Of a stretch of DNA of 64,000 bases, positions 1 to 64,000 are shown one piece after another. Positions within the stretch are counted from its first letter, which is position 1. Each line of letters opens with the position of its first letter. This DNA is from Gallionella sp. (GTDB lineage Bacteria > Pseudomonadota > Gammaproteobacteria > Burkholderiales > Gallionellaceae). The stretch is taken from assembly GCA_003153155.1 (NCBI GenBank), contig PLWV01000008.1, positions 634-64,633 on the forward strand, given 5' to 3'. The notes beneath the pieces were generated by a model. That model saw only the letters and a list, made by a program, of their open reading frames with translations. It had not been told where the DNA came from and made no database searches. The translations under genes were made by a program, and so were the position numbers.

Positions 1-68
1 GTGACGTTGACGATGCCCATGACCAGCGGACGGGATAAATCGAATTGGAAGTGGCCGCAGAAAAACAT
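1..68 (-). CDS. folP: dihydropteroate synthase, N-terminal fragment cut by window edge
   Basis: The first 22 codons of a minus-strand gene are present; the rest lies outside the window. The translation begins MFFCGHFQFDLSRPLVMGIV and continues NVT, matching the DHPS N-terminus, where a short beta hairpin precedes the pterin-binding MGI(L/V)NVTPDSFSDG motif. DHPS joins p-aminobenzoate to dihydropterin pyrophosphate in folate synthesis. Position after ftsH is the usual proteobacterial ftsH-folP order. The start ATG directly abuts a heptanucleotide tandem array, so no Shine-Dalgarno sequence is visible. Identity is likely despite the short length. Confidence 0.8.
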   Translation of the reverse strand, partial: MFFCGHFQFDLSRPLVMGIVNV

Positions 69-69
69 G

Positions 70-164
70 TGAAGGGTGAAGGGTGAAGGGTGAAGGGTGA
101 AGGGTGAAGGGTGAAGGGTGAAGGGTGAAGGGTGAAGGGTGAAGGGTGAAGGGTGAAGGGTGAA
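70..164. repeat. heptanucleotide tandem repeat, 13 copies of TGAAGGG
   Basis: Thirteen perfect copies of TGAAGGG (70-160) are followed by a partial TGAA. On the folP coding strand the unit is CCCTTCA, and the array ends one base before the folP ATG, filling the position of its ribosome-binding site. The unit has no stop codon in any frame. Just upstream on the minus strand (172-186) is a GCGCGC-TTC-GCGCGC hairpin, and beyond it a purine-rich stretch before the ftsH stop. A 7-bp unit is prone to slippage and shifts the frame with each change of copy number. Confidence 0.97.
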
Positions 165-222
165 AACCAAGGCGCGCGAAGCGCGCACCCTTATCCCCTC
201 CCCCTTAACCCTTCCCTGCCTT

Positions 223-2130
<1,908 letters not shown>

Positions 2131-2187
2131 TCCTTAATCGGCGCGCAACGGCTGCCGAGGTCGGTCATTAGACTATGTATTGCCCTA

Positions 2188-2808
2188 TTACTCAAGCTTT
2201 CCGCTACCCAACAAATACAGCTCGCTGCTCCGATCGCGTGATGCCTTGGGCTTGCGTGTTACCACCCTGGCGAAACGACTGCGCATCAGCTTGAGAAAAT
2301 CCTCGAACCCCGCGCCCTGAAAAACCTTTACGAGAAAGCTGCCGTCAGGCTCCAGGTGTTCGAGCGCGAATTCCATCGCCAGTTCCGCAAGGTGCACGGC
2401 ACGCGCCTGATCGGCAGACGCTACGCCGCAGATATTGGGGGCCATATCGGAAATTACAAGCCCTGCCGGCTTGCCTTGCAACAAATCCTCCAACTGCTTG
2501 AGCACGGCATCTTCGCGGAAATCGCCTTGAATGAAATCCACCCCGGCCAGCGGATCCAGCGGCAATAAATCCAGGCCGATCACTTTTCCGCTGCGCCCCA
2601 CCTTACTCGCCGCGACCTGCGACCAGCCGCCCGGCGTCGCACCCAAGTCCACCACCACGGTACCGGGCTTGAGCAAACGGTCTTTGGCATCGATCTCCAA
2701 CAGCTTGTAAGCGGCTCGCGAACGATAACCCTCCTTCTGCGCAAGCTGCACAAAAGGGTCGTTGACATGCTCACGCATCCATTGTTTACTGGTCTTGGAA
2801 GGCTTCAT
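2188..2808 (-). CDS. rlmE: 23S rRNA (uridine-2'-O-)-methyltransferase RlmE
   Basis: SAM-dependent methyltransferase (FtsJ/RrmJ) for the 2'-O position of U2552 in the 23S A-loop, acting late in 50S assembly. At 206 aa it has family length. The catalytic K-D-K-E set is visible: Lys35 in [10 protein letters not shown], the Asp of VISDMAPN, the Lys of FLVKVFQG, and the Glu of SSELYLLG near the C-terminus. The SAM-binding glycine motif is [15 protein letters not shown]. It precedes ftsH on the same strand and is divergent from yhbY, a standard rlmE/yhbY arrangement. Confidence 0.97.
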
Positions 2809-2815
2809 CGTATTT

Positions 2816-2957
2816 AAGGCCTCTGCACAACTACTGCGCTCGTTGATACTGCGTTAAAAATCGGCTCAAAATCCTCATGTACGAAAGTGTACATTCCGGT
2901 TTTTCGCCAATTTTTGCCTTGTCTCAGCTTCGCTCGCTACGCTGTTCAGTGGCCTTC
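2816..2957. repeat. intergenic repeat between divergent rlmE and yhbY
   Basis: About 140 bp starting AAGGCCTCTGCACAAC and ending CAGTGGCCTT, with AGGCC/GGCCT-like ends and a central dyad ATGTACGAAAGTGTACAT. It occupies most of the rlmE-yhbY gap and has no coding potential. The ends and dyad suggest a non-autonomous mobile or structured repeat. No second copy was found in this window, so family membership is inference. Confidence 0.45.
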
Positions 2958-3037
2958 TCCAGTATATTGAGCATTACGGCTCCTGCGATTCCAGCAACAA
3001 CCTGCTAAAATCCGCGCCTTAAATTTGGAAAGTCATT

Positions 3038-3391
3038 ATGTTATCCCTTACCTTATCCGAACGCCTTGCCCTGAAAGGCCGCGCACACGCTCTAAGTCCG
3101 ACGGTGATGATAGGCAATGCGGGTTTGACTGAATCAGTGCTAAAAGAAATCGCGCTGACTTTAAAAACTCATGAACTCATCAAAATTCGCGTAATGAGCG
3201 ACGATCGTGCGCTGCGCGAAACCATGCTGGAAACTATCTGCACACAACTCAACGCCGCGCCGGTACAACACATCGGGAAAATTCTGGTGGTTTATCAACC
3301 CAACCCGGACGCACACAAAATCGAACTTAAAAAAATGCCGCGCCACAAAGGCAAGAAACCGCTGACCAAGAAGCAGCTGGGAAATCGGTAA
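3038..3391 (+). CDS. yhbY: ribosome assembly RNA-binding protein YhbY (CRM domain)
   Basis: A 117-aa protein with one CRM (chloroplast RNA splicing and ribosome maturation) domain. The hallmark segments are present: LSERLALKGRAHALSPTVMI near the N-terminus, followed by GNAGLTESVLKEI, then KIRV and a C-terminal ILVVYQPN. The CRM GxxG loop is represented by the GNAG region. YhbY binds pre-50S particles. The roughly 20-residue basic tail (KKMPRHKGKKPLTKKQLGNR) is longer than in E. coli YhbY (about 97 aa), as in other betaproteobacteria. It is divergent from rlmE. Confidence 0.93.
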   Translation: MLSLTLSERLALKGRAHALSPTVMIGNAGLTESVLKEIALTLKTHELIKIRVMSDDRALRETMLETICTQLNAAPVQHIGKILVVYQPNPDAHKIELKKMPRHKGKKPLTKKQLGNR

Positions 3392-3397
3392 CAGCAG

Positions 3398-3470
3398 TCG
3401 TTAGACGTAAGTCGTAAGTTGGTAGTTGGTCGAAGCTAACAACTTACGTCTTACGACTACCAACTCTAAA
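3398..3470. repeat. inverted-repeat hairpin between convergent yhbY and greA
   Basis: Long imperfect dyad: GACGTAAGTCGTAAGTTGG on the left and CAACTTACGTCTTACGAC on the right. It lies between the stops of convergent yhbY and greA and touches the greA stop codon, so it could serve as a bidirectional terminator. A related hairpin with the same CAACTTACGTCTTAC arm occurs at 7391-7458 at the carA stop. Confidence 0.7.
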
Positions 3471-3942
3471 TATACTGCACCTCCACCACCTCATATTCCC
3501 TTACCCCGCCCGGCGCCTGCACCTCGGCGACATCGCCGCTGTATTTGCCGATCAACGCGCGGGCAATCGGTGAACTGATGGAAATTTTGCGGTGCCTGAC
3601 GTCCGCCTCGTCATCGCCGACGATCTGATAAGTGACCACATCGCCGTTGTTCACATCTTCCAGCACCACGGTCGAACCGAACACACAACGCCCATCAGCA
3701 TTGAGGGTCTTGGGATCGATGATCTGCGCGCTGCCCAGTTTGCCTTCCAACTCGACGATACGTCCTTCGACAAACGACTGCCGCTCCTTGGCGGCATCGT
3801 ATTCGGCGTTTTCCGACAAGTCGCCCTGTGCGCGCGCTTCAGCGATGGCGTTAATCACCGCCGGACGCTCTACCGTCTTGAGCTTATGCAGCTCCTGGCG
3901 CATTCTCTCAGCGCCCACTACGGTTAATGGAACTTTGCTCAT
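3466..3942 (-). CDS. greA: transcription elongation factor GreA
   Basis: Rescues backtracked RNA polymerase by stimulating cleavage of the nascent transcript through the secondary channel. The protein is 158 aa, the family norm. It has the N-terminal antiparallel coiled coil (about 1-75) carrying the tip acidic segment ([14 protein letters not shown]) and the C-terminal FKBP-like domain with [10 protein letters not shown] and a [11 protein letters not shown] segment. It lies downstream of carB on the same strand (carA-carB-greA order), separated by a MITE-like repeat. Confidence 0.97.
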
Positions 3943-3968
3943 GTTGATAGCTCTCTCTACTTATTTAC

Positions 3969-4154
3969 GGGAACCTCTAAAAATCCACATTTCATCCCAA
4001 CTTCTGCGTTGCGGAAAAAATTTCTTGCTTACATATAAAACATATGTGGCGCCGCGAAATTTTTCCCGCACCTTGCTGACGATTCCGCACGGGCTGCTTT
4101 TGCCCGTAGCGGATCGGCGTCCCCTTGTGGGGCATTTGGGCGAACTCTGATTTT

Positions 4155-4166
<12 letters not shown>
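3969..4166. mobile_element. MITE-like element, copy A (family F1)
   Basis: Bounded by terminal inverted repeats GGGAACCTCTAAAAATC (left) and GATTTTTTAGAGGCTCCC (right). The interior (198 bp total) contains no gene. Related copies are at 49682-50154 (inverted, interrupted) and 51440-51580 (shorter), with shared internal segments such as GCGTTGCGGAAAAAATTTC. The right end overlaps the carB 3' end, so the carB terminal codons AGC CTC TAA are element sequence. Non-autonomous mobility is inferred from the inverted ends and copy number; no target duplication is clear. Confidence 0.75.
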
Positions 4167-7385
<3,219 letters not shown>

Positions 7386-7390
7386 AATTC

Positions 7391-7458
7391 AGTTGTTAGT
7401 CGCAAGACGTAAGTTGGAAACCGGTTTTGCTAACAACTTACGTCTTACGTCTTGCTAC
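7391..7458. repeat. inverted-repeat hairpin in the carA-carB junction
   Basis: Dyad with arms GTTGTTAGTCGCAAGACGTA / TACGTCTTGC and AGTTG / CAACT around a central GGAAACCGGTTTTGC. It has the same CAACTTACGTCTTAC arm as the repeat at 3398-3470. The right arm encodes the last CarA codons (SKT, stop), so the hairpin sits across the carA stop codon. It could act as an intercistronic stem-loop tuning carB relative to carA. Confidence 0.65.
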
Positions 7459-8578
7459 TCTTTTCCATCAAATCAATAAATCTGTCGAACAAATAATCCA
7501 CATCATGTGGCCCCGGACTCGCTTCTGGATGTCCCTGGAAGCAGAACGCCGGCTTGTCGGTCAGCTCGAAACCTTGCAGCGTGCCGTCGAACAGCGACAC
7601 GTGCGTGACGCGCGCATTCGCGGGCAGCGTCGCCGCATCCACCGCAAAGCCGTGGTTCTGGCTGGTGATCATCACGCGGCGGCTATCCATATCCTGCACC
7701 GGATGATTCGCGCCGCGATGGCCGAACTTCATCTTCACCGTCTTCGCACCCACGGCCAAGCCCATCAGCTGCAGCCCGAGACAGATGCCGAACAGCGGCA
7801 CACCCGCCGCTAAAAATTGTTTTGTCGCGTTAATCGCGTAATCGCATGGCTCCGGATCGCCGGGTCCGTTGGACAGGAAGACCCCATCCGGTTCCATCGC
7901 CAGCACTTCCTTCGCTGTGGTCTGCGCGGGCACCACGGTAATGCGACAGCCGCGCTCGGCCAGCATGCGCAGAATGTTGCGCTTCATGCCGAAGTCGTAA
8001 GTCACCACATGAAATTTCGTATGCGCCGCCTCGCTATAGCCAACACCCAACTCCCATACCCGTTGCGTCCATGCATAGGATTGCGTGCAACTGACTTCTT
8101 TGGCCAGATCCATCCCGGCCAATCCGGCAAAACCGCGCGCCGCCGCAAGTGCTGCCGCCTCATCCGTACCGGTCGCGATGCAGCCGTTCTGCGCACCCTT
8201 CTCGCGCAGGATACGCGTCAGCTTGCGCGTATCGATGCCGGCAATCGCCACGACATTGTTGGCCTTGAGATAGTCCGGCAGCGACTGCGTCTTGCGCCAG
8301 TTGCTCACCGTCATGGAAAGATCGCGTATCACCAAACCGCTGGCAAACACCTGGCGCGATTCCGCGTCCTCGGCATTCACCCCGACGTTGCCGATGTGCG
8401 GACAGGTCAGCGTGATGATCTGCTTGCAGTAAGATGGGTCGGTGAGAATTTCCTGATAACCGGTCATGGCGGTATTGAACACCACCTCGCCGGTACTGCT
8501 GCCGGAAGCCCCGATTGCAATGCCGCGAAACACCGTCCCATCGGCAAGCACAAGAATGGCAGGGTTCGTTTGCGACAC
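7445..8578 (-). CDS. carA: carbamoyl-phosphate synthase small (glutaminase) subunit
   Basis: Glutamine amidotransferase subunit that supplies ammonia to CarB. The N-terminal CarA domain is followed by a class I GATase domain with the nucleophile elbow [10 protein letters not shown] (catalytic Cys) and the C-terminal [11 protein letters not shown] segment carrying the His and Glu of the triad. I chose the GTG start at 8578 ([15 protein letters not shown]): GGGAG lies 7 bases upstream and this gives 377 aa, the family length. A longer frame opens with ATG at 8632, but that ATG lies inside a stable leader hairpin. Forms an operon with carB. Confidence 0.96.
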
Positions 8579-8608
8579 CGGATGACTCCCAAGACAGATG
8601 ACATAAAG

Positions 8609-8639
8609 AAGCGGGACGAACAATGTGTTCATCCCGCTT
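8609..8639 (-). promoter_or_regulatory. carAB leader stem-loop
   Basis: A 14-bp stem (AAGCGGGATGAACA pairing with TGTTCGTCCCGCTT, one G-U pair) with a 3-base loop. It would form within the first bases of the carAB transcript, about 30 nt before the GTG start, and is followed by CTTTATG rather than a long U run. It could be an attenuator, an RNA-stability element or a target for pyrimidine control; the sequence alone does not decide. Confidence 0.6.
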
Positions 8640-8652
8640 TGGATTGGCTCGC

Positions 8653-8681
8653 ATTATAGCGGATTGGAGGGGTGGTATCAA
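8653..8681 (-). promoter_or_regulatory. sigma-70 promoter of carAB
   Basis: On the minus strand TTGATA, 17 bases, then TATAAT: near-consensus -35 and -10 boxes at ideal spacing. The predicted start near 8646 gives a leader of about 70 nt that begins just before the hairpin at 8609-8639. Confidence 0.8.
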
Positions 8682-8772
8682 ATGCTTATGGGCGCGATTG
8701 CAATCGGGTTTGAGCGTAGGCGATGCCATAAAATCAATTTTCATCCAAGCCAACATTGAGTAGACTGTAGCT

Positions 8773-8859
8773 ATGTTCTATGTTGACCTCTTCTCAGCCC
8801 TGACCCGCCACAAGGTGGACTATCTGCTAATCGGCGGACTGGCCGTTAAAACGCTATGA
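8773..8859 (+). pseudogene. truncated MNT-type nucleotidyltransferase
   Basis: A 28-codon frame reads MFYVDLFSALTRHKVDYLLI then GGLAVKTL and stop. This resembles the first strand-helix and the GG motif of small nucleotidyltransferase-fold proteins (MNT/AbiEii type), which then need a DxD catalytic motif that is absent. The stop overlaps the start of the next gene (ATGA), as in two-gene HEPN/MNT-like modules. Probably the surviving 5' end of a deleted gene. Confidence 0.45.
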
Positions 8860-9041
8860 GCCAACCCTTCCCCTCCGGCGACCGCACCTACTATGTCAGC
8901 GACGAACGTCTGCGCGCATTTAAGATGCTCACCCCTGAACAAAAGTTACGCTGGGTAGAAGAACAGGCGACTTTTTTGAGACTGGCGAAGATTGGCCGCG
9001 AGAAGACGCAGGATATTTCAAAACGAAGCCTATCAGAATGA
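8856..9041 (+). CDS. small charged helical protein, partner of a nucleotidyltransferase remnant
   Basis: A 61-aa protein with a core RLRAFKMLTPEQKLRWVEE resembling small helical proteins encoded beside MNT-type nucleotidyltransferase genes in many bacteria. Here the partner is truncated to 28 codons and overlaps by 4 bp. No signal peptide, membrane segment or catalytic motif is seen. Function unknown; it may be a leftover of a toxin-antitoxin-like pair. Confidence 0.5.
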   Translation: MSQPFPSGDRTYYVSDERLRAFKMLTPEQKLRWVEEQATFLRLAKIGREKTQDISKRSLSE

Positions 9042-9179
9042 TTAAAAGCTCCGTCCCAATATCAACCGTTTATCCATATGCGGACAGACAGACGAGAGAG
9101 CAATGAATCAAGCGCTTAACGAAAATCTGTATGCTTTATTATTTTCAATAGTACTGACCGGTGGGTCAGTCTAATAACT

Positions 9180-9186
9180 GTTAGGC
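9180..9186 (+). other. integron recombination core site GTTAGGC, left end of cassette array
   Basis: GTTAGGC fits the GTTRRRY core cleaved in attI/attC sites. It is followed after 7 bases by the ATG of the 9194 gene, the spacing typical of integron cassettes. A possible RYYYAAC partner (GCTTAAC, about 9113) lies upstream, but the intervening pairing is poor, so this may be an attI-like or degenerate attC site. Confidence 0.45.
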
Positions 9187-9193
9187 TTCACAT

Positions 9194-9649
9194 ATGCACT
9201 CATCACTATTGAACGGTTGGCGAAGACTTGGCATCGTGATTGCATCCCTCTGGATCATCGCAGTCATTGCTGTTGCTGCGTTCGAGTGCACGTCCGGCTC
9301 ACGCGGCATTTTTGTATATCAACAAATTCCAGAAGGCACTATCGTTGCCGGAAACAAGGTCACACTCCCTGATGGAAAGGTCATAACGCTTACCGAGGAA
9401 GATGAGTTCAAAGTTCGCGCCCAGGCAGAACAAAGCATGAAAGAGCGTGAGCAAGGGCATATCGTTCCTCCGTGGGAACTTGACTGGACAGGTTTGGAAG
9501 CTGTACCCAAAATAATTCAGATTCGTTGGCTTCGCTTAGCCGCAGTTACCTTGCTTGTGCCCCTCATTGCCTGGCTCCTAACTGAAGCTCTTATGCTTAC
9601 TGTTTCATGGGTACGTCGTGGATTCATGGGCACGAAACGTGACGACTAA
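9194..9649 (+). CDS. cassette-borne two-TM membrane protein of unknown function
   Basis: A 151-aa protein with a hydrophobic segment at about 12-30 (IVIASLWIIAVIAVAAF), a polar central region (about 35-100) with a KVTLPDGKVITLTEEDE beta-like stretch, and a second hydrophobic segment at about 113-135. The central domain would be extracytoplasmic if the N-terminus is inside. I do not recognise the family. The gene starts 7 bases after a GTTAGGC core and ends at an attC-like half site, so it looks like the first cassette of a small array. Confidence 0.6.
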   Translation: MHSSLLNGWRRLGIVIASLWIIAVIAVAAFECTSGSRGIFVYQQIPEGTIVAGNKVTLPDGKVITLTEEDEFKVRAQAEQSMKEREQGHIVPPWELDWTGLEAVPKIIQIRWLRLAAVTLLVPLIAWLLTEALMLTVSWVRRGFMGTKRDD

Positions 9650-10235
9650 CCCGCCGGTCGAGAGGGACCCGATACGCTTCGTGGAGACCGTTGCGGAAGC
9701 TGAGGCAACAACAGGCGCGGTTATCGTCGTGCCCAGCCTTCGGCTGATGGAAAAGATCGGGCCATTGGTTGAGAATCTCACTACGCTCGCGCATTCCGGC
9801 GAATCCATTTCCGTGTGGCGGCCACTTCACGCTTGGTGGAAACTGCGAAGCCTTCGGTCGCAGTTCGAGACGCTCACTCCTCGATTTCGAGAAACGATCA
9901 CCTCTTGTCATGATCGAATGGCGCAGCCAGTTGAGCGCGGCAGCTCAATGGACAACGCTTGGTTACAGGGTTACTCCACAGCAGTCGGCACATCAGCAAT
10001 TTTCCAATTGCAATCGGCATATCAATCTGTCGGGGAAGTCCTCGACCGAAAGGCCGCGTATGCACTGGCTGCGTTTTCCCTCTACGTCGCAGTTGTTTCC
10101 ATGGTGCTCACCGTGGCGTTTGGTTGGCTGAGTCTTCCGGGAGGTTCGCCCGCACAAGTGACGCCCAACCCGGCGGTCGAGAGGGACGCTCCGCAAGCGG
10201 GCATTCGCCCGCTCGCTCCGCGCCCCTCACCTTGA
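9618..10235 (+). CDS. cassette-borne C-terminally membrane-anchored protein, attC-derived ends
   Basis: A 205-codon frame read through two attC-like segments: TNPPVERDP near the N-terminus and TPNPAVERDAPQ near the C-terminus. NPAVERDA is the peptide typically produced when a cassette frame runs into an attC site. Between them lie a soluble region and one strong TM segment (about 155-178). The first 32 bases overlap the previous gene, so the true start may be further in (for example the Met before EKIGPLVENL). The left attC half (TAACCCGCCGGTCGAGAGGG, about 9648) lacks a right end, pointing to a deletion that fused two cassettes. Confidence 0.45.
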   Translation: MDSWARNVTTNPPVERDPIRFVETVAEAEATTGAVIVVPSLRLMEKIGPLVENLTTLAHSGESISVWRPLHAWWKLRSLRSQFETLTPRFRETITSCHDRMAQPVERGSSMDNAWLQGYSTAVGTSAIFQLQSAYQSVGEVLDRKAAYALAAFSLYVAVVSMVLTVAFGWLSLPGGSPAQVTPNPAVERDAPQAGIRPLAPRPSP

Positions 10236-10244
10236 ACGTTAGAA
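10163..10244 (+). other. integron attC site
   Basis: GCCCAAC (10163-10169, RYYYAAC type) and GTTAGAA (10238-10244, GTTRRRY type) bound 82 bp of imperfect palindrome with inner stem AGCGGGC-ATTC-GCCCGCT and outer GTCGAGAGGGACGC / GCGCCCCTCACC arms. The next gene starts 5 bases after the right core (GTTAGAACGCAATGG). This is a textbook attC layout. Confidence 0.8.
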
Positions 10245-10248
10245 CGCA

Positions 10249-10845
10249 ATGGTTGACGATTCCACCTTGGTTTTAGCCGAAGCTCAGATCAAGCACCTCG
10301 CACTGAAGATAGAGGGGGTCGAGTTTCCCGCCTCAGACCGAAACCGGCTTTCTGCAGCTTGTTTTCATCAGGCTCTCGAACATCACGAGGCAATTATTCT
10401 GCTAGTTCGCCGAAATCTCAACGGTTCGGCATTTGCTTTGGTTCGCCCTATGTTTGAGATTTACATCCGCGCTATCTGGCTAAGACTCTGTGCATCTGAA
10501 ATTGACCTCGGGCGGTTCCAAAAGGGTAAGTTAGAAAAAGAGTTTGCTGAGTTGATAACTGACATTGAATCTCATGAAGGCTACAACATCGGGGTATTGT
10601 CTGGCGTAAAAAAAAACTCGTGGCGTGCAATGAACGACTACACACATGGCGGTCCGCTTCAAGTTATCCGGCGCATAACCGAGGATTCCATCGCTTCTAA
10701 CTATTCGGGAGAGGAAATTCAGGAAATCGTTACATTTGCCGGAACAGTAGGTCTTTTGGCAACCTCGGAAATTTCCCTGCTAGCTGGCCGCGAAGATATT
10801 GCAACCGCGCTGCTGGAAGAAATGAAAGGGGTCTCGGCAAAATGA
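10249..10845 (+). CDS. cassette-borne HEPN-like/DUF5677-like hypothetical protein
   Basis: A 198-aa soluble, largely helical protein without signal or TM segment. The segment ALVRPMFEIYIRAIWLRL followed later by AMNDYTHGG recalls DUF5677/DUF6988-type proteins that are frequent in integron cassettes; family assignment is from memory of the motif pattern and tentative. It begins directly after an attC right core and ends 10 bases before another attC-like site, so it is a complete cassette gene. Confidence 0.6.
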   Translation: MVDDSTLVLAEAQIKHLALKIEGVEFPASDRNRLSAACFHQALEHHEAIILLVRRNLNGSAFALVRPMFEIYIRAIWLRLCASEIDLGRFQKGKLEKEFAELITDIESHEGYNIGVLSGVKKNSWRAMNDYTHGGPLQVIRRITEDSIASNYSGEEIQEIVTFAGTVGLLATSEISLLAGREDIATALLEEMKGVSAK

Positions 10846-10854
10846 TTCAATTGC

Positions 10855-10917
10855 GTCCAACCCTGCGCTCAAGCGGGACTGCGCAAAAGCGCGCAGCCCC
10901 CTAGCTCCACGTAATCC
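10855..10917 (+). other. degenerate attC site, right end of cassette array
   Basis: GTCCAAC (10855-10861) followed by CCTGCGCTCAAGCGGGACTG and an inner hairpin GCGC-AAAA-GCGC, then CCTAGCTCCACGTAATCC. The left core and body match attC; the right core is GTAATCC instead of GTTAGGC, which should prevent normal cleavage there. Confidence 0.6.
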
Positions 10918-10928
10918 ACAATCCAAAA

Positions 10929-11054
10929 ATGATGAAATATTCTTACGATGTAGAAGAAACCGATTTTGACGAGCTGGTCGTGGCACGCTCGCATGAAGTG
11001 CCGGTGTTGCTGGATATCCGATCGCTTACCGATCGGCGGCCAGCAACAGCCTGA
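10929..11054 (+). pseudogene. truncated thioredoxin-domain (CnoX/YbbN-like) gene
   Basis: The frame opens MMKYSYDVEETDFDELVVAR and continues SHEVPVLLDI, matching the N-terminus of thioredoxin-fold co-chaperones, where the next residues should be the WAPWCGPC active site. Instead the frame runs into SLTDRRPATA and stops within the 3' end of the convergent SCO gene. The redox motif and rest of the domain are missing, so a rearrangement at the right edge of the cassette array removed them. Confidence 0.6.
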
Positions 11055-11616
11055 TGTCCTGCACCAGTAGTTCAGCTTGCTGCCCGTAACGAGAGAGCAG
11101 CAATGGCTGGCCTTTTGTGCCGATCAGAAACGTGCCGTCGGAATGAAGAAAAGTATAGCTGCCTTTCTTGTAATACTGCTTCTCATAGCTGACACCAAAC
11201 GCCTTGGCTGTCTGTGCGGTGGCCTGTGCATCGCCGTATAAGCCCAGGAAAGAGGGGTAAAAGGAGGGAACAAACTTCGCCAGCAATTCAGGCCTGTCGC
11301 GTTCCGGATCGACTGTGACAAACAACACCTGCACCCTGTCCGCATCTTTGCCCAGCATGCGCATGACCTGCGCAAGATCGGCCAGCGTGGTTGGGCATGC
11401 CACAGGGCAGTGGGTATAACCGAAGAACAGCACCACTACCTTTCCCCTGAAATCCGCCAGATTGCGGGACTTGCCGTTAAAATCGGTAAGATGAAAATCA
11501 GCCTGCTCAAGCGGCCCAGTAACATCTATCGCGTGATAGGGTGAAGGCAACTCATGCTCCCCGCAGGAGGTAAGCAGCAATATGCACAATAACAAAAATA
11601 ATTTACGCATCAACAT
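11026..11616 (-). CDS. SCO1/SenC-family lipoprotein
   Basis: Thioredoxin-fold copper chaperone/thiol oxidoreductase associated with CuA maturation in haem-copper oxidases. From the ATG at 11616 (GGGAG 6 bases upstream) it is 196 aa with a lipoprotein signal (LLLCILLLTSC), the CxxxC copper motif CPVAC, and the distal His in TFLHSDGTFL. An upstream frame extends to 11736 without a plausible start. It is convergent with the truncated thioredoxin remnant. A second SCO protein is at 36318-37235. Copper context (CusBA, NirK) follows to the right. Confidence 0.9.
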   Translation of the reverse strand: MLMRKLFLLLCILLLTSCGEHELPSPYHAIDVTGPLEQADFHLTDFNGKSRNLADFRGKVVVLFFGYTHCPVACPTTLADLAQVMRMLGKDADRVQVLFVTVDPERDRPELLAKFVPSFYPSFLGLYGDAQATAQTAKAFGVSYEKQYYKKGSYTFLHSDGTFLIGTKGQPLLLSRYGQQAELLVQDIRLLLAADR

Positions 11617-11978
11617 GTCAGCTCCCTGTCCAGCCCTGCATTGCACTGAAAAAATACGGCCTACTTTTTTGCCAAACGCCATCATCATCAGGCCGGTAAA
11701 CAACCCCATTCCGGGAGAACGATAACCGCACGCCACGCAGCAGATACAGCGTCACGTTTGGCAGGTCGTCATGTAGAATGACGCACCTATAACACAATGT
11801 AATATTACCAGTTCCAACGCCCATAAATTCCGTATCGAATTCACAGATATGTTGCTTTCAATAATTGTGTACATTCAATTTAAAGATGGATTTATTATCG
11901 CTGATCACAGTTTTCTTGAACGAGCAACTTGGGACTCTCCCTTTGGTATCGGTCACCGGGCAATAAAAAAAGGTCGCT
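11617..11978. other. intergenic region, SCO gene to small secreted protein gene
   Basis: No gene is supported here. A compact hairpin AGGTCGTCAT-GTAGA-ATGACGCACCT lies at 11764-11787, upstream of the SCO gene on the minus strand. The remainder is AT-rich and probably holds promoters for the divergent genes; no near-consensus box pair stands out. Confidence 0.5.
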
Positions 11979-12323
11979 ATGCGAACTAATAAAATTCTTA
12001 CCGGCCTGTTGTTGTGCGTTGCAATCTGGTACCCGCAATATGTGCTTGCCGCTTCATTTTGCACCACATCACCGGAAGGGAAGATTCGTGTGGATGATTG
12101 CAAGTACGGTTCTTACGATGAATGCAAGCGTGCAATCGGAAGCTTGGGAGATTGCGTAACCAATCAGGAAGAGAAACCTGCCCCGGCGAAGGTGGCGCCT
12201 TATTGCATAGTGGTGTGGTCTACCGAATGTAAATATTACGACTATGAGACATGCACCCAGGCTGCCAAAAAGCAAATGGGCTTTTGTTACTTGAATCCGG
12301 ATTACACAAACCCTGCTAAGTAG
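11979..12323 (+). CDS. small secreted Cys-rich protein (DUF3551-like)
   Basis: A 114-aa protein with a signal peptide (about 1-24, cleavage near VLAASF). The mature part contains two similar Cys-bearing modules: DDCKYGSYDECKRAIGSLGDC and YCIVVWSTECKYYDYETC followed by GFCYLNPDY. The second module resembles the DUF3551 pattern of small exported proteins. AAAAGG lies upstream of the ATG. Its position before cusB suggests a periplasmic metal or redox role, but that is inference. Confidence 0.6.
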   Translation: MRTNKILTGLLLCVAIWYPQYVLAASFCTTSPEGKIRVDDCKYGSYDECKRAIGSLGDCVTNQEEKPAPAKVAPYCIVVWSTECKYYDYETCTQAAKKQMGFCYLNPDYTNPAK

Positions 12324-12359
12324 CAGCCGCTGCATGTGACTACCAAAGGCTATACAAAC

Positions 12360-13781
12360 ATGGCTCGGCCTATAAAAAAACTAAATCTCATCATGCTTGA
12401 CGCATTTGCCTTCAAGTATGCGAAGCAATGGCTAGTCATATGTGCAATCGTAATACTGATAATTGTTGGTTTTTTTCACAGTGACCATCCGGCAAACCTG
12501 CTTGGTGGCGATGCTTATGCCGCTCCTGTTGCCCATTCAAATCTTGAACAAATAATACCAACCGACAAGACTTCAGCAAAACCGGTAAAAAAACTTTGGG
12601 TGTGCCCCATGCATCCCCAGATCATCCGGGATCAGCCGGGTGTATGCCCGATCTGTGGCATGGATCTGGTAGAAATGGAACAGCCCGACACGTCCCAACC
12701 CGAGCATGGCCACGGTGTGCGCCTCAACACTGCTACACAACAAAGACTCGGGGTACGCCTGGCCGCAGCCAAATGGCAAATGTTGAGCCAGGACATCCAC
12801 GCCTACGGCAATGTGGCCGCAGATGAAAGTTTGATTTTCAACCTTACTGCAAAAGTCGAGGGGGTGATCAGAAAGCTCCATATCAATTCGGTTGGACAGC
12901 AAGTCTTGGCAGGGCAAGTGCTGTATGAAATATATTCCCCGGAGTTAATTAAATTACAGCACGAGTTTATCGATTTGCTGAAGGAAAAGGATAGACTTTT
13001 GAAGTACATGTTGTCTGATGACGCTCATATAAGCGGCAAGGGGATGTCCGACTACGATATGATGGAAGTGAAGGAAAACTCATCCAAGCGTATCCTTTAC
13101 ATCGAAAAATTTCTCTATGTCGATGCCGGCAAAGAGCTGATAGAGGAGCTCAACAGAACCTACCAGCCAAGGGATGTAGTTGAGGTGCGCGCTCCGCAGT
13201 CCGGTTTTGTCACCAAGATCGAAGTTCATGAAGGCAGTTCTGTCAAACCGATGGATAACCTGTTTTCCTTCGCCGACCTGTCTCATGTTTGGATCGATGT
13301 GACGCTTTATCCTGATCAACTGGCTTGGGTAAAAAATGGAGATGAGGTAACGGTAAAGCTGCCGCAGCCTAATACGCGGGAAATCAAAACACGTCTGCAA
13401 TTTATCGCCCCAATGGTTGATAGCGCGACACACACCGTGCAGGCGCGGCTGAGCGTCAGCAATCCCAAAAACCTGCTGCTCATAGGCTCCTTTCTTGACG
13501 TCATCATTCACGCCAAGCCGCATAAAGCGCTTGCCGTGCCCCGTTCAGCGGTTATGCGCACCGGCAAGGGTGACTTGGTAATGCTGGCCGAAGGCAGCGG
13601 GTATTTCACGCCGGTAAAAGTGGAAACCGGGATTGAAACTACCGATTCCATTGAAATCATTGCCGGTTTGCATGCAGGCGATCAAGTTGCTGTGAATGGA
13701 CAATTTTTATTGGATGCGGCAGCATCGATGAGCGACGCTGCGCAGCGCCTGCATGACGATCACGACATGGATAAACACTAA
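12360..13781 (+). CDS. cusB: efflux RND periplasmic adaptor, CusB-like
   Basis: Membrane fusion protein linking an RND pump to an outer-membrane channel; CusB also passes Cu(I)/Ag(I) to the pump. After an N-terminal TM anchor (about 25-40) comes a heavy-metal-binding domain with CPMHPQIIRDQPGVCPICGM, then the barrel-sandwich/lipoyl and beta-barrel domains (AVPRSAVMRTGKG, VETGIETTDSIEI). The C-terminus is His/Asp rich (HDDHDMDKH). I chose ATG 12360; an in-frame GTG at 12336 is possible. It overlaps the extended cusA frame; cusA proper starts 67 bp downstream. No CusC/OprM-type outer-membrane gene is adjacent. Confidence 0.9.
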   Translation: MARPIKKLNLIMLDAFAFKYAKQWLVICAIVILIIVGFFHSDHPANLLGGDAYAAPVAHSNLEQIIPTDKTSAKPVKKLWVCPMHPQIIRDQPGVCPICGMDLVEMEQPDTSQPEHGHGVRLNTATQQRLGVRLAAAKWQMLSQDIHAYGNVAADESLIFNLTAKVEGVIRKLHINSVGQQVLAGQVLYEIYSPELIKLQHEFIDLLKEKDRLLKYMLSDDAHISGKGMSDYDMMEVKENSSKRILYIEKFLYVDAGKELIEELNRTYQPRDVVEVRAPQSGFVTKIEVHEGSSVKPMDNLFSFADLSHVWIDVTLYPDQLAWVKNGDEVTVKLPQPNTREIKTRLQFIAPMVDSATHTVQARLSVSNPKNLLLIGSFLDVIIHAKPHKALAVPRSAVMRTGKGDLVMLAEGSGYFTPVKVETGIETTDSIEIIAGLHAGDQVAVNGQFLLDAAASMSDAAQRLHDDHDMDKH

Positions 13782-13848
13782 AGAGTTTCGCCACGAAGTA
13801 ATTACTGATTCCTCGCGCATTTTGCACGGGTATTTATTGGGCTCAAGC

Positions 13849-16800
13849 ATGATTGCGCACATCATCGAATGGTCGCTGAAAAACCGCATGCTGGTGCTGT
13901 TAGGTGCCATGCTGCTGGCGGGATGGGGAATATATTCCTCACGCCATATGGCGTTGGACGCCATTCCAGATCTTTCCGACGTGCAAGTCATCATCAAAAC
14001 CGCTTATCCGAGCCAACCCCCACAGGTGGTGGAAGACCAAGTCACTTTTCCGATCACTTCGGAGTTGTTGTCGGTGCCGGGTTCGACCGCAGTGCGCGGT
14101 TTTTCCATGTTTGGCGAATCATACGTGTACGTGATTTTTCGGGACGGCACCGATCCATATTGGGCGCGTTCGCGCGTGCTGGAATATTTAAGCCAGATTG
14201 AGGATCGCCTGCCGCAAGGAGTCATTCCCACGCTGGGGCCGGACGCTTCAGGCGTAGGATGGGTGTTCGAATACGTCTTGGTGGATCGCCATCACCGCTA
14301 CGATTCCGATGAATTGCGCGCAGTTCAGGATTCCTTCCTCAAATACGAATTGCAGAGCCTGCCCGGTGTGGCCGAAGTTGCCAGTGTCGGTGGCATGGTG
14401 CGGCAATTCCAGATCGAAGTGAATCCCAACCGCTTGGCGGCATACAACCTGAGTTTGGAGCGTGTCGAACAGGCTATCCGCGACAGCAATATGGCAGGTG
14501 GCGGCTCGGTGATGGAAATGGGACATACCGAATACGTCGTGCGCGCGCAAAATTACTTGAAGAATCTGGATGACTTCCGGCAAATTCCCTTGGGGGTCGG
14601 CGCGCAAGGCGTGCCCATCCGTCTGGAAGATGTGGCACAAATTCAAATCGGTCATGAATTGCGCCGTGGCGTAACCGACTTGGATGGGCAAGGCGAAGTG
14701 ACTGGCGGTATTGTAGTCATGCGTTATGGCGAAAATGCACTCGAGACCATAACACGCGTCAAAGCACGGTTGAATGAACTGCAAAGCGGGCTGCCGCCCG
14801 GTATCGAACTGGTCGTCACTTATGACCGCTCCGGGATGATCAACCGCGCCATCAAAACGTTAAGCGAGAAACTGCTCGAGGAATCGCTCATCGTCGCCCT
14901 GGTATGCCTCGCATTTTTATTTCACTTGCGCTCATCATTGGTGGCGGTAGTAACGCTACCCATTGGCATTCTGGCCGCTTTTATCGTCATGGAAAACCAG
15001 GGCGTGACCGCCAACATCATGTCGCTGGGTGGCATTGCCATCGCCATCGGTGCCATGGTGGATGCTGCGGTGGTGATGATAGAGAACATGCATAAACATT
15101 TGGAGCGCGCAGGTAGTCATCCAGATTATTGGGCAATCACCACCCGGAGCGCGCTTGAAGTTGGGCCGGCGCTGTTTTTTTCGCTGCTTGTCATCACCGT
15201 ATCTTTCCTGCCGGTGCTGACCCTCACCGGGCAGGAAGGCAAGCTGTTCGCTCCGCTCGCCTACACCAAGACTTATTCCATGGCAGCTAGCGCGGTGCTC
15301 GCCATTACTTTGGCTCCGGTGTTGATGGGTTATTTTATCCGCGGGCGCATCGCCCGCGAACAAAGCAATCCGTTGAACCGGCTGCTGCACGTGCTTTACC
15401 GTCCGCTATTACTGGCCGCGCTGAAAAAACGAAAATTTGCCCTGTTGCTCTGCCTGCTACTGCTGCTGAGTGCCGCGTGGCCAATCGCAAAGCTGGGCAG
15501 CGAATTCATGCCGCCGCTCAATGAGGGCGACCTGCTTTATATGCCCACCACCCTGCCCGGCGTATCAATAGACGAAGCGGCGAATATTCTGCAAATCACC
15601 GACCGCCTGATCGCGCAAATGCCCGAGGTCGAGCGCGTGTTTGGCAAAGCCGGGCGCGCTGAGTCTGCCACCGACCCGGCGCCGCTTTCGATGCTGGAAA
15701 CCACGATTCAGCTCAAGCCACGCGAACAGTGGCCGCCCGGCGAAACCATGGAGGGCCTGATTCGCAAACTGGACAATCAGGTGCGCTTGCCGGGGCTGAC
15801 CAATTCCTGGGGGTATCCGATCCGCACGCGCATAGACATGCTGTCCACCGGAATCCGCACACCGCTGGGAATCAAGGTTACCGGCCCCGATCTTGACGGC
15901 GTCAGCGCACTGGCCAGACAAGTCGAAGAGATAATTGAAAATTCCGTGCCCGGCACACGCAACGCTTTTGCCGACCGTGCTTCCGGTGGGCGCTACGTGG
16001 ATATTACTTTGAACCGCGCACAAGCGGCGCGCTACGGCGTTACCGCAGCCGACGTGCAGCGCCTGGTGCAAGGTGCCATAGGCGGGGAAAATATCGGCAT
16101 GGTGATCGAGGGGCGCAACCGCTTTCCGATCAATTTGCGTTATCCGCGCGCTTTCCGCGATTCACTCACCGCGCTTGCGGCAAGCCGCATCATGACGCCT
16201 TCAGGTGCGCAAGTATCACTCGGCACAATTGCAAACGTGAATGTGAATGACGGGCCGGTCGAGATAAAAAGCGAAAATGGCCGTCTAATAGCTTATGTTT
16301 ACCTTGATTTCGCCGGGCGCGACCTGGGCGGCTATATAGCCGAGGCACAAGCCGCAGTGGCAAAAACCGTTAATCTGCAACCGGGCTACGCCATCGCCTG
16401 GTCAGGACAATATGCCAACTTGCAGCACGCCAAAGAACGCTTCATGTGGGTGATACCGCTCACGCTGCTGCTGGTGGTGACACTGCTTTATTTGAATTTC
16501 CGCCATGGCGGCAAAGTGCTGCTGGTGTTGCTGTGCTTACCCTTTTCCCTGGCGGGCGGCTTCTGGCTGGTGTACTGGCTGGATTATCACTTGTCTGTGG
16601 CGGTCGCGGTTGGTTTCATCGCCTTGGCCGGAGTCGCAGCCGAGTTCGGCGTGGTCATGCTGCTCTATCTGGATCATGCCATCGCGGAACTCCGCCAGTC
16701 TGGGCGATCGGTGAACCGCCAGAATTTGCAACAGGCCATCGTGCAGGGTGCACTGCTGCGCATCCGCCCGAAAATGATGACAGTATCGGTGATCGTGGCC

Positions 16801-16971
16801 GGGTTAATTCCGGTGATGGTCAGCTCCGGCACCGGCGCAGATGTGATGAAGCGTATTGCCGCGCCTCTGGTGGGCGGCATGATTTCCGCACCGCTGCTCT
16901 CCCTCATCGTCATTCCTGTCGTTTACGCTTGGTGGCAGGAAAGGGGATTGCCGGAAAGCCAGTCCTCTTAG
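13849..16971 (+). CDS. cusA: heavy-metal efflux RND transporter, CusA/CzcA-like
   Basis: Inner-membrane proton-driven trimeric pump of the HME-RND family. The 1040-aa protein starting MIAHIIEWSLKNRMLVLLGA has 12 TM segments and two large periplasmic loops. The TM4 segment MSLGGIAIAIGAMVDAAVVM carries the Asp of the proton relay, followed by ENMHKHLE. Residues such as GIRTPLGIKVTGPD in the second loop are typical of the Cu/Ag (CusA) group. The upstream in-frame Met at 13753 would overlap cusB and adds non-homologous residues, so 13849 is preferred. Followed by a bidirectional terminator. Confidence 0.95.
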   Translation: MIAHIIEWSLKNRMLVLLGAMLLAGWGIYSSRHMALDAIPDLSDVQVIIKTAYPSQPPQVVEDQVTFPITSELLSVPGSTAVRGFSMFGESYVYVIFRDGTDPYWARSRVLEYLSQIEDRLPQGVIPTLGPDASGVGWVFEYVLVDRHHRYDSDELRAVQDSFLKYELQSLPGVAEVASVGGMVRQFQIEVNPNRLAAYNLSLERVEQAIRDSNMAGGGSVMEMGHTEYVVRAQNYLKNLDDFRQIPLGVGAQGVPIRLEDVAQIQIGHELRRGVTDLDGQGEVTGGIVVMRYGENALETITRVKARLNELQSGLPPGIELVVTYDRSGMINRAIKTLSEKLLEESLIVALVCLAFLFHLRSSLVAVVTLPIGILAAFIVMENQGVTANIMSLGGIAIAIGAMVDAAVVMIENMHKHLERAGSHPDYWAITTRSALEVGPALFFSLLVITVSFLPVLTLTGQEGKLFAPLAYTKTYSMAASAVLAITLAPVLMGYFIRGRIAREQSNPLNRLLHVLYRPLLLAALKKRKFALLLCLLLLLSAAWPIAKLGSEFMPPLNEGDLLYMPTTLPGVSIDEAANILQITDRLIAQMPEVERVFGKAGRAESATDPAPLSMLETTIQLKPREQWPPGETMEGLIRKLDNQVRLPGLTNSWGYPIRTRIDMLSTGIRTPLGIKVTGPDLDGVSALARQVEEIIENSVPGTRNAFADRASGGRYVDITLNRAQAARYGVTAADVQRLVQGAIGGENIGMVIEGRNRFPINLRYPRAFRDSLTALAASRIMTPSGAQVSLGTIANVNVNDGPVEIKSENGRLIAYVYLDFAGRDLGGYIAEAQAAVAKTVNLQPGYAIAWSGQYANLQHAKERFMWVIPLTLLLVVTLLYLNFRHGGKVLLVLLCLPFSLAGGFWLVYWLDYHLSVAVAVGFIALAGVAAEFGVVMLLYLDHAIAELRQSGRSVNRQNLQQAIVQGALLRIRPKMMTVSVIVAGLIPVMVSSGTGADVMKRIAAPLVGGMISAPLLSLIVIPVVYAWWQERGLPESQSS

Positions 16972-17101
16972 CGTCCCGGTGATGAACCCACTGAAGACCG
17001 CTACCCTGTGGCAAACAACATCGAAGGCAATTGCCTCGCTCCAATGAACCTGCAACGTGTGTGCTAACAAGATTCTTGTCGAGGGAACTATGCACAAAGA
17101 A

Positions 17102-17134
17102 AAAACCCCTTGTGGGCAGAAGCCCGCAAGGGTT
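17102..17134. terminator. bidirectional intrinsic terminator between cusA and nirK
   Basis: Stem AAACCCCTTGTGGGC / GCCCGCAAGGGTTT around AGA. On the minus strand it ends in a run of T; on the plus strand it is followed by GTTGT. It lies between the convergent cusA and nirK stops. Confidence 0.75.
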
Positions 17135-17146
17135 TGTTGTGTAGCT

Positions 17147-17181
17147 GAAAAAAAAAGAGCAAGGCCGATAGGCCTTGCTCT
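17147..17181 (-). terminator. intrinsic terminator of nirK
   Basis: Perfect 11-bp stem AGAGCAAGGCC / GGCCTTGCTCT with a 4-base loop, followed on the minus strand by nine or more T residues. It is 54 bp after the nirK stop. Confidence 0.9.
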
Positions 17182-17234
17182 GCTGAATTCGCGACTATCT
17201 TGTTGGGACGGGCGATAAAATCAGATAGTACTTT

Positions 17235-18296
17235 TTACTTCGCCTTGCCTGCATGGAACAGCTCAGGTTGATCCGGTCCTTCAGCCTGGAGAATTGCGAC
17301 AGCGCCCTTCTGCAATCGGGTAAGCGAGTGGTCAACCAAAATGAACTTGGCCGGAACGCGTAGCTTCATTTCCACAATGGTTGATCCGGCAGTAGGTACC
17401 ATAGTAGTTTGCACATTGGTGAGCGGTGTGGATTCAATGGAGCCTTCATGCCAAACTTTATCGAAGATGGCGCCAATAATATGGAAGGATGAGGTCAGAT
17501 TAGGACCGCCGACACCGAAGAATATACGGACATTGTCGCCCACTTTGGCCTTCATCGGATGCCCTGCCAAAGCAGCGGCAGATCCATTAAACACCACATA
17601 CTGGGGATCCTCGTCCATCATATGGTGCATACTGAACTCTTTATCCGTGCCCTCACCCTCGGTATATATTTCCCCCTGCATCACATAGAATTCCTTATCA
17701 ACCTTAGGCAGGCCGCCCGCCGGTTCGATCAGGATCATGCCATACATGCCGCTCGAAATATGCTGTGGTATCACTGGTGTAGCGCAGTGGTAAACAAACA
17801 GGCCCGGGCTCGTTGCTTTGAAGGTAAAGGTTTTCTCTTCCCCGGGAGCGACGTTGGTCAGTGCAGCGCCTCCGCCCTGTCCCCATACTGCATGCAGGTC
17901 AACGTTATGGATCATGTCGCTATTCTTGTTGTTTTTCAAGGTAATTTCTACCGTGTCACCCACCCGGGCACGCAGCATCGGACCAGGTACTGTTCCATTG
18001 AATGTCCAGTACTTGAAGGTAGTTTTGGTTGCGGCGTCCAGAACCCCGAGCACCTCTTTGGCCTCTAGAGTAAATTTAACCGTTGTAGGTCCGCGATTAC
18101 CAACAGGATCACCAACTTCAGTCGGATCTTTAACAATGCTTACTGCTGCAGGCCCCTCCTTTGGCGTCTCAACTTGCATCATTTTCTGGACAACGGCGTC
18201 GCCTATTCCTTGTGGAAGATTGTCAGCGAACGATACCGACCAGCCAAATGACAACAGTCCGAGCAACAGTATTTCTTTAATTAAATTTGTTTTCAT
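17235..18296 (-). CDS. nirK: copper-containing nitrite reductase NirK (AniA-like)
   Basis: Periplasmic trimeric enzyme reducing nitrite to NO. The 353-aa protein (ATG at 18296, GGGAG upstream) has a signal peptide (about 1-24) and two cupredoxin domains. Type 1 copper ligands: His130 (IHNVDLH), Cys171 and His179 in HCATPVIPQH, Met184. Type 2 ligands: His135, His170 and His272 (SSFHIIG). Catalytic Asp133 and His246 (LAGHPMK) are present. All ligands are intact, so it should be active. The linked small cytochrome c (18656-18976) is the likely electron donor. Two terminators follow. Confidence 0.97.
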   Translation of the reverse strand: MKTNLIKEILLLGLLSFGWSVSFADNLPQGIGDAVVQKMMQVETPKEGPAAVSIVKDPTEVGDPVGNRGPTTVKFTLEAKEVLGVLDAATKTTFKYWTFNGTVPGPMLRARVGDTVEITLKNNKNSDMIHNVDLHAVWGQGGGAALTNVAPGEEKTFTFKATSPGLFVYHCATPVIPQHISSGMYGMILIEPAGGLPKVDKEFYVMQGEIYTEGEGTDKEFSMHHMMDEDPQYVVFNGSAAALAGHPMKAKVGDNVRIFFGVGGPNLTSSFHIIGAIFDKVWHEGSIESTPLTNVQTTMVPTAGSTIVEMKLRVPAKFILVDHSLTRLQKGAVAILQAEGPDQPELFHAGKAK

Positions 18297-18655
18297 GATG
18301 ATTTCTCCCTTAAATTTCGCGTTGGCTTCTAAAAACATGCATACCACAATTTGAATGTCACACCACAAACCAGTGGGTGCGCCACCAACAATAATGGGCA
18401 AGCGCAGACACTATCAAAAGCAAACCTTAATACTGGCAAGCCAACCTAATGCATTTGCGAACACCGCCACGATACGGCATATCAAACTGCATTAATATTA
18501 TTGAATTTTTCGTACGCGTCTAAAGCAGGCGCTACCGTCGAGTGCGGGCATCTTCCAATACGGTTCGACGCTGGAAGAGTACCCGACCCCCAGTAGCTAT
18601 AGAACTCATCTAGAGTACGAAAAACTACACCAGCCAGCTTCTCAGAGATTGTGCC
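18297..18655. other. intergenic region between cytochrome c gene and nirK
   Basis: Holds the nirK 5' region. An AT-rich stretch (18480-18515) could contain a promoter. I saw neither a complete FNR/NnrR dyad (TTGAT-N4-ATCAA) nor the ACATGTA-N7-TACATGT dyad here. A short inverted repeat CTTCCA/TGGAAG lies around 18550-18575. Confidence 0.4.
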
Positions 18656-18976
18656 CTACTTTTTTAGACCCAGAATGAAAGCAACCAGCTCCTTGATATC
18701 TGCTTCACTAGCCTTTGATTGAGGAGGCATAGGCACAGCGCCCCATACGCCGCTACCACCCTTGGCAATTTTGGCGCTCAGCCTATCTGCTGCACCTGCA
18801 TCATGCTCGTACTTTTCAGCGACGTCTTTCCATGCCGGTCCAACCACCTTTTTGTCAATTGAGTGACAATTGGTGCAACCATTTTTCTTAGCAAGTGGCG
18901 GCATATCCGCCGACATTGAGCTGCCTGCAAACGTCAAACCCGCAGCTACTGCAATGCTTACGATAATTGATTTCAT
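18656..18976 (-). CDS. small class I cytochrome c (c551/c552-like)
   Basis: Periplasmic monoheme electron carrier, 106 aa from the ATG at 18976 (GGAGA upstream). Signal peptide 1-23, haem motif CTNCH (34-38), and a Met axial ligand in the loop AVPMPPQSK; the C-terminal helix is ELVAFILGLKK. It lies 359 bp upstream of nirK on the same strand, and the likely role is electron donation to NirK. An ACATGTA-N7-TACATGT dyad lies 67-87 bp upstream of its start. Confidence 0.92.
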   Translation of the reverse strand: MKSIIVSIAVAAGLTFAGSSMSADMPPLAKKNGCTNCHSIDKKVVGPAWKDVAEKYEHDAGAADRLSAKIAKGGSGVWGAVPMPPQSKASEADIKELVAFILGLKK

Positions 18977-19042
18977 ATTATTCTCCATTAGTGATTTCAA
19001 CCTCTTGCGAAGATTCCATAATTTTTACAGTGCATCCACAAT

Positions 19043-19063
19043 ACATGTATCTAAATTACATGT
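19043..19063. promoter_or_regulatory. 21-bp dyad operator, site 1 (NsrR/Rrf2-like)
   Basis: ACATGTA-TCTAAAT-TACATGT, extended to 10-bp arms AATACATGTA/TACATGTATT. The core ATGTATCTAAATTACAT fits the ATGnATnTnAA-TnCAT pattern of NsrR sites. It lies upstream of the minus-strand cytochrome c gene, in a 364-bp gap (18977-19340) that otherwise shows no gene. Two other copies are at 25514 and 41686. Confidence 0.65.
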
Positions 19064-19340
19064 ATTGAAAACAAAACATATTCCTAAAGGGAGCACTTGT
19101 CAAGAAAAAGAGGAGAATCATCAAACCCTGAATTACCTCAGCACTTTCGGCAGTTTTTCGATTGTGGGCGGCTTGACAATCCAAAACTGGCAAAGCTAAT
19201 GAATACGCCCTATGCCAAGGGGGTTGAGTCCTTCCCAAAATCCACTCCCGAAAGACTAAAAGACTAATGGATCTGAAAGTATCTGCCTGACCACCACATC
19301 CCACCAGAAGCGCAAACCACAAAAATGACAAATCTGCTCG

Positions 19341-20276
19341 TCATTTTTTCTGTTTTTGAAGCCTGAAATTCAACAACACCAGCGTAACCAGCAACAGCAT
19401 CGCCACCGCGTTATGCAGGACTGCACCCGTAAGCGGCAACCCGAGCAGCACATTGGAGATGCCGAGCACAAACTGAAGCACAACCAATCCCAAGATGGCG
19501 TTGCCGATTGCGTGCAACCCCCCCACGGCGATGATCCTGAATGACAGCCAGCTCAAGTAGAGCAGAGTCAGCAGCGCGCCAGCCCGATGCATCCAGTGAA
19601 TCGCGGTCAGTTTTTCCACGGAAAGCGGCAGTCCGTATCTATCCAGGCTGTATGAAAAATCCATAGCCGGCAGCAGCACGCCTTTGCAAAGAGGAAACTC
19701 TGTGCAGGCAAGCGCGGCGAAATTAGAGCTTACCCAACCGCCCAGCATGATCTGGACCAGCACCAACACCAGGCCGAGCAGTGAAAATCTGCGCAAGCTC
19801 TGCATCACGTCAGCACCCACCTCGCCAACCGGTGCCATCTGGCGCAGCGCGATCCATGTCAGCAGTATCAGCGTGGCACTCCCTCCCGCAAGATGCACCG
19901 GGACAATGACCGACCGCGGCAGATGGGAGAAGGCCCAGATGCCGAATGCCGCCATAAATGCCATTAACCCCACCAGCAAGGTTGGCAGCAAAGGTGATTG
20001 CCGCAACTCCCTGCGCTTCTGCCACGAAAGACCGCAGACCGCGATACCCAGGATTCCCAGCAGCAACCCCACCATGTTCTGCAGCTTCCACCGCCACGAG
20101 GCATGGTCGCGCGCGGCATCCGCCTGGGGTGGTTGCCTTTCCTTCAGCGCATTTTCCTCGTAGCAGGCAGGCCAGTTGGCGCAGCCAAGACCGGCATCGG
20201 AAAGCCGCGCGTAGGCACTAAACACCACCGCAACAAAAGCGAGTAGGCAGGTCGCCAGAACAAGTTTTAAATACAT
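19341..20276 (-). CDS. ctaA: haem A synthase (COX15/CtaA family), paralogue 1
   Basis: Integral membrane enzyme oxidising the C8 methyl of haem O to make haem A. From ATG 20276 (AAGGTG upstream) it is 311 aa with about eight TM segments. The family motif after TM1 is RLSDAGLGCANWPACYEE; the second half repeats the pattern with SNFAALACTEFPLCKG and the haem-ligand segment HWMHRAGALLTL. It is divergent from, and paralogous to, the gene at 21430-22503. Haem A would serve the haem-copper enzymes near 32-40 kb. Confidence 0.9.
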   Translation of the reverse strand: MYLKLVLATCLLAFVAVVFSAYARLSDAGLGCANWPACYEENALKERQPPQADAARDHASWRWKLQNMVGLLLGILGIAVCGLSWQKRRELRQSPLLPTLLVGLMAFMAAFGIWAFSHLPRSVIVPVHLAGGSATLILLTWIALRQMAPVGEVGADVMQSLRRFSLLGLVLVLVQIMLGGWVSSNFAALACTEFPLCKGVLLPAMDFSYSLDRYGLPLSVEKLTAIHWMHRAGALLTLLYLSWLSFRIIAVGGLHAIGNAILGLVVLQFVLGISNVLLGLPLTGAVLHNAVAMLLLVTLVLLNFRLQKQKK

Positions 20277-20298
20277 ATGACAAGCACCTTGGACGCCG

Positions 20299-20910
20299 CT
20301 ATTTTGTGCAACCGCTGTTATTGATGCTTTTGTCCGGCATGGTGGTTTTGCAAAATTTTGTGTCTTGCAGAATGTCGTTGCGTAAATCGGCACCGATCAG
20401 CGTGGCCCCGGTAAGATCGACGCGGGTGAGGTTGGCATCGACTAGGCTGGCCATCACGAACACCGCCCCTGCCGCATTGGCGCCAGTCAGATCGGCTCCT
20501 TTAAGATTGGCCATCGATAAGTTCGCGCCAGCAAGGTTGGTCTCCCTGAGGTTGGCACCAGGCAAAGTACTTTGGGACAGGTCGGCTTTGGCTAGCTTTG
20601 CATGCGACAAATTCGCACTGTTCATATACGTTTCGGACAGGTCGGTCCCTGAGAGATTGGCATTCGACAGATTTGCTTTTGTCAGATTGGCCTCCGTGAT
20701 CCTGTCTCCGCTCAGATCGGCGCCTGACAGATCGGCTCCCGCCAGATCGGCACCGGCCAGATTGGACTTGGTCAAGTTCGCACCGGAAAGGTTGACGCCA
20801 GGGCAACTGGCTCTCCGTTTGATCTGACAACCGTTGATGGTTTGGTGCGCATCGGCTGTTGAGACCAACAATACAGCGATGACAAACGGCCAAGCGGCAA
20901 TAGTTTTCAC
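20299..20910 (-). CDS. exported pentapeptide-repeat protein
   Basis: From a GTG at 20910 (GAGGA upstream) the 203-aa product has a signal peptide (about 1-21, ending VSTADA) and about 20 pentapeptide units of the A(N/D)Lxx type forming a right-handed quadrilateral beta helix (about residues 38-170), then a short tail with Cys residues (KFCKTTMP). The mature N-terminus also carries Cys (NGCQIKRRASCPG). It starts 22 bp upstream of the ctaA paralogue 1 start on the same strand, so they may be co-transcribed. Function of exported pentapeptide proteins is not generally known. Confidence 0.8.
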   Translation of the reverse strand: MKTIAAWPFVIAVLLVSTADAHQTINGCQIKRRASCPGVNLSGANLTKSNLAGADLAGADLSGADLSGDRITEANLTKANLSNANLSGTDLSETYMNSANLSHAKLAKADLSQSTLPGANLRETNLAGANLSMANLKGADLTGANAAGAVFVMASLVDANLTRVDLTGATLIGADLRNDILQDTKFCKTTMPDKSINNSGCTK

Positions 20911-21078
20911 TGGACATTCCTCACGGTCTAAAATATACGTTACCCGATGATGCGCCACTTGTGCCGATAAGTCTCGCCGGCTGTTAAAGGAACTTGTCGA
21001 TATTCTGGAAATCGTGGCTGCGAGGTTAGCGAAATTCGCGTCACGGAGCAAGTTTGGTTATTGACTCCGCCGGGGGTA

Positions 21079-21309
21079 ATGAGTAGTGTCATCGTGGCGA
21101 AGCCGATCACGGCTTTGGCCGGATGGATTCTGTTTTCCGCAGTCGCGGCTTGCGTATCGCCGGGTCAATCGCGAATTCGGCTTGTGGCAAAACAAAATGA
21201 TGAAATTAAAAAGTCTGTACACGATAGCATCGGGAACCTTAAGCATGGGCCAATCCTGAATCCGCCAATTGGCCGTTTATCGAACGAAAGAAAGCTCAAT
21301 GACCGCTGA
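21079..21309 (+). CDS. possible small lipoprotein
   Basis: A 76-aa frame starting MSSVIVAKPITALAGWILFS with a lipobox-like AVAAC (Cys near residue 25) and a polar mature part. GGGGG lies just before the ATG. No family recognised; it could be a chance frame in the pentapeptide-ctaA gap, so confidence is low. Confidence 0.3.
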   Translation: MSSVIVAKPITALAGWILFSAVAACVSPGQSRIRLVAKQNDEIKKSVHDSIGNLKHGPILNPPIGRLSNERKLNDR

Positions 21310-21429
21310 GACTGTTGCCATGTTGGAGATTTACCGAGTGGCCAGTTTCGCCATGTGCCCGATCGCATGCCATCCCGGATACCTGTTTCACTCCAGGCTC
21401 GTTCAGCAACCGGATTCAGGAAGCCCATC

Positions 21430-22503
21430 ATGCTGATCCAGCTTGCCGTCATGGGTATGCTGGCGGCATTGTTGCCGCTGGTAATCGTCTGGGTGTCGAA
21501 CGACACTGACAAATACCGCAAACTGGTATGGGTCACACTTTTCCTCACATTTGATTTGATCATGTTCGGCGCTTTCACACGGCTGACCGATTCAGGTCTC
21601 GGTTGCCCGGATTGGCCCGGCTGTTATGGGCAGGCTAATCCACTGCAGGCACATGCAAACATCAGTGCCGCCGAAACCGCGATGCCGACCGGCCCGGTGA
21701 CTGTCATGAAGGCATGGATTGAAATGATCCACCGCTATCTGGCAATGGGCATCGGTGTGCTAATCATCGCGTTGATGGTGATCTCATGGCGCAGGTGGCT
21801 GCAATCGGGGCGCAAGGAAATGAAATTTTCACCGCTGTTCCCGACACTGCTGTTTGCATTTGTATGTCTGCAGGGCGCTTTCGGCGCATGGACTGTCACG
21901 ATGAAATTGCAACCGGTCATTGTGACTATTCACCTGCTGCTGGGCGTGACATTGCTGGCACTATTGACATGGTTCGGCGCACGCCAAAGCGATCATCCAT
22001 CAGTGTCGCAATCGGCTGCTGCGCTACGCATACCGGCGGCACTGGCTATCGTGCTGCTGGTGATACAGATTGCACTCGGCGGTTGGGTCAGCAGCAACTA
22101 CGCAGCTCTGGCTTGCCCGGATTTTCCGCTGTGTCAAGGTGCGCTATTACCGCAAATGGATTTCGTAAATGGCTTCTCGTTATGGCGCGATCTGGGCAAG
22201 ACCGCCCATGGGGATTACCTGCCTTTCCCGGCTTTGACCGCGATCCACTGGACACATCGCGCCTTCGCCCTTGTCGTGGTGATACTGGTTGCCTGGGTGG
22301 CACTTAGAGCATTCAAAATAGACGCTTTACGCAAAACAGCACGCTGGCTATTGATCATGATCGTGCTGCAATTTGCCATCGGGATATCGAATGTGTTCCT
22401 GAAGTTACCTCTGGCACTGGCCGTGGCACACAATGGCGGCGCGGCACTTCTACTGATATTACTGGTCATGTTAAATCACAAAATCCGCTTCACCCAGCAC
22501 TGA
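21430..22503 (+). CDS. ctaA: haem A synthase (COX15/CtaA family), paralogue 2
   Basis: A 357-aa, eight-TM haem A synthase from ATG 21430 (AGGAAG upstream; the longer frame from 21355 has no homologous N-terminus). Motifs: RLTDSGLGCPDWPGCYGQ after TM1, EMIHRYLAMGIG with a haem-ligand His, SNYAALACPDFPLCQGA in the second half and HWTHRAFALVVV with the second-half His. Two COX15 homologues within 3 kb is unusual. Whether both are catalytic or one acts on another haem cannot be told from the sequence. Confidence 0.92.
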   Translation: MLIQLAVMGMLAALLPLVIVWVSNDTDKYRKLVWVTLFLTFDLIMFGAFTRLTDSGLGCPDWPGCYGQANPLQAHANISAAETAMPTGPVTVMKAWIEMIHRYLAMGIGVLIIALMVISWRRWLQSGRKEMKFSPLFPTLLFAFVCLQGAFGAWTVTMKLQPVIVTIHLLLGVTLLALLTWFGARQSDHPSVSQSAAALRIPAALAIVLLVIQIALGGWVSSNYAALACPDFPLCQGALLPQMDFVNGFSLWRDLGKTAHGDYLPFPALTAIHWTHRAFALVVVILVAWVALRAFKIDALRKTARWLLIMIVLQFAIGISNVFLKLPLALAVAHNGGAALLLILLVMLNHKIRFTQH

Positions 22504-22562
22504 CAACACTGATCTCTGAACCAGCCATAGTATTTTGCTTGTTCACGCCTGAACTGCGTTAC

Positions 22563-23255
22563 TCATTTTGCGTTTGACTGCTCTTCAATCTTTTTCGGAG
22601 TGCCGCGAGCCAACCTTACATTAAGTGCCTCGCTCTTTTCCCAGAGGTACTCGCTGCCATAATCGAAACGCCATGCCCAAGCACCGGCGCGGCGGGTTCT
22701 GAACGTTGTATCGCTCCAGTATTTACCGGCCAGCAGTGGTTCCGGGAAATAAACTGCTGGAATGGTGGGCCCCGGGTAGAAGACGCTGGTGTCCACCAAG
22801 GTGCTCATCTCTTCACTGCTTGGCAGATGCCAATCAGTGAAGCCGCAAAGTTTTTTTGCATTGATCGCATTGACGTAGGATTTGGTATCGCAATCGCTGC
22901 CTGTGCATACCCCGCCGTTGGCTTTACCAGCCCAACCGCCGTTGGAATTTTGATCCGGGTCATACCAACTGTAGGTATTATTGGCATTTTGCAAACTAGG
23001 TTCGGATTTTTTCACCTCCCAGATTAAACTTGTCTTGTTGTCGCGCACACATGCCCATGGTTGTTTGGCATAGTCATTGCCGTCATTGGTACTGCCATCC
23101 TGGTTAAGGCGCGTCATGTCAAATTTATACGGCTTGGGATTGAAAGTGTCACCACAACCTGCGATTAGCAAAGGGCACAACAACAGTAAAGCAATGCCGT
23201 TGCAAGAAGAGATTGAACACTCAGGTAGCATGCTTTTTTTGATCATTTTTTTCAT
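22563..23255 (-). CDS. DUF1566 (Lcl-like) lipoprotein
   Basis: A 230-aa exported protein with a late lipobox (LLIAGC, Cys about 34). The mature part is a DUF1566 domain: CVRDNKTSLIWEVK, NTYSWYDPDQNSNGGWAG and CGFTDWHLPSSEEMSTLVD are the hallmark Trp/Gly segments of the Legionella collagen-like C-terminal domain family. Cys pairs (VCTGSDCD) could be disulphide linked. Likely a surface or periplasmic protein of unknown ligand. Confidence 0.8.
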   Translation of the reverse strand: MKKMIKKSMLPECSISSCNGIALLLLCPLLIAGCGDTFNPKPYKFDMTRLNQDGSTNDGNDYAKQPWACVRDNKTSLIWEVKKSEPSLQNANNTYSWYDPDQNSNGGWAGKANGGVCTGSDCDTKSYVNAINAKKLCGFTDWHLPSSEEMSTLVDTSVFYPGPTIPAVYFPEPLLAGKYWSDTTFRTRRAGAWAWRFDYGSEYLWEKSEALNVRLARGTPKKIEEQSNAK

Positions 23256-23466
23256 TTGGCTTACCCGGAAATAAACGTGAAATATCTGTTTGATACAAGG
23301 TGCGTATTATCATTGAATTGCGTGGGTTGTCCAAACTTGTAAGTGAGAGATAATCTCGAATCTCAAGGATTCTCAAGGTGAGCTGTTGAGTCATGTCAGT
23401 ATGGAATACCATCCGCTATGGAATATTATGAATCATTGATTTGAAGGCCTTTGAGCAACAAGAAGC

Positions 23467-24753
23467 TCATGGTAAATCCTCCTCGATGCGCACAAGTGTG
23501 CGCCGATACACTGCGATAGCGATGAGGAGCGCGTATCCGAGCAGCATGCCTTGCAGCAGCAATCCAAGTGAAACCAACCATGCTGCTGCATTCCACCAGG
23601 GTGCGAATAGTGCTGCAAGCAGAGTGCTGCGATGCAGCCACAAATGCCGCCACATCCAGGTTTCCGGGATGACTTCCTTCATGTTGGGAACGCCCCTCTT
23701 TACTCCGCCACGGAACAGATGGAACCACACCAGAAATGGGACGATCTTGTATAGCATGCCGTACATCAACGACATGGCAAAGCCAAGCAGGAATAACACA
23801 GCGGATACCGTGCCGAGACGGTCATTTTCCGGAAAAAACAGAGTTGCAAAAGCGAGCAGTGCCGCGCACAGCAGTGCCATCATACCCAGCCGGAAAAAAC
23901 TCAATGTAGCATCCGCAACGCGGCGGCGACGCTTGCTTTGCAACCAGAGTGTGGCCACGGCAAAACAGCCTGCCAAAAGCCAGAACAGGCCTTGTACAAC
24001 GATTGCAACCCAGTGCGGCATGGGTTCGAGCAGAAGGGACAGCAGGATCAACAGCAGCACGATGAATATCGCGGGAGCCAAACCGTTGCCTAACCATTTT
24101 GGATAGTTGGGTGTGAGCTGAAACATTGGCACCACTTGATAGGACACGCCGACGATCAGCAACAACACCCAACCGCCCAACGACAGGCTGATGTGGGCTG
24201 TGGCCAACTTGGCATAGGGCAACAGCGAGCCGGTGGCATAGCCGTGCGCCAGCAACATGCCTAATGCAATTGCTCCGCCGAGCGCGAGGATGGACAGCAG
24301 TATCGCAGTCTTGGTGGCATTGTGTGCGGGAGCGCGCGCCAGGCTGATCAGGCCGGCACTGATGAACGTAATAAAAGCCAGGCCCAATATCGGCCAGGCA
24401 AGATCGAGCAATACCGGCTTGCCCAGCAGGAAACCGGCGGGCAGCAGCAGTGCGCCCGATAGCAGCGGCAGGAAGGTGAGCCATGAGGTCAGCCGTGATG
24501 CCGGCATAGAACTGCCGATCACCACCGGCAGGATCTGCTGTATCGCCCCGAGCATGATCATCGCCATGAACCCCAGCGTGATGCAGTGCGTCGCGGCAAG
24601 CAGCGCAGGCGAGTGGATATCGGCAAATGGATTGTCTGCGCCGGACACCAACGTCAGCGCAGCCAGTAGCAGGAACAGCGGGGCGGCAGTAAAGAAGCGC
24701 AGCGGCACAGAAATCGGCGGTGCCTGCTCGGTATTGAGCGAGATGATTTTCAT
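23467..24753 (-). CDS. 12-TM NnrS/haem-copper-oxidase-like membrane protein
   Basis: A 428-aa polytopic protein with about 12 TM helices. Conserved polar positions inside helices: AATHCITLGFMAMIMLGAIQ, KLATAHISLSLGGWVLL, and VPFLVWFHLF. The pattern recalls subunit I of haem-copper oxidases and NnrS, but no complete metal-ligand set can be assigned. It is the third gene of an operon with a hemerythrin and a DUF2249 protein (4-bp overlap), downstream of the dyad operator at 25514. A truncated second copy of its C-terminal part is at 41866-42237. A role in NO handling is inferred from context. Confidence 0.75.
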   Translation of the reverse strand: MKIISLNTEQAPPISVPLRFFTAAPLFLLLAALTLVSGADNPFADIHSPALLAATHCITLGFMAMIMLGAIQQILPVVIGSSMPASRLTSWLTFLPLLSGALLLPAGFLLGKPVLLDLAWPILGLAFITFISAGLISLARAPAHNATKTAILLSILALGGAIALGMLLAHGYATGSLLPYAKLATAHISLSLGGWVLLLIVGVSYQVVPMFQLTPNYPKWLGNGLAPAIFIVLLLILLSLLLEPMPHWVAIVVQGLFWLLAGCFAVATLWLQSKRRRRVADATLSFFRLGMMALLCAALLAFATLFFPENDRLGTVSAVLFLLGFAMSLMYGMLYKIVPFLVWFHLFRGGVKRGVPNMKEVIPETWMWRHLWLHRSTLLAALFAPWWNAAAWLVSLGLLLQGMLLGYALLIAIAVYRRTLVRIEEDLP

Positions 24754-24980
24754 GCGCTATGGCTGATGCGAATTGAAAAGCTGCCATCTGTCAGCGCGGT
24801 GGTCTGCCAGGCATAACCGCTGTCGCGCAACACCTTGTAAAGCGGGCAGGGTTCACGATCAATATGCACATGCAAATATGCTCCGGCGGGGAGTGTCGGC
24901 AATACGTGCATGATGTGCTCGAAAGGCTCGGGCGGCGGCAGACCGCGCACATCCAGCTCGTGTGCCATGTTCGCGCGCAT
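24750..24980 (-). CDS. DUF2249 protein
   Basis: A 76-aa TusA-like-fold protein with the family core MAHELDVRGLPPPEPFEHIM and the central AGAYLHVHIDREPCPLY. I chose ATG 24980 with GGAG 8 bases upstream; GTG 24989 and ATG 24968 are alternatives. It overlaps the 12-TM gene by 4 bp and begins within 6 bp of the hemerythrin stop, so the three are translationally linked. DUF2249 proteins cluster with NO/denitrification genes; their biochemical role is not established. Confidence 0.85.
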   Translation of the reverse strand: MRANMAHELDVRGLPPPEPFEHIMHVLPTLPAGAYLHVHIDREPCPLYKVLRDSGYAWQTTALTDGSFSIRISHSA

Positions 24981-24985
24981 GGTGA

Positions 24986-25417
24986 TCACTCCACCCGCAT
25001 GTGGCCAAGCAGCGCTTCCCGCTGTGAAGCCAGAAAGTGATCCGCGATGGGATAGAGCATTTGTTCTTCCTTGAGGTTGTGCTGCTGCATCACAATCAGC
25101 AGCGTCTCCGACAGGCCGCCATATCCTTGCGCATCCTGGCGAGTCAATGTGCCGGCCATTTGTTCGATAAGCGTATTCATCTGCGCGTGTTCCATGCGCA
25201 TTACCTGCACCGGTCCGGCAGGACCGCCGGCGGAGACCAGCGTGGGGAAAAGCTCGTCTTCTTCCATGCGAAAGTGCTTGGCCAGCTCAGTACGGAAATT
25301 GTTAAACGCAGTTTCCGCCTCACTCCAGTTGTTGGCTAAAGCGGCTTGTTCGGCAACGGCGAAAGCCTCGTCACAGGCGTGATGGTTAGCGCTCATAAAT
25401 TCGGCAATGGTTTGCAT
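24986..25417 (-). CDS. hemerythrin-like HHE-domain protein
   Basis: A 143-aa four-helix protein from ATG 25417 (GAGG upstream). Likely di-iron ligands: His in ANHHACDEAF, HFRMEEDELFP, MRMEHAQMN and QHNLKEEQMLYP, which fit the HHE cation-binding pattern. Such proteins bind O2 or NO or help repair Fe-S clusters (YtfE/RIC relatives). It is the first gene of the three-gene operon with DUF2249 and the 12-TM protein; the dyad operator at 25514 is about 100 bp upstream. Confidence 0.88.
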   Translation of the reverse strand: MQTIAEFMSANHHACDEAFAVAEQAALANNWSEAETAFNNFRTELAKHFRMEEDELFPTLVSAGGPAGPVQVMRMEHAQMNTLIEQMAGTLTRQDAQGYGGLSETLLIVMQQHNLKEEQMLYPIADHFLASQREALLGHMRVE

Positions 25418-25513
25418 CTCAGCATCCTCATAAAAATTCCGGGGCGGTGTGCTAGTTGCGGCAATGGCGGGTGAAACCGGAAAACGTTGACATTGTATAA
25501 ATTTCATAATAAT

Positions 25514-25534
25514 ACATGTATCATGCGTACATGT
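25514..25534. promoter_or_regulatory. 21-bp dyad operator, site 2 (NsrR/Rrf2-like)
   Basis: ACATGTA-TCATGCG-TACATGT. Arms are identical to sites 1 and 3 and the 7-bp spacer differs. It sits between divergent genes (hemerythrin operon leftwards, DUF2249 gene at 25600 rightwards), so one operator could control both. Confidence 0.65.
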
Positions 25535-25599
25535 TAATAGTGATCGCGTGGTTCGCGGCACGTTTCGCAAACAACTTTCACAATCTTAGGGAATCCAAA

Positions 25600-25860
25600 A
25601 TGTCACATAACTGCTCCAACACTATTTCCACTGACCAGCTTTACCCGTTCGATGCACGCGGTGTGGCAAAACGCTTTCGACATGCCGCAATTTTTGGCGC
25701 GCTGGACGCGCTGAATCCGGGTGAGACGATGGCCTTCGTCAACGACCACGATCCATTGCCGTTGCTTGCCCAATTGACTCAGCGTTATGGTGAAAGCATC
25801 GCAATCAATTATGTCACCCGCGAACGCGGTCAAATCGCCATCAACTTCACACGTAAATAA
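25600..25860 (+). CDS. DUF2249 protein
   Basis: An 86-aa protein from ATG 25600 (AGGGA upstream). The DUF2249 core is DARGVAKRFRHAAIFGALDA followed by MAFVNDHDPLPLLAQL, with the conserved NDHDP motif and terminal GQIAINFTRK. It is divergent from the hemerythrin operon and 66 bp downstream of the shared dyad operator, which supports NO-responsive expression. The molecular function is unknown. Confidence 0.85.
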   Translation: MSHNCSNTISTDQLYPFDARGVAKRFRHAAIFGALDALNPGETMAFVNDHDPLPLLAQLTQRYGESIAINYVTRERGQIAINFTRK

Positions 25861-25988
25861 ACCATGCTCCGGCATGGCCAACTTGTTAGAGTGTGCTGTA
25901 TGCCCGCCTGACCGCTGTGGATTTGAATGCGTTTCCGCACACGTTGGGCGATAAATTCCCAGTTCGTCAACCATAGCCCATTGTCGAC

Positions 25989-26261
25989 ATGCGTCTTATC
26001 AAAAAATTCTTTGGTTGCTGCGGGGGAGCGCCTGACACGACCGGGCATGCCGAAAAAATCATTTCGGCCGTAGGTGGATTCATAGGCATTTTACTGGCCG
26101 GGGTCGAGGCTATCAACTCGCACCACCCTTACCGTCCGGGGCTGGGAATCGGGGCTGCACTGGGCAAGATCACCCGTTCACGCGGCACGCACTATTACCA
26201 GCAAGTGGTGGATACTTGTCTGCGGCTCTTCCGTAAAAAGGGGTATGAATTTTCGGTCTGA
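25989..26261 (+). pseudogene. HD-GYP phosphodiesterase remnant (C-terminal piece)
   Basis: The frame ends with HHPYRPGLGIGAALGKITRS and continues RGTHYYQQVVDTCLRLFRKK, the C-terminal signature of HD-GYP c-di-GMP phosphodiesterases (RPYRPALG...RGT.YD..VVDACLRLF). The preceding residues (VEAINS) still match, but the HD and GYP motifs are absent and the N-terminus (MRLIKKFFGCCGGAPDT) is unrelated. Most likely the 3' remnant of a deleted gene; it could still be translated as a 90-aa peptide. Confidence 0.6.
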
Positions 26262-26296
26262 ATATTTTAGTACTTCTTCACTGCGGAGGAAAACCT

Positions 26297-26737
26297 ATGG
26301 AAGCTAAACCTATATGGTGGCTGGATTGGAATGAAAGCCTAAGTACGTACATCCCGGAGATAGATGCCGAGCACCAGCACTTCATCCGGCTTGTCAACGA
26401 ACTGAACGAGGCCATCATCGCGCGCATGAATAAGAAAAAGATCAAAAGCCGTATGCGAGCCATTCTGGATGATGCGGTAATGCACTTTGCCCATGAGGAG
26501 GCAGTGTTCAAGGAATGTGGCTACCCGGACGCGGCAGAGCATGCGCAGAAACATGCGCAGATCATCTCTTTTTTGAACGAGATCATGGAAGGTATTGACC
26601 ACGGCAGGATGGCGCATGGGTGGCTCGAGGCGGGGCTGGAAATGAAACAAGTATTGATCCAGCACATCTTGAACGAAGACATGAAGTACCGTGGCTACCA
26701 TGTGGCACAAGGTCAGCTATCTCGTCCGATACCGTAA
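26297..26737 (+). CDS. bacteriohemerythrin
   Basis: A 146-aa hemerythrin with the full set of di-iron ligands: His in AEHQHFIRLVNELN, HFAHEE (His and Glu), HAQKH, and the C-terminal HILNEDMKY (His, Asp). The N-terminal WWLDWNESLSTYIPEID is typical of single-domain bacteriohemerythrins that bind O2, often for delivery or sensing under low oxygen. GGAGG lies before the ATG. Second of three hemerythrin-type genes in 5 kb. Confidence 0.93.
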   Translation: MEAKPIWWLDWNESLSTYIPEIDAEHQHFIRLVNELNEAIIARMNKKKIKSRMRAILDDAVMHFAHEEAVFKECGYPDAAEHAQKHAQIISFLNEIMEGIDHGRMAHGWLEAGLEMKQVLIQHILNEDMKYRGYHVAQGQLSRPIP

Positions 26738-26921
26738 TACTCGAATCCCGGCGCCTTGATGTCGGCAGGCACAGTGGCTGGGTGCATGGTGTAGTTGCGA
26801 ATGAATTCGCACAGCAAGGTGCAGATTGACCTGCTCTCCATAGACCATACCACCCGGAAGTTAGTAAAGTCCGCTTTTTAAGAGAGGCGGAAATGAAATC
26901 TATCAATCTAAGGAGATCAAC

Positions 26922-27419
26922 ATGTTTACCCAATGGAAAAAAATTGCCGCAATTTTATCCACCGCCGCACTGCTGAGCGTGTGCGCAGGAACAGCCTTGG
27001 CCCAAGATCCCGGTCATTCCCATGACGCGGGCCAAGACACAAGCGGGCCAGCGCAGCTTACCCTCAATAACGGCAAGAAATGGGCCACCGATGCCAACCT
27101 GCGCCAGGGCATGAGCCGCATTCGCGACGCGCTGGCAGCGGAACTCCCGGCGATCCATGCTGGCAAAGCCACAGCGAAACAGTACCAGGCACTGGCACAA
27201 AAGGCGAATGATCAGATTGCGTTCATGGTGAAGAACTGCAAGCTGGATGAGAAAGCGGACGCCATGCTCCATCTCTTGCTGGCCGACATCATCGCAGGCG
27301 CAGATGCGATGGTGTTGCAGGACAGCAGCAAAGCGCGCAAGGGTGCGGAGCAGATCGCCCACGCCCTGGAAAATTATGCCACCTACTTTGATCACCCCGG
27401 CTGGCGCAGCTTGAAGTAG
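26922..27419 (+). CDS. exported helical protein, unknown family
   Basis: A 165-aa protein with a signal peptide (about 1-27, ALA-QD) and a His-rich start of the mature chain (GHSHDAGQD). The remainder is predicted all-helical: NLRQGMSRIRDALAAELPAI, KADAMLHLLLADIIAGADAM and a C-terminal ENYATYFDHPGWRSLK. It recalls a four-helix bundle such as cytochrome b562, but no ligand pair can be assigned with confidence. AAGGAG precedes the ATG. Position within the hemerythrin/NnrS island suggests a periplasmic role in NO or metal handling. Confidence 0.7.
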   Translation: MFTQWKKIAAILSTAALLSVCAGTALAQDPGHSHDAGQDTSGPAQLTLNNGKKWATDANLRQGMSRIRDALAAELPAIHAGKATAKQYQALAQKANDQIAFMVKNCKLDEKADAMLHLLLADIIAGADAMVLQDSSKARKGAEQIAHALENYATYFDHPGWRSLK

Positions 27420-27451
27420 ACTGCAATTTTTTTCATGGGGTTGGAGACGAC

Positions 27452-28183
27452 ATGAAACTAAAACGCTTCCTGAATTACGAGTGGGATGCCATCGTCGGCA
27501 TACTGGCCGCTGCGGCAGCTATCATGCTGCATCTGCTCCATATCGTCGACGAGCACATCATTCTGCCTATCGTGCTTGCCCTGATGGCGCTTCTGTTTAT
27601 CAATTTCATGCGCCACACGCGGAACAATGAACGTACCGCCGGGCAAGTGGAACAGACCCAGAAAATGGTAGCCAAAATGCAATCATCCCTGTCTACTCCA
27701 GACGTGGTGCTGATCGGCCCACGCCAACTGCGCACGGCGAACGAGCAGTTCGCCCGCAACATGAGTGGAGAGGCAATCTTGTTCAATGTCTGCCTGTCGA
27801 TGTACCGAACGCAGCCGCTATTCGACGCACTGCTGCGCCCGGCAATTGAGAACCCTCAAGTAACCTCCATCCAATTCGTTCTCGATGAAAGCCAGCAAGG
27901 CTTGTGGCAGGCCGAAATTTTGCCGAAAATCAGCGCTTGTGACGGCAATGGCAAGGTACAGGAACCGCATTGGTGCGCTCTCAGCAAGAATATTTCCTTC
28001 ATCCTTGCGGACACCCAATCGGAAGGGGCGGAGGAGGCTCTGCTGAGTTTCTGGGGTGAGCCGTTCATGGCACAGTCCACAGAATGCAACGTACCACGCT
28101 ATATTTTCCATATACAGGCGCATTCGGAGTTACTGCCGCATCTGGTGGAAATGGAGCGGAATTGCCGCATGCGTAGACAATAA
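27452..28183 (+). CDS. membrane-anchored protein of unknown function
   Basis: A 243-aa protein with two N-terminal TM segments (about 14-32 and 36-52), a short coiled-coil-like linker (RTAGQVEQTQKMVAKMQSSL) and a cytosolic alpha/beta domain of about 160 residues (PDVVLIGPRQLRTANEQF, ILFNVCLSMYRTQPLFDAL, IQFVLDESQQGLW). The C-terminal region recalls stand-alone phospholipase-D-like sensor domains but no HKD motif is present. It starts 32 bp after the previous gene and 13 bp before the next, so it is in an operon with them. Confidence 0.65.
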   Translation: MKLKRFLNYEWDAIVGILAAAAAIMLHLLHIVDEHIILPIVLALMALLFINFMRHTRNNERTAGQVEQTQKMVAKMQSSLSTPDVVLIGPRQLRTANEQFARNMSGEAILFNVCLSMYRTQPLFDALLRPAIENPQVTSIQFVLDESQQGLWQAEILPKISACDGNGKVQEPHWCALSKNISFILADTQSEGAEEALLSFWGEPFMAQSTECNVPRYIFHIQAHSELLPHLVEMERNCRMRRQ

Positions 28184-28196
28184 GACATTCTAAAAC

Positions 28197-28805
28197 ATGA
28201 ATCATCCAGCCTTCTTTGATGCAGTGCCGAGAATCAGCTTGTATGACCCACTGGCAGAATTTCTCGGTGCAACGGAAGACGGGATTCTGCAATACGGCTA
28301 TTTCGATGCGGTACGGCTAGCCGGTCACTCCTGCCCGACGGTCGCTACGGCCTATTGGTCTACCTACAAGGCACTCGCATTCCTCTATACAGGCGTAACA
28401 CCGGTACGTGGTGATATTCGCGCGGAGTTCAGTCAGGCCAGCACAAGCGGTGTCACAGGGGTCATCGCGAATGTCGTGAGCATGCTGACTGGCGCCATGT
28501 CCGACAATGGTTTCAAGGGCATCGGCGGCCACTTCGACAGACGAAAGAAATTGTTCTTCGCGGTAGAAATGCCGGGGGAAATACGTTTCACCAGACTCGA
28601 TACGAACCAGACAGTGCTGGTGGGGACGAACCTGCAGCGCGTTCCAGCTTCACCGCGCCTGCCTGCTCTGATGACAAGTTGTATCGCCAATACCGCAAGC
28701 ACAGCAGAGATCGCAGAATTCCGCCAGCTGTGGCAAGAACGCGTGCGCAGTATCCTGCTAGAGCATGGCGATGATCCAGCAGTCTTTCTCATCACGCCGG
28801 TTTGA
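28197..28805 (+). CDS. FmdE-domain-like protein
   Basis: A 202-aa soluble protein. The segment DAVRLAGHSCPTVATAYWST followed by KALAFLYTG resembles the FmdE domain of formylmethanofuran dehydrogenase operons (AGHxCPG...GYR), whose His/Cys pair binds metal. The later QASTSGVTGVIANVVSMLTG aligns with a Gly-rich loop. It lies between the unknown membrane gene and an HHE gene in the NO island. The activity is unknown; metal binding is inferred. Confidence 0.65.
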   Translation: MNHPAFFDAVPRISLYDPLAEFLGATEDGILQYGYFDAVRLAGHSCPTVATAYWSTYKALAFLYTGVTPVRGDIRAEFSQASTSGVTGVIANVVSMLTGAMSDNGFKGIGGHFDRRKKLFFAVEMPGEIRFTRLDTNQTVLVGTNLQRVPASPRLPALMTSCIANTASTAEIAEFRQLWQERVRSILLEHGDDPAVFLITPV

Positions 28806-28812
28806 ATGACAC

Positions 28813-29193
28813 ATGAAACGTAGCCCTATCCTGCAACCGCTGTCGCGAGAGCACCACACCGCACTTACGCTGGCAAAAGCCAGTGAGCGCGCAGCGCTAT
28901 CCGATGATGAGGCTTTGGTGAGTCAAACTTGTCAGCGTGTGATCCGGGCATACGCGAATGAACTGGAGCCGCACTTCCAGTTCGAGGAAGTATCACTGCT
29001 GCCGCTGCTGCACAGCACAGAAACACAGCCGCTGGTCGAGCGCACCTTGGCAGACCATCAACAGTTGCGCGGGCTGCTCGATGCCCTGCGACAGAACGAT
29101 GCCGGGGCATTGGATCGTTTCGGAAAATGCCTGTCGGCGCATGTCCGATTCGAGGAGCGCGAGCTTTTTCCAGTGCTCGAAAGTTTGTTGTAG
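28813..29193 (+). CDS. hemerythrin HHE-domain protein
   Basis: A 126-aa helical-bundle protein. Candidate di-iron ligands: SREHHTALTLAKASE, HFQFEEVSLLPLL, ADHQQLRGLL and HVRFEERELFPVLE, which match the repeated HxxxE pattern of HHE domains. It starts 8 bp after the FmdE-like gene and precedes nnrS by 20 bp. Its placement next to nnrS supports a role in NO tolerance or Fe-S repair. Confidence 0.88.
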   Translation: MKRSPILQPLSREHHTALTLAKASERAALSDDEALVSQTCQRVIRAYANELEPHFQFEEVSLLPLLHSTETQPLVERTLADHQQLRGLLDALRQNDAGALDRFGKCLSAHVRFEERELFPVLESLL

Positions 29194-29213
29194 CGAGAGT
29201 GAAAGACCAGCGC

Positions 29214-30386
29214 ATGGGAAACAAAATATATCTGCCTACATATCCCCTCTGGCTGGTCGGCTTTCGTCCGTTCTTTGCACTGGCGATTTTATCGGGATTG
29301 AGTCTGCCAGTTTTGTGGGCATTGATCTATTCCGATGTGATTGCAGCACCGCAGACTATGTTTACCATGGTGCAGTGGCACGCACATGAAATGTTCTTCG
29401 GCTTCGGCTGGGCGGTTCTGGGCGGTTTTCTGCTGACCGCAACCAAGAACTGGGTCGGGGTGCGCGGCTACTCGGGCTACGCGCTGATGTTCCTGGTGGT
29501 GGCATGGCTGTTTGAGCGGGCCGGGATGTGGTTCGGAGGAGCTTGGCCGCCGCTGCTGTTCCGGATTTCCAACAACCTGTTCATTGCTGCCATCGTTGCG
29601 ATGCTGATGTGGACGCTGATACGCAACCGCAAGGACGGCTCCTACCGCGACAACTACTTCCTGTTGCTGATGCTCCCGGTTTTTCTGCTGAGCAAGAACC
29701 TGATGCTCAGTGCCGATTACTACCCGATCGGCTGGAGCATGGCGGTAGGGCTTTTCCGCATGGCCTTTCTGGTGATGCTGGAGCGAACGCTGACCCAGTT
29801 CATGAAGGGCGTTTTTCAGGTTTCGATTTTGAATAATCCGCTGCTGAACAGGGTGATCAAGATGCTCGGACTGCTGCTGGTGTTCGCAAGCCTGATGCCG
29901 CCACAAGTGTCAGGCTGGTTCGCACTGCTGCTCGCGTGTCTGCTGGCAGGCCGCTTCATCTACTGGAATCCGCAACTGGCGATGCAGCGGCTCGACATCG
30001 GCATCATGTATCTCGGTTACATCGCGCTCGTATCACAACTGCTGATCGAATTTCTCAGGCAGATCGTCCATCCTGAATGGGCGGTATCCGTGTCCATCCA
30101 TGTCTTTACCTTCGGTGTGATGGGTCTGATCATCCCCGCTATGCTGATCAGAATATCGAAGGGGCACACCGGAAGAAAAGTGGTTTTTGACACGCTAGAC
30201 AAATCCGCCCTGAGGGTCATGATGCTGGGTTTTGTGCTGCGCATCATCGCACCGCAGCTTTATCCAGCAGGCTACACACTCTGGATTTATCTCGCGGCGA
30301 CGTGCTGGTTTATCTGTTTTGCGCTGCTCGCATGGCGGTATATTCCCTTCCTGATGCAGCCCCGGGTTGATGGCAAGGAGCATTAG
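29214..30386 (+). CDS. nnrS: NnrS family haem-copper membrane protein
   Basis: A 12-TM protein (390 aa from ATG 29214) of the NnrS family, which protects metabolism against nitrosative stress in denitrifiers. Family segments: YPLWLVGFRPFFALAILSG, QWHAHEMFFGFGWAVLGGFL (with the conserved HAHE motif), LTATKNWVG and HVFTFGVMGLIIPAMLIRIS followed by KGHTGR. The longer frame from 29127 overlaps the HHE gene and is unlikely. Last gene of the plus-strand run; it is convergent with the cytochrome b-MvhD gene, with 42 bp between stops. Confidence 0.93.
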   Translation: MGNKIYLPTYPLWLVGFRPFFALAILSGLSLPVLWALIYSDVIAAPQTMFTMVQWHAHEMFFGFGWAVLGGFLLTATKNWVGVRGYSGYALMFLVVAWLFERAGMWFGGAWPPLLFRISNNLFIAAIVAMLMWTLIRNRKDGSYRDNYFLLLMLPVFLLSKNLMLSADYYPIGWSMAVGLFRMAFLVMLERTLTQFMKGVFQVSILNNPLLNRVIKMLGLLLVFASLMPPQVSGWFALLLACLLAGRFIYWNPQLAMQRLDIGIMYLGYIALVSQLLIEFLRQIVHPEWAVSVSIHVFTFGVMGLIIPAMLIRISKGHTGRKVVFDTLDKSALRVMMLGFVLRIIAPQLYPAGYTLWIYLAATCWFICFALLAWRYIPFLMQPRVDGKEH

Positions 30387-30428
30387 GCGAGAATGTACCC
30401 CGTACTGAAAAAGCATCGCCCCCACTTT

Positions 30429-31982
30429 TCAACCACCCAAACCCCGTTGCAGGCCGGAGCGGAACGACTCCAATTCGGATTCCAGTTCCTTGAGATCGGC
30501 GGAAGCAGCCCAATATTGCCTGATGCGATCGCGCTCGGCGCGAATGCGCAGGCGCGGCTCCCGTTGAGCAGTCAAGCGCCGCTCTGTCCACAGCACACCC
30601 AAGCGGTGGTAACAATCGTTCTGGCGGCAGCCGGTGACCAATACGCCTTCGACATGATGCTCATGCAGCGCATACTCAATGAAGGAGGGCGGCAACATGG
30701 CAATACATGGCAGGCTTAATACGGCCACATTTTCACTGCGCAATTTCTGAATATTCGCCGCATTATCACAGCCAAAAACCATGATACGAACATCGCCCTC
30801 CAGCTTGGCCATGTCATTCATCATGGCGGTGCGGAGCCCGGATATCGGCAGCGATGGCATTTCGATTCCGCTTACATATCCGGCTTCGCTCCTGAAAGCG
30901 TTTGATGAGGGACACGCCCCTGTGCAAATACCGCAACTTACGCAACGGTCCGGTACAACCACCGCCTCTTCCAGAAAGTGCATGCCATCGCTGCGCGGCC
31001 TCATCACCACCGCCTCATAGGGACAATCGGCGACGCAAAGCCTGCATCCGCTGCAATCCTTAAGGTGTACTTCGGCGACAGGTATCTGCTTTCGCTTGGG
31101 TATCTGCTTATGTCTGGTTGGAAGCCACGGCAACACGCTTAGCAGCACGCTGAGCCCGATTACCAACGCCCATACCTCCCCTGCCGACCAAACATCCAGC
31201 AACGGATGAATAAACAAATAAAACCAGTCTATGTCAATGTTGACTGGCTCGATCCCCATATCTGCCGACCCCTGGCTCAGCACCGGCTTTACCAATGCCA
31301 GAATCAGCAGCGTCAGCAGCATTCCAAGCGCAAGCCGGCGTCGTGGATTAACCACCGGCTTGCTGATGCGCATGATATGTATCCAGAGGAAAAACAGGAT
31401 GAACAGTGGAATGGTCACATGTGCGAACGATATCAGCGAGAAGAAACGGTCATTGAGCACTTCCCGCGAAATAAAACTTTGTGACATCGGCTCGCTGAAT
31501 ATCGGCAACCAGTCGAACCACTCCATCGTAGCGACGACAGAATATTGAGCCAGCTTATCCCATACCATCCAGTAACCATTGATGCCGGCGGCAAATATCA
31601 TCCATAACAGCAGCACACCCGTGACCCAGGCAAACCATCGTGCTCCGCGATAGCGCCCCAGAATGAATTCACGCAACAGATGTAGCACCATGACCACGAC
31701 CAGCGCATCGGAAGCATACCGGTGCAGGCTGCGCATAACCCCGCCGAGATACCATTGCTCGTGGGTGAGATATTCAACAGAAGGGTAGGATAATTCGATG
31801 CCGGTCTTATAAAAGGCATAGATATAGGCGCCGCTGACAACCACCACCCAGAAAAAATAGAATCCCAGCGCACCAAGATAGTAAAGCGGGTTGAGATCAT
31901 TGCCGAAAATTTTATTCAGGATACCTTCAAGCCGAAGCAGTACCCTGCGCACGAATGACTCAGTGGGAATGGGGATGATCAA
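30429..31982 (-). CDS. cytochrome b fused to 2[4Fe-4S] ferredoxin and MvhD-like domain
   Basis: A 517-aa fusion. Residues 1-285: cytochrome b N-terminal domain with four haem ligands, His87/His101 and His188/His202, for two b haems. Residues about 303-360: two [4Fe-4S] motifs, CSGCRLCVADC (C310, C313, C316, C320) and CVSCGICTGAC (C347, C350, C353, C357). Residues about 398-465: an MvhD/FrhD-like domain with FGC405, PC426 and GCRQNDC (C452, C457), the fold that links hydrogenase to heterodisulfide reductase. It could pass electrons between a cytosolic donor and membrane b haems. Last gene of the minus-strand respiratory cluster. The partner and direction of electron flow are unknown. Confidence 0.85.
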   Translation of the reverse strand: MIIPIPTESFVRRVLLRLEGILNKIFGNDLNPLYYLGALGFYFFWVVVVSGAYIYAFYKTGIELSYPSVEYLTHEQWYLGGVMRSLHRYASDALVVVMVLHLLREFILGRYRGARWFAWVTGVLLLWMIFAAGINGYWMVWDKLAQYSVVATMEWFDWLPIFSEPMSQSFISREVLNDRFFSLISFAHVTIPLFILFFLWIHIMRISKPVVNPRRRLALGMLLTLLILALVKPVLSQGSADMGIEPVNIDIDWFYLFIHPLLDVWSAGEVWALVIGLSVLLSVLPWLPTRHKQIPKRKQIPVAEVHLKDCSGCRLCVADCPYEAVVMRPRSDGMHFLEEAVVVPDRCVSCGICTGACPSSNAFRSEAGYVSGIEMPSLPISGLRTAMMNDMAKLEGDVRIMVFGCDNAANIQKLRSENVAVLSLPCIAMLPPSFIEYALHEHHVEGVLVTGCRQNDCYHRLGVLWTERRLTAQREPRLRIRAERDRIRQYWAASADLKELESELESFRSGLQRGLGG

Positions 31983-32101
31983 TTCAGAACCCTTGCATCA
32001 ATACCATCGGCATCACAGCTGAAATAATTGGTTGAATCATCTCTTCAATGACCGGCGCCATCATATAATGTGCGTGTGTATACTATTTATGGGGCATTCA
32101 C

Positions 32102-32299
32102 TTGGAAGTCATTTACTACACACTGATCGGTGGCGGCCTCTACTTCATGTCCGACTGGATACTTGATCGCATAGAAATCTCACGCGAAGAACGTTTTCAG
32201 AATCGCGGCTTACGCAGTCTCGTTTTCTTTGTGATTATTCTGGTGCTGGCATTTATCTCGTTCGGTTTTATCAATTATTTTGTACATCCCTTGGAATAA
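32102..32299 (+). CDS. small two-TM protein
   Basis: A 65-aa frame with a TTG start (LEVIYYTLIGGGLYFMSDWI) and two hydrophobic segments around a charged loop DRIEISREERFQNRG, ending FGFINYFVHPLE. GGGG lies upstream of the start. It is in the 372-bp gap between the minus-strand cytochrome b-MvhD and haem-copper-like genes, on the opposite strand. The patterned hydrophobicity supports a real gene; no family can be named. Confidence 0.55.
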   Translation: MEVIYYTLIGGGLYFMSDWILDRIEISREERFQNRGLRSLVFFVIILVLAFISFGFINYFVHPLE

Positions 32300-32354
32300 A
32301 AAAAGAGCTGTTATTGATTCATAGGGGTTGTTCATAATAATTTGTCATTCCGAG

Positions 32355-33779
32355 TTACCTCAACCGCCGCATGGCTTTGAAAACCACCACCAGGAATATG
32401 ATGCCGCCGATGACGGCGATCAGTCCGCCAAAGCCCATCAATCCCATGCCTGCTTTCTGCGCGAAGCCATGCAGTTCTTGCGCGGCTCCCGCAACCTTGC
32501 GCTGCACGCCATAACCGCCGGACCACAGCAAACCAAGAAGGTGGAGCAGTTGTCCCGCGCCATATGTGTAAGGCATCAGGGTTGCCCATTTTAAGTCCGG
32601 CTCACGATAACCGAGGCGTGGCAGCAGATGGAAGGTCAGCCCCATGAAGGCCAGACTGATTGCCCCTCCGGTTCCATGATAGTGTGCAGTGATGATCGTG
32701 TTGCTATCCTTGATCATCAGGCTTATCCCGCCACCAATCGCAAACAAGAGCATGGACGAAAGCAATGCCGCGCGTTGTGGACCTGTCGCTGCAGTGCGGT
32801 CGCCCGCCACTATTCCGTAAAGAATGGCCAAACCGATGGGCACGGATGCAAAGGAACCGCCAACCTTCATCAACTGGGTGAACTGTCCCATATAATTACC
32901 CATATAATCACCCATCATGCCAACAAAGGATAGGTAAATAACGGGGACATACAACACCGGCAACAGTCCCAGCATAAACATGATTGACGCCACCCGCGGA
33001 GTTAACGGTATTTTCGCGCCACACGCTTCTGCCAACCACAGCCAGCCAGCCAACATCAACAGCGAATAAGTGAACTGAAGCACATGACCACCGCCCCAGA
33101 ATAGCAGGTCATAATATTGCGTGCTGTCGTATGTGCCAGGAATCATGATGTATGACCAGACAAAAGCGGCCAGCGCAAACAGCGTGGAAATAGCAGCGGC
33201 AAAAAGCCCGATGCGTATTGAGCCTTCCCCTCCCTGCCACAGATTTGCAGTGGGTACCGCTATCAAGCTGCGCAGCACCAGCAATGTTATGCCAACAGCA
33301 AAGACGATCAATCCCGTCATAAAGAAAGTGCTATGAATGACCGGCACATAATTACTCATCACCGGTATACCTGTCTCAACAAAAGGAGACAGGACGATCA
33401 TCGCGGCACCAACGGCCGCCAGCACCAGGGCCAGCCAGCCTATGCCAATAAATCTGGATGATGAATTCAGACTCCACAACACGCCGGCGAATGCCAGAAA
33501 CCACAGCAACACTGACAGATCAACATGCACCACAAGAGCGGTATGAAAAAAATCAATCCAGGGGAAAATATCCTGTATATAAGGGGTGCGCGAAAGTACC
33601 AGAAGAATGGCAAACAGCCCGGCACCTAACAGCGAAGCGATGCCTAGCCACAACCAGCCTGAAGCCAGTTTACGAGCGGCAGTCGAAGGCAGGGAAAGCG
33701 TAAATTCTCGCCAAGATTTTCCTTCACCGGTCAGGTCCTGTCCTTCTTTGATACCTGCTTGGTGATATGCTGAACTCAT
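32355..33779 (-). CDS. haem-copper-oxidase subunit I-like protein lacking the helix VII His pair
   Basis: A 474-aa, 12-TM protein of the haem-copper superfamily. Visible ligands: His85 (VVHVDLSVLLW, low-spin haem), His232 (FWGGGHVLQF, helix VI metal ligand), and His366/His368 in helix X (TAHYHGTGG). The expected helix VII His-His is replaced by residues of YLSFVGMMGDYMGNYM, so a normal CuB/FeB site cannot form. There is also no Tyr four residues after His232. It may be a divergent NO reductase, an NO-binding sensor or a quinol-linked module. The flanking 172-aa anchored protein and two cytochrome b fusions are its likely partners. Confidence 0.8.
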   Translation of the reverse strand: MSSAYHQAGIKEGQDLTGEGKSWREFTLSLPSTAARKLASGWLWLGIASLLGAGLFAILLVLSRTPYIQDIFPWIDFFHTALVVHVDLSVLLWFLAFAGVLWSLNSSSRFIGIGWLALVLAAVGAAMIVLSPFVETGIPVMSNYVPVIHSTFFMTGLIVFAVGITLLVLRSLIAVPTANLWQGGEGSIRIGLFAAAISTLFALAAFVWSYIMIPGTYDSTQYYDLLFWGGGHVLQFTYSLLMLAGWLWLAEACGAKIPLTPRVASIMFMLGLLPVLYVPVIYLSFVGMMGDYMGNYMGQFTQLMKVGGSFASVPIGLAILYGIVAGDRTAATGPQRAALLSSMLLFAIGGGISLMIKDSNTIITAHYHGTGGAISLAFMGLTFHLLPRLGYREPDLKWATLMPYTYGAGQLLHLLGLLWSGGYGVQRKVAGAAQELHGFAQKAGMGLMGFGGLIAVIGGIIFLVVVFKAMRRLR

Positions 33780-33788
33780 ACGTTATCT

Positions 33789-34307
33789 TTATGTTGCATT
33801 ATGGGTCTTGAAAATAAATCCGCCGTTTCCTTCTTTGAAATCAATCAACATGATGCGCCCCGGGTCAAGGTTAACCGTTTCCTCATGCACATAGTTGAAA
33901 TGATCCCCTCCATTGTCGTTCAGGCGCGCCTTCAGGGTATGGGTGCCCGCTTTTACCGGAATGCGCCGGTAGATACTGGAAATGCTGCTGTGTGACAACC
34001 CGCCCGGCTCCAATACCACATGATAGAGCTGCTCCCCGTCCATCTCCAGTTCAACCACCACATTTTCCCGTTCGCGCGGACATATCGTAGTCACTTTGCG
34101 CTGGTACATCGGCAGTTTGGCAAGCTCTTCGGGGGTACGTTCGCGACATGCTCCTTTGGGCTTGCCAGCATGGCTGAAACTCAGTTTGATCAACGCCTCT
34201 TCAGGTGGCAGGTGAGTATATGCCGGAAAAGTGGAGAAATAGCCAATCACTCCCATAAACAGGGCATAAAGCAATCCCTGTCCAATATATTGCAATGGCT
34301 TAGCCAT
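33789..34307 (-). CDS. membrane-anchored extracytoplasmic subunit of the cytochrome b/haem-copper cluster
   Basis: A 172-aa protein with one N-terminal TM segment (about 10-26) and a beta-rich periplasmic domain. Conserved-looking features: LSFSHAGKPKGACRERTPEE with a Cys, TTICPRERENVVVELEMDG with a second Cys, and HTLKARLNDNGGDHFNYVHE with several His. It starts within the 3' end of the cytochrome b-FNR gene (8-bp overlap) and ends 10 bp before the haem-copper-like gene, so it is probably a complex subunit. Family not recognised. Confidence 0.75.
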   Translation of the reverse strand: MAKPLQYIGQGLLYALFMGVIGYFSTFPAYTHLPPEEALIKLSFSHAGKPKGACRERTPEELAKLPMYQRKVTTICPRERENVVVELEMDGEQLYHVVLEPGGLSHSSISSIYRRIPVKAGTHTLKARLNDNGGDHFNYVHEETVNLDPGRIMLIDFKEGNGGFIFKTHNAT

Positions 34308-36240
34308 GCGTCACTCCCTCAGAGGATACCGATGTTTCCGCAACCGGAGGTTTGTGACAAGCAACAAAAAAACCATCCGCAAAATACTGATCTTTCGGCA
34401 ATCCCTTGGCCATGAATGGCGCACGACCTGCCTCGACCATCTCGGGTGAACCGCAAGCATATATCTGATAGCCGTCAAGTTTTTTATAATCCTGCAGGAT
34501 GGCTTCAGTAACCAACCCGGTTCTGCCATGCCAGTCATATTCCGGTTTCGGCTCGGACAAAACCGGTATGAACTTGAAATTATCATGCTCCTGCTGCCAT
34601 TTTTCCGGCAAATCCCCAAGGTAAAAATCAGCCGGCGTTCTGGCGCCCCAGTACAACACCATGGAACGGTTTAGCCCGACCTTAAAGGCATGCTCCACTA
34701 TGCTCTTGATGGAGCCGAAACCACATCCGCCTGACATGAAGATAATGGGTTTATCGCTGTCTTCATGCAGGAAAAAACTACCAAACGGGCCTTCAAGTTG
34801 CAGCACATCTCCTACTTTCATCCCATCGAAGACATGACTGGTAAATTTGCCGCCCTTCACCAGGCGGATGTGCAGGTGCAAGCGATCTGATTCATGCGGT
34901 GCATTGGCGATGGAGTAACTGCGCTTGGTGCCATCATCCAGCTGCACAGCAACATACTGTCCGGCGATAAAGCTCATCTGTTCATCACCCTCAGGCCGCA
35001 ACTCAAGCAGCATCACATCCTGCGCCGCCCGTACCATTTTTTGCACGCTGAAACTCATGGTCTTAACCGGGAATCGCCTCAACTCATCGACCTCATGGCA
35101 CTCTATGGCCAGATCGGATAGTGGCTTGGCGCAGCAGAACAGGGCAAGGCCCTCCTCCTTTTCCGCATCGGTGAGCACGCCCTTCTGGTAAATACCATAA
35201 TCGACCGTGCCTCTCAGTATCTTGCCCTTGCAAACACCGCAAGCTCCGTCACGGCAAAGGTAGGGCAGGTTCAATCCCTGGCGCAACGAAGCCTCGAGTA
35301 TGGTTTCGCCTCTCCTGGCGGTAACCATATGTCCACACGGAACAGAGGCGATCTCATATTCGTCCTTGCCGCGTTTGTTCCCTCCCAGGAACGGCAGCAA
35401 TAAAGCAAAGACCGTAATCCCGCCCGTCAGTGCCCATACCTTGCCCGGACTCCAGGAATAGAGTAAGGGGTAAGTCAACAGGTAGAACCAGTCCAGATTC
35501 AGAATGGATGGTGAAGAGTTCAAATCCGCTTGCCCCTGGCTTAATGCCGGCTTGATCAGCGCAAGCACAACCATGGACAGGGTCAATCCGATTTTAAGCG
35601 CTCTTGGCGGCGAAGTCTTTGCCCCCGGAACACGCTGGGTGTGTATCCAGATCAATGCAAAAGCAATCAACGGAATGCCCAAATGAGCAAACGAAAGCAG
35701 GGAGAAGAAGCGGTCATTCACACTGCCCTGCTCCAGGAAATTACGCGCCAGAGGGGCAATAAAAATCGGCAGGTAGTCCAGCCACTCCGCGGTCGCTATC
35801 GCAATAAATTGCGCCAGCTTATCCCAAACCAGCCAGTAGCCGTTTATACCGGCCATATACACCAGCAACAGCACCGCGATGCCGGTATACCATGAAAACC
35901 AGCGGAAATTACGGTATCGGTCAAAGGCAAAATTACGCACCATATGCAAAACGGCAGCCAGTATCATCCCGTCGGAAGCATAACGATGCAGGCTGCGCAT
36001 GATGCCGCCCAGATACCATGGCTGATGAGTTATATGCTCCACCGACAGGAAAGCTTCTTCCACGCCGGTCTGGTAAAAAGCATAAATATAAAAACCGCTG
36101 ACTACGATGATCCAGAACATCCAGTAGGTGATCGCGCCCAAATAATAAAGCGGATTCAATGTTGGCCCAAAAATGCCATTCAGCGCGCTCTCCAGACGCA
36201 GAAAAATGCTCTGAGCAACTCTTTGTATAAGTTTAATCAA
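34300..36240 (-). CDS. cytochrome b fused to [2Fe-2S] ferredoxin and FNR-type reductase
   Basis: A 646-aa fusion. Residues 1-285 are a cytochrome b domain like that at 30429-31982, with His85/His99 and His186/His200. Residues about 296-385 form a plant-type [2Fe-2S] ferredoxin (C329, C334, C337 and the C369/C370 pair). Residues about 390-630 form a ferredoxin-NADP reductase domain with FAD motif RSYSIAN, NAD(P) motif GGCGFGSIKS and C-terminal YACGSPEMV. This predicts NAD(P)H to FAD to [2Fe-2S] to b haems in one polypeptide. The gene is co-directional with the haem-copper-like and 172-aa genes. Confidence 0.88.
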   Translation of the reverse strand: MIKLIQRVAQSIFLRLESALNGIFGPTLNPLYYLGAITYWMFWIIVVSGFYIYAFYQTGVEEAFLSVEHITHQPWYLGGIMRSLHRYASDGMILAAVLHMVRNFAFDRYRNFRWFSWYTGIAVLLLVYMAGINGYWLVWDKLAQFIAIATAEWLDYLPIFIAPLARNFLEQGSVNDRFFSLLSFAHLGIPLIAFALIWIHTQRVPGAKTSPPRALKIGLTLSMVVLALIKPALSQGQADLNSSPSILNLDWFYLLTYPLLYSWSPGKVWALTGGITVFALLLPFLGGNKRGKDEYEIASVPCGHMVTARRGETILEASLRQGLNLPYLCRDGACGVCKGKILRGTVDYGIYQKGVLTDAEKEEGLALFCCAKPLSDLAIECHEVDELRRFPVKTMSFSVQKMVRAAQDVMLLELRPEGDEQMSFIAGQYVAVQLDDGTKRSYSIANAPHESDRLHLHIRLVKGGKFTSHVFDGMKVGDVLQLEGPFGSFFLHEDSDKPIIFMSGGCGFGSIKSIVEHAFKVGLNRSMVLYWGARTPADFYLGDLPEKWQQEHDNFKFIPVLSEPKPEYDWHGRTGLVTEAILQDYKKLDGYQIYACGSPEMVEAGRAPFMAKGLPKDQYFADGFFVACHKPPVAETSVSSEGVTHG

Positions 36241-36317
36241 CGTATGACTCCAAAAAAAATAACTCCAGGCAATTGCTGTGCATACCCGGCTGACAAGGGC
36301 ATAGACTAGACTTATAT

Positions 36318-37235
36318 TCAGGCATGGTCCGGATAATTCCGCTTTTGGTTGCGGCGACGGTACTCAACCACGATCCACGCTGCAATAAGAAATAAGACAA
36401 GCATATCCAGTCCCATCCCATAAAAGAGACTGTAGTCTGTCGTGTATTTTCCCGTTTTTGGGTCATACACCGTGCAAAACAGCCGCACGCTTTTTGCGAT
36501 ACCGGCAAAACCTGACTCTGCTGTCGCGAAGTTGTAAATTGGATCTGTGATCTTGACGTTGTAAATCATATTCTTTAAGGGTTCGAGCAGTGTCCTGTTG
36601 TCAAATTCATCCCCGTAAATCTGGAGACTAACCTTACCTTTTCCGTCAACAAAGGTAGTCTGGGTTATGTGATTGAAACCTCCCTCCGGAGAAGGGAAAA
36701 AAACAAATCCCAAATCCTTACTCAATTTTTTAATCGTTTTCGAGTCGGCACTAACGAATTCCCAGTTGGGCAGTTTCACATCCATGCGCTTGGCAAAATC
36801 GTCCATCGCCTCCGGGGTATCATTCTCGGTATCGAAACCTATCGTCAAAACTCCGAAGCTGTCCGGCCCCAAGGCATCCCGGGACAGTTTGAGCGCGCTT
36901 AAATTCCGGGTCGTGGTCGTGCAGACGGACGGGCAATGAGTGTAGATCATGTTGATAACCAGAGGCTTGCCCCGGTAATCGGATAGGCGCACTTTACGCC
37001 CGCTGCGATTCAGAAAAGTGTAATCACCCAGCTGATTGCCTATCGCACTCTGACTTATTTTCAGAGCTTCCTTTTCATCAAAAGACTGAGCGATTGAATT
37101 TTCCGGCTGCACCTGCAATTTTGCCGCCGAAACAGTGGCTTTATACAGCTTTACACCATCGGTATCCTGGGCCAAGGAAGGCATGGCTGCAGATATAAAA
37201 ACTGCAAAACTTAGCGGTATCAATTGGTGGCGCAT
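36318..37235 (-). CDS. SCO1/SenC-family protein with C-terminal membrane anchor
   Basis: A 305-aa protein: signal peptide (about 1-22), thioredoxin-like SCO domain with CPSVC copper motif (in IYTHCPSVCTTTT) and distal His in GGFNHITQTTF, then a C-terminal TM helix (about 275-292) and basic tail. SCO proteins insert copper into CuA sites. Placement between cyoE and the cytochrome b-FNR gene, in a cluster with a CuA subunit, fits assembly of that enzyme. The norSY-senC arrangement of ammonia oxidisers is comparable. Confidence 0.9.
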   Translation of the reverse strand: MRHQLIPLSFAVFISAAMPSLAQDTDGVKLYKATVSAAKLQVQPENSIAQSFDEKEALKISQSAIGNQLGDYTFLNRSGRKVRLSDYRGKPLVINMIYTHCPSVCTTTTRNLSALKLSRDALGPDSFGVLTIGFDTENDTPEAMDDFAKRMDVKLPNWEFVSADSKTIKKLSKDLGFVFFPSPEGGFNHITQTTFVDGKGKVSLQIYGDEFDNRTLLEPLKNMIYNVKITDPIYNFATAESGFAGIAKSVRLFCTVYDPKTGKYTTDYSLFYGMGLDMLVLFLIAAWIVVEYRRRNQKRNYPDHA

Positions 37236-37489
37236 GATTTGACTTTCATGAAATCTTAACTCATCAAAATGATGCCAGCCGAGTCTAGCCTAATGAATTC
37301 GTTCTGCATTTACACAAGGGTTGATCGAAAAATACCCGACTATTTTAATAAGAGACATCGAAAATACAAGCCTGATCTTGGATAGCATCTCCAAAACATT
37401 TGCACCCAAAAAAATTGTTTTAGGAATGACCAAAGATATCCCGTCCGCGCGGATGCCCAGACGAGATGCATGGTCGAACAAAATGGAAA

Positions 37490-38347
37490 TCAGGTGGCGA
37501 AACCCGCTTCCAGCATCAGTGCGAATAACAGCACGCTAAGCTGCACCATCGATGCAAAAAAATTGGACATTGCCGTTTGTCTGGTGGGATTGCGTACCAA
37601 TTGCACACTTTTAATCAGGAAGTACCCTCCTCCCGACAAGGCGCCGGCGAGATAAATCCAACCTAAACCGTAGTACACCGGCAAGAGGGAAACCAGCACC
37701 AGAAGTACGGTGTGCCCCAATATAATTCGCGCTGCTTTCTGATCGCCTTTTACCACTGGCAGCATGGGTATCCCCGCTTCGGCATATTGATCACGATAGG
37801 CTATCGCCAGACTCCAAAAATGCGGGGGTGTCCACAGGAACAACACCAAAGCCAGCAGCCCGGGAAGCGGACCGATTGATGGATCGACTGCAGCCGCACC
37901 GGCGAGCACCGCGAAGCTCCCGGCCAATCCGCCGAATACGATATTCAGCCAAGTGCGCCGTTTCAGCCATACCGTATAAACAATCGCGTAAGTGAATGCA
38001 CCGAGGAAAATGTTCAGTGCCGTCATCGCATTAAGCGCAAAGGCAGCAGACATAACCGCAACCAGAAGCAGCAACCCGATTATCACCAGCCACTTATGAC
38101 CATGCTGAAAAAATCCAGTCACGAACGGTCGGTTTCTTGTGCGCGGCATTTTTGCATCCAGGTCGCGTTCGCTGTATTGGTTGAAGGCTCCGGCTGCCGC
38201 TGATCCCATCATTACCGTCACAAACAAAACCAGAATTTTCCATATCGGCAAGGACTGCCCCGGCGTAATCGCCATGCCACCCAGCGCGGCCAAAGCAATC
38301 ACAAAACCAATGCGCAACTTAAAAACGTTGATGTATTGTTTAATCAT
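37490..38347 (-). CDS. cyoE: protohaem IX farnesyltransferase (haem O synthase)
   Basis: UbiA-family membrane prenyltransferase converting haem B to haem O. The 285-aa protein has about nine TM segments and both prenyl-diphosphate Asp motifs: NQYSERDLDAKMPRTRNRP in loop 2-3 and AIAYRDQYAEAGIPMLP in loop 6-7. A 254-bp gap without a gene separates it from the SCO gene. With the two ctaA genes upstream it can supply haem O/A to the haem-copper enzymes here. Confidence 0.96.
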   Translation of the reverse strand: MIKQYINVFKLRIGFVIALAALGGMAITPGQSLPIWKILVLFVTVMMGSAAAGAFNQYSERDLDAKMPRTRNRPFVTGFFQHGHKWLVIIGLLLLVAVMSAAFALNAMTALNIFLGAFTYAIVYTVWLKRRTWLNIVFGGLAGSFAVLAGAAAVDPSIGPLPGLLALVLFLWTPPHFWSLAIAYRDQYAEAGIPMLPVVKGDQKAARIILGHTVLLVLVSLLPVYYGLGWIYLAGALSGGGYFLIKSVQLVRNPTRQTAMSNFFASMVQLSVLLFALMLEAGFAT

Positions 38348-38428
38348 TGTCTCACGTCCGTGTCTTCTTTCTCCGCGATCCGGAGAAGGGGTTGGTTGAT
38401 TTTTCCGGATTTTTGCTTCGGAATACTT

Positions 38429-38518
38429 CTAACCTAAACCGTGCAACCCATGGAGTCGCCTCCTGCTACAGTTCTCTGTCTGCACATACCGGGTTTGCAC
38501 ATTTCTGGTTCAGGTTAG
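38429..38518. repeat. inverted repeat between cyoE and the B-type oxidase gene
   Basis: CTAACCTAAACC (38429-38440) and GGTTCAGGTTAG (38507-38518) form 12-bp arms with one mismatch around about 66 bp. It lies in the 253-bp gap upstream of cyoE. It may be a small mobile repeat or an RNA stem separating the catalytic subunit and cyoE transcripts. Single copy in the window. Confidence 0.5.
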
Positions 38519-38600
38519 AGGTCTCCCTCTGACTAAATCTCTCCCTTTAGTACAGGAATCAGGGAAGGGCGCCGCAGCGCCCTCCCATCATCTTATTGCT

Positions 38601-40352
38601 TTACGACAGCGTCCATATAGTGGACAGATACTTGAAGTTAATGAAGTAGTACAGCACGAGGGTCGCGAACAGAATCATGGCAAGCACAAAAGTACCCGGC
38701 GCTTCGAAGCCACCGATACCGATATGTTTCTTTCCGGGAACGGTGGCACCGGCATCAGCACTATTAACCCCACCTTTTTTCGCAAACACAACATCGGCGT
38801 CTTCCACTTTCGGCCATGGCGCGGAACCTTCCGGAATGCGCTCACCCGCGAAAACGGATGCCAGTACGATCAGGATAAACATGACTCCGCCAACCGCCAT
38901 GACCACGCCGCCGAGTTCGCCTATCGACAACATAGCCTTGCCGAGCTCAGGATATTGATAAGCCAAAGATTGACCGGCATAGGTTATATCCGCTTGACGG
39001 CGCTGTAAGCCCATGGTGCCGGCGCCCATTATGGCAATAGCGAAGGTGAAGGAGCCGAGGCTGTAAATGTAGGGCTGCCATTTCGCCCACCCTGCCAGAG
39101 CCACCTTGCGCTGGAACACCACCGGAATCAGATAATACGTAACCGCCATGAAAGCCGTGGTAGTACCGCACACCACCGTGCCATGGAAATGGCCCGGCAG
39201 ATACATGGTGTTGTGAATGATCATGTTGATTTGCTCCACACTCATCACCACACCAGTTATACCGCCGATGAAACCGAAGCCGATCAACGACAGGAACATG
39301 CCGGAAAAAACCGGGTTGCCCCAAGGAGCCTTGCGGAGCCAGGTAAATAGGCCGGTATCAAGCCCTTTCTTGCGTTGAGCGACTTCAATCGAACCGGGGA
39401 CAGTCAAACCATGGATCAGGCTGGCCAACACCGCGAGGTAAATCATGTAACTGGTGTTGAAAATCTTCCAGGTGGAACTCAACCCCGGATCAGACAGCAG
39501 GTGGTGCACCGAACCGAGGTTCAGGAACAGGATATACAGCAGGAACGCACCACGGCTCACCTTCTCGGACATCGGCTTGGCGCCAAATACCAATCCCGCA
39601 ATGAGATACCAGATGGATATGTGGACCACCACGTTGATCTGTTGCGAGGTGTGGCCGAACGCCCACCAGATGACCCGGTACATCATCGGATCGATGTGGC
39701 TGATCAGCCCCACGCGCCAGAGAAAAGTGGGGATCAGGATAATCGCGCCGGCAGCAATCGTGAAAATGGCACATATGCTGGCCGTTACGGCACCGAAGAC
39801 CACCAGCGGAAGCGATCCTTCACCATAGGTTTTCTCTTCCTTGGCAATCACCAGCGTGCCGAGAAACACGAAGCAGCCGATCAACGCACCCACGGCAAAC
39901 AGGATCAGTCCCAGATAGAAGTGTGGGGCCGCTTCCAGTGGCGGATAGGAGGTCATCATCACGCTGGAATTGCCCTGCACTATTGCCACGAAGGTCATGA
40001 GCGCACCGATGATCATCAGCCAGAACCCCAACCATGCCCAGCGCGGTGTCGCTATCCGACTCCCCAGCAGGTGCGAGCAACAAAAATACAGCACGGCTAT
40101 TTCAAAGAAGATGATCCATACCATCAGCGCAACAACGCCATGCCCCGTCAGGAACAGGTAGAACATCTCTGGCTTGAGCAACTGCACACCCGGCATTCGG
40201 GTCAGCGCCACACCGAGACCAAAAAAGCCGCCTATCAGCAGGAACACCACTGCTGCAAATGCATTCGCCTTTACCAGGTTGTTGGCCGTTCTATGAATCT
40301 TGAGGCCGGACACCGGGTCGACGCGAAAATCAGACATTGTTGTCGTCGCCAT
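38601..40352 (-). CDS. B-type haem-copper catalytic subunit, NO-reductase-like (NorY/sNOR-like)
   Basis: A 583-aa protein with 12 or more TM helices. Haem and metal ligands: His71 (TGHGVVALMVW), His234 (WWAFGHTSQQINV), His283/His284 (GSVHHLLSD), His388 and His390 (LPGHFHG). The helix VI motif is GHTSQQ instead of the oxidase HPEVY, so the cross-linked Tyr is replaced by Gln; loss of this Tyr is a hallmark of NO reductases. Together with the CuA subunit immediately upstream (6-bp gap) and a SenC gene, it resembles the norSY-senC (sNOR) systems of ammonia oxidisers. NO reduction is inferred; an unusual O2 reductase remains possible. AAGGAG precedes the start. Confidence 0.88.
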   Translation of the reverse strand: MATTTMSDFRVDPVSGLKIHRTANNLVKANAFAAVVFLLIGGFFGLGVALTRMPGVQLLKPEMFYLFLTGHGVVALMVWIIFFEIAVLYFCCSHLLGSRIATPRWAWLGFWLMIIGALMTFVAIVQGNSSVMMTSYPPLEAAPHFYLGLILFAVGALIGCFVFLGTLVIAKEEKTYGEGSLPLVVFGAVTASICAIFTIAAGAIILIPTFLWRVGLISHIDPMMYRVIWWAFGHTSQQINVVVHISIWYLIAGLVFGAKPMSEKVSRGAFLLYILFLNLGSVHHLLSDPGLSSTWKIFNTSYMIYLAVLASLIHGLTVPGSIEVAQRKKGLDTGLFTWLRKAPWGNPVFSGMFLSLIGFGFIGGITGVVMSVEQINMIIHNTMYLPGHFHGTVVCGTTTAFMAVTYYLIPVVFQRKVALAGWAKWQPYIYSLGSFTFAIAIMGAGTMGLQRRQADITYAGQSLAYQYPELGKAMLSIGELGGVVMAVGGVMFILIVLASVFAGERIPEGSAPWPKVEDADVVFAKKGGVNSADAGATVPGKKHIGIGGFEAPGTFVLAMILFATLVLYYFINFKYLSTIWTLS

Positions 40353-40358
40353 TATTAT

Positions 40359-40916
40359 TTACTCCTTAACGTAGATTCTGCCGAGCATCGTGTGATGCCC
40401 GACCGCGTCGCCGCCACCGCAGTATTCACCACATAATATACCGTAGGTGCCGGATTTATTGGGGGTCACAGTGGTAACCTGCTCGTAACCGGGATACACC
40501 TGCATGTTGATGTTCTCGGGCTGCAATGAAAATCCATGACCCACGTCAAGCGAAGACAGGTGCAGACGATAGGTCTTCCCCTTTTGCAGCTCGAAAATGG
40601 GACGCCATTGCCACTGCATGCCGGCCAGATAAATATCACTGCCGGGAGGAGGCATCACGACATCTTCACCGCTTGCCTCATCCTTGCGGACGGGATATTT
40701 CGTCAGTTGATCCGCCAGTTTTATGGAGTAAGCCTCGGGGGTGGTCCGATAGGCCTCGTTTTTCATGTTCTGATTCCCGATCCAGTGCCAGGCAATCATC
40801 CAGCCGAACATGAACAGACACCATAAAAATGCAATCGTAATCCATATTATCTCGGTGCGTTCGATCGGTTCGCGGCCCCAGTCACGATTGGTTGGGGTGG
40901 TATAAGAATTTCCCAT
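40359..40916 (-). CDS. CuA subunit II of the B-type haem-copper enzyme (NorS-like)
   Basis: A 185-aa subunit II with one TM helix (about 23-45) and a periplasmic cupredoxin domain. CuA ligands: His in DVGHGFSLQ, the Cys pair in CGEYC, and His/Met in GHHTMLG. The loop between second Cys and His is GGGDAVG, four residues longer than the usual CxxxCGxxH spacing, so the CuA site geometry may be altered. It directly precedes the catalytic subunit and accepts electrons from a cytochrome c or cupredoxin donor. Confidence 0.9.
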   Translation of the reverse strand: MGNSYTTPTNRDWGREPIERTEIIWITIAFLWCLFMFGWMIAWHWIGNQNMKNEAYRTTPEAYSIKLADQLTKYPVRKDEASGEDVVMPPPGSDIYLAGMQWQWRPIFELQKGKTYRLHLSSLDVGHGFSLQPENINMQVYPGYEQVTTVTPNKSGTYGILCGEYCGGGDAVGHHTMLGRIYVKE

Positions 40917-40970
40917 TTTCTATTCCTCCTTTTATTATTTAATATTATTTAACTAGACAAGCGCCGCTGT

Positions 40971-41129
40971 TCACTTGGCCAAGGGTAGGGCGAGCACTTC
41001 CAAACACCCCCACAGCACATAAAACACAGTAGGTACCGTGATGCCTAAAAACAGCAAAAGAAAGTTGTCCTCCAGCACCCTTTGCAGGACGGTAGGTTTA
41101 AAACTGCTTGTTGAAGTTGATTCTGACAT
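40971..41129 (-). CDS. small single-TM subunit (IIa-like) upstream of the CuA subunit
   Basis: A 52-aa frame starting MSESTSTSSFKPTVLQRVLE with one TM helix (about residues 22-47, ending LALPLAK). A strong GGAGGGG lies 6 bases before the ATG. It is 54 bp upstream of the CuA subunit on the same strand. B-type oxidases such as ba3 carry a comparable single-helix subunit IIa; assignment by position and topology only. Confidence 0.65.
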   Translation of the reverse strand: MSESTSTSSFKPTVLQRVLEDNFLLLFLGITVPTVFYVLWGCLEVLALPLAK

Positions 41130-41307
41130 GATTTGCCCCTCCCTTAATCATTGATGGCTGATGCCATTGATGGTTGATAAAAAACAACTGCACTAAACAC
41201 CTAAACAAAACAGATAGCCATAACTTCCGGGTAATGCATTATTTAGAGACTTAAAGACTGCCTTTATACCTATTGTTGTTCGGGCACATTTACACTCAAT
41301 AAGGTGT

Positions 41308-41454
41308 TCAGTGGCCAATCAACCTGAACACACCGACACTGATGAAAACCGCCACTCCGACACCCAACACCACGATCAATAGTAAAAATTTGTTGTGCAG
41401 CATCTGCTGCATGAAGGAAACTAGAGTATTACCAGCCTTAGATGATGATTCCAT
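41308..41454 (-). CDS. small single-TM protein, first gene of the respiratory cluster
   Basis: A 48-aa frame starting MESSSKAGNTLVSFMQQMLH with one TM helix (about 22-42) and ending VFRLIGH. GGGAG is 8 bases before the ATG. It resembles the next small gene in layout (polar Ser-rich N-terminus, then NKFLLLIVV versus DNFLLLFLG), so the two may be related subunits. It is 178 bp upstream of that gene; the dyad operator at 41686 is 232 bp upstream. Confidence 0.55.
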   Translation of the reverse strand: MESSSKAGNTLVSFMQQMLHNKFLLLIVVLGVGVAVFISVGVFRLIGH

Positions 41455-41865
41455 TTTGCACTCTCCCGATTATATTTATTATTGGATTCACATTTTCCCG
41501 GCGCAATCGGCCATGCGACAATTCAGACATACTCACGAGCTTCACCATATTCGAAAGCGCGCATCTAAATCAAACTGAGTACGTACCCAACGAAAAGCTT
41601 CACCAAACATTGCATTCGGTATTTTCATATTCTCCCCTTTCAGTTTGTAAAAGCAACCCCGTGAAAACCCGACAATGCAATTTAAACATGTAGTATAAAT
41701 ACATGTTCATTAAATTACACTTAAAGCAGTAGATTGTCAAGGATACGTCGCGGAGGTTGGTCACGTAGATATCCCTTAAGGATCGATTGCTAGCCAATAG
41801 CGGTCATCAGTGGGTGATAGATATGCTAACCGACTAGTATTTTTTTCCGCTTTGATTCTCAGGAA
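41455..41865. other. intergenic region between respiratory cluster and 12-TM remnant
   Basis: Contains operator site 3 (41686-41706) and AT-rich promoter-like sequence. Short open frames here have no family resemblance. It probably carries the leftward promoter of the respiratory cluster and the rightward promoter of the remnant/sirB pair. Confidence 0.5.
41686..41706. promoter_or_regulatory. 21-bp dyad operator, site 3 (NsrR/Rrf2-like)
   Basis: ACATGTA-GTATAAA-TACATGT, with arms identical to sites 1 and 2. It lies between the respiratory cluster (leftwards) and the 12-TM remnant/sirB pair (rightwards). The AT-rich spacer could overlap a -10 element. Confidence 0.65.
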
Positions 41866-42237
41866 ATGGGAAAATGGGATGCCCACCACCAATCTATCAA
41901 AGGATTAATCATCTCCAATCCAACCCGACCTCTAGCTGCCATACGACGCTTACCTTCTTTGCAAGATTTGTGGCCTTTCCTGCGGTCTTACCGCGAGGAT
42001 AGCGCTGGCTGTGTAAAAGCCGTCTTTTCAAATATGAAGGAAATCATCCCGGAACCATGGATGTGGCGGCATCGCAGTGCGTTGCTTGCGGCACTACTTG
42101 CTCCCTTGCGGGATGTGGCTGCATGGTTAGTTATTATTGGGCTGTTGCTACAGGGGGTACTGTTGAATTGTGCGGCCTTCACCAGCATCCCGGTTTATCG
42201 GCACACACTCAGACACATTAAGAAAGTTGTGGCATGA
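41866..42237 (+). pseudogene. truncated copy of the 12-TM NnrS/oxidase-like gene
   Basis: The C-terminal 70 codons read FSNMKEIIPEPWMWRHRSAL, then LAALLAPLRDVAAWL and GLLLQGVLL, matching the last part of the 23467-24753 protein (VPNMKEVIPETWMWRH, GLLLQGMLL). The N-terminal roughly 35 residues are unrelated. Only the last one or two TM segments remain, so this is a 3' remnant of a second gene copy. It overlaps sirB by 4 bp (ATGA), so it may still be translated to couple sirB. Confidence 0.75.
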
Positions 42238-42617
42238 GTTCTTTGTTGCTCAAAACCGTACACATCTCCAGCGCAACCGGCAGCTACATACTGTTTTTTT
42301 TGCGCGGCATCTGGAGTCTGAATGGCTCGGCCATCATGAGCCAACGCTGGATCAAGATTGTGCCGCATGTCGTGGATACGCTGCTGATCGTCTCTGCCAT
42401 TACGCTGGCTTTCAGCATCCGCCAATATCCCTTCGTGAATGCCTGGCTGACCGCCAAAGTTATCGCGCTGTTGCTGTATATCGGGCTGGGCTTTGTTGCA
42501 TTGAGATACGGACGGAGCAAAACCGTTCGCCTTTCCGCATGGATCATGGCACAACTGGTGTTCACCTACATCGTGCTGGTCGCCATCAGCCACAATCCGT
42601 GGCCATTTGGGAGCTGA
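42234..42617 (+). CDS. SirB2-family membrane protein
   Basis: A 127-aa four-TM protein with the family pattern LKTVHISSATGSYILFFLRG, HVVDTLLIVSAITLAFSI, NAWLTAKVIALLLYIGLGFV and a C-terminal SHNPWPF. SirB-type proteins are found near denitrification and respiratory genes in betaproteobacteria; the function is not established. It follows the 12-TM remnant with ATGA overlap, downstream of operator site 3. Confidence 0.88.
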   Translation: MSSLLLKTVHISSATGSYILFFLRGIWSLNGSAIMSQRWIKIVPHVVDTLLIVSAITLAFSIRQYPFVNAWLTAKVIALLLYIGLGFVALRYGRSKTVRLSAWIMAQLVFTYIVLVAISHNPWPFGS

Positions 42618-42699
42618 CAAGATTCATCTATATACAAGCATAAGATTCGATTCATGGAGCAAGGCACTCCACCACCCAGAAGAAAATTACACCTGAGCA

Positions 42700-45687
42700 C
42701 TAAAATAATGCCGCCCAGATGCTGAAGATCATCATCTTGTCGCGCTGGTCGTCGAGTGCCTTGTAGAGACCCAGGCGCACGGTTACCGGCAGGAAATAGC
42801 CAAGTGTCATGTCCAGACTTGCTTCGGCACCCACCGATCTCTTCACATCCGCGCGGAGAAAAACATCGTCCCATGCATTACCGGCTTCGGCAAAAGCGGC
42901 ACCGTGCACTCGTTTGAAAAAGAACGGGGTATTGCCGCCACCCCATTCGATGTTCTGGATCGGGAAACGGTACTCCATCGTTGCCAGCCCGACTTTTTGC
43001 CCGCGATATTTGTTGACCGGATAACCGCGCAAATAGACGTTGTTATCTTCGATGTTGATGGTCATGTCGCCGGGACCCACACCGCCCAATTGAAAAGCGC
43101 GCTGGGCGATGACATCGCCGGTTGATTTTCCCGCATAACCGCGCAGCAACAGGACATGGTGTTCGAATGGAAAATCAATATATTCATGCCAGTCGACGCT
43201 GTATTTTTTCAGGTTGAAATCGCTGCCGATCTTTTTATCGAGTTGTTCATAGCCGAGTTCAATGTTGCGGCCATCTTCGGGACTGATCGAATAGCCATAT
43301 TTATTGGCATTGTTAAACAGGTAATCTACCCTGCCGGAAACCTGCCTGCCTTGCGCCGGATTCACGGCATAACCGCCGGATGGCGCCACGGTGAGGCTGG
43401 ATACAGTTTTACGCCGATAGCCAAATAGCAATTCGTGCTGCTGATCCAGTTCGAGCAAGGGGAAGGTCAGGGAAGCATCCAACATGCGGCTGCGCTCAAC
43501 GTAGTCCTGCGGGATTAAACCAACATTCTGTACCAGAAGATTCGCGTAGGCCATATCGATGTCCTGCGCGCGAAATTTCAAGCTGGGGAACAAACCATCG
43601 TAGAGGTAATTGAAGTCATACCAGGTGCGCTGTTTCGATGGGCCATACAACGCACTCAAGGTATAACTGTGGCGTTCGACCGCATCGGCGCCAAACGTAA
43701 ACAGGCCGCCCAGCGTGCCGCTATAGGAACTGTAGCCGGAATTGGGCAGCCACAAACGCGGGTAAAGGGTCGGCAAAGGATTGTATGAGCTCTGCTCGGC
43801 ACTAACTGGCTGCTCGTCATACTTCATCACGGGATAAGGATCGCGATAGCTGTCCATCGCCTTCCGGATAGCGTAACCAGCCACTTTGCTGCCGTCTTTT
43901 GGCAGCTTAGTGGAATGGCTAGTAGTTTCATCAGGCTGGTTATCCATCACGTGGATGTCAAAACCGCGTGAACTGTAATTCGCAAACGCAATCGCACTGC
44001 CGTCTGGTGTGATCGTTGGCATGAATGCGCCGCCGAGCACATTGCTGACCTGGGAGATTTGTTTGCTGGTGAGGTCGTACACATAGAGGTTGAAAATGCT
44101 GCTTCGATCCGAAGAAAAATAAATACTGCGGCCATCCGCACTCCACACCGCGCCGCCGTCTATGGCGCGGTCGTGCATCAGTTCTTCGAGCTTGTTGCCC
44201 TGGTTATCGAGTATCCAGATGTCTTTGTATCCGTCCGGCTGCCTGACACCGACGGCGATTTTCTGTCCGTCAGGACTGAAGCGCGGTGTTTCGAACTGGT
44301 ATTCGCTTTCTTCGCTGAGCCAGTTGATGTCCTCGGCACGTGCGGTCTTTCGGGTGCCCGGCCAAAAGCTCTTCGGCGCTGGCATTATTCCTGGTGATAG
44401 CGACATCGTTGCGAGTCGCGTTTTGCCGAGCCGGTTGGTCACGAATACCAGCCTGGTGCCATCCGGCGACGGAGCCGGATCGCGGGCGCGCAGATACTTG
44501 GTGAAGCGAATTTCCTTGCGGCGTTCAAGATCGTAATAGTAGATGTCGTTGTAAAGGTTGGTGTTACGCACCACCTCGATTTTGGTGTAATAGAAACCCT
44601 TGCCATCCGCTCTCCAGGCAATGCCTGGTGCCGACGAGGTCGCATTATCGAAGAGTTTGCGGTCAGCGCTGCCGTCAATGTTCATCAGGTGAATCGCCGA
44701 GTGTTCATCGGCGTTCTGAACAAAATAGGCTATCTGCCTGCCATCCGGGGAAATCGCCGGCGCGAGATTTTCATATCCGCCCTTGTTAAATCCATTCGGG
44801 GTCAAGGCGCGCGATACACTCAAGCCCTGCGCGAGCACTTTCTGCTTGTCCGCGTCATAACGGCTTGATAGCTCGTTTTTCCATTCGTCCCACAACTCGC
44901 TGTAATCGCTGCCCAGCACGCGGCGCGCCGTACCGTTCACCAGAAAAGGCCACCAGCGTCCGCTATAGTCTATCGACAGGTCGGCCAATTTTTCGCGTCC
45001 GTATTTTTTTGCAATGAAACCGGTAAAGCTGGCCCCGAACAAATAGGGAACGTCCCCATCCGGCCACTTTTCAGTGTAGTTCGCCGCATGACTGATGGCG
45101 GGAAAGTTGTTCTCCAGCACCGCCATCCGCAACACCATATCGGATGCGGGTGATCGGTTGCGGCCGCCGCCGGTCAATTCGGTTTCTTCATACACCGCCA
45201 GACCTTCAATCAACCAGACCGGCTGAAACATGTTGGGAAAATACAAGTTGCCGAAAATGTTGCTCAGCACTTCCGCAGGGCCATTCACCATGTCCAGTTG
45301 GACTATGTGCGTGTATTCGTGGGTGATCAACAACCGCATCCAGTCATCGTAGTTGCTGGCGCCAAATATGGACTCGCCGAACGGCTGGGTGATATAGAGC
45401 GTAATCAGGTTATAGGGTAGCGGCGTTGCCGAACCATTGGCATCATCCAGCGCATCGACGAGAACGATGTTGGTTCGATCATGCGGCTGCGACTTCATGC
45501 GCGGCACCAGCCGAGTATGCACATCTTCAGCGAGCACGACCACCCGCTGTGCCAGAGCTTCTTCACCCTGGTGATAATGGATCAAAAAATGCGGGGAAGT
45601 CAGTGTCATCCAGGAAAATGACGGATCGGTTTTTGCAAAGCTGATCGGGAGAAAAAAAAGAAACAGCAGCGGAAGAAGTTTTTTCAT
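42700..45687 (-). CDS. exported gluzincin-like peptidase with beta-propeller and C-terminal beta-barrel domains
   Basis: A 995-aa protein: signal peptide (1-18), a peptidase_MA-like zinc domain with HEYTH (H123, E124, H127) and a downstream Glu161 in WLIEGLAVY, TolB-like propeller repeats (about 300-600; PAISPDGRQIAYF, FSPDGQKIAVG, WSADGRSIYFSSD), and a C-terminal region (about 660-995) with alternating beta strands ending in aromatic FSIWAALF, like an outer-membrane barrel. It could be an outer-membrane-anchored peptidase. Two segments (about 437-446 and 582-604) are encoded by palindromic repeats inserted in frame. Monocistronic. Confidence 0.8.
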   Translation of the reverse strand: MKKLLPLLFLFFLPISFAKTDPSFSWMTLTSPHFLIHYHQGEEALAQRVVVLAEDVHTRLVPRMKSQPHDRTNIVLVDALDDANGSATPLPYNLITLYITQPFGESIFGASNYDDWMRLLITHEYTHIVQLDMVNGPAEVLSNIFGNLYFPNMFQPVWLIEGLAVYEETELTGGGRNRSPASDMVLRMAVLENNFPAISHAANYTEKWPDGDVPYLFGASFTGFIAKKYGREKLADLSIDYSGRWWPFLVNGTARRVLGSDYSELWDEWKNELSSRYDADKQKVLAQGLSVSRALTPNGFNKGGYENLAPAISPDGRQIAYFVQNADEHSAIHLMNIDGSADRKLFDNATSSAPGIAWRADGKGFYYTKIEVVRNTNLYNDIYYYDLERRKEIRFTKYLRARDPAPSPDGTRLVFVTNRLGKTRLATMSLSPGIMPAPKSFWPGTRKTARAEDINWLSEESEYQFETPRFSPDGQKIAVGVRQPDGYKDIWILDNQGNKLEELMHDRAIDGGAVWSADGRSIYFSSDRSSIFNLYVYDLTSKQISQVSNVLGGAFMPTITPDGSAIAFANYSSRGFDIHVMDNQPDETTSHSTKLPKDGSKVAGYAIRKAMDSYRDPYPVMKYDEQPVSAEQSSYNPLPTLYPRLWLPNSGYSSYSGTLGGLFTFGADAVERHSYTLSALYGPSKQRTWYDFNYLYDGLFPSLKFRAQDIDMAYANLLVQNVGLIPQDYVERSRMLDASLTFPLLELDQQHELLFGYRRKTVSSLTVAPSGGYAVNPAQGRQVSGRVDYLFNNANKYGYSISPEDGRNIELGYEQLDKKIGSDFNLKKYSVDWHEYIDFPFEHHVLLLRGYAGKSTGDVIAQRAFQLGGVGPGDMTINIEDNNVYLRGYPVNKYRGQKVGLATMEYRFPIQNIEWGGGNTPFFFKRVHGAAFAEAGNAWDDVFLRADVKRSVGAEASLDMTLGYFLPVTVRLGLYKALDDQRDKMMIFSIWAALF
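43873..43944. repeat. in-frame palindromic repeat (family F2) in the peptidase gene
   Basis: GTAACCAGCCACTTTGCTGC opens a hairpin CCACTTTGCTGCC / GGCAGCTTAGTGG followed by AATGGCTAGTAGTTTCATCA. The same units occur between genes at 49928, 58196, 60251 and 61926. On the coding strand it gives PDETTSHSTKLPKDGSKVAG, with no stop and no frame change. Confidence 0.8.
44351..44376. repeat. in-frame copy of the 26-bp F2 core in the peptidase gene
   Basis: CGGGTGCCCGGCCAAAAG followed by CTCTTCGG, a near-identical match to 50049-50074, 62082-62107 (inverted) and 61000-61025 (inverted). On the coding strand it encodes PKSFWPGTRK. Confidence 0.8.
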
Positions 45688-45723
45688 ACCTGCCTTTAGC
45701 GGAATAACCGGGGAGAGGAAACT

Positions 45724-46533
<810 letters not shown>

Positions 46534-46908
46534 CTATCCTTTTACTGGTACTTCTGCTTTCGCCGGCGCAGTCTCAACAGACTGTCTGCCATCGGCCATG
46601 CGTGCCAGATTGTCGCCCTCGAAATAAAGCGTCATGCTTTGTTGTTCGATCACTTTTCCGGCACGCTCCAGGCGATACACATAATCCCAGCGGTTGCCAT
46701 GAAAGGCATCGTTGATCATCGGTGTGCCCAGCACATAACGCACCTGCTGCCTGGACATGCCGAGCTTGAGCTTTTCGCGCATCTCCGGCGTCACGAAATT
46801 CCCCTGGCGGATGTCCATCTTGTATGGCGTCAACAAGGGTACGGTGTTGCACGAAGCCAGCACCGTAGAAAGCAATACTAGGGAAAGCCAAATAATTTTG
46901 ATGCGCAT
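46534..46908 (-). CDS. bamE: outer membrane protein assembly factor BamE (SmpA/OmlA)
   Basis: Lipoprotein of the BAM complex, 124 aa from ATG 46908 (AGGA upstream). Lipobox STVLASC, then the BamE core YKMDIRQGNFVTPEMREKL and GMSRQQVRYVLGTPMINDAF, followed by RWDYVYRL. The short Ala/Pro/Val tail is not conserved. The longer frame from 46923 would place residues before the signal peptide. Operon with dapB. Confidence 0.95.
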   Translation of the reverse strand: MRIKIIWLSLVLLSTVLASCNTVPLLTPYKMDIRQGNFVTPEMREKLKLGMSRQQVRYVLGTPMINDAFHGNRWDYVYRLERAGKVIEQQSMTLYFEGDNLARMADGRQSVETAPAKAEVPVKG

Positions 46909-46933
46909 CACATTCCTAATCAATTTTCAAATG

Positions 46934-47012
46934 GTAGGGGCACGGCGGTGTCAATTCCGCCCAACCTTTGGTTGGCTGCGGATTGCCTGACTTTGTTGCG
47001 CCGTGTCCCTAC
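46934..47012. repeat. palindromic element between recN and bamE
   Basis: Arms GTAGGGGCACGGCG (46934-46947) and CGCCGTGTCCCTAC (46999-47012) differ by one base and enclose a CCAACC-TTT-GGTTGG mini-hairpin. At 79 bp with no coding sequence it is a MITE-like or REP-like unit, also able to terminate recN transcription. Confidence 0.7.
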
Positions 47013-47031
47013 TACGAGTTGTGATAATACC

Positions 47032-48708
47032 TCAAGCAGCCACACCCAACATCTCCGCCGCATGTTTGCGTGTAGTCTCGGTGATCTTTACGCCGCCCAA
47101 CATGCGCGCAATTTCCTCGACGCGTTGCTTGCCATCCAGCACCGTGATGTGGCTCAGCGTGACGCCATTTTCCACCGTCTTGCTCACTTGCCACTGCTGG
47201 TCAGCCGCCGCCGCGACCTGCGGCAAATGCGTGACGCACAACACCTGGTATGAGTTGCCCAGTTTTTTCAGCAAATGCCCGACGATTTCCGCGACGCGCC
47301 CGCCGATGCCGCTATCCACTTCATCGAAGATCAGCGTCGGCACACCGGCAACCTGCGAGGTGGCGACCTGGATCGCCAGACTGATGCGCGACAACTCGCC
47401 GCCCGAAGCGACCTTGGCCAGGCTGCGCGCAGGCACGCCTGGATTGGCGGCAACCTGGAATTCTATGGTTTCCAGACCGTAGGCATTGCCGCTGATGGCA
47501 TTATCTTGGCCCAGCGGCAACAACGCCACCGCAAAACTGCCGCCCTGCATCGCCAATGTCTGCATCGCCGCAGTGATTTCACGCGCAAGTTTACCCGCAG
47601 CTTTTTTGCGCGCCGCCGTCAATTTCTGCGCCGCAGCAAGATAGCTTTGCTGTGTTGATTTTTCCTGCTGCTCCAATTCGGCGAGATCGGCATCACCGCC
47701 CAACTCCTCCAGGCGCGCCACGATGCGTTGCAACGCTTCATCCAATTGCTCCGGTGCGACGCGATATTTGCGCGCCGCATCCATCACGCTCTGGATGCGC
47801 TGCTCCTGTTCGCGCAAGCGTTGCGGGTCGGTATCCAGACGTTGCTGATAATGGCGCAGCGCATAGACCGCTTCCTGCAACTCAGCCTGCGCGCTTTCCA
47901 GCATGCGCAGCGTTTCGCCCAGACTGGCATCATGTTGCATACCATCACGGATACGCGCCGTCAGCGCGTTGAGTTGCGCCAGACATGCGGTGTCCGATTC
48001 GCTCAAGGTTTCCAGACCGAATTCAGCGGTTTCCAGCAAACTCGCCGCATGAGCCAGGCGCGCATAGTCCTCCTGCAAGGTATTCCAGTCTGCCACGCTG
48101 AAGCCCAGCCCTTCCATCTCGTTGCGCTGAAACAGTAACAACTCGCGCTCGGCAGCCACCGCATCGGCATTTTCACTCAGACTGATGCGGCGACGGTGCA
48201 ATGTTTGCCAATCGCGATACAAGGCTGCGACTTGTTCCGCAGCGCCCGCCATGCCCGCATAACCATCCAGCAACGCGCGCTGCGCATCGGGGCGCACCAG
48301 CGATTGATGCGCGTGCTGTCCGTGTATATCGAGCAACAGATCGCCCGCTTCACGCAATTGTTGCAGGGTGGCACTGCGTCCGTTGATGAAGCCGCGCGAA
48401 CGCCCCCCGGCATCCAGCACGCGGCGCAGCAGACATACACCCGCATCGCCTTCCAGCTCTTGCTCGCGCAGCCATGCCTGTAAATGCGGCAACGCGCTCA
48501 CATCAAACTCGGCGGCGATCTCGGCACGCTCACAATCGTTGCGCACCATGCTCGCATCGCCGCGTTCACCGAGTGCCAGCGACAGTGCATCGATCAGAAT
48601 GGACTTGCCTGCGCCGGTCTCGCCGGTCAGCGCGGTAAATCCGGCGGAAAAATCCAGTTCAAGCGAGGAGACGATGACGAAATCGCGGATAGCCAAGAAC
48701 TTCAGCAT
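47032..48708 (-). CDS. recN: DNA repair protein RecN
   Basis: SMC-like ATPase that acts early in double-strand-break repair. The 558-aa protein has N-terminal Walker A GETGAGKSILIDALSLALG, a long coiled coil (about 150-380), and the C-terminal ABC signature GGELSRISLAIQV with Walker B TLIFDEVDSGIGG. It starts immediately after the nadK stop (TAAATG), so translation is probably coupled. Confidence 0.97.
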   Translation of the reverse strand: MLKFLAIRDFVIVSSLELDFSAGFTALTGETGAGKSILIDALSLALGERGDASMVRNDCERAEIAAEFDVSALPHLQAWLREQELEGDAGVCLLRRVLDAGGRSRGFINGRSATLQQLREAGDLLLDIHGQHAHQSLVRPDAQRALLDGYAGMAGAAEQVAALYRDWQTLHRRRISLSENADAVAAERELLLFQRNEMEGLGFSVADWNTLQEDYARLAHAASLLETAEFGLETLSESDTACLAQLNALTARIRDGMQHDASLGETLRMLESAQAELQEAVYALRHYQQRLDTDPQRLREQEQRIQSVMDAARKYRVAPEQLDEALQRIVARLEELGGDADLAELEQQEKSTQQSYLAAAQKLTAARKKAAGKLAREITAAMQTLAMQGGSFAVALLPLGQDNAISGNAYGLETIEFQVAANPGVPARSLAKVASGGELSRISLAIQVATSQVAGVPTLIFDEVDSGIGGRVAEIVGHLLKKLGNSYQVLCVTHLPQVAAAADQQWQVSKTVENGVTLSHITVLDGKQRVEEIARMLGGVKITETTRKHAAEMLGVAA

Positions 48709-49581
48709 TTAGAGCGTTTGATTCCAGAGCAGCTTCTCGCGCAACGTATGGTAATAACTATGCCCCACCGGATGCAGCAGACAGGCTGCCTCAGGATGGC
48801 GTGTGACAATGATCTTGTCGTGCATCTGCAAGTCGTAGCTGGTGTGACTGTCGAAGCGCACGCGAATGTCGCCGGTGCGATGCATCAGTATTTCCAGCAC
48901 CGACGAACTCTTCACCACGATGGGTCGATTGCTCAACGTGTGCGGACATACCGGAACCAGTTCGAGCACATCGAGACTGGGGTGCAATATCGGGCCGCCG
49001 GCAGACATTGCATAGGCAGTGGAACCGGTAGGAGTCGCAACGATCAGCCCATCGGCGCGCTGGTTGTAGAGATACTCACCGTCCACGCGCACCTCGAACT
49101 CGATCATGCTGCTGATATTGTTGCGATGCACCACCACTTCGTTGAAAGCTGAGCCCCTGAACACTTCGACATCGTTGCGCAACACCCGGGCGGAAATCAG
49201 CAGGCGCCGCTCGGTGACGAACTTGCCGTCCAGCATCGCCGCAATGCTGTCCTGCATGTTATCCAGCGTGAGGTCGGTAAGGAAACCGAGCCGCCCCTGA
49301 TTCACGCCGACCAGCGGAATATGGCACGGAGACAAAGTGCGCGCGATGTTCAACATGGTGCCATCGCCACCCAGCACGATCGCCAGATCCGCCGCGCGGC
49401 CTATTTCAGCCAGACTCATCGTCTTATAGGGACTGTCCTTGAGATGCTCGGCGGTCAGGCTGTCCACCACCACGGTCAATCCTCTGGATGACAAAAACGC
49501 GGCCAAGCGTAACAGCGGCTCGTCGATTTCCGGAGCCTTGTGTTTGCCGATGAGCGCGACGTTTTGGAAGGGGAATTTCAT
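48709..49581 (-). CDS. nadK: NAD kinase
   Basis: ATP-dependent phosphorylation of NAD to NADP. From ATG 49581 the protein is 290 aa with the family motifs VLGGDGTMLNIAR (GGDG) and, further on, ADGLIVATPTGSTAYAMSAG. The longer frame from 49617 adds non-homologous residues. The hrcA-nadK-recN order common in betaproteobacteria is broken here: about 3.9 kb of repeat and cytochrome genes separate nadK from hrcA, which is now divergent. Confidence 0.96.
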   Translation of the reverse strand: MKFPFQNVALIGKHKAPEIDEPLLRLAAFLSSRGLTVVVDSLTAEHLKDSPYKTMSLAEIGRAADLAIVLGGDGTMLNIARTLSPCHIPLVGVNQGRLGFLTDLTLDNMQDSIAAMLDGKFVTERRLLISARVLRNDVEVFRGSAFNEVVVHRNNISSMIEFEVRVDGEYLYNQRADGLIVATPTGSTAYAMSAGGPILHPSLDVLELVPVCPHTLSNRPIVVKSSSVLEILMHRTGDIRVRFDSHTSYDLQMHDKIIVTRHPEAACLLHPVGHSYYHTLREKLLWNQTL

Positions 49582-49681
49582 GAGTGCGATTAAACCACAT
49601 CGCCCATGCAATGACAAAGTTGACGATGAACGGTATAAGGAGCTTTCTGTGGAGCGTCAGTTCTTATCCGAAGCTTGTAAG

Positions 49682-50154
49682 GGGAGCCTCTAAAAATTCA
49701 GGGTTCGCCCAAATGCCCCACCAGGGGACGCCGATCCGCTACGGGCAAAAGCAGCCCGTGCGGAATCGCCAGCTAGGCGCGGAAAAGGGGTAAGCAGGCA
49801 AGCCCGTAGCGGCTGCTCGCAAAAAATTTTAGTTCCGGCTAACCTAAAGGTTCCCTTACACTGAAACTTCGTTTCGCCGCGCCGCATATGGGTTATATGT
49901 AAGCAAGAAATTTTTTACGCAACGCAGCATAACCAGCCACTTGGTTGCCGTTAACCAGCGGCTTATGTCACCATCTTTGGGTGACTTAGCCGAATGGTTA
50001 TGCAAAGCCTTTTGGCAACTTATAACCAACCACTTGGCAACCGTCTTTCGGGTGCCCGGCCAAAAGTTCTTCGGCTGGTTGCCTAGTGGGATGGCTAGTT
50101 GTTTCACCAGTAGTTTCATCAGTTGGGGTGAAATGTGGATTTTTAGAGATTCCC
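49682..50154. mobile_element. MITE-like element copy B (family F1), inverted and interrupted
   Basis: Left end GGGAGCCTCTAAAAATTC, right end GGATTTTTAGAGATTCCC. The body matches the complement of copy A (3969-4166), including GGGCAAAAGCAGCCCGTGCG, up to GTAAGCAAGAAATTTTTTAC. It is split by an inserted F2 array (49928-50121) between AACGCAG and TTGGGGTGAAATG. The last base of the diheme cytochrome stop codon (TAG, 50154-50156) is the first base of the element. It fills most of the 572-bp gene-free stretch upstream of nadK. Confidence 0.75.
49928..50121. repeat. palindromic repeat array (family F2) nested inside MITE copy B
   Basis: Two head-to-tail units: the first begins ATAACCAGCCACTTGG and includes TTATGCAAAGCCTTTTGGCA; the second begins ATAACCAACCACTTGGCAAC and contains the 26-bp core CGGGTGCCCGGCCAAAAG. 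The second unit forms a stem CACTTGGCAACC / GGTTGCCTAGTG and ends TAGTTTCATCAG. Nesting shows it arrived after the F1 element. Confidence 0.8.
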
Positions 50155-50738
50155 TAATCATCCCAGTCCGGATAATTCGGGACAGCCACGGTATCCGCAT
50201 CATAGACGCCCTTCGCGGCTTGAGTGTGGCACTTGTCACAGAAGCTCAGCGACTTCACACCCTTGTTGCCCCTGATCATTTTCTCGGGGATATCATGGTG
50301 CTTGCGGGAAATATAACGCAGCTCGGTGATCCGCAGCGGAGCCGGGCCTTCCGCCGTGGCAACAGCGATCTTGCGCGACCGTTTGTACCAGGATTTATCC
50401 GCTGCGTTGTCCACCGCGTAATCATGAATGACCTTCAGGGTGTCATTGTCGAGCTCGGCATTTACACCGAAATGTTTGCGCAACGCTTCGGCAGTCAGTA
50501 GCGCTTCCCAGGATTTTGCCGGCAACAACCCGGGTTGATAGGCAAAATGACATTCTCCGCATTCGTCCTGATACTGCTTGTCGGTAACCGGCTTCACCCC
50601 TTTGGTGCGCTGAAAATTAAACAGCCAGCCCACAAAGTTCTCGCCAAAAATATTTTCTTCCGCCTCGGCATATGCGCTACTCCCTAACAGAGCGGCGGCT
50701 AGCAATAATGCTGCGACTTTCAATTTCTTTTGCATCAT
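50154..50738 (-). CDS. diheme cytochrome c (DHC-like)
   Basis: A 194-aa periplasmic cytochrome with signal peptide (about 1-24) and two haem motifs, CGECH and C-terminal CDKCH. DHC features are FAYQPGLLPAKSWEALL, the central LRITELRYISRKHHDIPEK, and spacing of the haems over about 120 residues. The gene just upstream on the same strand (50748) is a membrane protein. It is a paralogue of the DHC at 52335-52844. Likely electron transfer partner of the neighbouring membrane proteins. Confidence 0.85.
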   Translation of the reverse strand: MMQKKLKVAALLLAAALLGSSAYAEAEENIFGENFVGWLFNFQRTKGVKPVTDKQYQDECGECHFAYQPGLLPAKSWEALLTAEALRKHFGVNAELDNDTLKVIHDYAVDNAADKSWYKRSRKIAVATAEGPAPLRITELRYISRKHHDIPEKMIRGNKGVKSLSFCDKCHTQAAKGVYDADTVAVPNYPDWDD

Positions 50739-50747
50739 CTCATCCCG

Positions 50748-51419
50748 TTACCAAGTCAATTTAATAGCAACAACCATAGCCACCGCGCCCAACTCGGCCG
50801 TACCCGCATGGCTGGTCGGCACTGAGGACTTTGCCGACTTATTCACTGCATAGAGCATGAGCAGCGCACCTGTGCTGGCCAGCATCACGTGCAGATTATC
50901 CGGATCTTTCCAGCCGTCTTCCAAATGAAAGTCGTCCCAGTGATACAGTAGCCCGGTCATCACCGTGGCGATGGCCATCGCAGCGGTAGCACGAGCCAAC
51001 CTGGTGTGGGTGGTACCGGATGTCTGCCTCGGCGGCTGCTGTGAAGCAGGCGGGCAGTTGTGATCACAACCTTCTCTGGACGGCGCGGTCAGCGCCGTCA
51101 ACCCGGCAAACACCACGGTGCCCAAACCCAGATATTGGTGAGCCTTCCTGCCCGACATCCACGGCGGCTGAAATTCCGCCGCAGGGGTTACAGGAGTTAC
51201 GCCCGCCTGCCCCTGAACGGCATCAGCCTCATTCGCTGCCAGCAGGTAGGCCGGGGAATTAAATGATCGTGATTTTAATGATTGGAAATTATTGGTATAA
51301 AAACTTGCGGCAGTCGGCAATGCAAGATTCACCACTGTATCGTCTGCGTACACCATTCCCGATAAAGTCGCCAGGCAGATACCGGCGGCAATATTTCTAA
51401 ACTTGACCCTGTATTTCAT
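50748..51419 (-). CDS. exported/multi-TM protein with His-bearing helices, partner of diheme cytochrome
   Basis: A 223-aa protein with N-terminal signal or TM (about 8-25), a polar stretch, and four hydrophobic segments. His positions GRKAHQYLGLGTVVF, GLLYHWDDFHLEDG and DNLHVMLASTG could ligate b-type haem as in cytochrome b561 proteins, but the family is not recognised. A Cys pair lies in the loop CDHNCPP. It starts 10 bp before the diheme cytochrome, suggesting a two-gene unit that channels electrons between membrane and periplasm. Confidence 0.65.
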   Translation of the reverse strand: MKYRVKFRNIAAGICLATLSGMVYADDTVVNLALPTAASFYTNNFQSLKSRSFNSPAYLLAANEADAVQGQAGVTPVTPAAEFQPPWMSGRKAHQYLGLGTVVFAGLTALTAPSREGCDHNCPPASQQPPRQTSGTTHTRLARATAAMAIATVMTGLLYHWDDFHLEDGWKDPDNLHVMLASTGALLMLYAVNKSAKSSVPTSHAGTAELGAVAMVVAIKLTW

Positions 51420-51439
51420 TCATTACCCCTTAAGCTGAC

Positions 51440-51580
51440 GGGAACCTCTAAAAATCCACATTTCATCCCAACTGCTGCGTTGCGGAAAAAATTTCTTGCT
51501 TATATATCCACCATATGTGGCGCGGCGAAATTTTTTCCGCGCCTTGCATTTGGGCGAACTCTGAATTTTTAGAGGCTCCC
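51440..51580. mobile_element. MITE-like element copy C (family F1), short form
   Basis: Left end GGGAACCTCTAAAAATC, right end GAATTTTTAGAGGCTCCC. At 141 bp it is a deletion derivative of copy A, lacking the GGGCTGCTTTTGCCCG hairpin segment. It lies between the 50748 gene start and the b561 stop and fills nearly the whole 201-bp gap. Confidence 0.8.
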
Positions 51581-51620
51581 TAACTGTTGTCCCGCTGCAC
51601 GGCATGTTGCGCGCAAGTCT

Positions 51621-52322
51621 TCACCCGAGCGGTTTCCGGACATAGGCGAACCAGAATACAACAACAATGGCTGAAATTATGACACCCAGCCAATTATAAG
51701 AACGACGGATACCCTCATCCGACCCGGCGGATACAAAAGACTTTTGTCCAGGCACCCGTACGAAAGACTTTTGTCCGGGCACCCGTACGAAAGACTTTTG
51801 TCCAGGCACCTGTTTGAAACCGGTGATCATGGTGCGCACCAGATTTTCATGATGCAGGATGCTGCTCATCAACACGCCGATGAGGTGCAGCAATATCACA
51901 CCCAGCATGACATTGGTCGCAACACCATGCATCTCAACCACGACATCGCTTGCATCATCCTGAAGCGCGGCCACTCCAGTCAGACAAATAAAAATGCCAA
52001 GTGACAATAGCAACCAAATCGACACGCTCCCCACTGGAGTGTGTCCCAGATAATGCTTGGGACTGCCCTTGACCAGCGATATCAGATAAGCAACGATTTC
52101 CCTGGGATTGAACAGGAACGAGCTGAACCGCGCGTAGTGTGTGCCGATAAAACCCCACAGCAATCTAAACACGATCAAACCCAGCAGGATGTAACCAAGT
52201 GCCACATGATAATTGCGCAAACGTTCTGAAAATGCCGTCAGATATGCCGCGCCGAAAGACAACGCCTGCAGCCAATGAAAAACCCGCGTCGGCGCGTCCC
52301 AAACCAAAATACGTCGAATCAT
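51621..52322 (-). CDS. cytochrome b561 with an in-frame 9-residue tandem repeat
   Basis: A 233-aa, four-TM cytochrome b of the Ni/Fe-hydrogenase b-subunit/b561 type. Family segments: WDAPTRVFHWLQALSFGAAY (His ligand), RNYHVALGYILLGLIVFRLL, a third helix after SPKHYLGHTPVGS, and VVEMHGVATNVMLGVILLHL. After the last of these comes QVPGQKSFVRVPGQKSFV and a third copy, in frame, before a C-terminal TM helix. Upstream DHC (52335) and SHP-type cytochrome (52854) make the known SHP-DHC-cytochrome b561 set. Confidence 0.9.
   Translation of the reverse strand: MIRRILVWDAPTRVFHWLQALSFGAAYLTAFSERLRNYHVALGYILLGLIVFRLLWGFIGTHYARFSSFLFNPREIVAYLISLVKGSPKHYLGHTPVGSVSIWLLLSLGIFICLTGVAALQDDASDVVVEMHGVATNVMLGVILLHLIGVLMSSILHHENLVRTMITGFKQVPGQKSFVRVPGQKSFVRVPGQKSFVSAGSDEGIRRSYNWLGVIISAIVVVFWFAYVRKPLG
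51736..51816. repeat. 27-bp tandem repeat (3 copies) inside the b561 gene
   Basis: Units 51736-51762, 51763-51789 and 51790-51816. The unit starts AAAGACTTTTGTCC and continues (A/G)GGCACCCGTACG; the third diverges at its end. It encodes VPGQKSFVR and is a variant of the F2 core. The 27-bp period preserves the reading frame. Confidence 0.9.
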
Positions 52323-52334
52323 GATGTGCTCTTC

Positions 52335-52844
52335 CTACTTGGGTATTTTTACATTGTCTTCGTTGAAATCACCGCTCTCCGCCTGAGTGTGGCAAGCCGT
52401 ACAATTGGCCGGACTCTTGACCTTCGGGTTTTTCCAGACGCGCGCTGCCACTTCTCGGTGTTCGGACTTGAACCCACGGGTTTCGGTGATGCGCAGCAAC
52501 GGTTTGCCCGATGCGTCATGCTTTCTGGCGTCGGCATTCTTTTCCAGAAAAGCCGTTATTTCATTGGCGGATGCGGCATCCAAACCGGCATTGCTGCCAA
52601 AGTGCTTGTCCAGCCCCGACATGATTGCGCGCCATGATTCGGCAGGCAACATGCGCGGCGGATAGGCCACGTGGCAGGCACCGCATTCGCCCTTCCATTT
52701 GGCATTGCTGACCGTTGGCCGCTGCCCCTCGTCTTCGTCATCATCGGCGCGGGCATCAGAAGTATGGGCAACAGACATCGTGACGCCTATCACCAACACG
52801 ACAACAGCGAACATCCGGGTGAAATTTTTAACATTGAACAGCAT
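52335..52844 (-). CDS. diheme cytochrome c (DHC)
   Basis: A 169-aa periplasmic cytochrome with signal peptide (about 1-33), an acidic start (DDDEDEG), haem motifs CGACH and CTACH, and the DHC core VAYPPRMLPAESWRAIMSGL and LLRITETRGFKSEHREVAAR. It is placed between b561 (13 bp) and the SHP-like gene (10 bp), in the SHP-DHC-b561 order. DHC is thought to shuttle electrons between b561 and the SHP protein. Confidence 0.9.
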   Translation of the reverse strand: MLFNVKNFTRMFAVVVLVIGVTMSVAHTSDARADDDEDEGQRPTVSNAKWKGECGACHVAYPPRMLPAESWRAIMSGLDKHFGSNAGLDAASANEITAFLEKNADARKHDASGKPLLRITETRGFKSEHREVAARVWKNPKVKSPANCTACHTQAESGDFNEDNVKIPK

Positions 52845-52853
52845 GACAGTCCC

Positions 52854-53276
52854 CTATTTGCGCACGGTGAGCAGGTAAGCGAGCACGTCACCCTTTTCCT
52901 GCGGGGTGCATTCTCGATCAAGCACATCGTTACAATTGCGCTTGAACCACTTTGCCACTTTTTTCATGTCAGTGAATCGCTCCTCATTGGCGGCCGGAGC
53001 AAGCGGCTTGATGATTTTATCGGTCTCGGAATGTTTTCCCTGCGCGGCAGGATTGTCGGTATGGCAAGTGGAACAACTCAAATCATGGTTACGCTTGGTC
53101 TTGAAGAAACTCTCCCCGCGTGCGGCCGAGAATTCCTGAAAACCCGGCGTGCCCGATGCCTCGGCTTTTATAGCCGCCAGCACCTCGACGGGTGTTTCCG
53201 CGAACGCCGAATTCGCCGTCAGCCCGGCGGCAACCGTAACAACCAAACCAAATGCAAAGAATACGCGCAACATCAT
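52854..53276 (-). CDS. DUF1924 cytochrome c, SHP (sphaeroides haem protein)-like
   Basis: A 140-aa periplasmic monoheme cytochrome from ATG 53276 (GGGAG upstream). Signal peptide about 1-23; haem motif CSTCH; C-terminal disulphide pair in KRNCNDVLDRECTPQEKGDV. The segment GESFFKTKRNHDLSCSTCHT and IKPLAPAANEERFTD is typical of DUF1924. SHP proteins bind O2 or NO-type ligands through a labile axial residue. First gene of the SHP-DHC-b561 operon, divergent from hrcA. Confidence 0.9.
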   Translation of the reverse strand: MMLRVFFAFGLVVTVAAGLTANSAFAETPVEVLAAIKAEASGTPGFQEFSAARGESFFKTKRNHDLSCSTCHTDNPAAQGKHSETDKIIKPLAPAANEERFTDMKKVAKWFKRNCNDVLDRECTPQEKGDVLAYLLTVRK

Positions 53277-53451
53277 CCATGACTCCCAGAAAATTGAAGT
53301 GCCGTTGAGCAGTTTACCAGATAGAAGTTCAACCTTGAATATCAACTTATGATGCACACTCTTCAGCAGATTTGTGCTAGTTTTAGTCGGAATCGGTGGC
53401 CGGGCGGGAGGAACTATCGCTCGCAACATCACACCGGATTTGTAAAGTCGA

Positions 53452-53479
53452 TTGAGCATCACATTGCCGATGGTAGAAT
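53452..53479 (+). promoter_or_regulatory. putative hrcA promoter
   Basis: TTGAGC, 16 bases, TAGAAT. The predicted start would fall at 53485-53487, that is at the hrcA ATG, giving a leaderless or nearly leaderless mRNA, in line with the lack of a visible Shine-Dalgarno. No CIRCE inverted repeat was found here. Confidence 0.45.
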
Positions 53480-53486
53480 CCCTCAC

Positions 53487-54506
53487 ATGCTAAACGACCG
53501 CGCACAAATCCTGCTCAAGACCCTGGTAGAACGCTATATCAGCGAAGGCCAACCGGTCGGCTCGCGCGCACTGCTCCAGTATTCCGGCCTGGAGGTTAGC
53601 TCGGCGACCATCCGCAACGTGATGTCCGAACTGGAAGACATCGGCTTGGTGAGCAGCCCGCACACCTCGGCAGGCCGCATTCCGACCGGCTTGGCGTATC
53701 GTTTGTTCATCGACACCATGCTCGTCACCAAACCGCTGGACAGCGTGCGCGTGCAACAGATGGAAAATAAGTTACAGCCGGACAATCCGTCGCGGCTGAT
53801 CGCACAAGCCTCCAACATACTCTCCGAACTGACCCACTTCACCGGCGTGGTCGCCACGGCGAAACGCAGTGCGATCACCGTGCGCCAGATCGAATTTTTG
53901 CGCCTGGGCGAAAAGCGCGTGCTGCTGATCATCGTGATGCCGGACGGCGAAGTGGAGAATCGCGTGCTGTTGCTGGAGCGCGATTACACGCAATCGCAAC
54001 TCACCGAGGCGGGCAACTTCCTCAACCAGCATTACATCGGCTGCAGCTTCTCGCAAATCCGCGACCGGCTGCGCGGCGAACTACAGCAATTGCATCAGGA
54101 TATGAGCGCGCTGATGACAGCGGCACTGGCCGCGGGCGATGCGGCGCAGGCGAAACAATCCGAGGATTACGTCATCAGCGGCGAACACAATCTGCTGCAT
54201 GTCGAAGACCTGTCCACCGACATGAACCGCTTGCGCGGCCTGTTCAACTTGTTCGAACAAAAAACCGAACTGCTGCAACTGCTCGACGCCGGTCGCCGGG
54301 GACAAGGCATTCATATTTTTGTCGGCAGCGAATCCGGGCTGGCCTCGCTGGACGAGTGCAGCGTGATCACCGCGCCCTACTCCACCGACGGCCAAGTGGT
54401 CGGCACACTCGCCGTGGTCGGCCCGAAACGCATGGATTATGAGCGTGTCATTCCTATCGTGGACATCACCGCGCGATTGCTGGGTAATGCGCTTTCACAG
54501 AATTAA
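53487..54506 (+). CDS. hrcA: heat-inducible transcription repressor HrcA
   Basis: Represses groE/dnaK-type operons by binding CIRCE; folded with help from GroEL. From ATG 53487 the protein is 339 aa. The N-terminal winged helix contains [20 protein letters not shown] and [18 protein letters not shown] with HTSAGRIPT; the C-terminal dimerisation/GAF-like domain contains [20 protein letters not shown] and [20 protein letters not shown]. The frame is open upstream to 53349 without homology. It is normally next to nadK; here the cytochrome loci lie between. Confidence 0.96.
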
Positions 54507-54532
54507 AAATGTTTTTATTAACCTTTAAAGCC

Positions 54533-54664
54533 CGTCATTCCAGCGAAGGCCGGAATCCAGACATTCATCAATACACCCACGAAGTGGGACAACACCAAAA
54601 CACAGCTTTATCCGCTTCGCGAAGATTTTTGATAAGCTGGATTCCGGCCTGCGCTGGAACGACG
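54533..54664. repeat. 132-bp inverted-repeat element between hrcA and hemH
   Basis: Left arm CGTCATTCCAGCGAAGGC followed by CGGAATCCAG; right arm CTGGATTCCGGCCTGCGC followed by TGGAACGACG. The arms pair over 26 bp with few mismatches. CGTCATTCC-GCG-AAGGC-GGAATCCAG repeats are widespread in proteobacteria; the interior here is non-coding. Confidence 0.85.
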
Positions 54665-54690
54665 AAATTAGAACTTTGGACGACTCACTT

Positions 54691-55779
54691 ATGACCTACC
54701 AGACTGAACCCGCTTTCGCGCATGGCACACCCGTCAAGACCGGCATTCTGCTGATCAATCTCGGCACACCCGATGCGCCCACTGCTCAGGCCGTGCGTCC
54801 TTATCTAAAAGAATTTTTAAGCGACCCGCGCGTGGTGGAAATTCCTCGGGCGGTGTGGTGGCTGATTCTGAACGGCATCATCCTCAACACGCGGCCAAAA
54901 AAATCCGCCGCAAAATATGCCACGGTGTGGCTACCGGAAGGTTCGCCATTGCGCGTTCATACCGCGAAACAAACTGTGCTGCTGCAAGGCTTTCTCGGCG
55001 AGCGCACCAAAGCACTGTTCGTGGTGGACTACACTATGCGCTACGGCACCCCCTCCATCCCCAGCGTGCTGCGCAAGCTCAAGGAGCAGAACTGCCAGCG
55101 CATCCTGATCGTGCCGATGTATCCGCAATATGCCGCCAGCAGCACCGGTACAGCCTTCGACGGCGTGTTCCGGGAATTGCTGCAAATGCGCAACACCCCC
55201 GCGCTACGCACCATCAAAAACTATCACGATAACCCCGGCTACATCAAATCACTGGCGAACAACATCAACGAGTACTGGATGAAAAACGGTCGCCCGGAAA
55301 AATTGGTAATGAGCTTCCATGGCCTGCCACAATTCTCATTGGACAAAGGCGATCCCTACCACTGTGAATGCCACAAGACCGGACGCTTGCTGGCGCAGGA
55401 ACTCGGCTTGAAGACCGGGCAATACTTCCTCAGCTTCCAGTCACGCTTCGGCAAAGCCGAATGGCTCAAGCCCTACACCACCGCCACGCTCAAGGCGCTG
55501 GGCAAACAAAAGACCAAACGTGTGGACGTGGTCTGCCCCGGCTTCGTCGCCGACTGCCTGGAAACGCTGGAAGAAATCGCAATGGAAGGCAAAAGAGATT
55601 TCCAGCACGCGGGCGGCGGCGAATTTAACTACATCCCCTGCCTCAACGAACGCAACGACTGGATGCACGCGCTGACCGATCTGGTGATGGATAATTTGCA
55701 GGGCTGGCTGATCGCGCCGAATGCGACGGAGCTGGAGCAAGGCAGGTTGCGCGCGCTGGCGATGGGTGCGAAGAAATGA
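54691..55779 (+). CDS. hemH: ferrochelatase
   Basis: Inserts ferrous iron into protoporphyrin IX, the last step of protohaem synthesis. The 362-aa protein contains [34 protein letters not shown], the catalytic His in [20 protein letters not shown], and [16 protein letters not shown] followed by the Glu loop [15 protein letters not shown] 54691 is preferred over TTG 54676. The next small gene overlaps it (ATGA). Confidence 0.97.
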
Positions 55780-56156
55780 AATCGATAGAGATAGCTCCGC
55801 TTTCTGAAACCGAGCTAGAGCTAACTCGCGCGCTTATTAACGCAGTTCTTTCTACAAGTGCCACTATAGACAAAGTTGCAACATGGCTATTGGCTGGACT
55901 TGGCGCAACCGTTGCATTGATAGTTGCGAACCTCGATAAGACAAGTTCGTTAGTGGGTGTCGAACAGCTAAGAGAGGTTATTATGTTGCTACTAGCCGCT
56001 GGGTTGTTTGGATTCGCCGAAAATATCTTGCTATCCGTGTTCATATTAACCTCCACATTGACCAACAGATTCGTAATAGCCGCGACGAAATTATTGAGAA
56101 TCATAAAATACGCCAGAATGAAAGCGGAAACATTAATGTTGAGTTTGACCCGATGA
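55776..56156 (+). CDS. two-TM hypothetical protein overlapping hemH
   Basis: A 126-aa protein whose ATG overlaps the hemH stop (ATGA). Hydrophobic segments at about 34-51 ([18 protein letters not shown]) and 66-90. The N-terminus is acidic ([20 protein letters not shown]) and the C-terminus basic. Composition is more AT-rich than hemH, suggesting later acquisition. No family recognised. The next frame overlaps its stop by 4 bp. Confidence 0.55.
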
Positions 56157-56353
56157 AATCACTTTTAGAAATTCAAAAAATTGTACCTTGGTATCAGCGG
56201 CTAAATTACAGCAGAGCTTTCGAAAATGGCTTGAAAGACCCTTTGTATGGACACAAATGTTTAGCGCATTTTTATAATATGCAGGTGTTATATGCCACAT
56301 TACAACTTGTATTTTCTGTAGTTGCGATATTCTTTATCGCAGTGAATACATGA
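56153..56353 (+). CDS. small single-TM hypothetical protein
   Basis: A 66-aa frame starting [20 protein letters not shown], ending in one TM helix (about 44-64). It overlaps the preceding gene by ATGA and is AT-rich. The pair may be a mobile two-gene module between hemH and murI. Function unknown. Confidence 0.45.
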   Translation: MKSLLEIQKIVPWYQRLNYSRAFENGLKDPLYGHKCLAHFYNMQVLYATLQLVFSVVAIFFIAVNT

Positions 56354-56432
56354 GACACGCATCAAACACATTCCTCCAGTAGATACTGCCCGTCAGCATA
56401 GCGTGCTTATGCTACATTCTAAAACTCAAAGC

Positions 56433-57257
56433 ATGACCACCATAAATCCAATAGGCGTTTTCGATTCCGGTGTCGGCGGATTGTCGGTGCTGCGCGAGAT
56501 CCGCCGCGAGTTGCCGGGTGAAGACCTGCTGTATGTGGCGGATTCAGGCCATGCGCCGTATGGCGATAAATCCGGGCCATTGATCGAGGCAAGGTCGATT
56601 GCCATTGTCGAATTCCTGGTGAGCCAGCACGCCAAGGCCATCGTCGTGGCTTGCAACACGGCAACCGGTGTCGCGATAGAAACGTTGCGCGCAAGATTCT
56701 CGGTGCCTATCGTTGCGATGGAGCCCGCCGTCAAACCGGCGGCGATGCACACCAAATCCGGGGTGATCGGCGTGCTGGCCACCAGCGGGACGCTAGTCAG
56801 CAATAACTTTGCGAAGTTGCACGCGCGCTTCGGTGCTGATGTAAACATTTTGGTTCAGGCCTGCCCCGGACTTGTAGAACAGGTGGAAGCCGGTGATCTG
56901 TCCGGTGACAAAACCCGTGCATTGATCGAGCAGTATGTCTTGCCATTGTTGGCGCAGAAAGCCGACACCATCGTGCTGGGTTGCACGCACTACCCGTTCC
57001 TCGCCTCGCTGATACAGGAAATTGCTGGTTCATCGGTTGCTATCATTGACCCCGCCCCCGCCATTGCGCGGGAACTCCGGCGCCGGCTTGCCAGCATAAA
57101 ACAGTTATCACCCGAGGCGCGTGCCGGTACAGAACGGTTCTGGACCAGCGCTGCACCAGACGAAACGAAGCAAGTCATTTCGCAATTGTGGCAGGTGGAC
57201 GTTGAGGTGCTGGGCTTGCCGAACGTCTCCTCTGTCGAAGCGACTCTAAAGAACTAA
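56433..57257 (+). CDS. murI: glutamate racemase
   Basis: Makes D-glutamate for peptidoglycan. From ATG 56433 the protein is 274 aa. Two catalytic Cys are visible: VACNTATGVAIETL and LGCTHYPFLASLI; the N-terminal GVFDSGVGGLSVLREIRREL carries the conserved Asp-Ser pair. Starts at 56403 (GTG) or 56409 (ATG) are possible but add unconserved residues. Monocistronic after the two small genes. Confidence 0.96.
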   Translation: MTTINPIGVFDSGVGGLSVLREIRRELPGEDLLYVADSGHAPYGDKSGPLIEARSIAIVEFLVSQHAKAIVVACNTATGVAIETLRARFSVPIVAMEPAVKPAAMHTKSGVIGVLATSGTLVSNNFAKLHARFGADVNILVQACPGLVEQVEAGDLSGDKTRALIEQYVLPLLAQKADTIVLGCTHYPFLASLIQEIAGSSVAIIDPAPAIARELRRRLASIKQLSPEARAGTERFWTSAAPDETKQVISQLWQVDVEVLGLPNVSSVEATLKN

Positions 57258-57379
57258 CCATGCATACCGCGTGAATGCGCTGCTGAGCTGGAAAAAACAG
57301 GAATTTTCCCGTTGCACGGATAGCTGCTATGCTTAACCCGTGCTGAAGAAGTGGCACTGTTCAATTTAGGGATACGACC

Positions 57380-57880
57380 ATGACCAATCAATCACACCCT
57401 GCTGGCTTTCACCCCATCCGCCGCGACCGGCTACCGCTGGAAACGGTAATGGACAGCTACAAAACCAAGGGCAAACTTCCCGAGCCGACGGTCTGTCCGG
57501 ACTGTGGCGCGGTGTTTCACGCCGGCCACTGGCAATGGTTGGCAAAACCTAAGGATGCGCATCAGACAACCTGCCCGGCCTGCCATCGCGTGCGCGATCA
57601 TTTCCCGGCGGGATATGTGTCGTTGGATGGTGAATTTTTCGCATCTCACGAACAGGAAATCCTGCAACTGATACGTCATCGGGAAGCGCAAGAAAAGGCG
57701 GGACACCCGTTGCAGCGCATCATGGCCATTGAGAAGACGAAACACGGCACCCTGGTGACCACCACCGACATCCATCTGGCGCGCGGCATCGGTGAAGCGT
57801 TGCACCATGCCTATCAAGGCGAACTGGAATTCCACTACAATTCTGATCAGAACCTGATGCGCGTCAGCTGGAGCCGCTAA
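57380..57880 (+). CDS. BCAM0308-like zinc-ribbon protein
   Basis: A 166-aa soluble protein with two CxxC pairs: VCPDCGAVFHAGHWQW and TCPACHRVRDHFPAGYV, likely one zinc ribbon. The C-terminal half contains HEQEILQLIRHREAQEKAGH and TTTDIHLARGIGEALHHAYQ, a probable alpha/beta domain like KH or NMD3-type RNA-binding segments. The pattern matches uncharacterised proteins annotated BCAM0308 family in betaproteobacteria. Function unknown; nucleic-acid binding is inferred. Confidence 0.75.
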   Translation: MTNQSHPAGFHPIRRDRLPLETVMDSYKTKGKLPEPTVCPDCGAVFHAGHWQWLAKPKDAHQTTCPACHRVRDHFPAGYVSLDGEFFASHEQEILQLIRHREAQEKAGHPLQRIMAIEKTKHGTLVTTTDIHLARGIGEALHHAYQGELEFHYNSDQNLMRVSWSR

Positions 57881-57894
57881 CGCCAAACGTGCGG

Positions 57895-58182
57895 CTAATC
57901 GTCGCTAAGGCGCGGTGACACACCTTCTGCCGGGTCACCGGTTTCCGGGTCTGTCCAGTCGGCGATGCCGATTTCCGCTTCTGCGTCTTCCACCGACTCG
58001 CCTTCTTCATAACCGTTGTCGTTTTGGCCCTCCATGTCCTGCATCGCCTCAAGCCGCGTGGGGAAAGGGCCATACAGTTTTTCGCTGAGCGTGTCCTGCC
58101 AGTAAAAGCCATCCGGCCGTTCGATCACCTGTGTTTGGTCGTTTTCGGATGGGGTAGGTGCAATAGGCTTAATGGTGGTCAT
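57895..58182 (-). CDS. small acidic hypothetical protein
   Basis: A 95-aa acidic protein from ATG 58182, with GGAGG 6 bases upstream. The central stretch VIERPDGFYWQDTLSEKLYG followed by PFPTRLEAMQDME is compact and likely folded; the rest is Glu/Asp/Gly rich. No family name is known to me with certainty. It is convergent with the zinc-ribbon gene. An upstream extension of the frame to 58227 is F2 repeat sequence and should not be counted. Confidence 0.65.
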   Translation of the reverse strand: MTTIKPIAPTPSENDQTQVIERPDGFYWQDTLSEKLYGPFPTRLEAMQDMEGQNDNGYEEGESVEDAEAEIGIADWTDPETGDPAEGVSPRLSDD

Positions 58183-58195
58183 CGTTACCTCCAAA

Positions 58196-58316
58196 TTATA
58201 ACCAGCCACTTGGTTGCCGTTAACCAATGACTTAGTTGGGGTAGTGTACCAACTTAGTCAGATGGCTATGCAAAGCCTTTTGGCGACCTAGTGGAATGGC
58301 TAGGGGTTTCATCAGT
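58196..58316. repeat. palindromic repeat (family F2) upstream of the acidic-protein gene
   Basis: TTATAACCAGCCACTTGG, then a hairpin GACTTAGTTGG / CCAACTTAGTC, ATGGCTATGCAAAGCCTTTT, and the end unit TGGAATGGCTAGGGGTTTCA. It shares all segments with 49928-50121 and 60251-60312. Intergenic. Confidence 0.8.
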
Positions 58317-58358
58317 GCATGGCGTGCAGATTAACCAACCTGTTAAACGCCATTTTTA

Positions 58359-58369
58359 GGGAACCTCTA
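58359..58369. repeat. solo F1 terminus at the orn stop codon
   Basis: GGGAACCTCTA, identical to the outer 11 bases of the F1 inverted repeat, overlaps the orn stop codon (58367-58369). The rest of an element is not visible, so this is a remnant or footprint. Confidence 0.45.
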
Positions 58370-58912
58370 GAGCTTGATAAAATGCTCGCGGTAATGTTTC
58401 ATCTCATTGATGGACTCGTAGATATCGGCCAGCGCCTCGTGCTTGCCGTGCTTTTTTACCCCCTGCGCTATTTCCGGCTTCCAGCGTTTGGCCAGTTCCT
58501 TGAGTGTGCTCACGTCGAGATTGCGGTAATGGAAGTAGTCTTCGAGCTTCGGCATCCAGCGTGCAAGGAAGCGGCGATCCTGACAGATGGAGTTGCCGCA
58601 CATCGGTGAGGTGCGCGTCGGCACATATTCCTTGAGGAACTCGACCATCTGCACTTCCACCGCCGCCTCGTCCAGCGTGGAGGCTTTCACTTTATCGATC
58701 AAACCGGATTTGGCGTGGGTGGATTTGTTCCATGCATCCATGCCGTCCAGCACGCTGTCCGGTTGATGTACCACCAGCACCGGAGCCTCGGCGATAGTTT
58801 CCAGATTGTTATCGGTAATCACCAGCGCGACTTCGATCACGCGATCGGTGTCCGGGCTTAAGCCGGTCATTTCCATATCTATCCAGATAAGGTAATTTTG
58901 ATTTTGTGCCAT
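58367..58912 (-). CDS. orn: oligoribonuclease
   Basis: DEDDh 3'-5' exonuclease that degrades di- to pentaribonucleotides, including pGpG from c-di-GMP. The 181-aa protein contains [20 protein letters not shown] (first Asp and Glu), [20 protein letters not shown] (Asp) and the C-terminal [20 protein letters not shown] (catalytic His and Asp). The stop codon coincides with an F1 repeat end. Divergent from the Ste24-type protease gene. Confidence 0.97.
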
Positions 58913-58995
58913 AATTCGTACAGCAAAGATTTGAACGCGCAGACGCGTATTGTGTCACAAGCACGTCCCTTACGAACACTGAATCAACACCCCTC

Positions 58996-60252
58996 ATGAC
59001 CGCGACACAATTCTCCTTTATTTTCATCGCCGCCTTGGCGCTGACCACGCTGGCCAAGTTGTGGCTGGCGCGCCGTCATCTGGGGCATATTGCCGCGCAT
59101 CGCGCCGCCGTGCCGGAGGCGTTCCACGAAAAAGTCCAGCTTGGCGATCATCAAAAAGCAGCCGACTACACCTCTGCCAAGACGCGCTTCGACATGTTGG
59201 GAACGCTGTTCGATGCCGCGCTGTTGCTGGCCTTTACGCTGGGGGGCGGCATTCAATTCATCGCCGGACTTTGCAACGGCTGGTTCAGCTCCCCACTCAT
59301 GCAGGGCATGGCGACCATCGTCGCGGTGCTGGTGCTGTACTCGCTGCTGGAAGCCCCATTCAACCTGTACCGCACCTTCGTCATCGAAGCGCGTTTCGGT
59401 TTCAACAAAATGAGTTTCACGCTGTATCTGCTGGACGCGCTGAAAGGCACATTGATCGGTGCGATCCTCGGACTGCCGCTGCTGTTCGGCGTGTTGTGGC
59501 TGATGGAACGCATGGGCGAATACTGGTGGCTGTATGTTTGGCTGGTGTGGGTGACGTTTAACCTGCTCATCCTGTTCATCTACCCATCGTTCATCGCGCC
59601 GCTGTTCAATAAATTCTCGCCGCTGCAGGACGATGCAATGAAAACACGCATCGAATCCTTGCTCAATCGTTGCGGCTTTACCGCGCAAGGCTTGTTCGTG
59701 ATGGACGGCTCGAAGCGCAGCTCTCACGGCAATGCCTATTTCACCGGCTTCGGCAAAACCAAACGCATCGTGTTTTTTGACACGCTGCTGCAACGCTTGA
59801 GCATCAATGAAGTCGAGGCGGTATTGGCGCATGAACTGGGACATTTCAAACGCCGCCACGTGATGAAACGTATCGTGGCGACCTTTGCCCTGAGCCTGGG
59901 ATTCTTGTGGCTGCTTGGCCTGCTGATGCAAACCGCGTGGTTCTATCAGGGTCTGGGCGTCAGCACTCCCTCCACCGCGCTAGCGTTGCTGCTGTTCTTC
60001 ATGATCCTGCCGATATTCAGCTTTTTCCTGCATCCTTTGCTGTCGGCCTATTCGCGCAAACATGAATTCGAGGCCGACGCCTACGCCGCCAAGCAAACCG
60101 ACGCTGCCGACCTGGTCAACGCGCTGGTCAAGTTATATCAGGACAACGCGGCGACACTGACACCCGATCCGCTGTATTCCAAGTTTTACGATTCGCACCC
60201 ACCGGCCATGGCGCGCATCGCTCACCTGCAAGCCCCGCATCTTCAAACCTGA
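58996..60252 (+). CDS. M48 family metalloprotease (Ste24/CAAX protease-like)
   Basis: A 418-aa integral membrane zinc protease with about seven TM helices. The zinc motif HELGH lies in EAVLAHELGHFKRRHVMKRI, the third ligand Glu in RKHEFEADAYAAKQTDAADL. The N-terminal M48_N domain contains YTSAKTRFDMLGTLFDAALL and FGFNKMSFTLYLLDALKG. Bacterial members probably act in membrane-protein quality control. The stop codon (TGA) is in the end unit of an F2 repeat (CTGATGAAACAACTAGCC). Confidence 0.95.
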   Translation: MTATQFSFIFIAALALTTLAKLWLARRHLGHIAAHRAAVPEAFHEKVQLGDHQKAADYTSAKTRFDMLGTLFDAALLLAFTLGGGIQFIAGLCNGWFSSPLMQGMATIVAVLVLYSLLEAPFNLYRTFVIEARFGFNKMSFTLYLLDALKGTLIGAILGLPLLFGVLWLMERMGEYWWLYVWLVWVTFNLLILFIYPSFIAPLFNKFSPLQDDAMKTRIESLLNRCGFTAQGLFVMDGSKRSSHGNAYFTGFGKTKRIVFFDTLLQRLSINEVEAVLAHELGHFKRRHVMKRIVATFALSLGFLWLLGLLMQTAWFYQGLGVSTPSTALALLLFFMILPIFSFFLHPLLSAYSRKHEFEADAYAAKQTDAADLVNALVKLYQDNAATLTPDPLYSKFYDSHPPAMARIAHLQAPHLQT

Positions 60253-60312
60253 TGAAACAACTAGCCATCTGACTAGGTTGGTAAACTACACCAACCAAGT
60301 CATTGGTTATAG
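60251..60312. repeat. palindromic repeat (family F2), compact unit
   Basis: Read on the minus strand: ATAACCAATGACTTGG, hairpin GACTTGGTTGGT / ACCAACCTAGTC with loop GTAGTTT, then ATGGCTAGTTGTTTCATCAG. It occupies the gap between the M48 protease stop and the cytochrome c gene. Same order of parts as the copy at 58196. Confidence 0.85.
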
Positions 60313-60325
60313 AAAGGAGAACATT

Positions 60326-60631
60326 ATGAAACTGATGACCACGTTAATTCTGTTGTGCGCTGCAACAGCCGCATCGGCCAACCCCTTCCCGGACGGCAAT
60401 GCGCAGACCGGACAAAAATTGTTCGAGCAATACGATTGCAGCCGTTGCCATGCGAAAATGATGGGCGGCGATGGCAGCGCGATCTTCACCCGCTTCGATC
60501 GCAAGAGAAACAGCCCCGATGGGTTGATCGAGCAAATCGGCATCTGCAGCGGCAATGTCAACGCGCACTTTGCTTCGCAGGAAACGCAGGACCTCGCCGC
60601 ATATCTCAACATCTTTTACAAATTTAAATGA
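60326..60631 (+). CDS. small monoheme cytochrome c
   Basis: A 101-aa periplasmic cytochrome from ATG 60326 with AAGGAG 7 bases upstream. Signal peptide about 1-19 (ASA-NP). Haem motif CSRCH in FEQYDCSRCHAKMMGGDGSA; the C-terminal helix is QETQDLAAYLNIFYKFK. Met residues near the haem (AKMMGG) may ligate iron. The frame upstream to 60278 is F2 repeat. The next gene begins 9 bp downstream. Confidence 0.88.
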   Translation: MKLMTTLILLCAATAASANPFPDGNAQTGQKLFEQYDCSRCHAKMMGGDGSAIFTRFDRKRNSPDGLIEQIGICSGNVNAHFASQETQDLAAYLNIFYKFK

Positions 60632-60639
60632 GGCATACC

Positions 60640-60978
60640 ATGAACAAAGCGAGTGATTTAACCAGAAAGCAATGCAAACCCTGCGCACCCGGCACGCCGC
60701 CACTCTCGAATTCCGAGGCTGATAGTTTGATGCGGCAACTCGATGGCTGGCAGCGGCACGCTCAGCTGATCAACAAGACTTTCCACTTCAAGAATTATTA
60801 CCAGACCATCGCGTTCGTGAATGCGGTCGCATGGCTTTCGCACCGTGAGGATCACCACCCCAAACTCACTGTCGCCTATAACAGTTGCCAGGTGGAATAC
60901 ACCACCGACGCCATCCACGGCCTGTCGGAAAACGATTTCATCTGCGCCGCAAAAGTGGACACGCTATTCAAACTTTGA
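60640..60978 (+). CDS. phhB: pterin-4a-carbinolamine dehydratase
   Basis: Regenerates dihydrobiopterin-type cofactor by dehydrating 4a-hydroxytetrahydropterin. From ATG 60640 (GAGG upstream) 112 aa. Active-site motif HREDHHPKLTVAYNSCQVEY with the His-His pair, followed by TTDAIHGLSENDFICAAKVD (His and Asp). An earlier Met at 60628 overlaps the cytochrome stop. No phenylalanine hydroxylase gene is nearby. Confidence 0.93.
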   Translation: MNKASDLTRKQCKPCAPGTPPLSNSEADSLMRQLDGWQRHAQLINKTFHFKNYYQTIAFVNAVAWLSHREDHHPKLTVAYNSCQVEYTTDAIHGLSENDFICAAKVDTLFKL

Positions 60979-61916
60979 GCGAACCCTTCGACGCGGCTTC
61001 CGAAAAACTTTTGGCCGGGCACCCGCAGGACAGGCTTCTCAGCGCGCAGGTTGTTGCAGTGTTTGGCCGCCAATATCTGGTGCGCCTTGCCGACGGTAGC
61101 GAAATCGCCTGCCTGACGCGCGGCAAAAAAAGCGAAGTGGCATGCGGCGATGTGGTGGAAGTGCGACGCACAGCAGATCCTTCGACAGAGCTCAGGACAG
61201 GCGCTCAGGCAGTGATCGAACGCATCGCTCCGCGCCGCTCGCTGCTGCATCGCTCGGATGCCTTCCGCGAAAAACTCATCGCCGCGAACGTCACACAAAT
61301 CATCATCGTGGTCGCCGCCGAACCTTCATTCAGCGATGAGCTGCTGGCACGTTGTCTGGTCGCCGCATACGATCAAAAACTCGATGTGCTGATCGTGCTG
61401 AACAAATGCGATCTGTTGAATGCCGCAGCCGCCGCGCGCAAACGACTCATCCCCTATCGCGATATCGGCTATCGCGTGCTGGAACTCAGCGCGAAGCAGG
61501 ATGTAACTGCGTTACGCCCATTTCTGACCGGCCACACCAGCGTATTGGTCGGACAATCCGGCATGGGCAAATCCACCCTGATCAACGCGCTGCTGCCCGA
61601 CGCACAAGCCGCCACCCGCGAAATCTCTGCCGCGCTGGATTCCGGCAAACACACCACCACCCACGCACGACTGTACCGGATAGATGAAACCAGCAGCCTG
61701 ATCGACTGCCCCGGCGTGCAAGCTTTCGGCCTGCACCACCTGAGCTTCGGCGGGATAGAACAAGGGTTCGTGGAGTTTGCGCAGTATCTCGGTCAGTGCC
61801 GCTTTCACGACTGCCGCCACGTGCATGAACCGGGCTGCGCGTTACGCAACGCGGTTGCGGCCGGGAAGATCGATGCGCGCAGGTTAGAGTTGTTTCAGCA
61901 AATCGCCGGCAGGTAG
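60975..61916 (+). CDS. rsgA: ribosome small subunit-dependent GTPase RsgA
   Basis: Circularly permuted GTPase that checks maturation of the 30S subunit. The OB domain (QVVAVFGRQYLVRLADG) is followed by the GTPase motifs in permuted order, NKCD, GQSGMGKSTLINAL (G1) and DCPGVQAFG (G3), then the C-terminal zinc knuckle CRFHDCRHVHEPGCAL. I place the start at TTG 60975, overlapping the phhB stop (313 aa); ATG 60885 would sit inside phhB. Two short repeats are translated near the N-terminus: the F2 core (ASEKLLAGHPQDR) and a DPSTELRTGAQ insert. Confidence 0.92.
   Translation: MSEPFDAASEKLLAGHPQDRLLSAQVVAVFGRQYLVRLADGSEIACLTRGKKSEVACGDVVEVRRTADPSTELRTGAQAVIERIAPRRSLLHRSDAFREKLIAANVTQIIIVVAAEPSFSDELLARCLVAAYDQKLDVLIVLNKCDLLNAAAAARKRLIPYRDIGYRVLELSAKQDVTALRPFLTGHTSVLVGQSGMGKSTLINALLPDAQAATREISAALDSGKHTTTHARLYRIDETSSLIDCPGVQAFGLHHLSFGGIEQGFVEFAQYLGQCRFHDCRHVHEPGCALRNAVAAGKIDARRLELFQQIAGR
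61000..61025. repeat. in-frame copy of the F2 core in rsgA, with a second repeat at 61179-61202
   Basis: CCGAAAAACTTTTGGCCGGG then CACCCG, complementary to the 26-bp core at 50049. The separate sequence CCTTCGACAGAGCTCAGGAC at 61179 is a second small repeat, of a type common in environmental proteobacteria, also read in frame. Confidence 0.75.
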
Positions 61917-61925
61917 GGGCGCGAT

Positions 61926-62136
61926 TTAACCAGCGACTTGGCTAGCGTCTTTTGCCAGCTTAGTCGAGTGGCTATGCAAAGCCATCGCGCTCTGATTTAT
62001 TCCCGCATCAAAAAAGGGCGTGATGCAACAAAGTCAGGCAATCCACTGGTGAAACAACTAGCCATCCCACTAAGCAATCAGCCGAAGAACTTTTGGCCGG
62101 GCACCCGAAAGACGATTGCCAAGTGGTTGGTTATAT
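61926..62136. repeat. palindromic repeat array (family F2) downstream of rsgA
   Basis: First unit TTAACCAGCGACTTGGCTAG with AGTCGAGTGGCTATGCAAAG; second unit (62050-62136) is the inverse of 50025-50107, with core CCGAAGAACTTTTGGCCGGG. Its stem CACTAAGCAATC / GATTGCCAAGTG differs from the 50 kb copy by paired changes that keep base pairing. It fills the 257-bp gap between convergent rsgA and the DUF1415 gene. Confidence 0.85.
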
Positions 62137-62173
62137 CCAGCAAGCAGGATGTGGAATTGACACAATCGCACCC

Positions 62174-62725
62174 TTACAACACATCCAATCCCAACCGCTT
62201 CCACCCCTCGTGCCCCAGCTCCTTCAGCGTCTCAACATTATTATCAACGATCTGATCCGCGTCTGGGAAAGCCGCCACGGCGCGATCCACACTTTCCTCG
62301 CGCAACAGATGCAGCGTGGGGTAAGGCGAACGATTGGTGTAATTCTCAATGTCGTCCGGTACAGTGCCCGCAAATTGATACTGCGGATGGAGGCTGGCAA
62401 TCTGGAATTCATCATTAAACTCCGGCTCCGCTACTGCGATATCAACCGTGTCCAGAAAATCATTGAAGTCGAGAAAGTCGGTGAGCACGTAGGGATGGAT
62501 CAACAACGTGGTGTCGATCTTCTCGGGATCGGCATCTTGCAGGGCGCGCAATTCACTTATCAACTCTTCCAGCAATGCCTCCGGCGTAGCTGCCGTGCTG
62601 ACCACATAACGTATCTGCTTCTTGACGTGCACGGCTTTGGCGAAGGGACACAGGTTGAGGCCGATAACGGCTTTTTCCAGCCAGAGTTGGGTGGCGGCGA
62701 TGATGGTTTCTGCTTTGGCTGGCAT
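62174..62725 (-). CDS. DUF1415 family protein
   Basis: A 183-aa soluble protein of the DUF1415 family with the N-terminal signature WLEKAVIGLNLCPFAKAVHV, the central DTTLLIHPYVLTDFLDFNDF and HPQYQFAGTVPDDIENYTNR, and PYPTLHLLREESVDRAV. The conserved Cys in NLCPFA may be functional, but the role is unknown. It lies 12 bp after srkA on the same strand, so probably co-transcribed. Confidence 0.9.
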   Translation of the reverse strand: MPAKAETIIAATQLWLEKAVIGLNLCPFAKAVHVKKQIRYVVSTAATPEALLEELISELRALQDADPEKIDTTLLIHPYVLTDFLDFNDFLDTVDIAVAEPEFNDEFQIASLHPQYQFAGTVPDDIENYTNRSPYPTLHLLREESVDRAVAAFPDADQIVDNNVETLKELGHEGWKRLGLDVL

Positions 62726-62737
62726 TCGGTTTTTTTC

Positions 62738-63727
62738 CTAGGTAATCCACAATGGAGGTTCATCCATCAGCGCGATCTGTTCGCGCAATTCCAGGATGCG
62801 GTCTTGCCAATAGCGTTGGGTATTGAACCAGGGGAAAGCGGCGAGAAAGGCCGGATCATCCCAGCGCCGGGCGATCCATGCAGCGTAATGTATCAGGCGC
62901 AAAGTGCGCAGCGCCTCGATTAGATGCAGCTCACGCGGATCGAAGTCGTAAAAATCCTCATAGCCGGCAAGCAGGTCGGCGAGTTGCCGGGTCATTTCGG
63001 CGCGCTCGCCGGACAGCAGCATCCACAAATCCTGAATGGCCGGCCCCATGCGGCTGTCGTCAAAATCCACAAAGTGCGGGCCGGCGGCAGTCCACAGCAC
63101 GTTGCCGACATGGCAGTCGCCATGCAGACGCAACGTTCGAACTGTGCCGGCACGGTCGAAGCAGCGCCGCACACCATCCAGTGCCTGCGCGACTACGCCG
63201 CGATAAACTTCGATGAGTTCTGCCGGAATGAAATCATGCTCCAACAGGTAAGCACTCGGTTCCACACCGAAGCTCTGGATGTCCAGCGTGGGACGCTCGA
63301 GATAAGGCTCCAGCGCGCCGACGGCATGTATGCGACCGATGAAGCGTCCCATCCATTCCAGCGTCTCGCGGTTGTCCAGCTCCGGCGCGCGACCGCCGTG
63401 TTTGGTGAACACGGAAAAACGGAAGCCGTTGAATGCGTGCAGCGTGTGACCGTTGATTTCCAGTGCGGGCACAACGGGAATTTCGCGCTCGACCAGTGTC
63501 GCGACAAAGGCATGCTCTTCCAGAATGGCCGCATCAGACCAGCGTGCGGGGCGATAAAACTTGGCGACCAAGGGCGGGCCGTCTTCCATGCCCGCCTGAT
63601 AGACGCGGTTTTCATAGCTATTGAGGGCAAGCAAGCGACCATCCCCGCGCAAACCGATACTGCCCAACGCATCCAATACGGAATCTGGAGTGAGTGCAGA
63701 GAATGGTTGGGCGCGCATGTGAGGCAT
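62738..63727 (-). CDS. srkA: stress response kinase A (SrkA/YihE family)
   Basis: Ser/Thr kinase-like protein of the APH phosphotransferase fold, protecting cells in stress. From ATG 63727 the protein is 329 aa (E. coli 328). Motifs: NSYENRVYQAGMEDGPPLVA and KFYRP (nucleotide-binding Lys), catalytic loop LRLHGDCHVGNVLW (HGD-x4-N), and the metal-binding FVDFDDSRMGP. The frame continues upstream to 63778 without homology. Confidence 0.95.
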   Translation of the reverse strand: MPHMRAQPFSALTPDSVLDALGSIGLRGDGRLLALNSYENRVYQAGMEDGPPLVAKFYRPARWSDAAILEEHAFVATLVEREIPVVPALEINGHTLHAFNGFRFSVFTKHGGRAPELDNRETLEWMGRFIGRIHAVGALEPYLERPTLDIQSFGVEPSAYLLEHDFIPAELIEVYRGVVAQALDGVRRCFDRAGTVRTLRLHGDCHVGNVLWTAAGPHFVDFDDSRMGPAIQDLWMLLSGERAEMTRQLADLLAGYEDFYDFDPRELHLIEALRTLRLIHYAAWIARRWDDPAFLAAFPWFNTQRYWQDRILELREQIALMDEPPLWIT

Positions 63728-64000
63728 TGTACGGCAGCACACCAGCGGCTTGTTGCTCAAACAGCGTGGCACGACCAACCATGATGTGAGATGCCTATGT
63801 GCTCCGGTGATTTACGGGAATCGTGGTGCATCGAATGCACCCTACCCCGCATCCTTGAAGTACCCTGCGGGGCACAAATGAATTAGTTGCGATTTATCCG
63901 CGTAGCGTATCCAAATAAAGCCTCGTATATCATTGACAAACATACAAGACCACGCATACCATAAGGGCGCGTTTAGCTGTAACTCCAATACAGAATGGGG
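63728..64000. other. intergenic region at the right edge
   Basis: No gene, tRNA or recognisable element. Two small hairpins are visible: GGTGCAT-CGA-ATGCACC near 63823 and CCCCGCA / TGCGGGG around 63847-63874. The region probably holds the srkA promoter. Confidence 0.4.

Follow-up and report, generated by a model that had tools for sequence, protein, structure and literature searches.

A Gallionella Gene Cluster Pairing a Predicted eNOR-Type Nitric Oxide Reductase With Cytochrome b Fusions That Carry Interchangeable Redox Domains

Gene Content and Genomic Setting

The window analyzed here is a 64,000 nt stretch of Gallionella sp. (GCA_003153155.1, contig PLWV01000008.1, positions 634 to 64,633 of the forward strand), and it harbors a cluster of ten ORFs, all located on the minus strand within 30429..41454, as a prior sequence-only reading had listed them. 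Domains were assigned using Pfam and NCBIfam profiles with their respective cut-offs. The left half comprises two small ORFs of 48 aa (41308-41454) and 52 aa (40971-41129), both present as claimed and both single-helix proteins when judged by eye, followed by the genes for a CuA subunit (40359-40916), a B-type haem-copper subunit I (38601-40352; COX1, 223.5 bits), the haem O synthase CyoE (37490-38347; TIGR01473, over cut-off), and a SCO/SenC copper chaperone (36318-37235; PF02630, SCO1-SenC). The right half encodes a cytochrome b fused to a [2Fe-2S]-FAD-NAD(P)H reductase (34300-36240; Cytochrome_B, Fer2, FAD_binding_6, and NAD_binding_1; hereafter the FNR fusion), a 172-aa protein (33789-34307; no Pfam or NCBIfam match), a degenerate haem-copper protein of 474 aa (32355-33779), and a second cytochrome b, fused to 2[4Fe-4S] and an MvhD-type [2Fe-2S] domain (30429-31982; Cytochrome_B, 4Fe-4S domains, and FlpD/MvhD). 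No Rieske, cytochrome c1/f, or cytochrome c genes occur among these ten ORFs. Contigs of the Gallionella type, of other Nitrosomonadales, and of gammaproteobacteria show the same gene order, so the arrangement is not due to chance.

A gene for an NnrS-family, NO-related protein (29127-30386, plus strand; PF05940) is the convergent neighbor of the cluster, and a copper nitrite reductase gene, nirK (17235-18401, minus strand; TIGR02376, over cut-off), provides a putative NO source in the same window. Because NirK was detected in none and NnrS in only one of 111 loci at the thresholds used, neither is a conserved neighbor. Genes similar to nirS occur in 23 of the 111 loci, and in five of the six loci in which the cytochrome b/172-aa pair lies clearly away from the catalytic subunit gene. 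An FNR-type regulatory box upstream of the cluster is unsupported, the only candidate being a site at 41174 that deviates at one position; the window contains four such boxes against 2.6 expected, and 32 of 100 shuffles contain as many.

The Left Half Resembles eNOR

The catalytic subunit lacks the active-site Tyr, as had been noted from the sequence: in the alignment, its GHTSQQ stands opposite the GHPVVY/GHPIVY of ba3-type oxidases, which rules out a B-type (ba3) oxygen reductase. The residue at the Tyr position (helix VI, His+4) is Gln238, invariant in 16 of 16 rows (alignment A5), and the GHxxQQ motif is also present in the relatives examined from Thermus, Thermomicrobium, and Defluviimonas. 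The Rhodothermus eNOR enzyme is reportedly the subject of an earlier paper. The NO reductases of ammonia oxidizers (sNOR; norSY-senC), to which the left half had been likened, share a CuA subunit, a B-like subunit I, and SCO/SenC, in a gene set known here by description only; however, their active-site residue is listed as Asn in table A4 of PMC8756737, and the Gln found here excludes that identity. The same source describes eNOR as a nitric oxide reductase family with Gln at the active site, and by this published mark the left half is assigned to the eNOR type, with NO reduction as its predicted activity. Such activity is made likely by the NirK, NnrS, and nirS neighborhoods.

Further resemblance to eNOR lies in the CuA-type subunit II gene directly upstream of subunit I and the small ORF preceding it. 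The CuA subunit scores below cut-off (COX2, 19.0 bits against 22; NCBIfam CoxB, 30 bits), with its CxxxC, His, and Met ligands recognized by eye, and a CuA match is present in 64 of 66 eNOR genomes among the fetched loci, which form a biased sample. In 72 of 82 CuA loci, a homolog of the 52-aa ORF precedes the CuA gene on the same strand, at a distance of no more than 400 bases; in four of the other ten there is no match and the CuA gene sits at a stretch or contig edge. Subunit IIa of B-type oxidases is encoded at a matching place (PMC3128077), and the 52-aa protein is thus a candidate subunit IIa of eNOR. Homologs of the 48-aa ORF were found in 17 loci, confined to the Gallionella-type clade.

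The Cytochrome b Fusions and the 172-aa Protein

Where the cluster departs from eNOR as known is in its near-obligate cytochrome b-MvhD (or FNR, or diflavin reductase) fusion and membrane-anchored 172-aa protein. The two cytochrome b domains of the window are 53% identical (150 of 283 residues), and a tree of the family (79 of 95 rows, near-copies dropped, midpoint root only) interleaves FNR, MvhD, and diflavin reductase (CPR) fusion types. Grouping with unrelated complexes, which the prior reading had named as an outcome that would refute a single system, is thereby excluded; they belong to one family, which carries three swapped cytoplasmic tails: 2[4Fe-4S]-MvhD, [2Fe-2S]-FNR, and CPR. In the fetched stretches, FNR and MvhD fusions occur together in the window and in two further loci (L063, L068), MvhD and CPR together in one (L056), MvhD alone in six (L055, L057-59, L064, L069), and FNR alone in one (L066).

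The cytochrome b of 34300-36240 has about six TM helices, judged by eye, and four haem His. In the cytochrome b alignment, the four haem His (H87, H101, H188, and H202, in helices II and IV) are retained in 95 of 95 rows. All 12 Fe-S Cys of the MvhD-type fusion are likewise kept in 60 of 60 rows, including the [2Fe-2S] ligands C405, C426, C452, and C457 of the MvhD domain (PF02662, 50.4 bits, over cut-off). An Asp-Trp pair (D252-W253) is conserved in 94 of 94 rows near the place of the PEWY motif of bc complexes, and while the sequence itself is not PEWY, a quinone site is likely on this basis.

Among characterized families, the b6/ExtP type (b6f, and the selenite/tellurite Ext operon) gives the best scores and shares the four haem His (ExtP, 100 bits, below the cut-off of 290; b6 PDB chain, E 4e-21), but the cluster has no Rieske or cytochrome c/f partner, and its cytochrome b is fused to MvhD, FNR, or CPR. 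The C-terminal 2[4Fe-4S] and MvhD layout recalls HdrA2/MvhD (NF040770, 71 bits, cut-off 1100), except that the cytochrome b stands where the N-terminal HdrA part would. Combination of a haem-copper enzyme with cytochrome b is a feature of SoxABCD and SoxM of Sulfolobus. These systems, mentioned in PMC3062577 and PMC3128077, differ in that the cytochrome b of the cluster bears a cytosolic redox domain; a SoxC-type cytochrome b was rejected, as the NF041076 model scored 36.6 bits, well below its cut-off (740).

The 172-aa protein accompanies the cytochrome b closely. Wherever a cytochrome b-MvhD gene lies away from eNOR, the 172-aa gene follows it (9 of 9 loci), and in two genomes of one genus the two are joined as a single in-frame fusion with the 172-aa part behind cytochrome b-MvhD (L133, and L135 with a 697-residue frame); genome G182 has a solitary cytochrome b-FNR fusion (L194) with no 172-aa gene. 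The AlphaFold2 model (pLDDT 87) consists of an N-terminal helix and a β-sandwich, the latter taken to be periplasmic. Cys54 and Cys76 are invariant (alignment A2, 21 rows), and no cofactor motif was seen. Foldseek returned no match at E ≤ 0.001, and comparison with PDB sequences gave only two chance-level matches (E 0.4 and 0.68).

The Degenerate Haem-Copper Protein

The 474-aa protein has a haem-copper subunit I fold by Foldseek (best E 3e-8, aa3 subunit I, TM about 0.7) and a weak COX1 match (20.4 bits, cut-off 34.8). The reported absence of the helix VII His is genuine, with V280/I281 opposite H283/H284 of eNOR; two of the three CuB ligands are gone and only H232 is left, such that the three-His CuB/FeB site is incomplete. 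Histidines for two haems (H85, H366, and H368; helices II and X) are retained, and are present in every aligned row having a letter at those positions.

The gene is frequent in these clusters. Among the relatives, 27 of the 28 genomes with eNOR carry it, the remaining one being cut off (in G045 a contig end truncates the cluster within the 172-aa gene, and only a CcsA-type paralog is present); in the class sample, 28 of 35 eNOR genomes carry it. In that sample, 45 genomes beyond the window's own have a match to this protein, for which 40 places were fetched and two genomes were covered via their eNOR place. Gene detection used a six-frame profile search. Five clusters (L154-L157, L159) combine eNOR, SCO, cytochrome b-MvhD, and the 172-aa gene but lack the haem-copper-like gene, which in other places is found with A-type oxidase, oxidase-assembly, or CcsA genes, in stretches that hold no cytochrome b partner. 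A tree of the family was built from 80 of 82 rows (L059 and L070 omitted as short; midpoint root only). Given the lost ligands, the five clusters without the gene, and these other contexts, the proposal that electrons pass to this atypical center as a required terminal acceptor is unlikely and was set aside. The protein appears dispensable from its distribution, and is probably an accessory two-haem protein, perhaps for haem handling or gas binding.

Co-occurrence of eNOR and the Cytochrome b Unit

The four genes of 30429-36240 were found together again in other genomes. Across 369 genomes of the class, which are not independent samples, eNOR was found in 35 (26 families), the cytochrome b-MvhD fusion in 34, and both in 33. 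This near one-to-one co-occurrence argues against the right half being a separate membrane complex, as had been proposed. The exceptions are G364, whose eNOR gene lies at the end of a contig, and G461, whose match to eNOR is weak, both lacking the fusion, and G315 (77% complete), which has the fusion without eNOR. G525 likewise has an eNOR match and no fusion. Twelve eNOR genomes with no cytochrome b near eNOR in the fetched stretch, a contig end, or a weak match were examined further; in nine, a cytochrome b was located elsewhere (three of these matches include one stop), and in all nine the 172-aa gene comes after it.

Proposed Function and Alternatives

We consider it reasonably probable (roughly 60%) that the cluster encodes an eNOR-type NO reductase with a dedicated cytochrome b electron-entry unit, fed by cytosolic carriers and/or quinol. 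The enzyme would consist of subunit IIa, the CuA subunit, and subunit I, with CyoE and SCO acting in its maturation. The entry unit would be the four-His, two-haem b6-type cytochrome b, whose cytoplasmic tail is an interchangeable oxidoreductase domain, together with the membrane-anchored 172-aa protein and its outside domain. Electrons may enter through MvhD and 2[4Fe-4S] in one copy and through NAD(P)H, FAD, and [2Fe-2S] in the second, with quinol as an additional or alternative source, and would cross the membrane via the two b haems to CuA and the binuclear site of eNOR, where NO from the neighboring NirK would be converted to N2O. Gene content, co-occurrence, the pairing of cytochrome b with the 172-aa gene, the gene fusion, the three swapped domains, the complete ligand sets, and the active-site Gln are observed; the single physical complex, its topology, the direction of flow, NO as substrate, and the role of quinone are inferred. 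Counted against this model are the lack in the cluster of a Rieske protein or cytochrome c to link haem bL to CuA, the 172-aa protein without visible cofactor, the three Thermus and Thermomicrobium relatives with no such partner within 8 kb, the three genomes with an eNOR match and no fusion, the unlinked units, the lone FNR fusion of G182, and the unconserved NirK and NnrS neighbors.

The unlinked units would also fit two enzymes that are selected together without contact. One would be an eNOR that depends on cytochrome c, and the other a cytochrome b/172-aa quinone reductase, linked to NAD(P)H or MvhD, that maintains a reduced quinone pool under NO stress. The two units lie on two contigs in G005, and are distant or on other contigs in G493, G503, G506, G521, G529, and G540, a separation that this explanation accommodates, as it does the likely quinone site at Asp-Trp. 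Eleven Thermus/Thermomicrobium plasmid records have a match, and in the three eNOR relatives examined no such partner lies within 8 kb, so that eNOR chemistry need not require this unit; one Thermus relative adjoins cytochrome c-552 and nirS genes. Yet the near one-to-one pattern over 26 families, with frequent adjacency, exceeds what a shared stress role usually produces, and it is hard to see what an outside-facing 172-aa protein would do in a simple quinone reductase. We therefore regard co-selection as a serious but less probable account than the dedicated entry unit.

Rather doubtful is a new respiratory supercomplex running in reverse, with proteobacterial eNOR as its terminal part, in which quinol is oxidized outside and its electrons are split, one passing via CuA and eNOR to NO and the other via bL and bH to MvhD, FNR, or CPR, yielding reduced, low-potential cytosolic carriers for autotrophs. 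The architecture (a b6-type cytochrome b, an Fe-S or flavin tail, and a high-potential partner) would suit such bifurcation, the named relatives include Gallionella and Ferrigenium, iron oxidizers that need reverse electron transport, and the genome itself also holds an HdrA2-like/MvhD pair; against this, there is no Rieske-like domain, and CPR- and FNR-type domains normally oxidize NAD(P)H. If true, iron oxidizers and other lithoautotrophs would power their reverse electron transport by reducing NO. The original model, an independent right-half complex ending at the atypical haem-copper protein, has in its favor the frequent order SCO, cytochrome b, 172-aa, haem-copper-like gene, and one genome (G043, 71% complete) in which the right half is present and an eNOR gene is neither upstream nor elsewhere; the distribution and lost CuB ligands of that protein, described above, make it very improbable.

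Implications for NO Reduction

The greenhouse gas N2O can arise through eNOR, a route that has received little study, and the electron donor of eNOR is usually assumed to be soluble. A membrane partner that is nearly obligate and has interchangeable cytosolic entry domains would alter the view of how NO reduction is wired to metabolism in Proteobacteria. We found no published description of this partnership of eNOR with a swappable cytochrome b in the literature covered, the principal eNOR paper lying outside that coverage. The presence of eNOR itself in four of six narGH-bearing Gallionellaceae has already been reported (Hoover et al., PMC10734462). The cluster also touches on the open question of NO handling in nitrate-reducing iron oxidizers: in PMC12622760, "Ca. 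Ferrigenium straubiae" is described as being without a canonical nor gene, and an unknown NO dismutase is discussed. Its relative "Ca. Ferrigenium altingense" (L041) encodes CuA, eNOR, CyoE, SCO, both cytochrome b fusions, the 172-aa protein, and the haem-copper-like protein.

Gene Content of the Cluster and Type of NO Reductase

The window belongs to a 2.75-Mb genome, and most of its named closest relatives at this locus belong to Gallionella, joined by one 'Candidatus Ferrigenium' MAG; all are Gallionellaceae iron oxidizers. Ten ORFs run on the minus strand from position 41454 down to 30429, encoding in order two single-helix proteins (48 and 52 aa), a CuA subunit, a B-type heme-copper catalytic subunit I, cyoE, SCO, a cytochrome b-[2Fe-2S]-FNR fusion, an anchored 172-aa protein (33789-34307), a 474-aa heme-copper-like protein (32355-33779), and a cytochrome b-2[4Fe-4S]-MvhD fusion. 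All ten were found as described gene by gene in the sequence-only reading, which also mentioned the norSY-senC nitric oxide reductases of ammonia oxidizers. An assignment to norSY (sNOR) is not borne out by the active site: subunit I aligns with ba3-type oxidases across most of its length (best PDB match, E 9.7e-51), and where these have the active-site Tyr (His+4) it carries Gln. This residue, Gln238, is shared by 16 of 16 orthologues. An excerpt of PMC8756737 (table A4) assigns Gln to the active site of eNOR and Asn to that of sNOR, and by this residue the NO reductase of the cluster is of the eNOR type, not sNOR.

In 72 of 82 CuA-bearing loci, a homologue of the 52-aa ORF lies no more than 400 bases upstream of the CuA gene; among the other ten, four have no match to this ORF, and in these four the CuA gene sits at the stretch edge. 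According to an excerpt of PMC3128077, B-type oxidases have their subunit IIa gene at the same place. Homologues of the 48-aa ORF were found in 17 loci, all from the Gallionella-type clade.

Co-occurrence of eNOR and Cytochrome b-MvhD

We sampled the class evenly and searched the resulting 369 genomes, using profiles for eNOR subunit I (A5, E ≤ 1e-60) and the cytochrome b-MvhD fusion (A6, E ≤ 1e-70). eNOR was present in 35 genomes, spread over 26 families, the fusion in 34, and both in 33 (Fisher odds ratio ∼5500; p 1.5e-43, a value that is too small since the genomes are related). The exceptions were two genomes with eNOR only, G364 (eNOR at a contig end) and G461 (a weak eNOR match), and one with cytochrome b-MvhD only, G315, which is 77% complete. 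In a phylum-wide sample (398 genomes), eNOR occurred in 30, including the window's own genome; 20 of the 29 other places were fetched, and 11 of these hold cytochrome b-MvhD and the 172-aa gene inside the stretch, while the remaining nine are without the pair there, some being cut by contig ends.

Another search took in 12 genomes in which eNOR had no cytochrome b nearby, lay at a contig end, or was only weakly matched. Nine carry the cytochrome b elsewhere, in every case immediately followed by the 172-aa gene, and in G364, G461, and G525 it was absent. The pair is clearly apart from eNOR in six genomes (G493, G503, G506, G521, G529, and G540), in five of which the stretch with the pair also holds a nirS-like gene (checked by Pfam in loci L195 and L201).

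On a plasmid of Defluviimonas (Alphaproteobacteria), the order is small ORF, CuA, eNOR, cyoE, SCO, cytochrome b-MvhD, 172-aa type, and hemerythrin. Eleven plasmid records from Thermus and Thermomicrobium had an eNOR match; the three examined all have the GHxxQQ motif, matches to cytochrome b and to the 172-aa protein are absent within 8 kb of eNOR in each, and one Thermus copy adjoins nirS and cytochrome c-552. Because these three copies are without the partner within 8 kb, the cytochrome b/172-aa pair seems to have been added in the proteobacterial branch.

Exchange of Cytochrome b Tails and Placement of the 172-aa Gene

The FNR fusion, whole or in part, occurs in all 19 loci L036-L054, and 14 of these also have the MvhD fusion; of the five that do not, four stop at a contig end and L054 is without it within 7 kb. 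In five gammaproteobacterial loci (L055-L059), the MvhD fusion occupies the place of the FNR fusion, and L066 holds the FNR fusion only, within the stretch. A third kind of tail, a flavodoxin-FAD-NAD(P)H reductase (CPR type), is fused to cytochrome b in L056 (same contig as L114). A tree of 79 cytochrome b domains, with midpoint rooting, places the MvhD rows of L050, L051, and L053 inside the FNR clade and the only CPR row among MvhD rows; this mixing indicates that tails have been exchanged between cytochromes b. The two copies in the window share 53% identity over 283 residues.

Loci with both fusions, including the window, usually have the 172-aa gene behind the FNR fusion, with the MvhD fusion following the heme-copper-like gene; by this gene order, the 172-aa gene accompanies whichever cytochrome b occupies the core position. 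In L133 and L135, from two genomes of a single genus, one reading frame continues from MvhD into the 172-aa protein, and the order of parts fits the proposed topology, with the tail inside, then a helix, and the domain outside.

Two further cytochrome b-[2Fe-2S]-FNR genes were seen: in G005 the gene is split into two overlapping frames (L081:4709-6641), with eNOR on another contig, and in G182 it stands alone (L194:5583-7571), apart from eNOR and without a 172-aa neighbor.

Proposed Electron Path

We favor a mechanism in which cytosolic carriers, and perhaps quinol, would deliver electrons to MvhD/2[4Fe-4S] or to FAD-[2Fe-2S], from which they would pass to two b hemes and then via CuA to eNOR, yielding N2O. 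The individual parts of this putative path are shown by invariant ligands: the four heme His are invariant in 95 cytochrome b domains, and in 60 MvhD fusions so are all eight [4Fe-4S] Cys and four MvhD Cys. Asp252-Trp253, near the PEWY place of bc complexes, is present in 94 of 94 cytochrome b domains. We infer the links between the parts, the direction of flow, and the substrate. A rival explanation is that the cluster encodes two separate enzymes; another is quinol bifurcation. A possible soluble partner is an HdrA2-like/MvhD pair encoded elsewhere in the window's genome.

No published description of this gene combination was found in the literature searched, the main eNOR paper lying outside that search; in passages of PMC10734462, PMC12622760, PMC8114936, and PMC8756737, eNOR is named or said to be absent, and the cluster does not appear.

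The Heme-Copper-Like Protein

The 474-aa protein is predicted to have the heme-copper subunit I fold (AlphaFold2 pLDDT 80.9; best Foldseek E 3e-8), and a sequence-profile search of the PDB returned no chain other than one chance match (E 0.19). In a profile alignment to eNOR, H85, H366/H368, and H232 fall together at the positions of the low-spin and high-spin heme ligands and of one CuB ligand; the helix VII His pair of eNOR is replaced by V280/I281. None of the four His varies in any aligned row that has a residue at its position. The protein can probably bind two hemes but not CuB.

In the set of relatives, the gene is present in 27 of 28 eNOR genomes, the 28th being cut by a contig end, and G043, G044, and G051 have it with no eNOR match (two on short contigs). 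Across the class it occurs in 28 of 35 eNOR genomes vs. 18 of 334 others. It is missing from five genomes (L154-L157 and L159) in which eNOR, SCO, cytochrome b-MvhD, and the 172-aa gene are clustered; four of these clusters are also without cyoE at that place. Elsewhere it adjoins either ctaA, cyoE, and A-type oxidase genes or CcsA, and in the family tree these contexts are clustered, not single clades, with the CcsA rows separate. We infer an accessory two-heme protein, perhaps with a role in heme handling or gas binding.

A distant branch directly adjoins CcsA (cytochrome c assembly) in L065:7956-9908, where the gene is in one frame with TPR repeats, and in L070:2101-3276, L151, and L153. 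In another branch, the gene lies next to heme O/A synthase and A-type oxidase genes that are encoded on the other strand (L060-L062, L132, L139, L142, L143, L146, and L152); this branch spans several families, with Sedimenticola and Motiliproteus among its members.

Neighboring Genes and Rest of the Genome

The window also encodes NirK (17235-18401, over the cut-off), an NnrS-family gene (29127-30386), and a second NnrS-like gene recognized by eye (23467-24753; no NCBIfam match). At the thresholds used, a nirS-like gene was found in 23 of 111 loci, an NnrS gene in a single locus, and a NirK gene in no locus, and the kind of nitrite reductase is thus not conserved. Two CtaA-like heme A synthase genes (19341-20393 and 21355-22503) have weak matches, far under the cut-off. 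Because the other two long heme-copper genes of the genome look like ccoN (cbb3-type; L001 over the cut-off, L002 ccoN-like), heme A, if made, would presumably serve eNOR.

Elsewhere in this genome, a stand-alone 176-aa protein (L005:1465-1995; contig C26, ∼133 kb) matches the C-terminal part of the COX1 family, and a second COX1-like stretch, holding stops, lies ∼4 kb from it. Within the window, several small CXXCH-motif genes and a cytochrome b561-like gene, recognized by eye, lie at 50154-53486 and are possibly an electron-transfer island.
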